Origin: Antedon mediterranea | Lineage: Eukaryota > Echinodermata > Crinoidea > Comatulida > Antedonidae | Direction of reading: 5' to 3' | Assembly: GCF_964355755.1 (NCBI RefSeq) | Contig: NC_092674.1 | Location: forward strand, 11,413,001 to 11,477,000 | DNA length: 64,000 nt | Shown here: positions 1 to 64,000 of the stretch, piece by piece | Layout: the number at the start of each line of letters is the position of its first letter | How positions within the stretch are numbered: position 1 is the stretch's first letter | Position numbers and translations under genes: made by a program | Notes under the pieces: generated by a model | Told to the model about the DNA's origin: nothing | The model's input: the letters and a program-made list of their open reading frames with translations, nothing else | Database searches by the model: none

Positions 1-567
1 AGCGTGATGCTGTTAGCCATCATTGGTACACTTTTTAAGTTGATACCAATGATGTTGACACCAGTCTACCACGGTGAGGTAGCATCTCCGACTTCAGACT
101 GGAAATTTTGTTTTCTTTCCAAATTGGCCAAATTAGTGAGATAATAATTATTTGAAAAGAACTGTTACGCCTACTTTTGCAATTTGAAATGTGATCATTT
201 AATAATAGTCACAAACATAATTTATGTTTACAGTAAGTAAAAAACAAAATCAGTAAAGAATTATAGTATGCGTTTATTAGTAGGCCCTAATCAATAACCT
301 TGAATTACTGTAGGCCTATATACATAGATTTAAGAAAAACATATAATTTAGTATTCGTTACAGTAATGTAAGACCTAAGTATGCTGATTATACTTAATAA
401 TCACATGATAGTAGGCCTTCACCTGTCTGTATAAACACGAAAGTTTCTTCAAGTTTTTGGTTGCCTTCCATTTGACATGGCTACCCTTGACCTTGAAGAC
501 CTATAATTTATTTTATAATATGGCCATTAGTATTAAAAGTAAGATTTAAATGATTTTATTTTTCAAA
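1..567. other. Gene-free AT-rich flank
   Basis: No coding region, structured RNA or complete element is recognisable. The stretch is AT-rich with scattered AGGCCTA motifs. It lies downstream of the minus-strand gene ending at 568. An AATAAA on the minus strand sits about 10 bases beyond that gene's TAG and may be its polyadenylation signal. Confidence 0.5.
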
Positions 568-3288
568 CTACTTACGCAGTGGCACTTTTCTCCTGCAACT
601 CCGATCAGTATCAAGCAATTCTTTAACTGACGGTAGCTCTGGTGCATCGTGAATGTTAAGACACACTCGTTTAGATCTTCTAGAGCTATGTAAGGGTGTT
701 GGCATTGTGACGGTACTACAGCTTCCAATAACCCTCTTACGCAGTGGCACTTTTCTCTTGCAACTCCGATCAGCATCAAGTATGTCATCTACTGACGGCA
801 GTTCTGGTGTGTCATGAATGCTGAAACATATCCGTTTGGATCTCCTGGTAGGGCTACTAGAAACTGTTTCCTGTCTATCACTGTTATCATTACAGAGCAC
901 ATCAATGTTACCAATGTTTAAACCTACCTCTTTGGTTTCCGATTTCCAGTGAGGAGATGGATACTTACCAACCATCCTTTCAGCATTAACCTTAGCACTG
1001 TCTTTAATACTACTCAGCAACGTACGTATGGACTTTCTGTTTGGTTTTGTACCAGCCACATGATGTCTTAGCCAGCTCCAGTACGGTGAGTTAGTCTTTA
1101 AACATTTCTTCGACTTCTGGATGGAGCGCATGGTTCTATCATATCGTTTCTTGCAACGCGATGTTCGAGAGAGTGGCGATAAAGATCTGTAATAAAAAGT
1201 AAGATGAACTATATTTGTAATTATTATATTGTTATTATCTTTTACATTCAAATTGTTACCACCATAAAGACTCTTAGCTGGTGAACGAAAGAAAGCACAT
1301 GAATTGGTAACACTTCCGTAGGTACTTGTCTTCTCTTGGATAGGCCTACCTAAAAATAAACACAATTTAAAAAAATGGCATGGTCGTAAAACAAGTTACA
1401 AGAGATACGAGATTGTATCGGGGTTGCCAAAAAGATCCTAAATTACCATGATTTAAAAAAGGAAAACATCGAAATTGGCTAATATACAGCAGGGATGATT
1501 GCATTTAAACAATGACGAAGAATTATAAATAACTAAATAAATTGACACGATGATTAATGTAGTAAACAAAAATAAAACATTCTAGAAATAACGCGCGATT
1601 TACCGAATTTTGCCCTTACGTAAATTTATATATAGCTATATCTATAATGTATATATTTACTTCGTATATTGTTATGAAATACAGTTTATCAGTTTTGACT
1701 CTTTACTATAACTTACGGTTAGAGAGTTGCGAAAAGTCAATATTGCAAGAAGCTGCGCGGTACATCTTCAATACTTCTTCAACACCAAGAGTTATCGACT
1801 TTTGTTTCTATAATAATAATAAAAAGGATTTTCTCTTGAACACATATAAAAACTATAAGAGAAACAATCGAAATACTTCATGAAAAGAATGCAAACATTA
1901 AAGATGTATAGTCCCCTGAAAAATATTTCTTTAAAATGTTTTTGTAGGATATGCCATTTTAATTTCCAAAAATTTGACCGAAAAAAAATGTATTTACCTG
2001 AAGAAAAAAATAGTTTAAAGCAAAAAAAAAAAGAAGTCAAATTTGCTGCCATAAATAATAAACTATAATCTTATGATACAATATATCATTTTATCATTAT
2101 TATACAGAACCTCAATTTTTAATACTGAATGTAAATCTTTATCCTATACCGTGTAAGGCTCTGTGATATAAATTGTCTCTGTATATTCAATTGTTTTATC
2201 ATATTTAGATTTTAACACAATACCATCATATTATCTATAATCTATTACGGTACCATATTGACCTGTGTAATGTCATTTATCCATTGTTTATCATATGTGC
2301 AATAAAAGTGGACTGTCCCCACAAAAGAGAAAAAATTAGGCTGCCCAGCCAATGGATTTTTGGTTAGATTTTAAGACAATTTTTTTTCTACGGAAGAGAT
2401 TACCTTTATTAAAACTACAAAATTACCTATTCAAAGTCTGATTTAATTAATCTTTATTTTTCATGTTTTAACAATCTAACAGTATCTTAAAATGTGGCCA
2501 ATGAGGTCCACATTTAGCAAAAATTCTTATGTCGATTTCGAAACAATACTAAAGACCACTCACCTTCGGTTTAGTTGTTGAACTTTCATTGGTAATGTTG
2601 CTTTCCCGCCATGGTCGTTTGATCTTGATTGGACCTTTGTGGGGTTTGTCTGATGTTGGCTTTAAGTTTTGCCATTTTCGCTTCCTTCTTTTGATGACAT
2701 TAATAGAAGGATGTGACTTTCTATCAACTGTTGAATGAACATCACATCCTCCAGAATCTGTTACATGTTAAAATACCAAAAGCTTGTAAATGTTTAGGCC
2801 TAGGCCTAACTACGTACGTAGGCCTGGCCAGGCTAATTAAACATCTAATTTATATGAATTACACACTGAAACCCCAACCTTGCGATGAATAATCAATGTC
2901 AATAAATTAACGGCGATAAATTAAATGGCAATGCCAACATAAATTAATGATACAAATTTTGAGTAATTTTTGTAGGCCTAGCCTATGCATCATATCAGTA
3001 TACAACAGGCCAATGTAAATGTGGGAGAGCGGGGTAATGGCTGTCCAGTGTCTCTAGAAGTGGGTGGTGAGTAAGAAGTTTGTGAGTAGAGTTTTGGTGC
3101 CAACCCAGCCACGAAGGGTGGCGCGGTGGTGTGTATGAACCGATGTTGGAATCATAATCAGTACAGTGCAGTGGTGGCCTACATAAATTGAAATCTAAAA
3201 TTTGCAATTTAAGATATTGTTCACTACCTTTTGAAGTAGTTGTGCCATCAAAGATGTTCTGTATCTGTTTCTTGTTACTTCTGATCAT
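568..3288 (-). CDS. Unrecognised basic protein with internal repeat (partial gene model)
   Basis: Not recognised. Exon 1 (3288-3228) starts at ATG and ends in a donor, leaving one base. Exon 2 (2757-2564) follows a good acceptor and joins in phase; it is very basic (KRRKRKW, GPIKIKRPW), suggesting a nuclear protein. Exon 3 (1186-568) follows the acceptor ttttattacag and carries two copies of a ~40-residue repeat, RRSKR-C-x-x-IHD-x-PELPSV followed by D-x-DRSC-x-RKVPLRK, the second ending at TAG 568-570. A further possible exon lies near 1352-1265 (contains FRSPAKSLYG). Exons 2 and 3 do not join in phase, so at least one exon is missing from this model. The last codons also match a donor (GTAAGT), so the gene could continue. 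The intron at 1187-2563 holds a copy of the TTAA element family. Seen: splice sites and repeat. Inferred: nuclear location. Function unknown. Confidence 0.55.
2308..2480 (-). mobile_element. Eroded TTAA-family MITE
   Basis: On the minus strand this matches the inner part of the elements at 19926-20203, 30173-32624 and 36886-37140: AACATGAAAAATAAAGATTA, then ATCAGACTTTGAATAG, ending near a GGGGACAGTC that echoes the family's tip (TGTCCCC). The tips are too decayed to show a clean TTAA duplication. It lies in an intron of the 0.6-3.3 kb gene. Confidence 0.55.
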
Positions 3289-4297
3289 ATTTCGTAATAT
3301 GATAGTAAAAATGTATCGATATTATATTCAAATTATTTAAGAGCTTTTTTGAAATGAGCTTTCTGTGAGAAATATCAAACTGAAAATGGCGTCCGTTTAT
3401 TCCACGCTACCATAGAATAAACGTCACAATGCATTATTTACGCGAGCGTAATTGCGCGTTATTGCTGTGATACCCAGTTAGAGATTATGCGCACTCTTTC
3501 TTTTTCTTTTCATGTGTATGTACGGCGTTTTTCTTATAGGAAGTTTAGATTGTATTCGTGTGAAACTTCTTTCTTTTTTACTACTTTATATCAATCGACA
3601 ATGTGACTATAGATAAAATAAGTACATTTGTGTTCATTTTTTTCGGCGCAAGTGAATTTTACTTCATAATTTTTGTATGTGGGGAACAAGAATATTTAAA
3701 CGAAAAAGTAATGAACTAATTAAACCTCATAAATTGCCATGTATAGAAGACATAATGAAAGAGTACAATGATATAATACTATTAAGTGCTTATTTATAAA
3801 CCGATCATTTATATGATGCCTGTGTGTATTTCCTCGAAAAGCAGAAAGTGCCGTAATTAATATCAAATGCCACCATAGACTATAATACATTGATACTATT
3901 GAGTGAGTGCTGCAAGATTTACGTGTTTGGAAGATTCAATAATGTCTAATATATCAAATTCTACTCAATATCGTATCAGACCCTAGTTTTACAGCGCAGT
4001 TGCTTAAGCTACAGACCTTTCTCAACTCTGCGCGCAATACACCAGTTCGCATACGTGATCGCCACCAACGCATGTTTCCTAGGCCTAGTAACATAATAAC
4101 ATATTTTTTATCGAAAAGTAACACATTTGCACTCTGCAGTTTATTATTGAAAGAAAAGTTAGTGCAAGTAATTACGATAATAAAGTTCAAGTTTTTGAGG
4201 AAGAAGATTCAATTCTGGTGGAATTTTAAGCATGTTTAATTGAAAAACCTAAAATGTTAAAATTAAGATAAATATGACTCATATAATTTGGCGTTTA
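3289..4297. other. Upstream intergenic region, no gene
   Basis: Sequence upstream of the minus-strand gene starting at 3288. A slightly GC-richer patch with CG dinucleotides near 3440-3480 could be promoter, but no core element is convincing. A 40-codon plus-strand ORF (3677-3799) is the only ATG-initiated frame of note and has no recognisable similarity. Confidence 0.4.
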
Positions 4298-5689
4298 AGA
4301 GCCATTGTCTGTAAGAATCAAAGAAATATCAAAAATAGTGGCAGACTCAAAAAATGGATTTCTTTCAAATTTTGCACATGGCTATATATGTATTGAGAGA
4401 AATCAAATATGAAGTATTTTTTATTTCACACACATATTTCCATGGCAACGGCCAAATTTGTGTTTTTGACCAATTTTGTCCTTTTTAAAGTTTTTTTAAA
4501 ATGGATATTGGTACTACTTTGATGAACGATATTTTTGTTTTGTTCATTTAATTATAAAAAATAGTTAGTGTATGCATATTAACAATGCATTGTGTACCTG
4601 TTTCATATTTTTTTAAAATTTTTGATTTCATACTTTGGGAGATACCATTTATTTAGAAAGAGGTGTTTTTCATTTTTTTTAAATTGTTAAATGCAACTAA
4701 ACTTCACTTCACCATAACGCCCAAAGTGGTGTATTTTTTTAGCTGATTTATTACAAATAGGTAGTTCTAATGTTTAATAATTGATTTCTAAAATAAAATA
4801 CTGGGGTAATTTAAAAATCTACAAGCAGTGTTGCGAGAAACATAGGCATTTTTATAAAAAAAAACATGGTATATTAGTAAAAACATTTTATTTTCTTTGA
4901 TTATCTGATTTTAAACTCATTGGTCAGAAAAATTCGTTTTATATAGTTCTAGTTGTGTTGTGAGAAAAAAAATCAATATTTTTAATTATAGATTCTGTAA
5001 TTCCCAGTTTTAATGTCATTTTATAGGTTATATCCTCTGAAAATTTGAATAAATTATCAGATCGTTGTCTTTGCAACAGATTACTCCTCTCTTATTTTGA
5101 AGCTCCTCTTTCATTTTTTTACTTCTTTTATTTGCTAACCAAAGCAGATCCCACATGCCCATCCACCACCACTTTCGACTAACACCAGCACCCCCCCCTA
5201 CCCCGACAATAAACACAAAAAGATAAACTGCAACACTTTTGTCGATCATCCACTATAGAGTGTCAAATGCATGCATTCAAGCATCACCCACACTGCCGCT
5301 ACTATCGCCCCAACCAATAGACGGATTCAAACTCCTCCATCTCACCCCCTCCCCTTTCTCCAAGCCCCCACCCACCCCAAGTTAAAAATTGCAATGCAAA
5401 AGATAGGACATCAAGTTAAGTTTTTAGACCCTCGCCTCCAACCCCCTAACTATTTCAAACTCCTGGATCCACCACCTTCCCCTCCCCAAAATTGAACCAA
5501 TCAAAAGTCAATGATATACTCAGGTATGTTAATGCTACTTAACAAATATTGAAGTCCTGATGTGAAATTTCATTTCATTTAAGGTCAGCATATAAAATAT
5601 CAAACTTTATAAAAATATTGGTTTTAAATTCTATATTTTTTTACTGTGATGGTTGGATTCAGTATTAATTATTAATTGATAATTATCTG

Positions 5690-7216
5690 ATAATTATTTA
5701 ATTTCCCTTAGTTATGCATAGCAACAGTTACTATGGTAACTAAAATTGAGAAATTCTTTAGATTTTTCATAGTGTACTTATCTTATACAAATTTAAATTT
5801 GTAGATTATTAGCAGGCATGCCTTATTTGTATTTTCAAATTACCGTTTCACAAGGCGGTCGACATATTCGTAAGGACTTTCTTCTGTGATTATTTTTATT
5901 CATGAAAACCCCATATTTTATTTACAGCGGGCACCTCCCGTAAGCGGTCACCTCCCTTAACGGACGCTCTTTGAAAAGCCTGTTTGTTCTTCCTATCTAA
6001 TTAGTGCATTTGGTACCTACCGTAATCGGCCACGTCCCGTAAGCAGCTGCGGGCACCTTTTTAAACTAAAAATGAGATTTTTTGTATGATAAATGACCTC
6101 CCATAAGCGGTCACCCGAAAAATGTGATACTTATTGCATGGACCTATGAATTAGAGGTCCATGTTTATTGTATTTCTTTATAGGCCTATATTAGCTTTAT
6201 TTCGAAGCGGTTTTAAAAACATTACTGTGAAGAGATGAGAAAACTACACAGATTTTGACCGACCATTTTTCATATGATAAAAGCTTTTAAAATTTGTCTG
6301 AAAATGCTAAAAAATACTAAGCCATCTGATTATAAATAATAATACAATTAGCTGGAAAATTGAGAGGCTCGTTTCGTTAAGAATATCGTGCATAGCCATA
6401 ATACGTGATTTTGGCCCTTTATCTGCAGAACCTCCCGTAAGGGGTCACCGCCCGTAAGCGGCCACTTTTCCAGGTCCCGAGCGTGGCCACTTATGGGAAG
6501 TTCAACTGTATTTAAAAAATCAATTAGCCTTAGTTACGCATAGAAACAGATTCTAAGATAACATAAATGTATTAATACATTTGACCCAACAAATGACCCT
6601 TTCACAAGGTCAGACATTTTCTGGGATTCAGTAGATAAGTAAATTTGGGAAAAAGTAGTAGAGCTATGTAATCAATTGTTTGTAGTCATGAAACCCCATA
6701 TTAAAAATATTGTACTTAGTTACGTATAGAAACAGTTGCTACAATACACTATAGGTAAAATGTTGATGTAATTTGACCTCAATATGTAAAATATAATTTT
6801 TTTTTATGAAAACTCCATATTTTATTTTAACAAAATTATCCTTAGTTACGTAAACAGGTTTAAGATAAAACTAAAGGTCAATTTTTTACCTTTATTCAGA
6901 TTTGTCAAGACTTTCTTTCTGAGATTATTAGGATTGACTCAGTATTTAAAATAAATTTGGCAAAAAGTAGAAAGGTAAAACTATGTAGAAAAAATGTTTT
7001 GTATTTATGAAAAACCCCTTATTTAAAAAATATTTTCGCATAGAAACAGTTACTGTGGTAAAATGTTGACCTCATTTGACCTCAAAATGAATGAATTTAC
7101 AAGGTCAAGTTTGTCATCACTTTAAGATTATTAGAATGCAGTAGAAGTAAAATTGAGAAAAATTACAAATGCCATCAATTCTTTGTATTCACAAAAACAC
7201 AATTTTTTATATTTAA
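5690..7216. repeat. Degenerate ~190-bp tandem repeat array, left part
   Basis: About six diverged units share the order CTTAGTTACGCATAGAAACAG, then GGTAAC or GGTAAA, then TTTGACCTCAAATGACC, then TTTCACAAGGTCAGA, then TCATGAAAACCCCATATTT. Unit starts are near 5709, 6530, 6716, 6842 and 7035. The array is interrupted by the element at 5935-6508 and resumes after the element at 7217-9759. Several units hold GACCT half-sites resembling nuclear-receptor elements, probably by chance. Confidence 0.7.
5935..6508. mobile_element. Pogo/Tigger-like MITE with CCTCCCGTAAGCGG subrepeats
   Basis: Starts CAGCGGGCACCTCCC and ends GGGAAGTTCAACTG, flanked by TA on both sides (5933-5934, 6509-6510). CAG...CTG tips with a TA target are typical of pogo-like elements. 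It carries several copies of CCTCCCGTAAGCGGTCACC in both orientations. It interrupts a unit of the ~190-bp array, and the flanks close up to match uninterrupted neighbouring units, confirming insertion. No coding capacity at 574 bp. Confidence 0.7.
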
Positions 7217-9759
7217 AGGGGGATTCTGGGTTTAAAATTGCTTTTAAATATCGTTTATTTATTAAATAAAAAATATTATAACAATATAGACATTTCAGAA
7301 TGAAGAAGTAATAACGAGAAATTTAAAAAATTAAATTTCATATACATTTTAGGGTAAATTCATGGAAAGTCTGTTTTTTAGCAGCTTAGGGAAGCTCATT
7401 AATATTCATGAGATATTCACAAAATCACGTCACCAGTGGATTCCAAACTCGCGACGTCATGTACGTTGTGTTTGTCAACTAATTTACATCTCTCTCCCCT
7501 GTCAAACGACGACCACCATTGTGATCATTGTGAAATACATTTTTTTGTAGATTTTCTAAGCTAGGCCTAAAGTGTAATAATAACAGTAGTAGCATATATT
7601 TATTTGACATTTAATGAAATACAAAATTTAGTACAGATACGGAGTCATAAATTATACTATTTTTATACCTCTATAGTACAGATCGTATTATCGGCTTCAC
7701 GTACAATACTACTCTGAATACAGATCACTCCGGCCGCGCTTCACTCCGGCCGCGCTTCAAATCCGGCCGCGATTCATTCCGGCCGCGATTCATTCCGGCC
7801 GCAGCTATGGAGCGCCCAATGAGTCTTTTACAACCGAGACACGTTTTTTGTAGAGAATCAAAATAAACATTTGTAATAATACAGTATATTTTTTCTCTTT
7901 CAGGATCACAACAACATCGCAAGTGTTTTAAATTAGGTCTAATGCTAGAACAAAATAATTTATGTGTTTTATCCAATGTAATAGGCTAGTATATTAATTG
8001 TAATGTGATTAATTAATGTAATTTATTGCAATGTACCCTATATGTCATATTATTTTTATCATATATAAATTAAAATATAAAATCATTGTAAATTGGACTG
8101 TACAAAAATGATATATTAATTCTTGATACAATTCCAGGTAACATTAATTAGACGGATATTTGATTATTTGAAATAAATTAATTAATATTGTAAATATTGT
8201 TATTAACTATAATTAGTAAGTATGGGTACTGGCAAGATAAAGTGTTATAAAAATAAGGGTTTTAACTAATTTTTAATGTTAATAAATGTAAAGCTATAAA
8301 AATAAATGTACATAGAAAGAAATTAAATATTGTTATTCAAGCATTAATTAGACGGGTATTTGATTATTATTTTATTATTGAATTTAATTAAGTTAAGTTT
8401 AGTTTGAAAGAAAAAGCAGTTCCAACTTCTTTGAATGTTATTGTTAATGAAACAAGTAAAATTGTTGCTAATAAATATTCAACTAGTTCCATTTAAATTC
8501 ACCAAGAATTTGTTATAACACTGAACAGTATAGAAAACGTAGATATGGGCGCTCCATACTAACGGCCCCTTTGCACAGGAAGTCGAATTGAATAGCGGCC
8601 GGAGTGCATAACATCGCGCTAAACTGATACGGCGGCCGGAGTGAAGCGCGGCCGGAGTGATCGGCTACCTACTACTCTAGGCCTAGCCTAATAATAATAT
8701 GGGCGAGAGCCATTCTGACTAGGGATTCCATGCCACGATGGCTACGTTAAAACAATGGGGCCCATGGGCCTAGCTAGCCTACTACTAGACGATTGGCCCA
8801 TAAATAAATAACAAAACCCATCCTATCAACCAAACTCCTAAACAATCTAAACCTAAAACATTCTACAAAATCGGTTGTAAATATTGAAGCAAAACAAGGT
8901 CCGATCGCCGTCCACACGTATGGTGTCCCGATCGTCTAAGTAGGCCTAAAATAAATAGGTTTAGTTTACTCTCCAAAAAAGCGGATACTCATGCATCAAG
9001 CAAGTAGACCAGGTAGTAGGAAGGAGACCTAGCCGATCCGGCCCAGTTAAAAATTGAGCTAGCTAGTGTAGTAGACCCTATGTGAATTGATACTACCAGG
9101 CCTTTTACTATAGGCTGCACTACACAAATATTCCAACTCTCTCATTCGAGCTATATTATCTATACCATTCCGGTAGGTCGAGTCGACCTTCAATCAAATA
9201 CTGTACATCGTTCATGTTGTGATTATAGACGGGGTATACTCGACCCGACCAGTTTGGTATTGTTGTATCTGCTTATCACGTGACGATGCCAGGCATGGGC
9301 AGCAGAGAGAGCACGTGTATCGTCGTCTCGCTCGATCCTCAGCAGGAATGTACAGTATACGTTACGCTTCATTGATTTTGATTTTTCCCTAAGTCGGTGC
9401 GAAAATCGGCAAACGTAAAGTGCAAACATATCTAATTTTTCACTGTTTTGATGAATTTTCATAAAAAATTGACTTTATAAATGGGAAGACTTACTAAAAT
9501 TACATCAGGTAAGTATAATTTTACAAAAGTAATTGATATGGTTTATGATAACGAGTCGTCGGAAGATGGACCATTTCACGAATTTCCTATTTTGTAACCA
9601 CAGTGTGATTTTGCCGTAGCTGCACTTGTAATCTGGCCTGATTTCACAGCCTTCGTTCTGCTTTACTGGACGCTTATATAAATTGAAACTTTTACCGTTC
9701 AAGAGACAAACAAATATATTTTACATTTTTTACTATTCATTTTAAACCCGGAACCCCCT
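7217..9759. mobile_element. 2.5-kb TTAA-flanked inverted-repeat element, non-autonomous
   Basis: The left tip AGGGGGATTCTGGGTTTAAA and the inverted right tip AGGGGGTTCCGGGTTTAAA are imperfect ~22-bp inverted repeats flanked by TTAA (7213-7216, 9760-9763). TTAA targets suggest a piggyBac-like origin, though a TA target is also possible because the junction reads TTTAAA. It sits in the ~190-bp array, whose sequence resumes at 9764. No transposase frame is visible, and a separate 0.95-kb element lies inside. Confidence 0.7.
7716..8669. mobile_element. 0.95-kb element with CGGCCGGAGTGA inverted repeats
   Basis: The left end carries GATCACTCCGGCCGCGCTTC and the right end its exact reverse complement. 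Further TCCGGCCGC copies follow on each side, as does a shared inner block (ATGGAGCGCCCA at ~7808, inverted at ~8547). The GC-rich ends contrast with an AT-rich core. The 9-bp TACTACTCT occurs on both sides (7707-7715, 8670-8678) and may be a target duplication, as in Mutator-like elements, but TAC-rich runs are common here. No ORF. It is nested in the 7217-9759 element. Confidence 0.6.
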
Positions 9760-9763
9760 TTAA

Positions 9764-10010
9764 AACAAAATTACTTTTCTTAGTTACACATAGAAATGGT
9801 TGCTAAGGTAACACTAAAGGTAAAAAATGAAAATTGTTGATAATTTTTATGAACTATCTTGTAAATTTTGATTAAACATTAATAGTTGTAGTAAAGTGGG
9901 GACCTGTCCTGTTTTGCATTCTGACCACTTTTGACCTCAAATGACCTATTTACAAGGTCAGATTTTGTTTCGAGGTCTTTCTATATCTCTTTACACAAAA
10001 TAGATGTAAA
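9764..10010. repeat. Degenerate ~190-bp tandem array, right part
   Basis: The array resumes after the TTAA element with CTTAGTTACACATAGAAATG, GGTAAC, TTGACCTCAAATGACC and TTTACAAGGTCAGATTTT in the same order and orientation as at 5690-7216. It ends as the right arm of the outer element begins near 10.2 kb. Confidence 0.6.
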
Positions 10011-10803
10011 AATTTATAAAAACCATCGACGCAATTATTTTCCATCAACTAAATATTTCAATGCAAAATAATGTTTTTCTGGCAATTAATTGAAATAAAC
10101 CTGGCAACACATTCTCCTATTTAATTTTTTTTACTATTCGTATGACTCTAGTAACATTATGACAAGCCACATATACATTTTATTATTGGATTAGCCATAT
10201 TTAAATTGTGTTTCATGTGTTTTGTTTGTTGATATTTTGTTTGTATTTTTTTGTATTTTTTGTATTTTCCTGGCAACACAAAACCTATGTACGAAATTTA
10301 CCCCAGTGTTTTTTTTGTGGTTGTTGTTGACAAACCTATTGAATATCAAATTACAAAACCTCATTAATATAAAAACACCACTTTGGAAGTTATAGGTACG
10401 TTTATGGGGTGTACTTTTATAAAAAAAATATTTTTTAAAAACACCCCTTTTTAAAATAGTGGTATCAACCAAACTCCATTTTTGTAATTTTTTTTTTTTC
10501 TACATTAAATGGAACTCAATACATGCTGTTTACACTGCTATAAACAAAAACTGTATACTGTAAGTATTTTTGGTTAAAATAAGTATTCAAGTTTGTACTT
10601 TTTCACTATAGAAAATCTTTGAAAAATGGCAAAAACATCAAAATTTGGATAATTGACCGTTGTCATGGCAACGGAAGCTAAAAATTAAAATGAATGTTGT
10701 AGATATGCTTTTTTTTAAATGTCTATTCATGGTAAAAATTTGAGAGAATCCATATTTTTACATCTGCCACCAAATCTTTGATTTTTACAGACAATGGCTC
10801 TTA

Positions 10804-12082
10804 CAGTAAATGTGTAAACAGGTGAAAATGCAAATTACAGGTAGGCCTATGCGTTATAAAGCGAGGAAGAGAAAATCATACGTTGCTGATTTTGTTTATT
10901 AAGCCTCTGAGCCACATTTTCAACCATGGAGCAAAAGACTCACTATTTTCATTACATTTCGTTAACCTTCTGATTATTGCAGTTAGGCTTAAATTGCCTT
11001 TTTAAGATATTAAAATAATAGTATTACGATTATAGGTAACAAAAACACCAACTCAAAAGCGAAATGGCTTCTTGAAGAATAATGTAATATAATAACTAGA
11101 TAGGCCTATCGCATTTTGATAATATTTTCATTTTTCGTTAAAACATATCCACATGTTCTAATTGCTTATAGCAAATAGCGTCAGAAAGATTAAAAAAGGG
11201 CGTGACTACACAAAGCTTACTAGTTGATGTGAAACGTTCAAATACATTATTGGTATCTTAAGTGCCAATATCGTCAGAATAAGATACGAGGAAATAAACA
11301 TTATGAGGATGGTAAGCTTATGCTTTGGAAAACTCTACTGTACTATACTCTAGATAAGCATTTGACTATAAAGATTTGCAAACGCAGTGCCGACGTAGAT
11401 ATAAGATTATCCACATTATGGTGTGACTAATGTAATAATCGCTGATTTTAACTGCAGATTTACGGAAATGGGTCAAACTCATTAAGATATATGCCACACT
11501 CAATTGTACATAGATTCTGGTATTATTGAAAGTAAAGTTGACGTTATAAGTAGGCCTGGAAGTCGTTGGCACCATGTTGGAAGTAAAACTGAAATGATGT
11601 AGTGTGTGCCTTGAAGGTTTACCGATTCTCTCTCAAATCACGTCAGATAGCAATCGCATTACTGGTACCTGAATTCCAATTAAACATCAGTCATTATTAC
11701 ACGATGATTTACGTTTTAATCTTACTATTTGTTGTGATTGGTTTAACCAGATCATTAGCATAGTATATGCCAAAGTCCTGACACTGATTTGTTGAAGAAC
11801 TTTACATGTTTTAGTAAAAGCCACAGAAGGTAATTGTATACTATAGTTTAATTTCTGGACTTAAATACAATTTTCTTTCAATCTTTCTGGCAAAATGCTA
11901 CTAGTGGAAAAACACTCAATAATACTTTCTCCGATTTATGTGGTGTTTGCAACATTGGATCAAAAGTAACATTTGGGTTAATAGGGTAACCCGTTAAAAA
12001 ATTAATAAAAGACTACTCCTTCCACAAATTAGATCCAGTATTTAGTTCGAAATCTTAGTAAACCAATAAATAAATTGGCACT
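10804..12082. other. Gene-free stretch
   Basis: AT-rich sequence with short ORFs only and no splice-site-bounded coding block. No recognisable element boundary was found. Confidence 0.4.
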
Positions 12083-12084
12083 TA

Positions 12085-12521
12085 TGGCGTTTCATACGTA
12101 TAATACTTGAGCTCACAATTTTTGCATTTTTCAGACAAACATCAAACGACGACTGGTGGACTAACATGAAAAAAAAAAAAAATACAGACTTGGGACAAGA
12201 GTCTAGATACAGTATAGTACAGTTTTGTCATTCGATCGTATGTATTACAGTATTGTGATACAGAGTTTAATTAAAGGGTCTTCTTAAATGTGATCTGTAA
12301 GACTGCGCCCCTCTCCATCCCATTTATGATATCTCTCAATTTTGCCACTGCCACAATTTGAGAAATAACTAGGTTCATGTTCTATTGAACACGTCTCTGT
12401 GTATAACCTTTTCTAGACTTGCCCCAAGTCTGTATTTATTGTCTTTTTTTTAATTTATTTGTTTTTATTTCGACCGCGATTTTTGTCTGAAAGTATCAAG
12501 TAATACACGTATGAAACGCCA
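12085..12521. mobile_element. 437-bp MITE with ~110-bp inverted arms
   Basis: The tips TGGCGTTTCATACGT are exact inverted copies flanked by TA (12083-12084, 12522-12523). The arms continue with TTTCAGACAAA and then AATACAGACTTGGG followed by CAAG and TCTAG in both. The structure fits a TA-targeting (Tc1/mariner-like) MITE. No coding capacity. Confidence 0.75.
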
Positions 12522-12837
12522 TATGTGCAAAAATATTTATATTTTTACAAAACTCCGTCTGGAGCCCAGACTAAACCTTTTCAGTCGTGGCTGATGATGT
12601 AGCATTTTGTAAACCAAATAAATAAAAACAGAAACATATTTGATTTAATAAAATTTAATTTCAATTTTCAAAAGATTAAAAAACACATTTATTATCTAAA
12701 ATTTCCACTATTTTAGTTACCAAAACTGACATTAACATGTTTCTAACTGATAATCCTAAAACATTATTCTGTTTCTATAATCTTTGGTGGACAACTTTTC
12801 ACTACATTTTAACATTGTTAGAATACATTATATAATT

Positions 12838-12983
12838 TGTCCAGTATCATAGGGAAATATAGTGTCATATATCATATGTGACACCACCTGTATCACAGTC
12901 CATAAGCTTATTGATACAAGTGTCGCATGCAATACATATGTTACACTGTATTTCAGAATTAGCATATCATATGATACTGGACA
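12838..12983. repeat. 146-bp inverted repeat
   Basis: Starts TGTCCAGTATCATA and ends with the reverse-complement block ATGATACTGGACA. Inner parts also pair weakly (CATATGTGACA with TGTTACACTGTA). It could be a small palindromic MITE or a fold-back remnant. It lies downstream of CMTR2. Confidence 0.5.
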
Positions 12984-13677
12984 GATAATCTCATGTGGAG
13001 ATGCAGTACAGAAAATTAGTGAATTAAAGGACATAATATTACTCACAGTTTATAAAAACACCATTAAAAAGAAGACTTTTTTACATGATTAAAATTTAAA
13101 ATACTGATTTTAAAATGTTAAAAAAAGTTGAAAATAGAATACAGAGAGCATCAGATTTTTGACAACAGTGTTTTCATAAGTAAGTCAATCAAATGGATTT
13201 TGAATGAATGCCTCAAGGCTCCATATTAAATTGGTAGCTCTTAAAATGATAAAGTGAAGTGCTGAACCTAGCTCTTGTATCGCAATGTTTTAATTTAGAG
13301 GAACCCGTGCCGGCTGACTGACCCCTGTATATATGATATAATACTATCTGTTCAAAAACTGTGCCAACAAGCAAAATGAGTATAGCCTAGACAAGCCTTA
13401 ACCTACTGTAAATTCTAGTTTAATACCTGTTCCTAATAGAGGTTTCAAATAGTTAACGGACGGTATAGGAAATAGCACAATGGTGAGGTTCGTTGGGTTG
13501 GTTGCTGGGGGTGAGGTTAGGTTCGATGAAGGCCTTAAAAACAGCCTTAGGCTGGGTACATAATATACTAATACAGTACAAAGAAATCATAATGTGCACT
13601 TTCATAATATGCAAAGCAGCACAACTATATTACACAGCTATTGCTGTATGTAATCATTTAATAATCTTTTAGACATT
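12984..13677. other. CMTR2 downstream flank
   Basis: No gene seen. On the minus strand an ATTAAA lies within ~25 bases after the CMTR2 stop and may serve as a variant polyadenylation signal. Confidence 0.4.
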
Positions 13678-16600
13678 TCATATTGTACCAGATTCCTGTG
13701 AACTATAATCACTTGTGTCATCCATCATTTCCATGTTGACAATAGCAACCACCTGTCTCATTAAACATGTCTCATTAAAATGGGTCAATGCTTGCTCAAA
13801 TTCTCTTTCTAAAGTAGATAAAAAAAAGTACAAATTTCAATACACATTTTGTATTATTTTATTTTATTTTCAATCTTTCTACATAAAAAAAAACACATAA
13901 GTATAACAGGGGAGTAGTGGAAAAGCAAAAGTAATAAAACTGTCATCTTGTGATGTGCTTAACCAGCCCCTGTCAACTAGGACGATACAATAAAACCGAG
14001 ATTTAATCAATTTAGAAAAATAGATAGAAAAATATGCTATAATAAAAAATTTATTTGAATGAGACTTCTAGATTTAAACAAAAGTACACAAATTTAATTT
14101 AACCCGATTTACAAGTGAACAACATTTTGTAATTTCAATACACATTTTGTTTTAAAGGGGACTTCTAGATAAAAATAAGTACACATTTAAAAGTGCATTT
14201 CGAATTTTCAATCACATACATAAATTTTGTACAGAATTCGAAATGCATTATACAATGCACTATGCCATATATACATTTTCCAAAATGTTTTATCCGACCA
14301 CACTTTACACATGAATCTGGGTTCAGTGTGAATGTTAACCATGAAGAAGAGTACTGCATTGAAAACACCAGTTGAAAAAACTTTGTACCTAATGTAGCAC
14401 TTAAAAAACAATGGTCTGAACATTTCCCACATGGTCTGAATAACTTACCATACAATTCTGACATAGGCAAGATTTGTAGTATGCTTTGGTGTCTTTCATT
14501 TGATGATAACATGGAGCTATACAGTGTTTCAAGATACTAAGAAAAAAAAAGTATTTAAATTAATATCTCATCTTCCACGGACATTTTAAATCTTACTCAG
14601 GTTTGTCATATGTGTTTAAATGACTTCTATCTACATTGAACTAGGGTTGTAGTGTAGGAAAAAAAAAAAACTTGGAGAAATGAAATCTGGAGACTTAAAA
14701 CATGGCCAAAACCCATAGAGGTTTAAAAAAAAAGGAATGAATGAAATTTGCACATCTAATCTAACAATATGCTGATGTGCCTAAGTGCAGTGGCAAAGCA
14801 ATCGGTGCCTTGCAGTAGAACATGAACAGTAAATTTATTCATTATTGAAATGTTTTTTTGTATATTCAAAACAATTGGGAGAAATTGAACCTTTAGCAGG
14901 AGTTAGCAGATCACTCAAGGTCTGCAAAGTTGTATAGAATCTATATACTACTTGCAGTGAACTTGAAACCCAGCATGTAATACAAGTCTGGTGTGGTAAG
15001 AGATGGTCAGCATTATTTTTTAATAAAGATAAATAAACCATAAAATAAATTAAATTATACACACCGATATCATGCGTCCTTGGCAACCTCTGTAGCATTT
15101 ACAAATTATCAAACAGGATGAACTGATAGTGGAATTGGCTTGAAGATTGCATACATAAACCTACACATTAAATTTAATAAAGATATTAAAATGTTCACTA
15201 CATTAATTCATTATAAAGATATCATCGATAAAAATGAAAACATTTAAAAAACAAGCAACAATTGAATATGATTAAAAACTCAGAAGCTGAGCCAAATACT
15301 TTTCAACATGCAGAGAGACGGAGGGTGAACTATTAAATATTTCAGCCCATATTAAAGATAAATGATGACGATGAGGAAATCTGTGAGAATGAGAAACAGT
15401 TTCCCAACCGAGATTCGAACACAGAATCTTCCCGACCATTCAACCACTGGAGCTTTCACAGTATTGTTCAAATTTCTGGCATGGTCTGTTGTAAAGTGTG
15501 GACATTGCAAAACAAGCAAATTACATAAGTACATAAACACAGAGGTTTGGTGTTGTTTAGAGACCAATACAACATAGAAATAAGTGAACAAAATACTTAC
15601 AGTGTCAAATATCTTATATAAAATATACAGAAATCCTGCATTGAATCTTGTAAGAAGATTGTTCACTTGTAGAATAATACAGCCACCATTGGAAACATAC
15701 TGTGGATGAATCAATATTGCAGCGACATTAATAGTTTTTTTGTTTTGATGCGATTATTATCAAGACATTTATTTATTTCCTTCAAATATGGCCCTAGGCC
15801 AAAATAAAATATTTTAAACAAGTTAATGAGAAAGATGATCCTTTCTACAATTGAATGCAGAATAAGGAAACTGAAAATGATGTCAATATTTTTAGTATAT
15901 AACAGTTAGTGAATTAACGCTGATATTTGAACATTTTATAACTTTAATATATTAAATAAATATGTTAAGGGTATAACATGTTCAAATATCAGCGTAACAA
16001 GCATTATTAATGTAAAGTTTAGTTTAAGTGCAAGTTTAAATTATCCTATCATACTAGGTAAAAAAAGACTCATAAAACATTCCAATACAGTTTCGTCAAA
16101 CCACTCAACTTGACTTCTTAGTTGTTTTATCAATCTATTTTGCCTAGTATATACACTGAAACCATATGAAATTCTTTTATTTTTCATTATCCTATCATAT
16201 TTTCATAAAATAAAAATCACTAAAAAACATACTAAATTATACCTTAAGTGCTGTCAAAATACTGGAAACTAACTCCATCTTAGTTCCTTTGTCATAGCCT
16301 TCTGTCTGATGGCCAACAAGACTAAAGACTCCATGAACCCTGTATGTTAAACAAAAGTATTATTATATGGCCAACTAAAAATGGCTTAATTCTCTAATTT
16401 TTTATGTGTAAGCGGAGGTCCATGAGTTGTTTAGAGAGCGCTACCCCTCGATATGCAGTAATGTTTAATAAAATTTTGATTGCGTTACGAAGAATAATAG
16501 GTTTGTGATATGAAATGGCAGGCATTTTTTACGCCATCGTGGATTTGAGGAAGACCGCAGTAAATTTGCAACGGTACACCTCTTAATTATTTTTCCTAAG

Positions 16601-19600
16601 GGTCTACATAGGCTAACAAAAAAACTTGTGTGTGCTTAGTGTGTAGAGAGGTGGCAATGGGACACCTTAACGAAGATCTTTTTGGCACTTTGGGCCTCCG
16701 ATCAGACAAACCATTATTAACTAAATACTAATAGTATTAATGCTCCAAATGTCTAAAAGTGCTTTTCTATATAAAGCTGCATTTTAGATGTTACCTTTTT
16801 TGGACAGCCAGTATTGAGAGTTGTGTATCTATAGATAATGTGCAATGTGTAGATAGGTTGTCAAAAACGTCGTTTTAGAGAGAATAGCATTTTTTGTAGT
16901 AATTATTGCTTCATATCTCTGCAAAACCTGAATGCTTACTTATTATATGTCTGTTGTAGCTGGTTGGTGATACTGCAATCAAGGCCTGTCTTTTCTTCTT
17001 TTGCCAGCTCTGTTATTGCACATCTAGAAATCTAAATATGTAAAATGATGTTGGTAAAGTGTTCCATGAATCTAACACCACTATTCAAAGGACATCCCTA
17101 TTCAGAGGACACTCTTGTGAAACAAGGCGTAGTAATGTATGTATAACACTAAAAAGAGATTTTTGTTTAAAAAAGTTTATTTTAAATTTAATTTTTTTAA
17201 AGGTGGGGGTGTAGAAATGATCTGTATGGTCAACAAATATTTGTGGCTAAAATACAATGCCTTATTATTACCATGACACAACCATGTTCTTCTAATATCT
17301 TTAACACAGGATTTGGTTCTTCAGAACTAGATGAGCAGTTACAGATAATTGTCTGTGAATCTTGTGAAATCTATAGTTAAAAAAAGAATATTGGGTCAAT
17401 TGGTGTGCATAATGTTACTGGTATTGGTCCTGGGAGAACAATCATAAATCATACTGATAAAGTGAGTCAAATGGCCGAACGGTTGTTATCCATCAGACAA
17501 TAGGCCAAGACAAAGGAACTAGGATGGAGTTAGTTTCCAGTATTTTAACAACACTAAAGAGCCAACTATATCGACATAGGTTTGAGGCTGACTCGCTTCT
17601 AGTTCTGGTGGTGGAGTCTTCTTCTCAGATAAGGACTATAAACCATAGGTCCAGTGTACACAGTTTATCTGTGTGCACTTTGAAGAACCATATTACATTT
17701 CGAGTAGGGGGGTTACTCCGGTGACCTGGTTCACAAAATAACCCCTGGGGGATTATCACCTGATGATTGAACAGTGATTAATTTACCATTGGCCTAAAGA
17801 CATAAATGATAAATAATCAAAATAATAAATGAAGTCACACAGTGTAGAGAATTAAATAATAGTCCAACAGCACTTTTGCAGACATTAGGTAAAAAGAACT
17901 TTTAAAGTGAGTGAAGTGTGCCGTGAGTGAGAAATTATTTTTGTCACGTGAAGGGAAAGTATAAAATCACTTTGTAAAGATATCATACTATTGTAAAACT
18001 GTACGTACCCCAGAAAGAGACTTTAAAGCAGATTCAATGTAGGATACAATATCAGGTGTCACTTTACATTCTTCGCTCAATGTTTCTGTTAACTGTGAAA
18101 TACAGATAATATTTCATAACATTCATGGTAATAATACATTGTAATATTATTATCTTTAGCAATGACTTTATTGTTAAATGGGTATGAAATTATAAAGTGC
18201 AAAAACTAAAAAGTTCTGTAAAAAACAATGAAAAATTAAGATATTTTGTCATTTTTGTATACTTAATTGTTACTGTTTCATTTTTATCAACTTTTTAGTG
18301 GAGGTTTTCATCTCTGTCGATTGATTTAAAATAAATAATAAAAAAAAAAAAAAGAAAAAGGAGAAAATGAAAGTCAATGTTGTCACACAAACCTATGTGG
18401 GGATTTGTTGCTAACCAGTGTTCAAACCAATAAATTCTGACAGTCGAGTTTCTGTATTTTCAATATAGTAAAAGCTATAGAAACTGGCAAGAATAAATGA
18501 AAATCAAAGACTAAACTGACAAAAATAAATGGGTCTTAAGCCATTCTTTAAAAATTCAAGAACTTTAATCACAAATAAAAAATGTAAGCGAGTTCCACTA
18601 CATCTTCGCAGCAACTATAAATTATAGTGCCAATTTTTCTGGAGACTTAGTACATTTTTATAAACCCACTTCAAAATAATAATTTGAGAGATTCTGAACT
18701 GGATTGCCGAGACCTGACTTGGCAAATCATTATTCTATTTTTCAAACGTTACCTTTGAATTGGCATGTGCATCTATCCAGTGGCTTATGACATGACTGGA
18801 ACAGAATGGAGAGTTAAGCAATTTCTGTATCTCTTTACCACACGTTTCCTTCCAGTTACAGACATTATTCTCGCATAACTCTCTTGTGTTCTAAAAAAAA
18901 TTCATCAATATTCTATTTGTTGATAACATTCAAAGATATATTTGTTTTAGAATATTTCTTGGTGCAAAGTTTGATAATAGACAGAGCTTTAAGCTCTGTC
19001 TACTATCAAACTACAGTACCATATTTGGGCAAATCACACTTTTTTTGTCAAACTAGTTTGATAGTGTAGAAAAAGTTTTAGACAAGTCTTAGGACCCTAG
19101 GATCAATAGCCAGGCATCTTTACCACCAAGGTACAACTTCACGCCCATATACTTTCATAATTACTGTACTGATCTTCACACTATTTTTGTTCAAATATCA
19201 CTTTAAAAAAGTCTTGTTTCACCTGAAGTTCCAAAACTGTTGGTTCATCAACAAGCTGCATTTCTAATTGGGATATTTCTTGTTTCAATCCCAACATCTT
19301 TTGGTGCCATGACAACTGCTGCTTTTGCATTCTCTCATTAAACGTTCCCTGAAGTCGTTGTTGCAGTGTTTTGCTATACATACACGATTTGACATTTGAA
19401 CTCTATGAATTAAAATTGAATTTCATAAACATTTTTATGGTTAACTTGCAGGATGTTACAGGACAATGCATGTAAAATGGCACATATTTCCCTAGATCAT
19501 GACATAATTGATGGTAATTTGCACATACTCTCTAGATGCAGACCTGGTGTATGCAATGATACTCTCATTTGTATTCAAACAACATAAAACAATCATAATA

Positions 19601-22600
19601 TATGTGTGGGAATATGTGCCATAAAACTTGGCTTACATTGTCACAAGATTGAATGCAAAGAAGAAGTGCAGACCAAAGTACATTCCAATGAGGCTATCTG
19701 TGTGCGACCTCTTTTAGGTTGTCCATAATATGAAAAGGATATGAAAAAAAATTTGCCGAACAAGCTTTTCACTAATTAACAATACCTCACATAATTATAT
19801 CTCAAAGTATACATCATACTACATATACTATATTTTTTTCTATGACCTAGCAATAGTCAAGAAAAATTAAAAAAACGTCATATTAAAAGTAAAAATATAA
19901 CATAATATAATAATTTCCATTTTAAAGATGTATTGTCCCCAAAAAACATGAAAAATGAAGATTAATAAAAAACAGACTTTGACCATTTCGCAGTTTTAAT
20001 AAAATGTTTTCACTTGTAAAAAGACTATTATAAATGGTTACTTACATTCAATTTGACTATTTTTTGCTTTAAATTACTTTTTTTCCAGGTTTTTTTTTCC
20101 ATCCAATTTTTGGTCAAAGTGAATAACTATTTTGTGACATTAAAATGGCATTCAACAAAAACATAAACAAAAAATTATATATTTTTAGGGGAATAATATA
20201 TCTTTAAGTATAATAATTACCGTTACTAGATTATTTTTTACAATCTTCTTTTTTCTTTGCAACATCTGTATTTGACATTTTTCAACAAAGAGTTCAGTAC
20301 AGCAGTCTCTGACATCCTCTGCATACTCTTCGTCGCTGTCGGTCATGTTCTCATACAAGTTTATATTGTTTGTTATCGCTTCTACTTGATGGTCTTTGAA
20401 GAACTTGCAGCAGTCGATTAACTTTTGGATAAATGATGGCGGCAGTGATGGAAATAGAGGACGGTCTGGAGAAGCAGAAGCTAAATACGAAGATGGTGGA
20501 TTAATTTGAGATCAATTGTTTCTTAATGCTGTTCAACAAAATGTATTTTTTAGTTTTCGACAGCTAAACGTGGCATATATGGCTAAAAATGCAGTGGATA
20601 TGTTCACCGCAACGCGAAATAAAAAAAATATAATATCACAAATTATTGAAGAATTTCCTTTAAATGGTATTCATTTAGATAGGGAAATGATTTATATCAT
20701 AATATATACTATTTTGCTATTGGTAAACATACAGGTTGGGGTTGGGAGTGAAAGATGGCTTGTAGCTGAATACATTATCTTTAATAATATGGAATTAAGT
20801 ATCAAGGTAGGTAATGGCTGACTGAAAACATACCGCATCACCAAGGTAGTTCGGAATACTTCAGGATATAATTACGCATTTCTGCAGCCTACACATCTCT
20901 ACATTTTTTAGTAGAATATTAATAAACAAAATTATTCATTTTACTCCAGTAAGTTAGTTCATCTAAGTAAAATATTCATAACTAGAGGGTACTCCGAGAG
21001 TACAAACCTCCGCCTACTGTAAAATTCCCCTACATAAAATGCCCCCTGAATATTTTTTTTTTACATTTTTTTTTATTAGTTCTAAGTGTAAATATGTTAA
21101 CTGCACACTACAAAGTTGTGGATGACAGTGTGGTGTAATGGTTATGTATCCAGCCTCTCACAGTTGAGATCGCTGGTTCAAGTCCCACTGAGGGTTTTTT
21201 TTTTTTTTTTTTTATTTCTTTTTTTTTTTTGGTGGACCTTGATCTTTGACCCTGACCCTTCAAAATGTAACCACAATTATATGATGTGTCATTGATCATT
21301 GTGGCTAAGTTTGGTGAGAATCGGATCAAAACTGTGGTCTCTAGGCAGTAAAATAGTTTTTTGTTAGTTGTGACCTTGACCTATGACCTTTCCCCCTCAA
21401 ATTCGAACTCGTCCGAGCTTTTTGGGCATAGATCATTGTGTCCAAATTTGGTTAGAATCGGATACAAACTGTGGCCTCCAGGCTGTTCACAGACACACAC
21501 ACAAACACACAAACATACAGGGGTGAAAACATAACCTCCTTGGCGGAGGTAATAAAAGAGGTTTCTTACAGAATGCTTGTAAGAGGACAGGAAAGTATTG
21601 GTCCAGCCAACTTCGTCCTTTGTAATTCAAGCAAATGACGTACACTTCAGAATTGCCAGCTTTGCTTGTTGATGGTTTGAAAACATGTACCTTGGGAAAG
21701 CAAATCAGATATTCAAGTAAATAAATATATGAGTATTTAAAACTCAAACTTGTTAGATAAAAAACTATTGCAAAAGGTATTTTCCACAATGATTGAAAAA
21801 TATGTAATTTAAATGGTACCGAGTATCAGGATCATCTAGCATTTCTGCTCTCAATCAGTGGCTGCTTTTGTGTTTTTTTTTTGCTAACAAGATGAGTATA
21901 GATTATTTTAATTATTATTTTTAATCTTCTATTTTTAGGCTCTACAGCTCACTATGTCGGTCGGTTAGTAAACACTAACTTGAGCACGCGACTGCAGCCA
22001 TGTGTATGGCCTTGTTTACTTTATTTGTTTACAGGTAATATTAAATACATGTTATATTTGCTTGTCATGTACTTTTCTAGTTTCTAATTATTTGCAACTA
22101 TGACTTTTGTTTGCGTTTTACTTATCGAGTAAAGTCAACACTCCAAATACTGCTCCAAATGCTGGGCTAATAATTATGTCTGGTGTTCATTATTCTAAAT
22201 GTGTTTTTAATTGCAAAATAGAATTTGGGACCATTTGGTCTGGTATTGGGAGAGATCCCAGTTTCCAGAAAGTCTGGTATTTCAAGATTTGACTGTGTTC
22301 ATTATTACAACAATACTCACCTCCTTGAAACTACAATTCAGTAAAAACATCAGGTTAGCTGTACATGACTCAAACATAGTAAACATCTTGATAACAAATG
22401 AACCACCCTCAGAAAGAATATAGAGGGCGGTAATCATCTCGGAATAATGAAGCTGGGAAACGAAGGTTTCTTGCTCACCTGGATCATTCTGACAATTAAT
22501 ACTGCCATCTGCTGTTACCTTTATTAGTAATTGATTAAAAATAAGTTGTTACTCTTACTTTTACTACCAAAAAAAAAAAACATTTTGAGAAAGCAATATG

Positions 22601-24046
22601 GAATTGTATAGAAATAATGAATGTTTATGAGTGCAATAGGGCAAATAATGAGGTAAAAGGTGGTTATATTTTCAAAGTGAAATAGAACATTTCATCTTGC
22701 ACCAAATGAAATTAACTCAATTCTGATATCTTGCCACAAATAAATTGTGAATTAGTTTACCAAATGTATTTCATCCATTTCTGCTATCTGAGTACGGGTG
22801 AGCAGACCTTCTAAGTTTTCTCTCTGCATCAAATCTCCGCTATCATCCACACCGAAGAACCAATTTGGTAAAGTCTCCTGAATAAACCTATCATCGGCTA
22901 TCATACATCCTAGACTGTTTCCTTCGTAGTAAGGATTCAACGTGGTGCCAACCCAACGCCACTGCAAGTACGTATAATCAGGGCGACTTTTGCAAAAGTG
23001 GTTAAGACTGGTGATGAACGCCCCAGGGGCTTCACAGAGATGGACAGAATTGAGAAATCCTGAAGTGTGTACAGTGTTTGGGATTACAGGATAGAATGTC
23101 AAAATCTCGTGGAACTTACACCAGGCCTGTGTGCACAGTTCTACATGATAGTTACGTCGTAGATGATGCATGGTTTTACCTCCACAGTGTAAAGATGTTG
23201 TGTGTGAGTGCCATTGGCGGATTTCTTTATCACTGAGAGAATTTTTAACATCGTTCAGTTCTGTTTTAAGTTGAAGTAAATCACTGTTTACCTCCTGTGG
23301 TAGAAAAGAAAAAATGATTCAACAGAATGATTAAAAAGCCATTATCTCCAGTTAAAGTGTCATTCCTCTACTGAAGGTGAATACAGAATTTTGAAATAGA
23401 ATATAGGGCATAAAAATGGAATATCGATTAAGCAAATCAAAGTGAATGACAAACGGAAATGACACTGCCATGTAGTGTGCTTTGTATCAGCAAAACGATC
23501 ATACCGTTTCTGCAAGTAAACAAGCGTGTTCTGTGTTGGAACATGCCCATCGTTTGATCGTTCAAGAACTTTGTGTTTTGATTTGCGCTTTCAATGCAAA
23601 CGTCAAGGAAAACCGGCATTGAAGCCTTGCACTTTCAATATAATTTATTTACTCATAAAATTTAGGGTCTGTGCGTCCCAACCACACGCTTTGGTCCGCC
23701 ACTGTACTATACTGTATGAAAACATTTTAAAAATGACTCATGGTAAAAGTACAGATACTACATTACTGAAACAAAAAGCGAATAACAAAAATAAAACAAT
23801 TACCTGAATTTTACCTTCAGCAAACATATCAGAGGGGTGGGGTAAAATACATGGGTTTTCGTCTTCAAAAGAAAACTTTTTTTCAAACTGGGCAGACGCA
23901 GCTAAATTTACACGATCAGAGAAGATCTTTGATGGGGAAGGGTGGTGATTATAACGTGGGCGTTTGGCCTTGTTCTTGACATGATGGCGGTAATGAAATG
24001 GTTCACTCCTAGGCCTAGTAGTAGAATAATGATTAACCTCTGTCAT
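13678..24046 (-). CDS. CMTR2: CMTR2, cap-specific mRNA 2'-O-methyltransferase 2
   Basis: Methylates the ribose of the second transcribed nucleotide of capped mRNA (cap 2). Exons (minus): 24046-23804, 23294-22761, 22518-22321, 21690-21570, 20480-20221, 19402-19223, 18890-18753, 18092-18009, 17370-17272, 17031-16940, 16339-16243, 15699-15601, 14987-14952, 14536-14449, 13808-13678. All have consensus splice sites and join in phase to 799 codons plus stop; the human protein is about 770 aa. The RrmJ/FtsJ-type domain shows the SAM loop HLCEAPGAF (~166-174) and the triad K141 ([11 protein letters not shown]), D263 (VTADGS) and K303 (FVIKMF), so it should be active. [17 protein letters not shown] is near-identical to human. 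The C-terminal half matches only in short blocks, as expected for its degenerate second methyltransferase fold. The 12-codon exon 14987-14952 is the least certain. An acceptor at ~24091 implies an unfound 5' UTR exon. Confidence 0.96.
15370..15480 (-). repeat. tRNA-derived SINE head
   Basis: On the minus strand an A-box-like AGTGGTTGAATGG is followed ~20 bases later by a B-box-like GTTCGAATCTC, the spacing of an RNA polymerase III tRNA-type promoter. No complete cloverleaf forms, so this is a SINE head rather than a tRNA gene. It lies in the CMTR2 intron next to the exon at 15601-15699. Confidence 0.55.
15917..15995. repeat. Perfect 18-bp-arm hairpin in CMTR2 intron
   Basis: ACGCTGATATTTGAACAT is followed ~43 bases later by its exact reverse complement, with further partial pairing inward (TTATA with TATAA). 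Likely a tiny fold-back element; a structured intronic RNA is possible. Confidence 0.6.
17482..17559 (+). pseudogene. Antisense duplicate of CMTR2 exon 11 inside an upstream CMTR2 intron
   Basis: 67 of 78 bases match exon 11 (16339-16243), but on the opposite strand, within the intron between exons 8 and 9. The plus-strand frame reads [12 protein letters not shown] where the true exon reads [12 protein letters not shown]. Similarity stops at the exon's 3' boundary, and SINE-like sequence starts soon after. It cannot be used as an exon of the minus-strand gene. In the pre-mRNA it is an antisense segment about 1.1 kb upstream of exon 11 that could pair with it. Confidence 0.8.
17590..17735 (+). 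repeat. SINE core fragment
   Basis: Carries GTTCTGGTGGTGGAGTCTTC, then GATAAGGACTATAAACCATA and GGTCCAGTGTACAC, matching in order the SINE at ~42200-42510 (reverse strand there). The tRNA-like head is missing. It directly follows the antisense CMTR2 exon copy. Confidence 0.6.
18969..19011. repeat. 43-nt near-perfect palindrome
   Basis: A 21-bp arm (GTTTGATAATAGACAGAGCT...) is followed after a single base by its reverse complement with one mismatch. A further TAGTTTGATAG lies ~35 bases on. It sits in the CMTR2 intron between exons 6 and 7. It could extrude as a cruciform or fold into a loop-less RNA hairpin, too tight for a typical microRNA precursor. Confidence 0.7.
19926..20203. mobile_element. 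278-bp TTAA-family MITE in CMTR2
   Basis: The tip AGATGTATTGTCCCC pairs with the inverted, diverged right tip AGATATATTATTCCCC, and TTAA flanks both ends (19922-19925, 20204-20207). The subterminal GTTATTCACTTTGACC on the inverted right side also occurs in the 30173-32624 element. It ends only 17 bases from the donor of CMTR2 exon 5 (20221), so it could affect splicing. Confidence 0.75.
20985..21560 (+). repeat. Composite repeat with tRNA-like insert
   Basis: Bounded by CAAACCTCCGCC on the left and the inverted CTTGGCGGAGGT on the right. Inside, 21118-21200 has an A-box-like TGGTGTAATGGTTATG and a B-box-like GGTTCAAGTCCC, followed by long T runs. Then come two diverged copies of a block containing TTTGGTGAGAATCGGAT and AACTGTGG, and an ACACAC run. 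It resembles widespread invertebrate SINE-like repeats and lies in the CMTR2 intron between exons 4 and 5. Confidence 0.6.
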
Positions 24047-24091
24047 GATTTTGTTGTCATATCTTGTCAAATAAAATCTAAAAAAATAACG

Positions 24092-26758
24092 AAGTTACTT
24101 ATTAGTATTACTATGCCGTGATTTGATGCTGTTTTATTCGATTAGGAACTTCTTTTGACTTTGATCAACAAACAAATCTTTTACATTTTATTGGTGACAA
24201 AAAATGAAAACTTATTTACTTAACGTTTGAAATTCTATGTTGTAAATTAAATAATTACACTAATTGAAAATAACAGTAGGACTACTCTACTCAACAAAAA
24301 TTCCAAATCAAATATGCCAAATTTGAATTGTTATGGATTGCTACATTCAGCTTTCTGCTGCATCTCTGTTGTGACTGTGAGGAGGCTAGGCCTACTAGTA
24401 GGAGGCTAGAGTACTTAGGCTAGCCAGTAGGTAGTACTAGCTAGGGTACTAGTAGTAGGCCTAGCTAGGGCCTACTCTCTAGTCTAGGTAGGCCTAGCTA
24501 GGAGGCCTAGCTAGGGCCTAGCCTACCTAGGCCTAGCTTTAGCTAGGAGGCCGAGGCCTTCTATAGTATAGGGAATGCTAGGCTAGGCCTACTAGGCTAG
24601 GCCAGGCCTCACTTTATTATCAACCTGATTAGGCCTATATAAAATAATGTTTTAAATATAATACCATAGTCTTCTACCATATAGGCCTAGGCTAGGCCTA
24701 GATACAGTAACACAGCTAGGAAGATCGGAAGATCAGGGAGTTAACAACTCCCTGGGAAGATCAACAACAAGCTAAGAGGGGAAAATCCCGTTGCGGCTGT
24801 TGTGCAGCGCAAGCGCAGTACAATTTGTTATTATAAGTAAACTGCGTTACTATGCGTTACATTTTCCTACAGTTGCGTCAGAAAAACAATCGTAGGCCTG
24901 ATTTAAAAAAAGGCAACGGCCAAAGTCCATAATTGTCTGTCCAGGCATCTCAGACAAAAGGTTTTTGTTAAATTTATCATTATGATTTTGTCTTTCATAT
25001 AGCCCAATGTGAAATTATTTTCCTGATGAATAGGCCTAATGAACCAAAAACAAATGTTTTACCGCTACAAATAGGCTACCGGCACACTACTAGTACTAGC
25101 CTAGGCCTTATATAGTAGGCCTACAACAAAATAATTTTATACAGAAATATAGATGTTGAGTAGAAAAGCAAACTATGACTTTTAGAAGAAACTTGCTAAT
25201 TAATTTAAAGCTAACTATCTTCCAATATAACAAAAAAAGAAAGGATATTATAGAAAATGAAAAAAGAAATGTAGGCCTAATGGAGACTGGCACAGGAAGC
25301 TTAACAAGAGAAGACAATAGATGGTCAAGAGGCACATAGAACCAAAACCGAGAGAGGAAGATAAAAAAGGTGGAGAGATAAAACCACCAAATATGCTAAA
25401 CAACCTGGACGAGAATTTCACATTACAGAAGTAAAAAAAAGACCCAGAAAGCATATACATTCGTATTTCTTGAAAGCAGCAGAAGTTATCATTGATCCAC
25501 CAACAAGCGCATAAATCTGAAGTAAGGCAAAAGTCTTACAAATAGAAGGCAGGCAGCAACTGATGACAGTCAGTGCTAGATAAGTGGATATCTATAACTG
25601 ACAAAGAAGGAGGTGTGATTTAGCGAACTAAAGTAAAGGCACACATCAAAGACTATGAATAAAATACAAGCATATGCTATCGATTCTAATCGTTTCAAAT
25701 GGATTGTGTCTTACTTAGAATGAAGCAGTGTCGATTGGACAATGTAAATAATAAGCTTAGAAAATATTTTTTTTTTGCACAGAACATTCCTCCGACTTAC
25801 TTAGCATCGCGTTTGGAACAATTTGGAAAATCGCTAAGGCAGATACGGGGCCAAACATTAATGCTCCAACCCATTCTTCTAAATGAATCTGGTGAAAATA
25901 TAAAATGGAGATGGCACCCATAATGGGCTTCTGTAGAAGAGGCATATAAAGCTTGCCAAGAACGTATTCATTGTGACTGTAAACCATTTGTAATAATGGA
26001 AATTGTAAATGTTGAATCGGCGTAAATTTAGTTGCACTAAATTATGAATTCTAAAAAACGAATTTGGATAAATATACAAAATACACATGTCAGTAAGCCA
26101 AATAACTAATTGTTCAACTGTTAAAAATGATACCAAACACGACAATATTTGGAAAGTTTAAAAATGTGATCTTGTTTTGATATGTCCGTAAATATTAATT
26201 TAGTAGTAGTAGCCCATTATGTTCTTCCAAATGGCAGATTATAAACTGCGAATTCGGATCGGGTTCGCCCCTAATCTTTGTAAGTACCTTAAATCATGTA
26301 TGCCAGACAGAACTCATAACTGTTGAATTCGCACGAATATAAACGCAACAATTAATCAATGCACTTGCATTGTGTGCCAGATTGGCGACAATTAGGTACA
26401 AGTAAAACTACTTGTTTTTTTTTGCATTAAAAAATGTTTCTCTTTTGAATTGCACTGCTCAAAAGGAAATGGGTATACTGATTTGAATTGGGCTCACATA
26501 TCACTAGCACAATACAACTGCAATAACTCAATTAGAGTGCCGCGTTCGAGAACAAAACATAGCTGTTTATCCAGGTCGTCGATATTGCGCTTTAAACCAC
26601 GGCATAACCATCTCAAAGCGCAGTGACAAATTCAACAATAGTTATTTCACAGTTATAAACAGACCAAAAGCCCAACCGTACGGTAGGCCTAACGTACCGC
26701 ATATATAACCGTTGAGAAATAACTTATTTCCTTATAGGCTACCTACATTAAATTTAAA
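24092..26758. other. Intergenic region between CMTR2 and the KCNMB-like gene
   Basis: The two genes diverge here, so both promoters should lie within. 24370-24720 is a dense tract of AGGCCT and CTAG motifs. 24780-24900 has several CGs and may be the CMTR2 promoter. No coding exon is convincing; the ORFs at 25.1-26.1 kb lack similarity and splice context. Confidence 0.4.
24370..24720. repeat. AGGCCTAG/CTAGGCCT palindromic tract
   Basis: About 350 bases built almost wholly of overlapping TAGGCCTA, CTAGCTAG, AGGCC and TAGTA words in irregular order with no fixed period. Smaller clusters occur at 2790-2840, 8680, 32030-32170, 33360 and 38390-38450. The motif is its own reverse complement. Confidence 0.7.
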
Positions 26759-27925
26759 ATGGGGACAGACGACGCTCTATCCGGGTTAATTTCATTAGGT
26801 GTAACGGTGGGTTTGTGTCTTGCTATCTACTATGTTATTCCTTTTGTTAAAACCAAAGACTACAAGGAAGGCGTGTGCACCGTGGTCGAGCACAATGTCA
26901 CAATAATAAGTGATCCTGAATGTGAATGCTATGACGACTACAAGTTGTTTTGCAAAGAAGGAAACTATCCGTGTTTGATGATTACTGTATTAGTTCTTGA
27001 TGCAGAGTTACAGAACAGAACTGCCATGCTGTACAAAAGTGATAAAGATTATGTTCAAGACAGTAAGGTAGGTGTCTCAGGTTAGATACAACAGTGATTT
27101 ATTCCCCCTCACCACTTATGCCTAAACATTAAATGAAGATGGATATGGAAGGTTGATAGGTGTTAGAAGTTCCTTCGACCTAAGCATATTTTGAAATGGC
27201 ACTTAAAAATATATAAGTCTCCAGGACCAGCCCTACCATGACTAGGGTTGACCTATAAGCAAATGTTGAAAATAAAGCTGCTATAGAGGTCCTAGGAAAT
27301 TGCACTCGATGTTCTTTGAAATATGAAACGAAATAAAGTCTCAGGACCATCTCTACCATGGTAGGTGCTTACCTATAGAAAAATAGAGCTACCAGATCAT
27401 CATAATTGCACATTTTGAAAATGGCCGTACCAATCCCTGAGGTTGGCCAAAATCATATCAATGCAAATTAAATAATTAATGATATTATAAAACAGATACG
27501 TTTAGATTTCAACTTCCTAGTTTTCTAATCAATAAAACAAACACAAGAAGATTTACAATCGTGCCAATGGAGAACAGGATAGTATATCCAGGGAGATGTA
27601 AAATAAATTTATTTATTTAGTCTGGTATATCCATGGTATATCTAAAACATCCCTTTCCTCATTTTAGTGTTCTTATCCAATATGCGACTCTTACGATCTT
27701 GGAAAAAAGAGGGAAACAGAAGAATACTCTGAATTTCGTGAAGAATACACAATTGTTGACAAAATGTTTGACTGTTTTTACGACGAGGAAAAGGATGAGG
27801 CAGTAATTGAGAGAAAGGTCACAAAAGCTCAAGCCATTGGAGCTTGTATTGGATTAGCACTCCTTGGATTAATTTCAGTATTGTTAATTGTATTTATTTT
27901 GTACCTCATTCATAAAAATTGTTAA
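26759..27925 (+). CDS. BK channel beta-subunit-like (KCNMB-type) two-TM protein
   Basis: Two exons: 26759-27067 and 27668-27925, joined in phase (AAG|gtaggt, ttttag|TGT), 188 aa; vertebrate KCNMB1 is about 191. KCNMB proteins bind Slo1 calcium-activated potassium channels in the plasma membrane and tune their gating. Residues 7-30 and 157-184 are hydrophobic membrane segments with both ends cytoplasmic. The ~125-residue loop between them has eight cysteines (40, 55, 57, 65, 72, 104, 109, 139) in the family order: C-T-V near the start, three Cys before YPC, then KCSY-x-x-C, then a last Cys before TM2. N-glycosylation sequons lie at N46 and N86. The second exon starts exactly at the KCSY cysteine. 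No close orthologue symbol can be assigned. Alternative: an unrelated two-TM protein, unlikely given the cysteine pattern. Confidence 0.85.
27185..27425. repeat. Two diverged ~130-bp direct repeats in the KCNMB-like intron
   Basis: TTTGAAAT, then AATATATAAGTCTCCAGGAC, then CCTACCATG recurs as TTTGAAATATGAAACG, then TAAAGTCTCAGGACC, then CTACCATGG, with following GACCTATA/TTACCTATA also shared. A tandem duplication, or two copies of an unknown repeat. Confidence 0.5.
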
Positions 27926-28055
27926 ATGTTTCAATATAATAATATTCTGTATAAAGTAATGGTAGTTCATAACGTTGTTGTTTTTTTCTTAGGCGGTGTG
28001 GCCGTCTATTTGTATACTCTGTAAATAACAATTTTATTTTGCATGGCAAAATTAA

Positions 28056-28225
28056 TATGTTGATATAAAGTTCGCGGTACACCACGTGTATTAATATACT
28101 GTAATATAGTTCTTAAAAGACTGTTGAGTTTCTTGACGTTTCGATCAATATACTTACTTTAATCGTCCTCAGGAGTGAGAATGCAGAAAGTCCAGTAAGT
28201 TGGGATCAAACTTTATATCAACATA
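28056..28225. repeat. 170-bp fold-back element with 17-bp perfect ends
   Basis: TATGTTGATATAAAGTT is repeated inverted at the other end (28209-28225). Between them lies unique sequence including GTACACCACGTG. It looks like a small palindromic repeat. It is downstream of the KCNMB-like gene. Confidence 0.5.
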
Positions 28226-28381
28226 CATAAAAGTCGACGTCATGATATATAATTACATATTTTCATATGAAAATTAAAGATTTATTTTGTTTACTGTTCA
28301 TTTATAAGTTGATTACCTTGAGTTACGTTGAATTACCTTGAAATTAAGGCTAAAGCAAATTGCTTATTCGCCTCTCTGGAA

Positions 28382-28615
28382 TTACAAATCTCTTACATAC
28401 GGCTGAAACTTCTGGTGGTGGTTTTTCCAGTGTTCTTTCAAATTAGACTTAAATTGATTCAATGACTTTGACTCTACAACAACTCTCGGAAAAACGTTCC
28501 AATCGTTAACTACCCTTGCTCCAAAATTATTTGATTCCCATTTAGTTTTGACCCGCGGCTTTGATAGTTTGAAAAAATGACCTCTAGTATAATCAATATA
28601 ATTGATGTTTAGTTT
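28382..28615 (-). pseudogene. LINE ORF2 C-terminal relic
   Basis: The minus-strand frame reads HFFKLSKPRVKTKWESNNFG, then ARVVNDWNVFPRVVV, then SLNQFKSNLKEHW, and ends at TAA (28384-28382). The pattern F-F...R-V-V-N-x-W-N-x-x-P-x-x-V-V...S-L-N-x-F-K-x-x-L-x-x-H-W is typical of the extreme C-terminus of Jockey/CR1-type non-LTR polymerases. The upstream part is missing, as in a 5'-truncated insertion. Confidence 0.7.
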
Positions 28616-30172
28616 ACTGATGATTAATTAGATGGATGTACACATTTTTCATTGTTGCTAAATTTTCCATTCATGTACAATGTTCCATTGTTGGTACTGT
28701 AGTATACATTTCATATTGTTAGTTTTTATTGTAAAGTTTTAAACATTGCTTTAGTCACACAAACTTCATGGTTAAACTTAATATTGTTTTCGTCTATCAA
28801 CTAAGAACCAATTATTAACCACGGGACCTTATCACGTAGGCCTGTAGGCATAATATATGTTTATAAAGGATGACAAAATCAAAAGTCAATTTCACGGCCG
28901 ATACAAAGTAAATAATTTGTTTGAACATCATTGTTCCCCTATAAAAAGTTTAATGAATGAATGCTTTTCAAGAATTTATTTAATTCATAAAAAACTTGAG
29001 AAATAATTCAAATGCCGTTTATATAAATATAATGGATAAACCACTGGAGCTGTAACTTCATGTTAACAAAGAATAATATTCCTATTGAATTCTTACTTAT
29101 TTTTGTTTGAAACTAACAACAATAGAACTTAGGCTTACAAAAATCAGAAGATCTTCAATCCATCTTTTTTATCGGTCTAATTTATATAAACATGAACATC
29201 AGAAAATGTTAATACACTGCAGTTAAAATACATCATCAAACTTAAATGTTCGTGTATGCGTAGTTTCATTTTTAGGTAAGAAACTGTGTTTTGTTGTCTT
29301 TCGTTTCACGTGTGAACTATGTATCGGATGAATTAATTCTGTTTTCACAAAATGGTGTATAGCGCCCTCAATTGACCAAAATGTATAGCGCCCTCGCGTG
29401 ACCAGATCAAGAGGAAAGTGCGCGATCTGCTCGCATTTTTATTTACAACCGTGTATGTGTCAAAGGTTATGGGCGGCCATTAGGGCCAAAATAGACAAAC
29501 GTTGCCGTACTCAACAATTCCGCTCCGGTAAGCCAAACAAATGGCGTTAAAGACATGATTCCTTACGGTGGCCCACAACTGTCACGCACACTATAACACA
29601 GAATCACACAATTCCTTGATTGACAAACAAATATTGCCAGGACAAACATTGCCCCCTAAGGACAAATTGGCGTACAGTCTAACTAAATGTAAACGTTGAG
29701 GGCATCATGCAACCACTAAGAAATATACAGAGGGAAACGAAACATGAAACTTTTCTGCGAAACTTTTGATTGATTAGAGTCATCAACTCCGAGTAGTGTT
29801 CAAATTGTATGGCATCTCTCTACATAACCCATCTAAAATATATTGCACTTGATTTAGATTAATTTCCTCATTTTCGAGAGATTGCATGACTAAAATTACT
29901 AATCAGGTTTCAAGAAATATTGGAGTAATGATGAAACTTCAATATATTTTACCAACAAATATTTCATTATATAATGGTTCTTCCATATTTGTCATATTGT
30001 AATTTGTTATGGGGGAACTATTACAAATAGGCTAAACATTTTCAATGCCCATGAACTACCACGGTAACTACAAAGTTGGACCATCTCTACATAATCATGG
30101 CATATAAAATTACGGTGAATGCACGAAAGTTGAGAGAGTGTTACAAGTAATATAATAATTAGTTATTATTAA
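28616..30172. other. Gene-free stretch
   Basis: No coding exon recognised. A short direct repeat (TGTATAGCGCCCTC, 29353 and 29381) and a patch with CG dinucleotides near 29390-29480 are the only features of note. Confidence 0.4.
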
Positions 30173-32624
30173 AGATGTATTGTCCCCCAAAAAATGAAAA
30201 ATAAAGATGGAAAAAATCAAATTTTGAATAGACCGTTTTGTAGTTAACATAAAGTTATTCACTTCCACCGAAAAAAAATCCGAAAAAAATATTGATTTCG
30301 CTTATAAAAAAATCAAAATAAGTTTACCATTTTTTCGAACTCGTCGGCTCAGAAATTAGGCCGGTAGAGCTAACTCATACATATGCATGATATGTTAATG
30401 AGCATCCACACAGCAGAGATCTGATCTAACAATGGACGATGCACGTTGTACAACAACACCACCAGAGATCGACGCTACTCGACTGTGGGTTTCCCTGGCC
30501 GGCCTGATCGTATAAATATGTAAAGCTGAGCTGTTAATTTGTCGGTAGGTAGGCCTAGACGGTTATTTTAAATATAATAATATATATAACGCAATAATAA
30601 CAGGAAGGTAAATTAATTAACTTAGCCTGGGATTTTTTCAGTTCAGGGCTAGGCCTAGAATAATTAATACATGCTGCTGCATATTACTAGGCTAGTAGCA
30701 AGCAGACTGTGACAATCAGGTCCCTGCAGAAGATGCCCAGCTAGGCCCTATACATTGTACTCTTCATAGACTGGCCTAGGCTATATGCCATCAATCTTAG
30801 CTACATTCCGAAAATACAGCCAGCTTGCTGTACCATATATATTTACAGGTGAAGCTTGTTTAACTAATTTTTATGATAAAAATAAAACAAACATTTTTCA
30901 GGGAAAATGGTTGCAATACAAGCCTGAAATGGAGAACCTTCCAGCAGCACTGTACAAGTAGACAGAGGGGAAAAGCCAGCTTAGCCATTTTACAACACAA
31001 ACAAATGTTCTCTGTACTGTAGTAAGTCAAATATTTATTTTCTCTTTTTATAAGTTATAACATTATAAGTAATGTGTTTTAATTACCATAGAAAGGTAGT
31101 ATATGTACTTATTTGACTATATGTCAAAGTAAGCAATTTCACTAGCACAATTTTGCACTAAATATGCATGATCTATTTTTTCCAGATTTTCATACTTTGC
31201 TTTTACTTTTTTTAAAGACGTTGATGAAGACTGGAACAGAGGTCACCCAAAGACAACAATGATAGACTCGGTATTGGAATATGATTGGATATTGCAGGAA
31301 AAATATTTCCGACTCTCCTGCTGCATTCGGCCAATATGTTCTTGTCCAGCTTGTAAAATATTGTATAATTTTGTTTGTATTATATGTACAGTATATTATT
31401 TTGTAAACATAACATTCAATAAATAAAAAAAAACTACTACAACAGTACACAGGATAAATTCTTCAAATTTACTTACACTTCATAATTTTACTGTAAATAT
31501 TACAGTGCAAAAGGAGTTAATAAAATATATATATACAGTATATCTTATTGAATTCCTGTATTGTTTTTTGTGTCAATTTGTCTACTAATTATCAATGTGT
31601 TGATTGTGGCAGTAATTACGACAGCTATAGTCTTCTAAGATCGCTCACATCCATTACAAAGTGTCATTTTAATAGTAAGAAACGTTTCAATAAATTGTGA
31701 ATGTTGCCACTGTACGATACATTTTATGTTTCTCACTACTTGCTCTTATTGTTCAATCAATCAACCTAAAAAAAAAGAAATTTGTGTCAAAATATCTGCA
31801 TAAAATGTTTATTTGCGGAATGTTAATTTGAACCTATTGCATTTGATAAAGAAAATATTTTTAAAATATTGCATCAGTAAAACATCCAAAACAATATTTA
31901 GATTTTCTTTTTTTTTAAATTTTCACTGCCGAATAGATAGTTGAAATCTTTAAAAATTAAACCAATTCATCATGATAGAAACAAAAATACATCCCTTCTG
32001 GTGGTGGTCTACTGTAGCCCTAGCTAGCAGTGTACTGCCTAGGCCTACTACACTCTACTTCTAGAGACAGAAGTAGGCAGCAGTTTAGGCTACTCGAGAC
32101 TGTCAGTGCTAGTAGTAGTAGACTAGTAGTACAGTAGCAGCAAATTCGGGCCTAGGCCTAGCTAGGCCTCTCCTGTTAGCGAAACAAAAACTCACCTAAA
32201 TGAATAAGATTCAACATCAAAGTTACTAACTGTAATTCTAACTTAGCATTCTGCTAGCTATAGTTTTCGTGTTTTCTTCAAGATTCGTCTCGCATCACTA
32301 CTCGACTCTCTCGCACGCACGCATTGCTATCGTTGTTGGCTGTTGATTTGGAAAGCATCATCATCCACATGATGTATCCATACAATATGAATATTTATGA
32401 GCTAACTCAGGTCAAGGGTTAAATTAAACCGGAACACATTTGTCTTCCAGACAAATAGCTTCCGGTTGGTTAATTTTTGCATTAAATTGCGATTTTCCCG
32501 TGTAAAAAATTATTTTTTTCAATCCAAATTGAGGTCAAAGTGAATAACTTTTATGTGCAATTAAAATGGCCTATTCAACAAAAATATTGAAAAAAAAAAT
32601 TTTTTTCAGGGGGACAATACATCT
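30173..32624. mobile_element. 2.45-kb TTAA element, long member of the family
   Basis: The tips AGATGTATTGTCCCCC are exact inverted copies flanked by TTAA (30169-30172, 32625-32628). The arms extend ~200 bases, sharing TTGAATAG, AGTTATTCACTT and a GAG-TAGCTCATA block. The middle, with TAGGCCTA clusters at ~30650 and 32030-32170, shows no transposase frame. The much shorter relatives at 2.3, 19.9 and 36.9 kb keep only the arms, so this copy either retains more of a parent element or has captured unrelated DNA. Confidence 0.7.
32427..32467. repeat. Interrupted hairpin in the 2.45-kb element arm
   Basis: AACCGGAA-CAC-ATTTGTCT-TCC-AGACAAAT-AGC-TTCCGGTT: two perfect 8-bp stems in register, separated by a 3x3 internal loop and closed by a 3-base loop. 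Outer AATTAA/TTAATT adds pairing. It lies at the inner edge of the right arm. Confidence 0.6.
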
Positions 32625-32628
32625 TTAA

Positions 32629-33445
32629 ATTATTAAAATTAATAGATATTTAACAATAATTGTTTTTTTTCAGTAAAAAAACATACTCGTAGTCCTAAAT
32701 TCCTATAGGCCTACTTACTGGTACCGTATGCATTGTATACAGATCAACTATTTGTATATTATTGATTACAATAAATATTGATGGATTGACTTTTATTACC
32801 CATTTAGAAATAAACCATACGTAATGGATTATTATATAGGTATACACATTGTAGGCCTATTATTATTACCACTATATATTTATTCACTCTGATGAAGAAG
32901 TGTTTCTAAAGCTTGGTATTAAATTCTCTATCTCCGTCCGTCCAATGATAAACAATTAAATGTAAATAATTTAAAAAAGTTAAATTGATTTGCAAATAAA
33001 AAACATTTAAAATAAAAAAAATAGAATACGGGTAGATATTTCAGGTACCTAAACAATTCAAGGTAATTGAAACAGAAATTTGTATTCCAAAGCATATAAA
33101 TATGATTCATTTGTACTTTCTATATATAAGGATAAGATTACATTTTATAATGTTAATTCGTATTAAATCTTAATTTTACAATCATATTATTCTACTGCTT
33201 TAATAGCCTATTTCCTATACAATAACTTTCCGTATCCCTACTCGACGTGCGAGGCGCCCTTTAAATTTAGCTCCATGGATGTTGTCTCGCTTTTATTTGC
33301 ATTGTTCTTTTAGTGTACCTGGTTCCCTGCTGCCAAAGAGCTGACGTTTTGCTCAAGTTTCTAGGCCTAGCTATAGGCCATGCAGTAGTATTTATTATTA
33401 AATGATTATTTTAAGTCATTATACTGTATACTGTGATTTCCAAGA
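32629..33445. other. Upstream region of the SerRS-like gene
   Basis: No coding exon. Holds the presumed promoter and 5' UTR of the gene starting at 33446. No clear TATA or initiator could be picked. Confidence 0.4.
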
Positions 33446-36400
33446 ATGTTTTGTAGTCGTATTATTAGAAGGCATACATCCGGCTCGGTTGTTGTTAGTG
33501 CAAACAAGTTGTGCAGCAGGCCACGTGCGGCGGGATGGCCTAAGCCTAGGCCTACATCAAGTAGGCCTAAAACCCATGGTAACAGTTACACTGCCAGACC
33601 CAGTCGGCATCCACCCAGTCCTATGCCAATAATGATTGCCCTCCTCAACTATAGACTTGGTTTTGCCAATGATGTCAACAAAATGTATTATTCAACGTCC
33701 TTGTACACAACAGTGACTGAATCAAAAAAAGTGTCAATTGTTATGAAGCCCGAATTTGATTTCAATGAGTTGTTTGATGACAAAAATATAAAAAAACTGG
33801 AAGAAAGCATATCAAAAAGGAAGCTAAATTTTAATTTGAATAAACTTGTAAGTATTTGATTTTACAAACTCAAATCAAGGAGATGTCATCTGAATGTTTT
33901 CTGATATGGCGAACTGCGGGGACACGCCAGGGCGGTCGGTGTGAAAGGTACCAACATCAACTCGGGAGTTGTTAGATCAAAAGATCATCTTCACACAGTC
34001 AATCATGCTTTAGTTTTATTTAAAAATACTTTAAATATTTGTACAAAGTATATTCATTCCAAAAAATAATCAAGTATAAATAAAACATTTTAAATTATTA
34101 AATTAGAAATATCAATTAAAATTATCAAAATAGAGGGTGGTATTTACGATTTTATCAAAGAATATAAATCACAAGAATGAGTATTCCGCGATTTTTGCAT
34201 GATAAATTTGTAACAAAGAGCGAGGGCGAATGTATACAGACTAAATAAGACTTGATAAGAATAGATATTATACATGTCACATTAAATAGAATTATGATAA
34301 TATATTTTGCAATTGTAAAACATTTTATACAGCATTTAATAACGAACTAGTGTACATTCACTTCTACAGAAAATGATTTACTACCATGCTAAATTAGTTC
34401 ACAAAAAAGGCCTAACACAGCAACACCAAAAATCAACGAATCGTTACTCAGCACGGCCTATTCTTTACCATTGTCTCGCACTAATCTACGACCTGTAAAT
34501 TAAGGATTGTTTTTATGATATAAATTAGTATAAAATACATGTTATTACCGGTAATAGGATACAATGTTAAATTTCATTAACATTTATTTGTTTTACCAGA
34601 AACAAGTTAAATATAGGAATATTATTAAACTATCCTTCGTGAAAACGCATAAATACTGACACGCCCGGTCACGCTATCGTAGCGCCCGGTTGATAAAGTC
34701 GAACTGTTTATACGGCAGTTTTTACTAAATAAATTGCATAAAACGAACAATTAAATATCCAAATAGCATTTAACATGATGTTGGCATGTAGTTGATAACA
34801 TTTTTTATCATGAAAATACTACCGGTGGTCTAGCCTTTGATTAGTGAAACCGTCTCAAAAAGTTGTATACATCCCAGATACATCCTCACTTATGGTGGCG
34901 CCCTACCACATGGACAATATTACTGTTACAGGGAACATCGCTATAAAATTGATATATATATATTCTATATTCTTATCCACTCAACTAGAAATGTCTTTAA
35001 GATATCTTAACCATAAAAAAAAAACCACTTCTAGGTGAATTTTGAGCCAAATGTGGCTGAAGATGATATTATATTATTAAAAAACAAGTTATGGGTTGTT
35101 GATTTCCCTATAACCATTGTCATTTACTGCGAGTTTCCCATAATTTTAGACCAAATCATAATTCTGCAAAGTTTTTACTGTAAGTCTTTCCATATTTCCG
35201 TAATTGGGCCGAATTTCTGTAGTAATTATGGATGTTCCATAGTATTTGCTGTCTTATGTTGGGCCCAAATTATAAAAAATCTAGTTTCTACTCAAAAACA
35301 AATAGGCCTCCATCTAGGTATTTTATGATAGGTTAGTATTATTCTTGTTTTGCCTTGGCTGAGCTCATTGTGTCAACTAGATTCATTGCATACATTTGCA
35401 TTGACATATGACAGCATATGACCTTTTTTCCCGAAGTATACTTTGAATAAAGTGGTTTATCTTAAGCTGAGCTGTAGTACTGTATGTTTTGATATTTATC
35501 AATTGCAGATATACTTGTGGGAGAAATTAAAAGATGTTGAAGACAACATGAATTTTCTTAAATCAAAAAGAGAAATGCTAAAGGAAGAGGCTAAGAAATT
35601 TAGCAAACTGGTAAGTACAGCAATATAAGTTCAATTACAGTAAAATTCCTCCTTTGAGGGGACACCATTAAATGAATTAGGGTACGTTCACACGTACAGT
35701 GTAAGAAAGGCGTGGCAAAGAAGTCCAAAGGGTACGTTCACACATATGGCCTAAGAATGGCATGGCAAAGAAGTCCAAAGGGTACGTTCACACGTACTGC
35801 GTAAGTACCGTTTACGTTTTAAAAGTTAAACCCTTCGTTTCTTTTTAGATTTTACTCTGTCTTTATGACAATCTTTTGGGTTTTTTTAAACCATTTCTTG
35901 AAATATAGTCCGCACTTGATTTCTAAATCAATTCTTTCCTGAAAAAAAAACTCTGCTTTTGGCCATTATTTACTTTTATTTTACCATAAACAATTTATGC
36001 GCTTTTAGATCAAGAGCAGAGACCAGCTAAATAGCTTCTTTTTATATCGGCTATAAAATTTACAGTAAAACAAGAATTAATTGGTAAATATCTTGAAATA
36101 AGATCAAATCATTCAACTGTCGCTGGAATAAATAACTTCAGGTATGTGGCTTAGTGAGTTGCTTTGATAACGCCACTGCCTAGTTCACGTGCAAGGTGTA
36201 CGCCATACGTGTGGTGAACAGGATGTAACAAGTAATACCTCTATGGCAAAACCCCTAATCAGGGAAAATTTTGTTGGTCCCGAAGGTGGGACCCTAATAT
36301 ATGAGTTCTACTGTATTCAAAATTTAAGATGGAGAGTTCTAAATGGACAATAAATGGGAACAAAGATTTAGTGTCTTTTTCACTACATACTATAAATTTG

Positions 36401-39400
36401 TAACTTTTAGATTTATTATAATTTCAATATCACTTATTTTTTATATGTTTTTTTAACAGAACATTAAACCTGAAGATGGGAATTATCGGACAGATGGAAA
36501 ACGTGTTCGAGAAAACTTAAAAAAAGCCAAAGTATGTTTTGTCAATCCTGTGATCTAGATTTAATTATAAAGTGGTAATTTTGTTTTAAATCGAAATTGT
36601 AGGCCTAAAGTTGTTTCTTTTTTGTGTATCTTTTAAAGACGTAGGGTGAGTCCCGTGTTCTCTGAACGTAGGGGAATGAGCTGTTAGGAGCTCATTGTAC
36701 TAAGCCTCGGCATTATGTGGTAGGGTAGCCAGTTCCTTTCCACGCCGCCTTTTTTCTCCCTAGTATTTTCAACCAGGTACTCATTTTACAGCTGAGTGTA
36801 CTGGGAGTTGTCGGGTATTGAACCCGGGTCTATCTGTACGACAGTCAAGTGTCCTAACCACTCGGCTATCCAACTCCTCCGTTAAAGACCTATTGTCTGC
36901 CAAAAACATGAAAAAATAAGATTAATAAAATCAGGCTTTGAATAGCCAATTCGTAACCGGAAAAAAATAATATTTTCACTTATAAAAGGACAAAATAAAC
37001 GGTTAAATTCAACCAAAAACCAATTGGCTGCCAGCCAATTTGACCAAAGTTTTTTTGGTAAAAGTTAGTAAATGTAATATTACAATTGCATATTCAACAC
37101 AAAAATTAAAAAAGTTATTTTTTTCATATGCCCTGGCACATTTATATTGTTAGCATCAATTATGTTTAATATATTAACTTTAAAGAAAAATTATATTTCA
37201 GGCTCTGTATAATTCTTTATCAGAAGAACTGTACATTTCAACACTTCAACTTCCAAACATTCTACATCCAGACACTGTAAGTAACTAACTTCTACTAAAT
37301 CTAGATATAGATAAGAAAAAAGTGCGTAAAATGTATATAATTTACAGTATTCATACATTGTTTAATAACTGTAAATAATGAGTTGGCACGGCATTTTCCT
37401 GCTGTGGCATGCCTGACATACCCATTATATATAGATGCCAATATCTTTAGATAGGACCCTCTGATTTTATGTATTGTAGCACCCTCTATAGTTTAATAAA
37501 ACTCTCCCAATATTTCATTTTTCCAAGTTGGAAGGTTTTATACTGACATGTGAATAAAAATATTTTTTTTTAGCCATCAAAAGATATGGTTATTGAAGTG
37601 AAGGGTGAGAAACCACAATTCATCAAAAACCATGTTCAGTTTGGGTCTGAAAATCATCTATTAAGTTATAAGTAAGTTAATTTTTCTCCAGATTTCACAA
37701 AAAGAAACTTAAAATCTTATGTATGGTCATGACGGGACCTTTTAGAATGTAAAATGTCAATCTAAAACTATGAGATTTGGGTATTCCCAATTTTAGACCT
37801 TAATGTGGTGGGGTAAGAGGCAGCTGGCCCCTATTTAGGCTAAATGTTGATATTTTCAATTCAAAAGAAAGGACATTAAGATCAACAAACACTTAATTTT
37901 ACACTTATTATTATTTCAAAATCCTAAATCCACCATTGATATTCCGTTCTTTAAATACAAATTGTGCGATGCTTTGATATCATTAATTGTAGTATTCATA
38001 TTACATACCTTTTTTTGAAGGTTTCAATTCAAAATCTTCCCTATGTACCATATACATTATAAAATTAATATTGTAGAATAATAAAAACAAGTATATGATG
38101 TTCACTTTCTTCTAGCCATGATGTAGTACATCCTGGTACCTGTTATTTACATAGTGATTTGGCATTACTTGAGATGGCACTACAACGGTGGATGACTGAT
38201 GCTTTAATAAAGAAAGGTTTTACAAGGTTCTCAAGCCCTGATATGTATAAACCTATAGCATTGGTATGTGTGTATTACCGTATATTTCGGTGTATAAGTC
38301 GCACTTTTGACACGCAAATTTGACCTCTAAATTAAGGGTGCGTCTTATACACCGAACATAAATGCCTCACCACACAGATTGTACATAGGCCTAGCCTAGG
38401 CCTATCGTCACCTCGTTTGCTAGGCCTGAGTAGGCTAGGCCTAGCTAAAGTAACTAACTAACGTAACGGCAACCTGCTTCTGCCTAGTTTTCAAGGCATT
38501 TTAGCATGATGTTATACTAAAAATATGATGAAAAGATTTGTTCATTATGGCGATAAAATTTAATTTGTAAACGTTTACGTACGATTGGAATAGTATTTAT
38601 TTATACAGTAGTTATACGCACGATCGCCGTACCCCCAGCGCAAGCCCTTCTTGGCGGCCACATGGTGTACGGTATTCGACTAGTATATTCTCCAGGTGAT
38701 TATAGCATGGACCTAGCGTATACACTTCTTAGATACATGGATACTAATCGAATACGATTGTCCGTGAAAACGTCCGCCCTCTCGAAATGATCGAGCGAGG
38801 CTAGCACACATATGTACGTGTATACACACATGGTCATGCACTCGATGTTGCGGCTGTTGAGGCTGGGCGCGGCCAAGCCTAGGTAAGAAAAAACCTAAAT
38901 AAAGGACGCCGTTGCAGATATAACAAAATATATTATTACAATAATATTGATTACAATTTAAAAAAACATTGTTTTGATGAAATATAAGGTGCGTCTTATA
39001 CACCGACGATATAAAAAATACCGATATTTTACTCTCAGTTAGGGGGTGCGTCTTATACAAAGGTGCGACTTATACACCGAAATATACGGTAAATGCTAAA
39101 TCTGGTCACAGTAAAATGTAACATTAGAGAATATCCAGTTGTATTTCTAGGCCTAGTACTACTACTTTTGGTGAACTTAGTAACTGATAATTGTTAAAAT
39201 GAGACAGTTTTATTATTTAATTATTTATTTTATCATTATTTATTTTAAGCTATGTTTGTCTTTTAGGAAGCATATGGAGTTGATATAACAAATCCAGAAC
39301 AGGTAAACATTTCACCAGTGTATCGTGGCAGAACAAATGTATTGCTACACATATTATAAAATGGTGTAGAAAAAATGCAGTACAAAACTATGTTTCTTAC

Positions 39401-42400
39401 TGAAGAAGATTAATTATTAGTAGATAAGAGTAATATAGAGTTCTGCGGTTTATGTATCTCAGTTCAGTGTATCTTTAATGCAAACTGTCGCTGGACCCAT
39501 TCAGACTTACCTGGGTAAGTTGGTTACCCACCAAAGTTAGCAATAATTGGTCCATAAAGCTAACCTAATGGAAAATAACCAACCAATTTATAGCCCATTT
39601 TTAACAATCAATTTTGTGCAGTATTTTAAATAGTAGAAATGAATTTAGGTCATTTTGGAGAGATATATTTATGATTTTGTGTGTTTTTTCTTTAGGTGTT
39701 TACGGTGCTAACTAGTGATAGTAATATGTACCTTACAGGCGTGTCATCAGCTGCTTTCGCAGGTAAGTGTCTGCAAATAGAACTCAAACCTAAGCCAGAA
39801 TTGACCATGGCAAGCATGCAGTGTACTGGTTGAGAAGGCATGGAGAGAATGAAGACAAAAAACTTAAATTACAGCCAATTAATAGTTATGTTTTCTGATG
39901 GTAGATGTACAACTATTGCGGACCTAGAATTAAAAATTGTAATGTAGGATACTGGTATGGACAATGCACTAGATTGGTCAAGACTCATAGAATTCTATTA
40001 CTTCCTATGGTTATAATCAATTAAGCTATGTACACATACACCATAGAAATGTGTACTATGTGTACAATGGCCAGTGGATAGGTAGATAATTGTTCAATTA
40101 TCAATCATCTGCATAGGCAGGGTATAGAAAAAATCAAAATAAAATATGTTGGAACTGCTTGAATATAAATGTATTACCAAATGTTTTGGACCTAGTCCAT
40201 CATCAGGCGAAGACATAAAACAAGACATATCATTCACAATATTAAATTTAATCAAACAAATCAGCCAATCAAAGATGTCAACAATCATTTAAGGCATAGT
40301 TATAAACTGTTACAAAGTAATGTAATACGTTCTTATTATTAGGTTTCATGGGAGTGAACTTATTTAGCAGTTAACTGTCCGTACCTTAAATTTATCTTGT
40401 GAACTGAGCCCATGCTTTGATTTAAATTTGACATGGCATGTTAAAAAACATTTTTTCGTAATAAATAACTAATGCTTTAGTTTTTTTACATTTTTCTAGC
40501 TTACTACATGATGGCAGTTCTTGAGTATAGTGAACTACCACAGAGGTTAGTGTACTACTCTGTCGTTGATTAATTGTTCTAACAACAGTGTAATCTGCAA
40601 TCTTCTAACTACAGTACACATAAAGTCCAAAATGTTTGCGTATTCTGTAATTAAGACGCTATTCAATTGTTGTTTGACGTTCATCGAAACTAAAGTCGCG
40701 AAAATGTAACACCAAAAAAAAATTTAGGGCCGCGAAAATGTTGGGCTATACAGTATACAAAAACTGGTGGTCAGAATGATGTTCAGTGCCTGATCATTGT
40801 GCTGGGAACTCGGTCTCTGTATCAATTTCATGATCTCAATATCTTGCATATTGATATGGCTTTCAGTTTACACTCCCAGCTAGAGTAGGTAAGACAGTTT
40901 TGTTAGCTTGCTAACATTTAATATTTAAATTTCCTCTGCATAATGCTTTTAATGATTACCATCAGCTTCTACCATGAAATGGTTGTGTACAGACATGTTC
41001 CTTAGATAATGCTTAACAAGTTTTTGTTTTGTTTTTGTAGATGTTTTTCTGTCGGAACTTATTATGATGCAACAAAAGGTATTGTCATACAATGATTTGC
41101 CTTATAGTATAGATGCTACTATACCAGATACTAAATTATGGACATTCTATTCTAAGATGAATATTGGCAAGAGATGGATAATGTCAATATTGTATATAAG
41201 CAATTAATTTTTAAGTTTTTATACATTCATGATTTAAATTCTTGTATGATACATTTGTTTGTTTTGTACTTAAATCATTCATCTGATTTTTTTTATAGAT
41301 TTTAAATCATTTACTGGTCTCCATAATTTGATGCAAAGGAAACAGATTGAGATTGGATGTCTATGCCATACAGATAGCGAGGAGGATGTTTTCAAACAGA
41401 TTGTTACAACGCTGTTTGATCTTTATTCAAAGCTTCCATTGCAATTAAGGTATTAGTTGATCTTTTTTAAAAATTTTATTCTAAACTAAACAAAAATTAT
41501 ACGGAATGAAGTTGCCCATTATTAAAATCGCAGTGATTAAAGTTTTGAAAAAGTTAATTCGGCAACTAAAATGGGCTATAAAAGAGTTAATTAAGAAATA
41601 GTGCATTTTTAGTATCTATAATTTACCTGAAAACTAACCAATCAAATGATTGTTTAGTTGTTCTCACCCAACCCAGGGTATAAAATGCTACAGTATACTG
41701 TATAATAGTATAAATAATTTTTTCTTAGACTAGTTGAAGTTAGTGTGCAAGACTTTTTACCTAGCATGTACAGAAAACAAGCTATTGAGGTGTGGCTTCC
41801 ATCAACGCAAGAATATCATGAGGTATATTTATAAACAAAATTCAATGTACAGTAACATTCTGATTATAGACTCGTACACTTTCACAATTGTTTTCTAATT
41901 TAATCCATAAATCACTTATTGCTGTGATTTTCTGAATAGATGGGAGGATATTCACCTCGAGCTACTTATGTAGTGCATTGTTTCTCACTTTTTATCATAA
42001 TTTACCATAAAACGAACATTTAAGAAAAGGGATGACCTGGTTTAATGTTTTTAAAGTATTATGCATTATTTTTACAAAACGTCAACAATTTTAGGGAAGG
42101 TGTCTTTAAATGAATGCAGCTGCAGTAGCCAAGTGATTAGGATACTTGACTCTAATGCAGGGGTCAATTTCTAAACTAAAATGACTCCTAGTCCACTTCA
42201 TAATGTTAGTGTATATATATAGCGCATTCCACAAACAATGTCTTCTCAATGCACTGTGGATTTGGATTTTACACTTTTCAAGTACATGCTTTGCAGTGCT
42301 GCCAACTACATCACTATTTCATTTGTCCACGCCAATGGCTGTGTGAAACATGTACTAGGTTTTTTAAAGTACACATGAGTGTACACTGGACCTACAGTTT

Positions 42401-44177
42401 ATAGTCCTTATCCGAGAAGACCACCAGAACCATGACGCGAGTAAGCTTCGAACCCTTGCCATAATGCTATGGATTACCGTTCCACTGTTTTAACCGCTCG
42501 ACCACTCACTACTTAGCTCTGTAATAACTACCTGGTTAAGAAATACTAGGGAGTAAATTGCAGCATGGAAAGGAACTGGTGACACATAATGCTTTGTGCA
42601 ATAAGCTCCTAACAGCTCATTCTCCATGTTTAGAAAGAATACAGGACTCGCCATTTACTTAAATTTATGTACGATTCTAAAAACATTTTGTTGTTGATAT
42701 TTGTTAGGTTGCCTCTGTTTATAGCTGTAGAGATTACGTCAGTAGACGTTTAAAGATACGATATCCAGCTGATTCAAAACAAACTGCTGCTTTAAGCAGA
42801 AAGAGACTCCATGCACACACAGTAAGATAAAACCATATTTAATTGTTGTTTTTCATGCTAAGTTATATAACATAACTCTTTTAAATAATATATCAAGATG
42901 ATAATTTAATAAAACAATGTATGTTGAGAAGCATGTCAGTACTTATAAACCTCCAATTTAAAGAAAATTACATCAAATTTACTATACTTCAATCTAGTTG
43001 TTTGAACATATGCATATTCTTGCATAGAAACATTTAGTATAGTAACACAGTACAGCACCAATATGTATTACACAATAATACTACCACTGTTGTTTTTGTT
43101 TTAAAAATTGTTTTCTGTGTATGTCTATGTTGAAGCATGAATACAAATTATAATAATAATAATAACAATAGTTCATTCTTATATAGCGCATATAAGCAAG
43201 CTTTCAATGCGCTGAACATTATTACCCCAGTCATTTCTTGGATAAAATGCGTATGGAAACATACTCCCATAATGCAGCTAGTAATCAGCACAAAGTTGTC
43301 TTGATTTACACCTGGGTGGAGAGAGACAAACGTAAGTAAAGTACCTTGCCTAAGGATACAAGCAATGCGGCGAGAGTTCAACACACTGCGCCACACGCCC
43401 TCACAAATATATTGAAAATGCAAGTTTCTGTTTCAACAAGAAACTTTCGATATATTTACTTTGATGTCTAGTTTTTTAATGTCGACATTGTTGAAAATAT
43501 TGTTCACTAAAAATATTAAATTTTTCAAATATATTTTTATAGATTCATGGAACAGCAGTTCAAATACCTGTGCTGCTAGCTGTGTTATTGGAATCATGCC
43601 AATCAGAGGTAGAAATAAAATATATTTGACCAAATAGTGCTATTGAAAATTAGATATAAAGTAAATTATTATAGACAGAAAGACAGGATTTTCTGTAATC
43701 TTAAATTTATTCCTATGATATGTGAAGCTGTATTAATGAAAATCAATCAATCGTTCCATTTTTAAAAGCGCCATTCCAACAGTCATTGCTTATGGCGCTG
43801 AACTTGCATTTAAGATACTGTACAAATTGTCTATTTGATTAGGTACTTTTTTATTTCTAAGCCGGATTCCAAAAACATTTGTTCAAGAGAGGCCTATAGT
43901 AGTTAATTTTTGAACTTTTTTAAACAATCATTTATTTTCAATTGAAAAGGTGCTTTTTGAAAAAAACAGAACATCTTGAATTTTAGGTCGATTTTTTAAG
44001 GCCGACTTTTTTATGCCTGAGATGCTTGAGATACAATACAATGTGGTTAGTGCCTATGCACTGAAGTGTGTGACTACGGAAGCTTTTGATAATATCTTTT
44101 AATAACATTATTTATTTCAGAACAACAGCTTTGTAATACCAGCAGAGCTAAAGGAGTTTGTTCCAAAAGCAGTTTAA
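33446..44177 (+). CDS. SLIMP-like degenerate mitochondrial seryl-tRNA synthetase paralogue
   Basis: Exons: 33446-33847, 35509-35610, 36460-36531, 37202-37276, 37574-37671, 38116-38263, 39267-39302, 39696-39762, 40500-40545, 41041-41078, 41299-41449, 41729-41822, 42708-42821, 43543-43608, 44121-44177. Consensus splice sites; all join in phase to 521 codons (human SARS2 is 518). Residues 1-75 have many Arg/Ser and no acidic residue, as in a mitochondrial presequence. A helical-arm region (~105-192) precedes a class II core. Motif 3 keeps VWLP...EV and C-x-DY-x-SRRL (450-458), then HTIHGTA. However, the TxE serine site is SSA, motif 2 CYRAET reads YYDATK, and the later GLYRVHHF reads GLHNLMQR, so the ATP- and serine-binding arginines and glutamates are lost. 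Aminoacylation is therefore unlikely. Insect SLIMP, a non-catalytic partner of mitochondrial SerRS, is the best-known parallel. A start at M63 is possible. Confidence 0.9.
35638..36313. mobile_element. 676-bp pogo-like MITE containing 50-bp tandem repeats
   Basis: Tips CAGTAAAATTCC and (inverted) CAGTAGAACTCA, flanked by TA (35636-35637, 36314-36315). Near the left end, GGGTACGTTCACAC and the following ~36 bases repeat with a 50-bp period from 35680 (copies at 35680, 35730 and 35780). CAG tips and a TA target suggest a pogo-like element. It lies in intron 2 of the SerRS-like gene. Confidence 0.6.
36640..36881 (-). repeat. tRNA-derived SINE
   Basis: On the minus strand the A box TAGCCGAGTGGTTA and B box GGGTTCAATACCC have proper spacing, followed by a tail with TACCTGGTTGAAAATACTAG, GGAAAGGAACTGG and GAGCTCCTAACAGCTCATT. 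The tail also occurs at 42525-42660. The head abuts the TTAA element that begins at 36886. It is intronic in the SerRS-like gene. Confidence 0.75.
36886..37140. mobile_element. TTAA-family MITE, right end eroded
   Basis: Starts AGACCTATTGTCTGCC after TTAA (36882-36885), then AAACATGAAAAAATAAGATT and AATCAGGCTTTGAATAGCC as in the copies at 2308-2480 and 19926-20203. The right tip is unclear. It lies in the intron before exon 4 of the SerRS-like gene. Confidence 0.6.
38278..39089. mobile_element. 812-bp TA-flanked element with TTCGGTGTATAAGTCGCAC tips
   Basis: The ends CCGTATATTTCGGTGTATAA are exact inverted copies of 28 bases continuing as GTCGCAC, flanked by TA (38276-38277, 39090-39091). 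Variants of GTGCGTCTTATACACCGA recur subterminally at least three times. The same kind of tip (CCGTATTTTTCGG...TATAAG.CGCAC) is common to old DNA elements in many animals. It lies in intron 6 of the SerRS-like gene. Confidence 0.75.
42115..42660 (+). repeat. SINE interrupted by a second SINE in reverse
   Basis: The outer SINE (plus) has a head near 42128-42165 (TAGCCAAGTGATTAGGATAC, decayed B box) and a tail from ~42525 (CTACCTGGTTAAGAAATACT, CTCCTAACAGCTCATT) matching the SINE at 36640-36881. Between them, ~42195-42515 is a second tRNA-derived SINE on the minus strand: A box TGGTCGAGCGGTTA, B box GGGTTCGAAGC, then a core GGATAAGGACTATAAAC and GGTCCAGTGTACAC, which resembles SINE cores conserved among invertebrates. 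It lies in intron 12 of the SerRS-like gene. Confidence 0.7.
43150..43410 (-). repeat. tRNA-like SINE with TATATAGCGC terminus
   Basis: On the minus strand GTGGCGCAGTGTGTTGAA resembles a tRNA A box; on the plus strand the other end reads TTCTTATATAGCGCATATAA then CAATGCGCTGAACATTATTA. A partly similar terminus (TATATAGCGCATTCCAC) is part of the SINE at 42215. It lies in intron 13 of the SerRS-like gene. Confidence 0.55.
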
Positions 44178-44202
44178 CTTGTATGAGGTAACAAAATGTC
44201 AA

Positions 44203-44208
44203 AATAAA
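44203..44208 (+). promoter_or_regulatory. Polyadenylation signal of SerRS-like gene
   Basis: AATAAA lies 25 bases after the TAA stop (44175-44177), giving an unusually short 3' UTR. Alternative AATAAA motifs farther downstream lie inside the Harbinger-like element. Confidence 0.5.
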
Positions 44209-44398
44209 GTGAAAAGCTGGATTATTTACAAGATGCTGCTAAAATTTGACAATTGTTCAGCAGCAAAGTGGCAATGGTACAACCTTTCAGCTGTCAAGAA
44301 TGCATTTCATATTTAAAGGTTTATTTTCATCAAGAAGTGGTTCTTTTGATTTAATTCAATATTCCAATTTTAATAATATTGTGTTTCAGTCTATATAA

Positions 44399-45663
44399 GG
44401 CCAAATAAAAAAAAATACTTGTTAAGCGTCACACCCTCATAAATTTTCAGGGGCGGGGGGACGGTTTTTTTTTTTTTTTTTTTACTTTTTATGGAGGTAT
44501 AATTTTGCGCGATGGACGTTTTGGCCCACTTTTTTTTAGGACGAAACGTCAAACTTTTAAAATGCGAAACAGAACAAAATTGACTATGTATGAAATATTA
44601 TTGCCGATGACAAAATTGAGTTTTGTATTGTTTATATCCAGACGTAATTAAAACATTAAATTTAATTGCCACCGAGCGAAATTGTAGGCCCTAGGCTAAT
44701 CCGTCCAAGCTGCCACCCCCGCCTCACTCATCGGCGGCCATGGTCCGCCGTCTCTCGCTCGACTCATCTATCCAGGAAATTCCCTATCGCGAGAAGCATG
44801 ATGTTGGTCTCAATATTAATACTAAATTATAGTGGGCTGATTTTGAAAACAGCTTACGGCATTTCTTAAGTGAATTTTTATTCAACGTATTCATTCTTCT
44901 TTGATGAATCCGTTGCCAATTGCTGTGTAAATCAGTATTTAAAGTTGTGATGCGAAAAGTGTGTGTAATTATTCCACAGGTAAACCAGGCATAAGAAAAC
45001 GCATCGCCGGGCCCATCGCCCAACAGGACCCTCGTGGTGTGCCGATCTCGAGCGCGAGATCATCGTAAACAAAATTGGTAGTCCATTATGTATGGGGTGT
45101 TTCCTATTTACGAACCTATAAAAAACGCGTTTCGACCACTGTGTAGGCAAAATATTTATTTCAGTAATCCCTAAATTGATAATCGTGTATTCTATCACGT
45201 GACTGATGATGTAATCCTCAGCGACGTACTAAATGCACGTGATTTAATGTGTTGGGGAAAAAGCTTGCTGTTTACCACACATGATTCGCGGTGCTATTCG
45301 CGTTTCCTTGACGTAAATCGGCGGCGTGTAAATGAAACAATTGTTTTCACCAAATTGCCGTTGTCGACATAGAGCGATCGGTGGCTAGCTAGCGTGGCTA
45401 AGCTAAGAAGTACGTATTTTTCAAAAATTACACCAGCCTAGCAAACATTTGCTAGTTTTGAAATTTTCAACTAGCAATTATAAAGAATCTACTAGCAAAA
45501 TGCTAGTTTGCTAGCGTGAATTTTGAGCCCTGCTCTGGAGCTGGGCCGGGCCGCTAAACTTTCCGTTGTATATGGGTAAAAAAAAAAAAAAAATAAAAAG
45601 AGAGGCGGCTGGATAATCAGGAGCGGGCGGTGACGCTTAACAAGTATGTTTTTTTATTTGGCC
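44399..45663. mobile_element. 1.27-kb PIF/Harbinger-like non-autonomous element
   Basis: The left end GGCCAAATAAAAAAAAATAC then TTGTTAAGCGTCAC is matched inverted at the right, and a 3-bp TAA repeat flanks both ends (44396-44398, 45664-45666). A TAA/TTA duplication and a GG-starting tip are typical of PIF/Harbinger. The interior is GC-richer, with CTAGCAAA words near 45430-45520. No transposase frame. It lies just downstream of the SerRS-like gene. Confidence 0.7.
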
Positions 45664-45666
45664 TAA

Positions 45667-46029
45667 TATTTCCCACAATTGTGCGTACACTTCACTGTTG
45701 GCATTTTGTATTTCTATACTATTTAAAATGAATCTATAATGTGAGTGTGTAGAACTTTATATTTGATTCACATGAATTAAAGTTTTAGACACAAGTCTCC
45801 AATCTGTTAACGTTTAAATTATCATTTTGCATAAATATAATCGTTTAGGAAATTTGAGTCACTACCTGCAAGTAATATTCACCAGTTATTGAAAACTGTT
45901 AGAATTAAACAATTGAACAAGACTTAACTTTAAAGTTAAAGTTTGGTTGTGGTTCTATACTGTCCTATAGAGCCGTTGTGTCTGAGCATTTCCTCAATAA
46001 TCTTCTTTCTCAGTGAAATCAAAATCAAA
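45667..46029. other. Convergent 3' flank
   Basis: No gene. Lies between the SerRS-like gene and its adjoining element and the minus-strand stop at 46030. No clear AATAAA was found for the minus-strand gene. Confidence 0.4.
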
Positions 46030-46534
46030 TTATTTTATGCCAATACCAATTATGTCCACGATCTTTTCAAGATCGTGTGATTTTCTTTCGCCAGGAATAT
46101 CACTAATAGATTCTTCAAGACTGTAGAGAGTCCACAAAAATCACAGTTAAGGGCCTTATGCTTTCATTATACTAAGAATTTACAATCTGAAGGAACATGA
46201 ATTACACTGGAAAAAGAATTAGTAGATCCAACACTGTTGCACTCTTCACTTTCACTTCCTGTGTGTGTAATGTGCATTTAATTAGTATCCTTTTAAACCA
46301 TTGTTTTCATTCAAACATTCATGGATTTATATGGAAATTAAGTTGGTAACATCAACAACAAAAAATTAAATTTACCTTCAATTTTGTACATTAAAAACAT
46401 TTGAACATTTTTTTCAACTTTTGGCAGCGACATAAAAATAGTTTCTTTTTGTAATCCAAGTATCTCTTGTTCCCATTGATGAGAGTGGTTGGTTAGGATT
46501 GGTATTGTCATAGAGATGTCATGGTCCCAGAATC
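46030..46534 (-). CDS. Last two exons of an unidentified gene
   Basis: Exon 46534-46376 follows the acceptor cctacatccag and reads FWDHDISMTIPILTNHSHQW, then EILGLQKETIFMSLPKVEKN, ending in a donor with one base over. A final exon ends SISDIPGERKSHDLEKIVDI to TAA at 46030. It joins in phase if the acceptor is after ttgaag (46112). The stronger acceptor tctacag (46120) would give another open frame ending in TAA at ~46050, so the true 3' end is uncertain. Upstream exons must lie beyond the repeat block or outside the window. Not recognised; composition and splice sites look like real coding sequence. Confidence 0.45.
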
Positions 46535-46544
46535 CTGGATGTAG

Positions 46545-47300
46545 GTGATATTGCAGCAAGTCTCTAAGATAATGATTTCTAATTTATTGATACAAAGGTC
46601 ATTTTTTACCTTGTAAGTGAAACCACCATTTTTATTTATGTATACAGCAACCCCACTCCCTTTCCTATTTCGATCATTTCTAAAAATGTCAAAATCTTTT
46701 ATAGCGACATCATTATCGGTAATATAATTATCAAGGCGAGTTTCATTTAGACATAAAATATCAATACAATTATTTTCCATTAAATATTTGATTTCTTCAA
46801 AATTTTCTGGTAAAGTTACTCCATTTAAACTAGCAATATTTTTTTGTCAAATACATTGCAATTTTCTGTTAAGATATTTGAAGTTTTGAAAGCATTTAGG
46901 TCTAAGCATAGAGATATTATAATATCTCTATGGTCTAAGCTATTGTTGCACAGTTCTGGGTCAATGGTTTCCTTTGTTTCATGTAATGAGTGCTTATTAT
47001 TTCTGGTGTTTTGTTCTTCTTTGTTTTCCTGAACTTCCTGTTTGGAGCAATTGTAAATAAAATCTTGGGAAAATTTATTATCTGCTTTGCTAACTTCTGT
47101 TGAAATTAAGAAAATATCTATATTCAGGCTATTTTTGGCAAAACTTTCTTTGCCATACAGTGCAGATACAATATCTTGAAAGTGGGATGCAATTTCAAAA
47201 GCATCAAAATTAACGTCACTGCAATCATTTGTACCTGTATGCAAGACTACACTTTCCACATGGCTTAAGGTCTAGATTTGCCAGCTCCATTCCTAGTTGA
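46545..47300 (-). pseudogene. CR1-like LINE relic: ORF1 esterase-like part and endonuclease start
   Basis: Minus strand, 5' to 3': a frame with VVLHTGTNDCSD (47259-46825), reminiscent of the GTND block of SGNH/GDSL esterase domains in some CR1-type ORF1 proteins, then NIASLNGVTLPENFEEIKYL and CIDILCLNETRL (46850-46710), then RKGSGVAVYINK. The last blocks match the start of the APE-type endonuclease domain of non-LTR retrotransposons (LNE-T near the metal-binding Glu; GGVAVY). It breaks off before the catalytic core and has stops between parts. The end at ~46545 abuts the exon of the unidentified gene. Confidence 0.65.
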
Positions 47301-47380
47301 GTTATCACAGCCACTCTCATTGTAATAACTGATGTATCTTGAAATCCTCATGTTTTTATATGTTTCAACATAGTTTCCTA

Positions 47381-48317
47381 TTAAGTTTTTTCTATGAAGC
47401 AGTTTTTAGAGGTTGATTTTGCATTCCTGTTTTTATAGCTTTCTGTTTGCTTCTCAACGTTTTTAGGTTCATTGATTATATTTTCCTTTTGTTGGAGTTG
47501 CTCCCAGCGCTGCTTTTTGATTTGCGTCATTTTGTTCTTGTAATGCTCTTGAATGTTAGGGGCATGAGCTCTAGCTTGCTCCATGTAGATGGCTTTCGTT
47601 GAACTATCTAAATTGTCAAGACACTGATGTGTACCATTATTGGCCCACATAATAAGTGTTTCTAATTTGATTACTCGAGCAGATGGTTTCTCCGTTACAA
47701 GAAAATCTAGCCAGGCAAAATCTCTTTCTCCGATCATGTTGGTAGAAGGGACATTGGCATAAGCAGCTTCCATTTCATTGGATGGAGCCCAGTACCTGCC
47801 ACCTGGAAGTTGGTCCTTGCATTGCCGTTCCAGGATGAGTAGGATATGCCACAGCACATCAACTCCACAGCTTGTTGGCACATTGCATGTAGTTCTGGAT
47901 CTGTGCATTCAGCGAAAAGACAAGCATAAATTTCATCTTTTACTATAATGTGCTCATTCATTGCACAATCTCCCTTCAGTAGAGCAGAAGCATCGTCCTT
48001 CCATTTTATCAAATTTAATGGGAGGTCATGCAATGGCTTATTCAGTGAGAATATGTTCTCTGCACATTTAGTTACATGCCACAATGGCTCTGTAATTGTT
48101 TTCCCAACGCTCTAAGTTCCGACAGGTGTATTTTTTCTTGGGCATTTTCACTGACAGCCTTCAGAAGACAATTAGGTTCTGGCAGATGAGCAACAAAGTT
48201 TGTGATGCGAGTCAAATGGTAGTATGTGGCAGCTGCGCCTTCGAACAATATACTTGCACAATTTCCTTCTGAACATTTTGAGACTAAAATTGACTTGCTG
48301 CGACCAGGGGTTGCCAA
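47381..48317 (-). pseudogene. Frameshifted relic of a multi-copy protein of unknown function
   Basis: Three overlapping minus-strand frames (48317-48072, 48084-47734, 47908-47381) read as one protein broken by about two frameshifts. Blocks: FEGAAATYYHLTRITNFVAH, then WHVTKCAENIFSLNKPLHDL, ECTDPELHAMCQQAVELMCC, LPGGRYWAPSNEMEAAYANV, NMIGERDFAWLDFLVTEKPS, MWANNGTHQCLDNLDSSTKA, and a basic coiled-coil-like tail with KKQRWEQLQQKE. The VPSTN-x-x-x-ERDFA...LD block resembles an uncharacterised protein family I recall in many copies from cnidarian and echinoderm genomes, probably transposon-borne; that recall is uncertain. No catalytic motif can be named. Confidence 0.5.
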
Positions 48318-49085
48318 GATACAAGTACCTATTTACATGTGTTCATATAACCCTTGACGCTGACCCTTTGACCTTTTGTAATATTTTTCAATATGTGTAA
48401 CAAATAACAACATGTATTCGAACAATTTAAGACCAAATTCAAGTGTCTACGACCAGTAGTTATAGAGATACATACGGTTGTGGGTCAAAGGTCAGAAATG
48501 GCATTTCTGGTCATTTTTGACTAAAATGTCCCCATTAGACTAAATATAAATGTATACCTTCTGATCAATTTGAGACCAAAATTACCTTGCTGTGACCATT
48601 TTCAAAATTTGTAACCAAGCCAAAAATGATTGTTTGACCATCCTAAACCAATTTCTGTCAGTCAGATTCTCTTCAATGTGCATACGAAAAGTTGATCTAG
48701 CTACTAGAGTATGTATTTTGATAGTGCTGATTCTAAACCTGCAAATAACTTAATTTGATGATTAAATGCATACATTATATACATTTTTAATGGCGGCCAT
48801 CTTGGAATCCAATATGGCTGCCATATGCTATTATTATAAATTGTTCCATCGGACTGATTTATCATAATCTTGTAAGATTTGTCACACAAATTACGTTCGT
48901 ACGTGGTTTAAAATAGGAGCTATTATCAGTTTTTGAGTAAAAAATGGGGATTTTGAAATCCAAGATGGCGGCCAAAATAGGGTCGGGAAAAATTGACCCC
49001 CAGTTGCAATGAATTCTACTAGTCCTAAGGATTCCAAAACTGCCAAGAACTCAACATTATAATCTCACGGAATTACATTAGGTTG
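48318..49085. other. Gene-free stretch before the duplicated block
   Basis: Holds an unclassified repeat-like passage (TGACCCTTTGACCTTTTG, then GGTCAAAGGTCAGAAATG) and two GATGGCGGCCA-like motifs near 48790 and 48964. No coding frame. Confidence 0.4.
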
Positions 49086-49322
49086 CCCACTATTAGGTTT
49101 GTGGGAGTAGCAGCATGTGATCTGTTTTTCTTTAGCTTGTGTTGAACAGTGAAAGTCTTATTTCTGTCCACTTTTCATACTATTTCATGATTCGCCTAGA
49201 CACTCAAAAAGAGTTATTCAGTTCAATTGGTGATGTTGATAAGGATGTGTTTACTGGATACGTCAAAGAGTCATTTTCATTTCTAAACATTTAATTTTCT
49301 TTCAGTAGGGCTTCTAAGGATT

Positions 49323-49730
49323 TCACTTGTTTGAGAAAAGCAAGGCACTCTGATTAGCTGTTCTTCTTTCTCTGTACTTTCTCTTCATTGGTGGTGGCTG
49401 TTGACCTAACACGGCAGCACGTGTCATTCGTTGTGTGGCAGCTTGTTCTTCCTTCATTTCCATGATGAATTCATAGACATTCGGGTGACATTTTCCTATA
49501 GCGAGTGCGAATCCGTTATGCCAACCTTCCAGCATGTTGTTGGTTCGGGTGTTTTCTTCATGTACATTCCACATAGCGATGGGAAAAGAACCATTCAACC
49601 AGGTATCACTGAAATACTGTAGAAGATCGGGAACACCAGGATGATTTGCAGCGGGTATTTGGTTGACTGTGTAGGTAAAGAGGTTGCGAACAACCATCCA
49701 CATAGCCAGTCGGCAAACTGGAGTCGGCAA
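49323..49730 (-). pseudogene. MULE transposase C-terminal fragment, copy A
   Basis: The frame reads IPAANHPGVPDLLQYFSDTW, then NVHEENTRTNNMLEGWH, then HPNVYEFIMEMKEEQ. The pattern YF-x-x-TW...P...WN-V...RTNN-x-x-EGWH...HPN-x-x-x-FI...EQ is characteristic of the C-terminal end of Mutator-like (MULE) transposases. The catalytic DDE core and zinc finger are absent upstream, so it cannot act alone. 130 of 135 residues match copy B. Confidence 0.8.
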
Positions 49731-50086
49731 ACTGGCCTAGACCCAAGTGATCCGTTTACCATATGAATATTTACAAATAAAATGCAGGCATCAAGCATAA
49801 ATTGAATGTTTACCATATGAATATTTACAAATAAAATGCCATGACATTATACAGTAAACATAAATTAGCTTTACAAAAAAAAAATTGTTTCATTGCCCAA
49901 TTAAAATCTACTATTGTGCTGGTTGATAGCCTGGCTTTTCTGTGGTACTGGAGCTATGTTTACAGGCAATGGTGGTAGAGTACTATAAGGCAGAGATTGT
50001 CCATTACGCTTGTATTCAACAACTTTGTCCATCAACAAAGAAACAAATGAATAATTATTTTTTTCGTAGACTGGACGAACAGACCA

Positions 50087-50464
50087 TCATTCTGTTAATC
50101 GGTTTAATGTCCAAATGAGCCCTTCTTTCTCCATCGCACCAGAATTTTTTACCTCACTCACCTGTATTAGTTCAAAGTCTAGAATTGTACCAGTTTCCTG
50201 CTCCATTAAAGGTATATGTACAAAACTTGGCATTGTAGCCAGGAGAATCACATCTCCCATCTCCCGAAAGTTTAAGTCTCTTATCTTTGGTTGGCTGGAA
50301 GAGGTACTTGTTTTAAGTATATTGGATTTTCTTTGTTTAGGTCTTGCATTTTTCATGCTGCACCTTGTTTGAATTGGGGTGGATGACATTTGGCATAATG
50401 CACTGTTGAATGCTGTCAAAGTAGCTTTCATCATCGCTGTCGCTGTCATAATGGTTAGAAACAA
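50087..50464 (-). pseudogene. Second transposase-like fragment, copy A
   Basis: The C-terminal part reads MGDVILLATMPSFVHIPLME, then GTILDFELIQVSEVKNSGAM and EKEGLIWTLNRL, ending at a stop. The ILDFELIQVSEV...AMEKEG block resembles the region around the first catalytic Asp in a large group of uncharacterised invertebrate DDE transposases, from memory, with moderate certainty. It stops before the later catalytic residues. Copy B is frameshifted by a one-base deletion near 56018. Confidence 0.45.
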
Positions 50465-50629
50465 AGCTAAAAGCTAGGCTTAGGTCATCCATCTTGAAAT
50501 AAGCAGACAAAGCTTGCTCAGGATGTACAATAAAACAGTTCCAATTATGCTTAAAGACAATAGACAGAGGTCTAGGAAATGTTGATTAAAGCTGTTTAAA
50601 AAAATTGCCCGCTGTTACCTTTATTTGAG

Positions 50630-51030
50630 GAATATATCTGGAAGTTGATTCGTTAACTATGTCGTCTGTTGCTATGAACAATGTTTCCTTGAAATAGGTG
50701 GTAGGGGTTGCAATAAAGTCATTAATAATATGACAAAGCTCTCCTGATGATGACAAAACCTTTATTTGAGAAAAATATCTGGAAATCCACTAAAGCAGTG
50801 CTTTCAAGCTGATTCGTTAACTGTGTCGTCTGTTGCTATGAACAATGTTTCCTTGAAATAGGTGGTAGGGGTCGCAATAAAGTCATTAATAATATGACAA
50901 AGCTCTTGTGCTGATGAAAAAATTGCCCTTTGTTATCTTTATTTGAGGAAAATATCTGGAAATCCACTAAAGCTGTGCTTGCAAGTTGATTTGTTAACTA
51001 TTTCGTCTGTTTCTATGAACAATGTTTCCT
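50630..51030. repeat. Three tandem ~175-bp repeats (copy A)
   Basis: Each unit contains TTTATTTGAGG-AATAT, ATCTGGAAATCCACTAAAGC, GTTAACTATGTCGTCTGTTG and AACAATGTTTCC, and the first two add GGTGGTAGGGG and TCATTAATAATATGACAAAG. The same repeats occur in copy B (56420-56850) and twice more, decayed, at 60640-60870. On the minus strand each encodes a similar peptide (ETLFIATDDIVNES), so they probably come from an internally repeated gene. Confidence 0.65.
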
Positions 51031-51435
51031 CTGAATAATGATTTGTGGTTTGTTAATTACCCGCTCAAATAGTATGGGTAGGTCAGAAATCTGTTGGCCC
51101 TGTCTGCCTGCAATAACCACAGTATCGTATCTGTTGGACGAAATTGGGTGACAACCAGACGTTGTGAGGTTCATATGCTGAACCTCAACAATTTCTTTGA
51201 CCACTATAGTTACCCCATTTACTATGTTCGATCGCGAGTCAACCATATATTGAACCTCGTCTTTTCCCATAGTTTCCACTTTTAACCTAAACACTCGTGC
51301 AAGGCAGCCATATGCTGAAGCTCTGGAACCATATACACCATTTCCCACTTCTACTTGACCACTCCGCGAGGCAACCATCTGTTGAACCTCTCGATCTACC
51401 CTTAGTAAAGCCGTAGTAGGGACAGTCACGTCCAT
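51013..51435 (-). pseudogene. ORF with EVQ-M repeats, copy A
   Basis: A 140-codon frame with repeated EVQQMVASRSG, EVQYMVDSRSN and EVQHMNLTTSG at irregular spacing. Its start follows directly after the stop of the recombinase fragment. Copy B (57197-56832) is intact but shorter. No family recognised; it may be spurious translation of a GTTCAAC-rich repeat. Confidence 0.3.
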
Positions 51436-51766
51436 TTAAGTGAAAACGACTGCCCATGATTTCCATCTACCTAAATCTTGAATGTCATTCTCTGCCACAC
51501 CCTGAGACGCCGCCTCGGTCGCCGCCCCAATTCTGAAACCTTGTATCTGGCAGGATCTAGATCTACAAAAGAGGGCCGACTTTTTATTTAAACATGAGCA
51601 CATATTTCTGTACACACCGGACGGTACAAATATCACTTCCAGGAGTTGAAGCAAGGGAGAGCACAACCGGGGGCCTACCCGTAGACGTTTTGGAATAGTG
51701 CACCATCACGCACAACCCCTTCTGAAAGAGTCGCGTCCAAAAAGCTAAATTTAAAAAAAAAGTCAC
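51436..51766 (-). pseudogene. Tyrosine-recombinase C-terminal fragment, copy A
   Basis: Two overlapping frames give SKTSTGRPPVVLSLASTPGS, then C-x-VRCVQKYVLMFK, then after a frameshift QGFRIGAATEAASQGVAEND and IQDLGRWKS. The FRIGAAT...LGRW-x-S pattern is the C-terminal signature of DIRS/Crypton-type and XerD-like tyrosine recombinases. The usual His two residues before FR is replaced (QGFR), about 40 residues between GPLF-like and FRIG are missing, and no Tyr follows GRW. It is catalytically dead. Confidence 0.7.
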
Positions 51767-52348
51767 ACATAATAATATATATTATGGTGATCAAAAGCAC
51801 ACGCATGTATCAACATGCCAGATGGGAGAATACATTGTATGAGAGGGCAAGGGAATATTGTCTTTATCCAATTAGATCATACACATAATTATGCTTCTTA
51901 AGTAATTTAGAACAGATATACAGGCGTACTTTTACGCCTGCTTCAAAAATGTTATCTAGCTTCCAATCTTCGTTATCTATAACATTTGCACGATAATCTG
52001 CTAAATGAAATTTGATCAAGTTTCCAAATATGGAATTTCTATTTTGAAAGAAAATGTTTTGTACCCAACTTAATCATATTCTTGAATCGTTGAATATCTG
52101 TTGGGCGTACGGTTACAATTAGCCACTTCCAGGCTGAGCTAATTGCTCAACCATCTCCCAGTGCAGATCCATTAACATTTGAAGTAGCAGGAACATCCTT
52201 GGTAGAATTCTTGCTAGGCCTATCCCTAGTTGGTTTGCCACCTTCTGGCGGGCCACTTGTAAGGCCATGCCGACTGTAAACAAAATGGTTACCTAGCTGT
52301 ATTAGAAAATAAATCCTTGAAAATCTCAATATTCAAAGTAGAATGATT

Positions 52349-53207
52349 GCAATCTTTGTCCAATCCGCCCGGCAAGCAGGTATTAAAGTAGCACAGTGAT
52401 CCAAAAGTTTTCAAAATGAACAAATTTTAAGTAGAAAATGAAGTATTTTTTGTAGACAATTTCTAGTACAAATCCACACAGTCAGATGACCTCTAACATT
52501 GAATGAACAAAATGTGTTTCCAAGTAGAATCTCAGGGTACTTGCCATAATTGTTGATGTAAGGATACAATGAAGTAAAATATATTCAATTTCCTTGCCTC
52601 TTAAAATTAGAGACATAGTGCAGGCTTCCAGTAATAAAAATATAGTCATTAAGCATCATTAAAAAATACTCTTCATAATCACATTCCCATTTAAGAAACA
52701 TTTTGAAAAGATATGTTTTGTTGAGCAATACCATTTTGGAAAGTACAGCAATAACCGATCTGTAAAGTGAAAGTTTCTGTATTTATTGAGTGTCTATAAG
52801 TTTACCCTGAGCCAGCAGTTTCTGTTGTATCCTTTAATTTTGTCTTTGTATACAAACAACAATTTGCATTTGAACTGTGACATTCGTTTAGTAGTGTATT
52901 TATATTTGTTTAGTGACTTAAATGTCAGCACATTGTGTGTTAACACCAGCTATAACTGTGTGTTCTGGAAGTTGTGGATGATATTGACATTCAGGGTTCC
53001 CAACGGCATACATGCTTTGCGTTTGTGTGTCTTAATGTGGAATAGGTCTACCACAAACTTGAGATTTACCAATTGGTCAGCTGCTCCTGCGTTCCCCTTT
53101 CAGGAATGAATGTAGCTCACAGACTCTGTCATAACAATTTCAATAGTGCCAGCTTTTCTGTTGTAGAACCTATCAATATTTTCTTTTTTTTGCAACCAAC
53201 ATGAACC
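52349..53207. other. Spacer unique to unit A
   Basis: No recognisable gene. In unit B this place is taken by the GCGCAATTT-bounded segment (58198-59510). Several ~30-base phrases, such as CCAAGTAGA-TC and GTACAATGA-GT, recur near 54500 and 60400, so it is itself part of the repeat family. Confidence 0.45.
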
Positions 53208-53592
53208 GACTCAATCAATCAATAAATTTATTTCTCAAATAAAAACAAAAATACAGTTACATTTTCTAGAAATAATAAATAATAAATGAGAAAAATGGTA
53301 CCCCACTGGAAGCTTAAGCCTTAAAATGTGGGGTCCAGGCAACATGTTTAAAATTAAGGTAAGGTAAGATATATATATAATTATATGATAATGAACAAAA
53401 AAGACATTTAACTTAACAAATGCAGTTATAATTTAACTTAAGAGAGATATATTATTAACTTAAACAATAATAGTAGAAACAAGGTATTCATGTAATTTGA
53501 ACTTAAATGAAGATATAAAATTAATAATTTTGAGTTCTTCAGGTAAAGAATTCCATATTTGTGGTCCTTGAAAAGATATATCATGCTTGCCA
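53208..53592 (-). pseudogene. 5'-truncated LINE 3' end
   Basis: The minus-strand frame reads FQGPQIWNSLPEELKIINFI then SFKFKLHEYL to a stop near 53459. This is the typical last segment of CR1/Rex-type ORF2 (GP-x-IWNSLP...FK-x-x-L). A ~250-base 3' tail ends in a TTGATTGATTG short repeat, common in such LINEs. Present only in unit A. Confidence 0.7.
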
Positions 53593-53639
53593 ACCTCCTT
53601 ACCATCACACCCTCAAGACATCATTTTTGAGAGGAATAT

Positions 53640-53880
53640 CCTGTGTACTTGAAGTATACTTTGAACATCCAGCAGTTGTGCATTTGTGATGTTGGTGCAC
53701 TACACATGGGTCATCTCAGTTTCTCTTTGCCATCTATACTCGCATATCCTTGTGAACATCCAGCAGTTGTGTATTTGTGATGTTGGTGCACTACACATGG
53801 GTCATCTCAGTTTCTCTTTGCCATCTATACTCGCATATCCTTGTGAACATCCAGCAATTGTGCATTTGTGATGTATCCAC
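53640..53880. repeat. 91-bp tandem repeat, about 2.5 units (unit A)
   Basis: GAACATCCAGCAGTTGTG then TTTGTGATGTTGGTGCACTA and CACATGGGTCATCTCAG recurs every 91 bases (53686, 53777, 53868). Unit B has about two copies at 59511-59695. Confidence 0.75.
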
Positions 53881-54643
53881 TGTGTAAATAGGGAAAGCAA
53901 AAGTTAGTAACAATATTGTTGTATTTGGTTAAATGTATACAAAATATGTGTAACAAAAATCAATACAATTACAATACAATTTATTTCTTTGATGAAAGAA
54001 TGTTCTTTCAACCTTAAAAAATAACTAAACACATCAACAGAAAGATTAAAGTCAAATACTCTTGAATTGAAGAGTTCAGTAGTAAAAACTCCTGTATTGC
54101 TATGTCTTATGTTGCTATAATATCTACAATTGGGAACATAAAAATATCCAAATCTTTACAAGTGAAATTGCACCTGCAAAACTGCAAATGAAACTGTTTT
54201 TCCACACTATTGGCCTCTTCTCCGGCAATTTCGAAGTGTATCTATTTTTTGCACATTAAATGCTATCAGCAGAACTGCCATTTTGCATTTTGAATACAGC
54301 TTTAATTAACACTCGTGACGTTGCCTGAAATCACATAACGTGCAGTTGTCACTTTTGCAAGGGTATCATAAGTGAGACATCTCACATACCTACTGTTCTA
54401 GTAGGACATTCAGCTGGCGTACAGTGCAGTGTAGTTTTTTTCCATCTTCATGGTTTTGTGTTTGCATTCCAAGACTAACTTTGTATGAATGAACAAAATT
54501 AGTTTCCAAGTAGACTCCCAATATGACCTACAGGGTACTCGATGTACTTGTTGACGTAAGGGTACAATGAGGTGAAATATATATTTCCTTGTCTCTCTTA
54601 GTGAGTTTGTGGCATAAGTGCAGCTGCCAGAAATCGAGACATT
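53696..54643. repeat. Duplicated block 2, copy A
   Basis: Matches 59511-60543 from GTGCACTACACATGGGTCAT to CCAGAAATCGAGACATT. Relative to copy B it lacks ~90 bases after AAATGCTATC (present in B at ~60077-60167 and in the third copy near 61305), so unit A has suffered a deletion. No convincing coding frame. Confidence 0.75.
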
Positions 54644-54645
54644 TT

Positions 54646-54893
54646 GGCAAATGGTCGTTCAGTGTAGTGGCAAATGGTTATATTCAAATGGTTGGTCGGT
54701 CTGTCTAGTGGCAAATGGTCAGTGAATCTAATGGCAAATGATCGGTCAGTGTAGTGCCAAATGGTCGGTCAGTGTAGTGGCAAATGGTCGACCAGTCTAG
54801 TGGTAAATTGTCAGTGAATCTAATGGCAAATGATCGGTCAATGTAGTGGCAAATGATCGGTCAGTCTAGTACCAAATTTCAGCGAATCTAATG
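54646..54893. repeat. 23-bp minisatellite at the A/B junction
   Basis: About ten copies of GGCAAATGGTCGGTCAGTGTAGT with a 23-bp period, with every third or fourth copy ending GTGAATCTAAT instead. It ends exactly where block 1 copy B starts (GGCCCACTATTAGG). Not found before copy A. Confidence 0.85.
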
Positions 54894-55130
54894 GCCCACT
54901 ATTAGGTTTGTGGGAGTAGCAGCATGTGATCTGTTTTTCTTTAGCTTGTGGTGAACAGTGAAAGTCTTATTTCTGTCCACTTTCCATACTATTTCATGAT
55001 TTGCCTAGACACTCAAAGAGTTTATTCAGTTCAATTGGTGATGTTGATAAGGATGTGTTTACTGGATACGTCAAAGAGTCATTTTGATTTCTAAACATTT
55101 AATTTTCTTTCAGTAGGGCTTCTAAGGATT

Positions 55131-55538
55131 TCACTTGTTTGAGAAAAGCAAGGCACTCTGATTAGCTGTTCTTCTTTCTCTGTACTTTCTCTTTATTGGT
55201 GGTGGCTGTTGACCTAACACGGCAGCACGTATGATTCGTTGTGTGGCAGCTTGTTCTTCCTTCATTTCCATGATGAATTCATAGACATTTGGGTGACATT
55301 TTCCTATAGCGAGTGCGAATCCGTTATGCCAACCTTCCAGCATGTTGTTGGTTCGGCTGTCTTCTTCATGTACATTCCACATAGCGATGGGAAAAGAACC
55401 ATTCAACCAGGTATCACTGAAATACTGTAGAAGATCGGGAACACCAGGATGATTTGCAGCGGGTATTTGGTTGACTGTGTAGGTAAAGAGGTTGCGAACA
55501 ACCATCCACATAGCCAGTCGGCAAACTGGAGTCGGCAA
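55131..55538 (-). pseudogene. MULE transposase C-terminal fragment, copy B
   Basis: Same 135-codon frame as 49323-49730 with five substitutions (N-to-D and T-to-S before RTNN; M-to-I, T-to-I and M-to-I later). RTNN and EGWH are kept. Both copies stayed open, which may only reflect a recent duplication. Confidence 0.8.
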
Positions 55539-56015
55539 ACTGGCCTAGACCCAAGTGATCCGTTTACCATATGAATATTTACAAATAAAATGCAGGCATC
55601 AAGCATAAATTGAATGTCTACCATATGAATATTTACAAATAAAATGCCATGACATTATACAGTAAACATAAATTAGCTTTACAAAAAAAAAATTGTTTCA
55701 TTGCCCAATTAAAATCTACTATTGTGCTGGTTGATAGCCTGGCTTTTCTGTGGTACTGGAGCTATGTTTACAGGCAATGGTGGTAGACTACTATATAAGG
55801 CAGAGATTGTCCATTACGCTTGTATTCAACAACTTTGTCCATCAACAAAGAAACAAATGAATAATTCTTTTTTTCGTAGACTGGACGAACAGACCATCAT
55901 TCTGTTAATCGGTTTAATGTCCGAATGAGCCCTTCTTTTTCCATCGCACCAGAATTTTTTACCTCACTCACCTGTATTAGTTCAAAGTCCAGAATTGTAC
56001 CAGTTTCCTGCTCCA

Positions 56016-56484
56016 TTAAGGTATATGTACAAAACTTGGCATTGTAGCCAGGAGAATCACATCTCCCATCTCCCGAAAGTTTAAGTCTCTTATCTTTGGT
56101 TGGCTGGAAGAGGTACTTGTTTTAAGTATATTGGATTTTCTTTGTTGAGGTCTTGCATTTTTCCTGCTGCACCTTGTTTGAATTGGGGTGGATGACATTT
56201 GGCGTAATGCACTGTTGAATGCTGTTAAAGTAGCTTTCATCATCGCTGTCACTGTCATAGTGGTTAGAAACAAAGCTAAAAGCTAGGCTTAGGTCATCCA
56301 TCTTGAAATAAGCAAACAAAGCTTGCTCAGGATGTACAATAAAACCAATTATGCTTAAAGACAATAGACAGAGGCCTAGGAAATGTTGATTAAAGCTGTT
56401 AAAAAAATTGCCCGCTGTTACCTTTATTTGAGGAATATATATGGAAGTTGATTCGTTAACTATGTCGTCTGTTGCTATGAACAA
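56016..56484 (-). pseudogene. Second transposase-like fragment, copy B, frameshifted
   Basis: Matches 50087-50464, but one A is missing in TCCATTAAAGG (56018 region), cutting the frame just before the ILDFELIQVSEV block. An overlapping frame (56484-56122) reads through the start of the ~175-bp repeats. Non-functional. Confidence 0.5.
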
Positions 56485-56831
56485 TGTTTCCTTGAAATAG
56501 GTGGTAGGGGTCGCAATAAAGTCATTAATAATATGACAAAGCTCTTCTGCTGATGAAAAAATTGCCCTTTGTTACCTTTATTTGAGAAAAATATCTGGAA
56601 ATCCACTCAAGCAGTGCTTTCAAGCTGATTCGTTAACTATGTCGTCTGTTGCTATGAACAATGTTTCCTTGAAATAGGTGGTAGGGGTCGCAATAAAGTC
56701 ATTAATAATATGACAAAGCTCTTGTGCTGATGAAAAAATTGCCCTTTGTTACCTTTATTTGAGGAAAATATCTGGAAATCCACTAAAGCTGACGTGCTTT
56801 CAAGCTGATTTGTTAACTATTTCGTCTGTTT

Positions 56832-57197
56832 CTATGAACAATGTTTCCTCTGAATAATGATTTGTGGTTTGTTAATTAGCCGCTCAAATAGTATGGGTAG
56901 GTCAGAAGTCTGTTGGCCCTGTCTGCCTGCAATAACCACAGTATCGTATCTGTTGGATGAAATTGGGTGACAACCAGACGTTGTGAGGTTCATATGCTGA
57001 ACCTCAACAATTTCTTTGACCACTATAGTTACCCCATTTACTATGTTCGATCGCGAGTCAACCATATATTGAACCTCGTCTTTTCCCATAGTTCCCACTT
57101 TTAACCTAAACACTTGTGCGAGGCAGCCATATGCTGAACCTCTGGAACCATATACACCATTTCCCACTTCTACTTGACCACTCCGCGAGGCAACCAT
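56832..57197 (-). pseudogene. ORF with EVQ-M repeats, copy B
   Basis: 121-codon frame matching 51013-51435. The upstream part carries an extra ~25 bases (CATGCTGGACCCCTGTGTTA, near 57248) absent from copy A, which shifts the frame relative to the recombinase fragment. No family recognised. Confidence 0.3.
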
Positions 57198-57283
57198 CTG
57201 TTGAACCTCTCAATCTACCCTTAGTAAAGCCGTAGTAGGGACAGTCACATGCTGGACCCCTGTGTTATGTTCCCCTAACCCAT

Positions 57284-57640
57284 TTAAGCGAAAACGACTG
57301 CCCGTGATCTCCATCTACCTAAATCTTGAATTTCATTCTCTGCCACACCCTGAGACGCCGACTCGCTCGCCGCCCCAATTCTAAAACCTTGTATCTGGCA
57401 GGATCTAGATCTACAAAAGAGGGCCGACTTTGTATTTAAACATGAGCACATATTCCTGTACACACCGGACGGTACAAATATCACTTCCAGGAGTTGAAGC
57501 AAGGGAGAGCACAACCGGGGGCCTACCCGTAGACGTTTTGGAATAGTGCACAACCCCTCTTCTGAAACAGTCGCGTCCAAAAAGCTAAATTAAAACAAAA
57601 AAGTCACACATAATAATATATATTATGCTGATCAAAAGCA
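57284..57640 (-). pseudogene. Tyrosine-recombinase C-terminal fragment, copy B
   Basis: Same as 51436-51766: QGFRIGAASESASQGVAENE then IQDLGRWRS, with His and the nucleophilic Tyr positions lost in the same way. A deletion of CATCACG near 57550 joins an extra N-terminal frame. Dead before duplication, since both copies share the defects. Confidence 0.7.
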
Positions 57641-58197
57641 CACGCATGTATCAACATGCCAGGTGGGAGAATACATTGTATGGGAGGGCAAGGGAATATT
57701 GTCTTTATCCAATTAGATCATACACATAATTATGCTTCTTACCTTTATAAGTAATTTAGAACAGATATACAGGCGTACTTTTACGCCTGCTTCAAAAATG
57801 TTATCTAGCTTCCAATCTTCGTTATCTATAACATTTGCACGATAATCTGCTAAATGACATTTGATCAAGTTTCCAAATATGGAATTTCCATTTTGAAAGA
57901 AAATGTTTTGTACCCAACTTAATCATATTCTTGAATCGTTGAATATCTGTTGGTGCGTACGGTTACAATTAGCCACTTCCAGGCTGAGCTAATTGCTCAA
58001 CCATCTCCCAGTGCAGATCCATTAACATTGAAGTAGCAGGAACATCCTTGGTAGAATTCTTGCTAGGCCTATCCCTAGTTGGTTTGCCACCTTCTGGCGG
58101 GCCACTTGTGAGGCCATGCCGACTGTAAACAAAATGGTTGCCTAGCTGTATTAGAAAATAAATCCTTGAAAATCTCAATATTCAAAGTAGAATGATT

Positions 58198-59510
58198 ATG
58201 TTATGCGCGATTTGAACGATTTGAAATTGCGCAAGAAAATCCTTGCGCAATTTCAAATTGCGCAGCACAATTTGTAAAATTGTAAAATTGCGCAACAGAA
58301 TTCTACCAGAATGCGTGCTAACGTCGACGATTGGTTAACAATAATAATTTATTGGAAACTAATAACTCAAAATGAAACATAATAAATGCGAAGATAACAT
58401 GTGTATAATACACAACATAAATGGCATACACAATTAAATAATATTGTCGTGGTCCGAACAAATAAAGAGGAGAAAACACTTGGTTTCTTTCCTTCAGTGC
58501 GATTTTATTAGTTTCGTCAAATCATTACATAGGCATAAGTCATTTCAGGTACAAGAATTCGAGATTTAAGATATAAGATTCAAGCCCTGCAAAATACGAA
58601 TAACAAATAACAATTGCCACTGTATCTAACAGTCAATTATAACAATAAGTAATAATGTAATAATTCACAACACTAATACAACAACGAACAATCACAATAT
58701 AATAGTACCTCAAGTTATCAACACCAACGTATGTATGACACAGCATCAACTCGTGATAACAAGATAACAACTCCTGATTATTATACTTCCGACTGAGCAA
58801 AACTAAGATAAATATTGTAAATGCAAGTTTCATTAATTGCAAGCATGATTATAGTTAACATATGGTAAATCAGTTGCTTATATATATATAAGTTAAGCTT
58901 AGTACTTACAAAATAAGAACATATCAATAGCTTAAACAAACTCTCAACCAAAACTGTAGTAACATAGCGAGAGCCAACAAAACGAACAAAAGACCCGCTC
59001 TGCTTACGCACGGTCTTTTATCACACAGTGTCACCTGTATTCCAATTACAGAATGACTACGCAGCGCCCTCAATACTCAATTCATCACAATATTATCACT
59101 CATTGTAACTTGAAATAAATCAAAATGAATGTAAAAATAACAAAAATTAAGGCAGTAATACACAACATAGTCTACCGCCACCACCATTTAGACTTGCTAT
59201 CAAAACATAGCCAGTAGTAAGCTAGAGTAGTATAGTCACCCGCCGGGGAACACCACCACTTCGTTTTCCTTTGTCGGGTCTTCGTTGGTATGCTAACAAT
59301 AACAACATTTTCACAATTAAAATAAGGAAATGCGATATTATCTTTAATTTTTAATCATTCTTAGAAATTACTATAAAAATATGGGTGTGCATGATTTCAC
59401 AATCTGTCAAAAAACCTTGCGCAATTTGCAGATTACTTGCGCAATTTAATACGTTGCTTGCGCAATTTGAAACAGATGTTTCAATTCAAATTGCGCAAGG
59501 AATTCTTTGT
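58198..59510. mobile_element. 1.3-kb segment bounded by GCGCAATTT palindromes
   Basis: The left edge carries AAATTGCGCAAG, TTGCGCAATTTCAAATTGCG and further TTGCGCAA copies within ~100 bases; the right edge (59410-59506) carries five more in both orientations (CTTGCGCAATTTG, AAATTGCGCAAGG). The interior is AT-rich and codes for nothing recognisable. It replaces the spacer and LINE end of unit A, so it is either an insertion with subterminal palindromes or the edge of a rearrangement. Confidence 0.55.
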
Positions 59511-60543
59511 GCACTACACATGGGTCATCTCAGTTTCTCTTTGCCATCTATGCTCACATATCCTTGTGAACATCCAGCAGTTGTGTATTTGTGATGTTGG
59601 TGCACTACACATGGGTCGTCTCAGTTTGTCATTGCCATCTGTACTCACATATCCTTGTGAACATCCAGCAGTTGTGCATTTGTGATGTATCCACTGTGTA
59701 AATAGGGAAAGCAAATGTTAGTAACAATATTGTTGTATTTGGTTAAATGTATACAAAATATGTGTAACAAAAATCAATACAATTTCAATACAATTTATTT
59801 CTTTGATGAAAGAATGTTCTTTCAACCTTAAAAAATAACTAAACACATCAACAGAAAGATTAAAGTCAAATACTCTTGAATTGAAGAGTTCAGTAGTAAA
59901 AACTCCTGTGTTGCTATGTCTTATGTTGCTATATCTACAATTGGGAACATAAAAATATCCAAATCTTTACAAGTGAAATTGCACCTGCAAAACTGCAAAT
60001 GAAACTGTTTTTCCACACTATTGGCCTCTTCTCCGGCAATTTCGAAGTGTACCTATTTTTTGCACATTAAATGCTATCTTTGTTGTGTCAGGCTAGACAC
60101 TGGGCCAACCAACATCAGTTGATTCTCTTTTGTTTAGTTTCAACGGGAGTCGTTTAAAGGTAAAACAGCAGAACTGCCATTTTGCATTTTGAATACAGCT
60201 TTAATTAACACTCGTGACGTTGCCTGAAATCACATAACGTGCAGTTGTCACTTTTGCAAGGGAATCATAAGTGAGACATCTCACATACCTACTGTCCTAG
60301 TAGGACATTCAGCTGGCGTACAGTGCAGTGTAGTTTTTTTCCATCTTCATTGTTTTGTGTTTGCTTTCCAAGACTAACTTTGTTTGAATGAACAAAATTA
60401 GTTTTCAAGTAGACTCCCAATATGACCTACAGGGTACTCGATGTACTTGTTGATGTAAGGAGTACAATGAGGTGAAATATATATTTCCTTGTCTCTCTTA
60501 GTGAGTTTGTGGCATAAGTGCAGCTGCCAGAAATCGAGACATT
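59511..60543. repeat. Duplicated block 2, copy B
   Basis: Matches 53696-54643, with ~90 extra bases at ~60077-60167 (TTTGTTGTGTCAGGCTAGAC and following). It includes about two 91-bp repeat units at its start. No coding frame recognised. Confidence 0.75.
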
Positions 60544-61620
60544 GAAAGATCTGACAGATCATCAAAAATAAAAAAAATTTCACCTGCAAAACTGCAAATG
60601 AAACTGTTTTTCCAAACTAATATATACCCGAATGAGAAATAGGCGGTAGGGTGTCGCAATAAAGTAATTAATAATATAACAATGCTCTTGTGCTGATGAA
60701 AAAATTGCCCTTTGTTACCTTTATTTGAGGAAAATATTCTGGAATGCACTAAAGCAGTGCTTGCAAGTTGATTGTTAACTATGTCGTCTGTTACTATGAA
60801 CAATGTTTCCTCGGAATAGGTGGTAGGGGTTGCAATAAAATCATTAATAATGTGACAAAGCTCTTGTGCTGACGATAAAGAGTCTGCTGTGATCTGACCC
60901 ATGTCATTTAATCCTATGTTTACTATACTGAATTGTGGTTGTTTTAATTACCCGAGTATGTATACATTCTATATTTCCTTGTCTCTCTTAACATTTAGCG
61001 GCATAGTGCAGCTCCCATAAAAAGAGTCTCTTGGATTAATCGTAAGCATTGAAAGATCTTTTTTCCCATTTTCTAACTTTGTTTGAATGAACAAAATTAG
61101 TTTCCAAGTAGACTACCAATTTGACCTACAGGGTACTTGATATACTTGTTGACAAGGGAGGGTACAATGAGGTGAAATATATATTCTATATTTCCTTGTC
61201 TCTCTATAGCGGCATAGTGCAGCTGTCAGAAATCGAGAAAGATCTGACAGATCATCAAAAAGGTGAAAACAGTCTACCTCTTTTTTCACATTAAATTAAA
61301 TGCTATCTTTGTTGTGTCAGCCTAGATTGTATTTCAACAAACCATTCTCTTTTGTTTAGTTATTTTCTGGAGTCGTTTAAAGGTAAAACAGCAGAACTGC
61401 CATATTGCATTCTGAATGCAACTCCAACACTTGTGACGTTGCCTGATATCACATAACTTGCAGTTGTCACTTTTGCAAGGTTATCATAAGTGGGACATCT
61501 TGCACTACATGGGCTGTTGAAATCCATGTTCTAGTAGGACATTCAGCTGGTGGGTACGTTGTACAGTGCAGTGCAGTTGGGAGTATTCAAAATAAAGATT
61601 TATGAAGATTAAGTATGTTT
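60544..61620. repeat. Third, decayed and rearranged copy of the duplicated unit
   Basis: 60640-60870 repeats the ~175-bp units of block 1 (GTTAACTATGTCGTCTGTTA, AACAATGTTTCCTCGGAATA). 61070-61570 repeats block 2 (TTGTTTGAATGAACAAAATT, GACCTACAGGGTACTTGATA, TAGTAGGACATTCAGCTGG). The order is compressed and the sequence more diverged than between A and B, so the unit had an earlier round of amplification. Confidence 0.65.
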
Positions 61621-62439
61621 GTAAACCAACCTACCTTTAGCCACATGCCAGATATCAAAGTAATGAGTTATTTGACTTATACTTTTGAATTAAAGCATGC
61701 CGGTCCATCAATAAAGTCAACTACAGTAAGCAACAACTTCAAAGAAATCATACAGTAACAATCTTACCTGAACAAGTTCCATAGCCTAGATCTTTTTTTC
61801 TTTCCAGGTCTAACAAAGTATAGCTTCCATATTTCCCATTGTGCATCACCACCTAATGTCATGCCTTTCTGTCACATAAATTTGTAATAGACGGTAATAA
61901 AAAATTGTTGAAGGAGGGTGTGTCTTTCATATGTTTTCACACCCCAAAAGCATAACCATTTTAATGGTATTGCTCAATACGTTCCTCTTCAAGATCTACA
62001 GGGATTGGTGTAATTATTCCATCTGTTTGAAGTTTCAATTCTATTTCCTTCTGGTTAAATGTGTACAAAGTAAACAAAAATCGACATGACGAAAAACTTG
62101 CTTGGCTGTGATTTTCAGTTGTACTCTACAGTGCAGTGTAGTTATAGTTTTGTCTGTTTCGTGTTTGCTTTCCAAGAGAGTTTCATAGTCCCCTTCGCAC
62201 CTCAACCCCTAAGGCTGGTCATCTCTTCATCAAGAGTCAGCCTATCCAGAAAAACTCTGAGCATTCGGACTGCAGCTTCCCTGGTTGTGTGGCTCTGCGT
62301 GCATTTAATTCTTTCAGCCAGGCGTGGTTTGCATAATATGCCTCTTGCAGACATTCGGGGGTGTTTGATTTGAAAGACCAACTTCAATATCTTGTTTGAA
62401 TTTCTCCATGTTTATTTGTTTTAAATTGTGATTTTTTTC
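61621..62439. other. Gene-free stretch
   Basis: Overlapping frames on both strands at 62086-62387 (the minus frame has HPRMSARGILCKPRLAERIK) have no recognised similarity. The phrase TTGTTTGCTTTCCAAGA-style (62160) links it to the flanking repeat family. Confidence 0.35.
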
Positions 62440-63310
62440 TCACAATTTTTTGTAATGCTGGTTTTTTAAGATCCAGATTGCACATTACTGCAAAATGGTC
62501 AGAAAAACCTGGATGAACATATATCATAGATATAAATGAATCTACATTATCACGAATAATGGTAAGGTCAAGACAATGACCACTGTGTGTGTAGGCTCAC
62601 TGACATGTTGCAAAAGGCTGAATGATAATAGAAGAGATTTAAATTTATTATCATGTGAATTATTCGCATTATCCTTATGAATGTTAAAATCTCCACAACA
62701 AATTATTTCAGATGAGTAAAAAAGGTACTCGTGTATTACCGCATGGTCAGGAAATGTTAACAATATTGAATATTTTAGACTTTGATGAAATCTGAACATG
62801 AATGACTACAAATGAAGAGAATGATATTATCATATTTACAATTATATTAATTTTATAAAGAATTCCAACACCACCTCCAATTTTATCAACTCTAGGGACA
62901 TTTTTAAAACTATACCCTAATGTTGTTAAATTACTAATCACAAAAACATCAATCGATTTTAACCAGGTTTCTGATACTGCTACACAATATCTATACTGAT
63001 CCAAAACAAAATCACAGAACTCATCACATTTATTTTTCGTAATGATCGAGCATTTAGTATACACAAGTTTAATTTTGAAGAATGTGAACTTCTGGTGCAG
63101 TGTTGTTTTACAAACTGTTTCGAGGTACTTGCTCCGCTCTTGATATATTTGGTTTCTGTGGGTTTTATTGGTTGAAACTGATGTTCCAACGAACGGTTTG
63201 CTTCCGTTTGTCAGCGATACAGATTTGCCTGACGAAAAACCGTCCAGGTACACACACAGATTTATCACAATTTATATGCTTCTGGCAAAAGACCCAACTC
63301 AAATTTTATT
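62440..63310 (-). pseudogene. LINE endonuclease-domain relic
   Basis: Minus strand, 5' to 3': LNLCILNARSLR (63080-63050), then after a frameshift NKCDEFCDFVLDQ, VAVSETWLKS, IGGGVGILYKINI, then ICCGDFNIHKDN and, after another shift, VHPGFSDHFAVMC. These are in order the N-A-R-S-L, S-E-T-W, G-G-G-V-G-I, G-D-F-N and S-D-H motifs of the APE-type endonuclease domain of CR1/L2-like non-LTR elements. At least two frameshifts make it dead. The reverse-transcriptase part is absent downstream. Confidence 0.8.
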
Positions 63311-64000
63311 GAGGTGAATTCCGTCAGCAGAAAATGACATAACTGTTGTCAATCTTTTATTATTTGTATCATTAATTCGTTAAAACAGGCTCTTTTTTCC
63401 GATGAATTATTGAGGATATTGTCAACTTCTACTATATATATACTAGTTTACTCGATACCATTGGTACAGTATATAAATTATGAACAGATGTAATTTATGT
63501 TACGATGTTGCATTTTAATACACCGTTATTATCCATGCCGGGTATCTATTCATAGCACTGGATGCTAGGCATGTTGCGTCCAAGAATACTAAAGATGGAG
63601 TAAACCAATTAGGTCAGCTGCTGTTGATTCCTTGTTTTAATGTACGCAGCTCTCACAACATACAGAAATTAAAAGAGTAAAATTAATGTTTTAAAGTACT
63701 TCCTTTAATATGCACCATCCACAATGATGTCAACATTTGCAAAGTAATTCCAAAACAAAGTAAAATCCCAGAGATATCCAATAGTAATAAAGTGTAAATA
63801 ATAAACTGTAGAGCTAGAGCTGGTAAAAGAAAATAATGGCTGCTGTGCACTTGCACAGACCTGTACCCTTGCACAGGCAAACAACAACTGAACAGAACAA
63901 AAGAAAATTAGGACAAAGGAAAACAAAGGAGAAACAGCACACTGTGCACACTTGGCAAATAATATGTAAATGAGAATGCAAATAAGAAAGTAACAGAATA
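63311..64000. other. Gene-free right edge
   Basis: No splice-bounded exon, repeat boundary or RNA gene recognised. Short minus-strand frames at 63683-63926 have no similarity known to me. Confidence 0.4.

Follow-up and report, generated by a model that had tools for sequence, protein, structure and literature searches.

In this study, we propose that a gene in the window (the whole 64-kb stretch of DNA that was analysed) encodes an echinoderm SLIMP subunit, which would be paired with a catalytic mitochondrial SerRS (SARS2). We regard this identity as probable, with the orthology resting on the published account of SLIMP in PMC10570016. On its sequence, the encoded protein, hereafter the candidate, is a mitochondrial-type SerRS paralogue. 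The original prediction of a SLIMP-like, catalytically degenerate SerRS paralogue is supported by an intact SARS2 gene on another contig (C10), by a pattern scan that found no hidden motif 2, and by placement in the mitochondrial clade. The candidate is a further example of SLIMP, which is known from many invertebrates including echinoderms, and is no discovery in itself.

The gene model was rebuilt from the window sequence and comprises 15 exons (33446-44177, plus strand) that encode 521 amino acids followed by a stop codon. All 14 introns are bounded by GT-AG and their phases are consistent. The spliced frame holds a single stop in 522 codons, which is the last codon. Read in its two alternative frames, the spliced sequence runs into 30 and 58 stops, respectively, over 521 codons per frame. 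The full-length, in-phase gene of 15 exons and 521 codons that had been predicted is thus borne out. Its exons are as follows.

Exon 1, 33446..33847, plus strand: Arg-rich N-terminal extension, likely a mitochondrial presequence; FDF...SKRKLNFNLNKL stretch
Exon 2, 35509..35610, plus strand: helix 1 of the coiled-coil arm; heptad pattern against shuffles p 0.005
Exon 3, 36460..36531, plus strand: arm tip and part of helix 2; KRVRENL with Arg at the human R146 position
Exon 4, 37202..37276, plus strand: arm end, LPNILHPDT
Exon 5, 37574..37671, plus strand: linker into the catalytic-type domain
Exon 6, 38116..38263, plus strand: start of the class II core, with what we take to be the motif 1 region
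Exon 7, 39267..39302, plus strand: from the gene model
Exon 8, 39696..39762, plus strand: degenerate TxE site (VSS)
Exon 9, 40500..40545, plus strand: from the gene model
Exon 10, 41041..41078, plus strand: degenerate motif 2 (YYDATK)
Exon 11, 41299..41449, plus strand: degenerate motif 2 loop (GLHNLMQRKQIE)
Exon 12, 41729..41822, plus strand: from the gene model
Exon 13, 42708..42821, plus strand: YSCRDYVSRRL; Ser at the human N424 position
Exon 14, 43543..43608, plus strand: degenerate motif 3 (GTAVQIPVLL), Arg replaced by Val
Exon 15 with stop, 44121..44177, plus strand: last conserved Leu, then eight residues; hardly any C-tail

The N-terminus of the candidate resembles a mitochondrial presequence: its first acidic residue is number 76, and nine Lys or Arg occur among the first 40 residues. 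An AATAAA, resembling a polyadenylation signal, is present at 44203, 3' of the stop codon. Neither the Rfam scan nor the tRNA scan had a match in the window.

The closest solved relatives of the candidate are the bovine and human mitochondrial SerRS, with E-values of about 1e-37 (1.1e-37 for 1wle). The TIGR00414 (serS) model matches residues 113-517 with 161.6 bits against a cut-off of 301.65; a score of about half the threshold is in keeping with a degenerate member of the family. PF00587 scores above its cut-off and the arm domain PF02403 below it (20.9 against 28.2). Compared with mammalian mitochondrial SerRS2 (1wle, 7tzb, 7u2a), the candidate shows likeness over its full length, a similar arm length and an equivalent of R146. 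Those enzymes carry T299, E301, R330, E332 and R459 (human numbering), whereas the candidate has none of them.

The extent of this degeneration was measured on 45 columns of a MAFFT alignment that are invariant across nine reference SerRS, namely two mitochondrial (human, bovine), two cytosolic (human and the SARS1 of this genome) and five PDB sequences that we take to be bacterial. The candidate keeps 25 of these 45 columns and the SARS2 of the same genome 43. In the candidate, 8 of 8 are kept up to P261, 4 of 16 from T299 to S364, and 13 of 21 beyond; the changed positions relative to human are T299, E301, R330 (gap), E332, F348, N424 and R459. V327 and S329 stand under T299 and E301 of the human TxE site, which therefore reads VSS, one residue earlier than the SSA originally named; the degeneracy of the site stands, its exact residues do not. 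Opposite human R330, the motif 2 Arg, the candidate has a gap in the MAFFT alignment and an Asp in an ungapped reading; neither gives an Arg. The motif 3 Arg (R459, in CAVPR) is V491 in the candidate. Both class II signature arginines are thus lost, as aligned here. In class II synthetases, the pocket residues lost here serve the binding of ATP and serine and include the Arg of motifs 2 and 3. Since the pocket residues for both ligands are lost, the candidate is predicted to be catalytically dead. The arginines of the SRR segment (R456, R457) are retained, yet SRRL is a segment other than motif 3, so that the claim of a preserved motif 3 fails. YYDATK in place of motif 2 and GLHNLMQR are both present as described.

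Restoration of motif 2 by a different exon choice was rejected on a scan of 38263-44177 in the three plus-strand frames with four simple patterns. Those for motif 2 (xxRxE), for TxE and for the motif 3 Arg had no match, and the RxVHQF pattern hit only an intronic RSLYQF at 40811 that looks like chance. By the patterns tried, there is no alternative exon with motif 2 and the degenerate one stands.

The genome was searched over 18 long contigs, with the candidate on C5. A search with 387 residues of the candidate, from the arm onwards, returned 13 matches at E up to 10. Twelve are exons of the candidate gene itself on C5, and the remaining one is a weak match to SARS1 on C9. The SARS2 protein gave eight matches on C10 and three weak ones on C9. 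The gene on C10 is a mitochondrial SARS2 of nine exons and 510 amino acids with intact TGE, CYRAET and GLYRVHQF. Its identity to bovine SARS2 is 49.0% over 390 columns, and to the human protein 48.1% over 391 columns. Its first donor has two possible sites three bases apart, each in phase 0. A canonical SARS2 with intact motif 2, for which a search elsewhere in the genome had been suggested, is thus present. The gene on C9 is the cytosolic SARS1, in a model without completed ends.

The profile searches of the contigs were less sensitive to degenerate copies. TIGR00414 (E up to 0.01) gave ten matches, five each on C9 and C10, all below the cut-off set for the whole protein, which single exons would not be expected to reach. 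PF00587 gave five matches, with sites on C11 and C1 among them that have no TIGR00414 match at E up to 0.01. The exons of the candidate are absent from both lists; these searches could therefore miss another degenerate copy as well, and the protein searches are the better test. The latter found no further SerRS-like gene in the contigs, where stretches of N or missed exons could hide one. Eight matches were obtained with PF02403 (E up to 10), of which one, the first exon of SARS1, is above the cut-off. Because the arms of both SARS2 and the candidate are missed, this model is too weak for the arm in this genome.

The origin of the candidate is recorded in its introns. Seven of the eight SARS2 introns coincide with candidate introns in alignment column and phase, where 0.1 would be expected by chance (hypergeometric 9e-14); the candidate has seven more. 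This sharing indicates that a SARS2 gene already carrying introns was duplicated to give the candidate. A maximum-likelihood tree (11 sequences, 384 columns, LG+F+G4, no SLIMP of another animal included) places it within the mitochondrial SerRS clade with UFB 100, and trees that join it to SARS1 or to the bacterial sequences were rejected (AU p about 2e-4). In the best tree it falls outside both its own and the vertebrate SARS2, at a weak UFB of 59, and a position as sister of its own SARS2 has an AU p of 0.247 (delta logL 1.25). The tree check put forward with the original prediction thus comes out clearly for the mitochondrial clade and weakly for a place outside ordinary SARS2. The branch of the candidate measures 1.70 and that of SARS2 0.47, which agrees with the faster evolution of SLIMP described in PMC10570016.

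The N-terminal coiled-coil arm is retained in the candidate, as judged from the alignment. Between the conserved W and HPD, it spans 78 residues in the candidate, 73 in the SARS2 of this genome and 84 in human. In a heptad shuffle test, a rough measure at the level of sequence in which even the second helix of the human protein reaches p 0.29, helix 1 gave p 0.005 for the candidate, 0.006 for SARS2 and 0.043 for human, and helix 2 gave 0.034 and 0.095 for the candidate and SARS2, respectively. The column of human R146 holds Arg in the candidate (KRVRENL on REIRKEL) and Ile in SARS2, and for both proteins the MAFFT alignment and ungapped counting from HPD agree. Human R146 is equivalent to R123 of Drosophila SLIMP, and R123 mutants abolish charging (PMC10570016). 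By the same account, most SLIMPs preserve the arm positions that contact tRNA, and most SerRS2alpha have lost them along with the coiled coil. The coiled-coil loss of protostome-type SerRS2alpha is not seen in the present SARS2, which keeps its arm. In this respect it is unlike most invertebrate SerRS2alpha and looks like the echinoderm pattern, the partner SARS2 of S. purpuratus being described with a vestigial coiled coil (PMC10570016). Figure 3A of that paper may show which residue an echinoderm partner has at R146; the passages drawn on here do not mention it. Past the last conserved Leu, the candidate has eight residues and SARS2 has 23, the same asymmetry of a short and a long tail that PMC10570016 describes for SLIMP and SerRS2alpha.

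Taken from the published Drosophila work, the following mechanism can be proposed. The candidate and the SARS2 of the same genome, in the role of SerRS2alpha, would form a heterodimer that has a single active site. In it, the SLIMP coiled coil would hold the T-arm of mitochondrial tRNA-Ser(GCU) by way of the Arg that matches human R146, and SARS2 would charge the tRNA held in this way. With its shorter arm and without the R146 Arg, SARS2 probably offers a second tRNA-binding surface that is no longer productive, even though the arm itself is still there. The experimental basis for the Drosophila SLIMP/SerRS2alpha pair is given in PMC10570016. Drosophila SLIMP (CG31133), the echinoderm SLIMPs as described there and the candidate have in common that they are mitochondrial SerRS paralogues with a lost active site, a retained coiled coil with its key Arg, no C-tail, fast evolution and a separate gene for the catalytic SARS2.

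Several observations speak against the SLIMP assignment. The SLIMP of A. planci is said to keep slightly more catalytic residues (PMC10570016), while the candidate is without both class II signature Arg and, as far as the wording of that paper allows a comparison, seems more degenerate. The sub-threshold PF02403 score, the arm kept by SARS2 and the UFB of 59 would count on the same side. No SLIMP is among the PDB relatives listed for the candidate and for the SerRS proteins of this genome.

Other explanations differ in origin or in function. A decaying SARS2 pseudogene, to which the identity of only 25.8% between candidate and SARS2 (476 columns) and the long branch might point, is scarcely credible: the 521 codons run without an internal stop, every intron keeps GT-AG, and the losses cluster in the active site, sparing the scaffold residues and the Arg of the arm. 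The original view of a maintained gene is upheld by this intact frame and by the concentration of its losses. A separate SARS2 duplication in the line of echinoderms, or of deuterostomes more widely, with convergent loss of catalysis and no orthology to insect SLIMP, had also been raised and is quite improbable. The shared introns fit it equally, and in the small tree the sister position to SARS2 is compatible with the data by the AU test. It conflicts with the published monophyly of SLIMP, which includes echinoderms and hemichordates and puts the duplication at the bilaterian root (PMC10570016), and, weakly, with the position of the candidate outside vertebrate and own SARS2 in the best tree.

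The remaining alternative accepts a SLIMP that stands outside the charging complex, with SARS2 acting as a homodimer and the candidate confined to other roles such as the known link of Drosophila SLIMP to the LON protease. The 73-residue arm and near-complete set of invariant residues of SARS2 favour this arrangement, which we nevertheless consider unlikely: the R146 on which mammalian SARS2 depends is Ile in the present SARS2 and still Arg in the candidate, and the charging defect of the Drosophila R123 mutants (PMC10570016) argues for a part in the complex. The reading of the candidate as the SLIMP subunit of a charging heterodimer is therefore preferred.

PMC10570016 has already described SLIMP in echinoderms, placed its origin at the bilaterian root and reported that vertebrates lost it; passages on SLIMP are also found in PMC10817482, PMC9437257, PMC3711456, PMC4826098 and PMC6023080. 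The idea of an old deuterostome paralogue lost in vertebrates consequently agrees with the literature, while its novelty does not hold. PMC10570016 proposes loss of the active site as the first step and an intermediate state in echinoderms, and the combination of Arg in SLIMP with Ile in SARS2 at the R146 position, together with the shorter SARS2 arm, is in line with this idea. The pair may represent a heterodimer caught half-way, in which catalysis has gone from SLIMP and the SARS2 arm still stands without its gripping Arg, its function having been lost before its deletion; we offer this tentatively, at somewhat less than an even chance. In this probable echinoderm genome, the genes for SLIMP and SARS2 lie apart, each on its own contig, and have much of their intron structure in common. 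The human R146 position provides a simple one-residue test of how the work is divided between the subunits.

The original guess of an echinoderm is supported by one match on C1, above the cut-off (E 2.3e-28), to the Pfam model of bindin, an echinoderm sperm protein. A GFP search, intended to tell the genome from amphioxus, is uninformative, with no match in these contigs or in 14 controls. Among other searches of the contigs, COX1, sought as a way to the mitochondrial genome with its tRNA-Ser(GCU) and genetic code, gave no match.

A phase 0 intron after HQFxK is common to the intact mitochondrial SerRS gene SARS2 (C10, L012) and the cytosolic SerRS gene SARS1 (C9, L011), the SARS1 position having been matched to that of SARS2 by eye. 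It is the sole SARS2 intron without a counterpart in the candidate SLIMP gene.

Intron 6 of the candidate (window 38264-39266) contains a stretch that resembles a mobile element and whose ends are inverted (ACCGTATATTTCGGTGTATAAGTCGCAC). Pieces akin to this stretch also occur within the large SARS2 intron on C10 (L012 3805-5942), the three longest sharing 86, 86 and 97% identity with intron 6.

Further features lie on either side of the candidate:

22752-24094 (-), exons of a putative FtsJ-type RNA methyltransferase (PF01728 and distant PDB matches)
26738-27085 (+), ORF resembling a calcium-activated potassium channel beta subunit (PF03185)
49085-54643 and 54894-60543, two copies of a stretch of about 5.6 kb, arranged nearly head to tail

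The minus-strand exons probably encode an FtsJ-type RNA methyltransferase, matching PF01728 under the cut-off (E 5.2e-4) and, distantly, methyltransferases in the PDB (1.5e-5); the gene is perhaps the cap methyltransferase CMTR2. The match of the channel subunit-like ORF to PF03185 is likewise under the cut-off (E 6.5e-5).

The 5.6-kb copies align as four pieces with 96-98% identity, and a central section of roughly 1.3 kb lies outside every match listed between them. Each copy contains a 137-aa ORF, for which a Pfam scan of one copy gave no match. The pair points to a recent duplication or to a mobile element.

Across the window (1-64000), TAGGCCT occurs 50 times and AGGCCTA 45 times, where base composition predicts 1.9. 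The palindrome TAGGCCTA is present 40 times.
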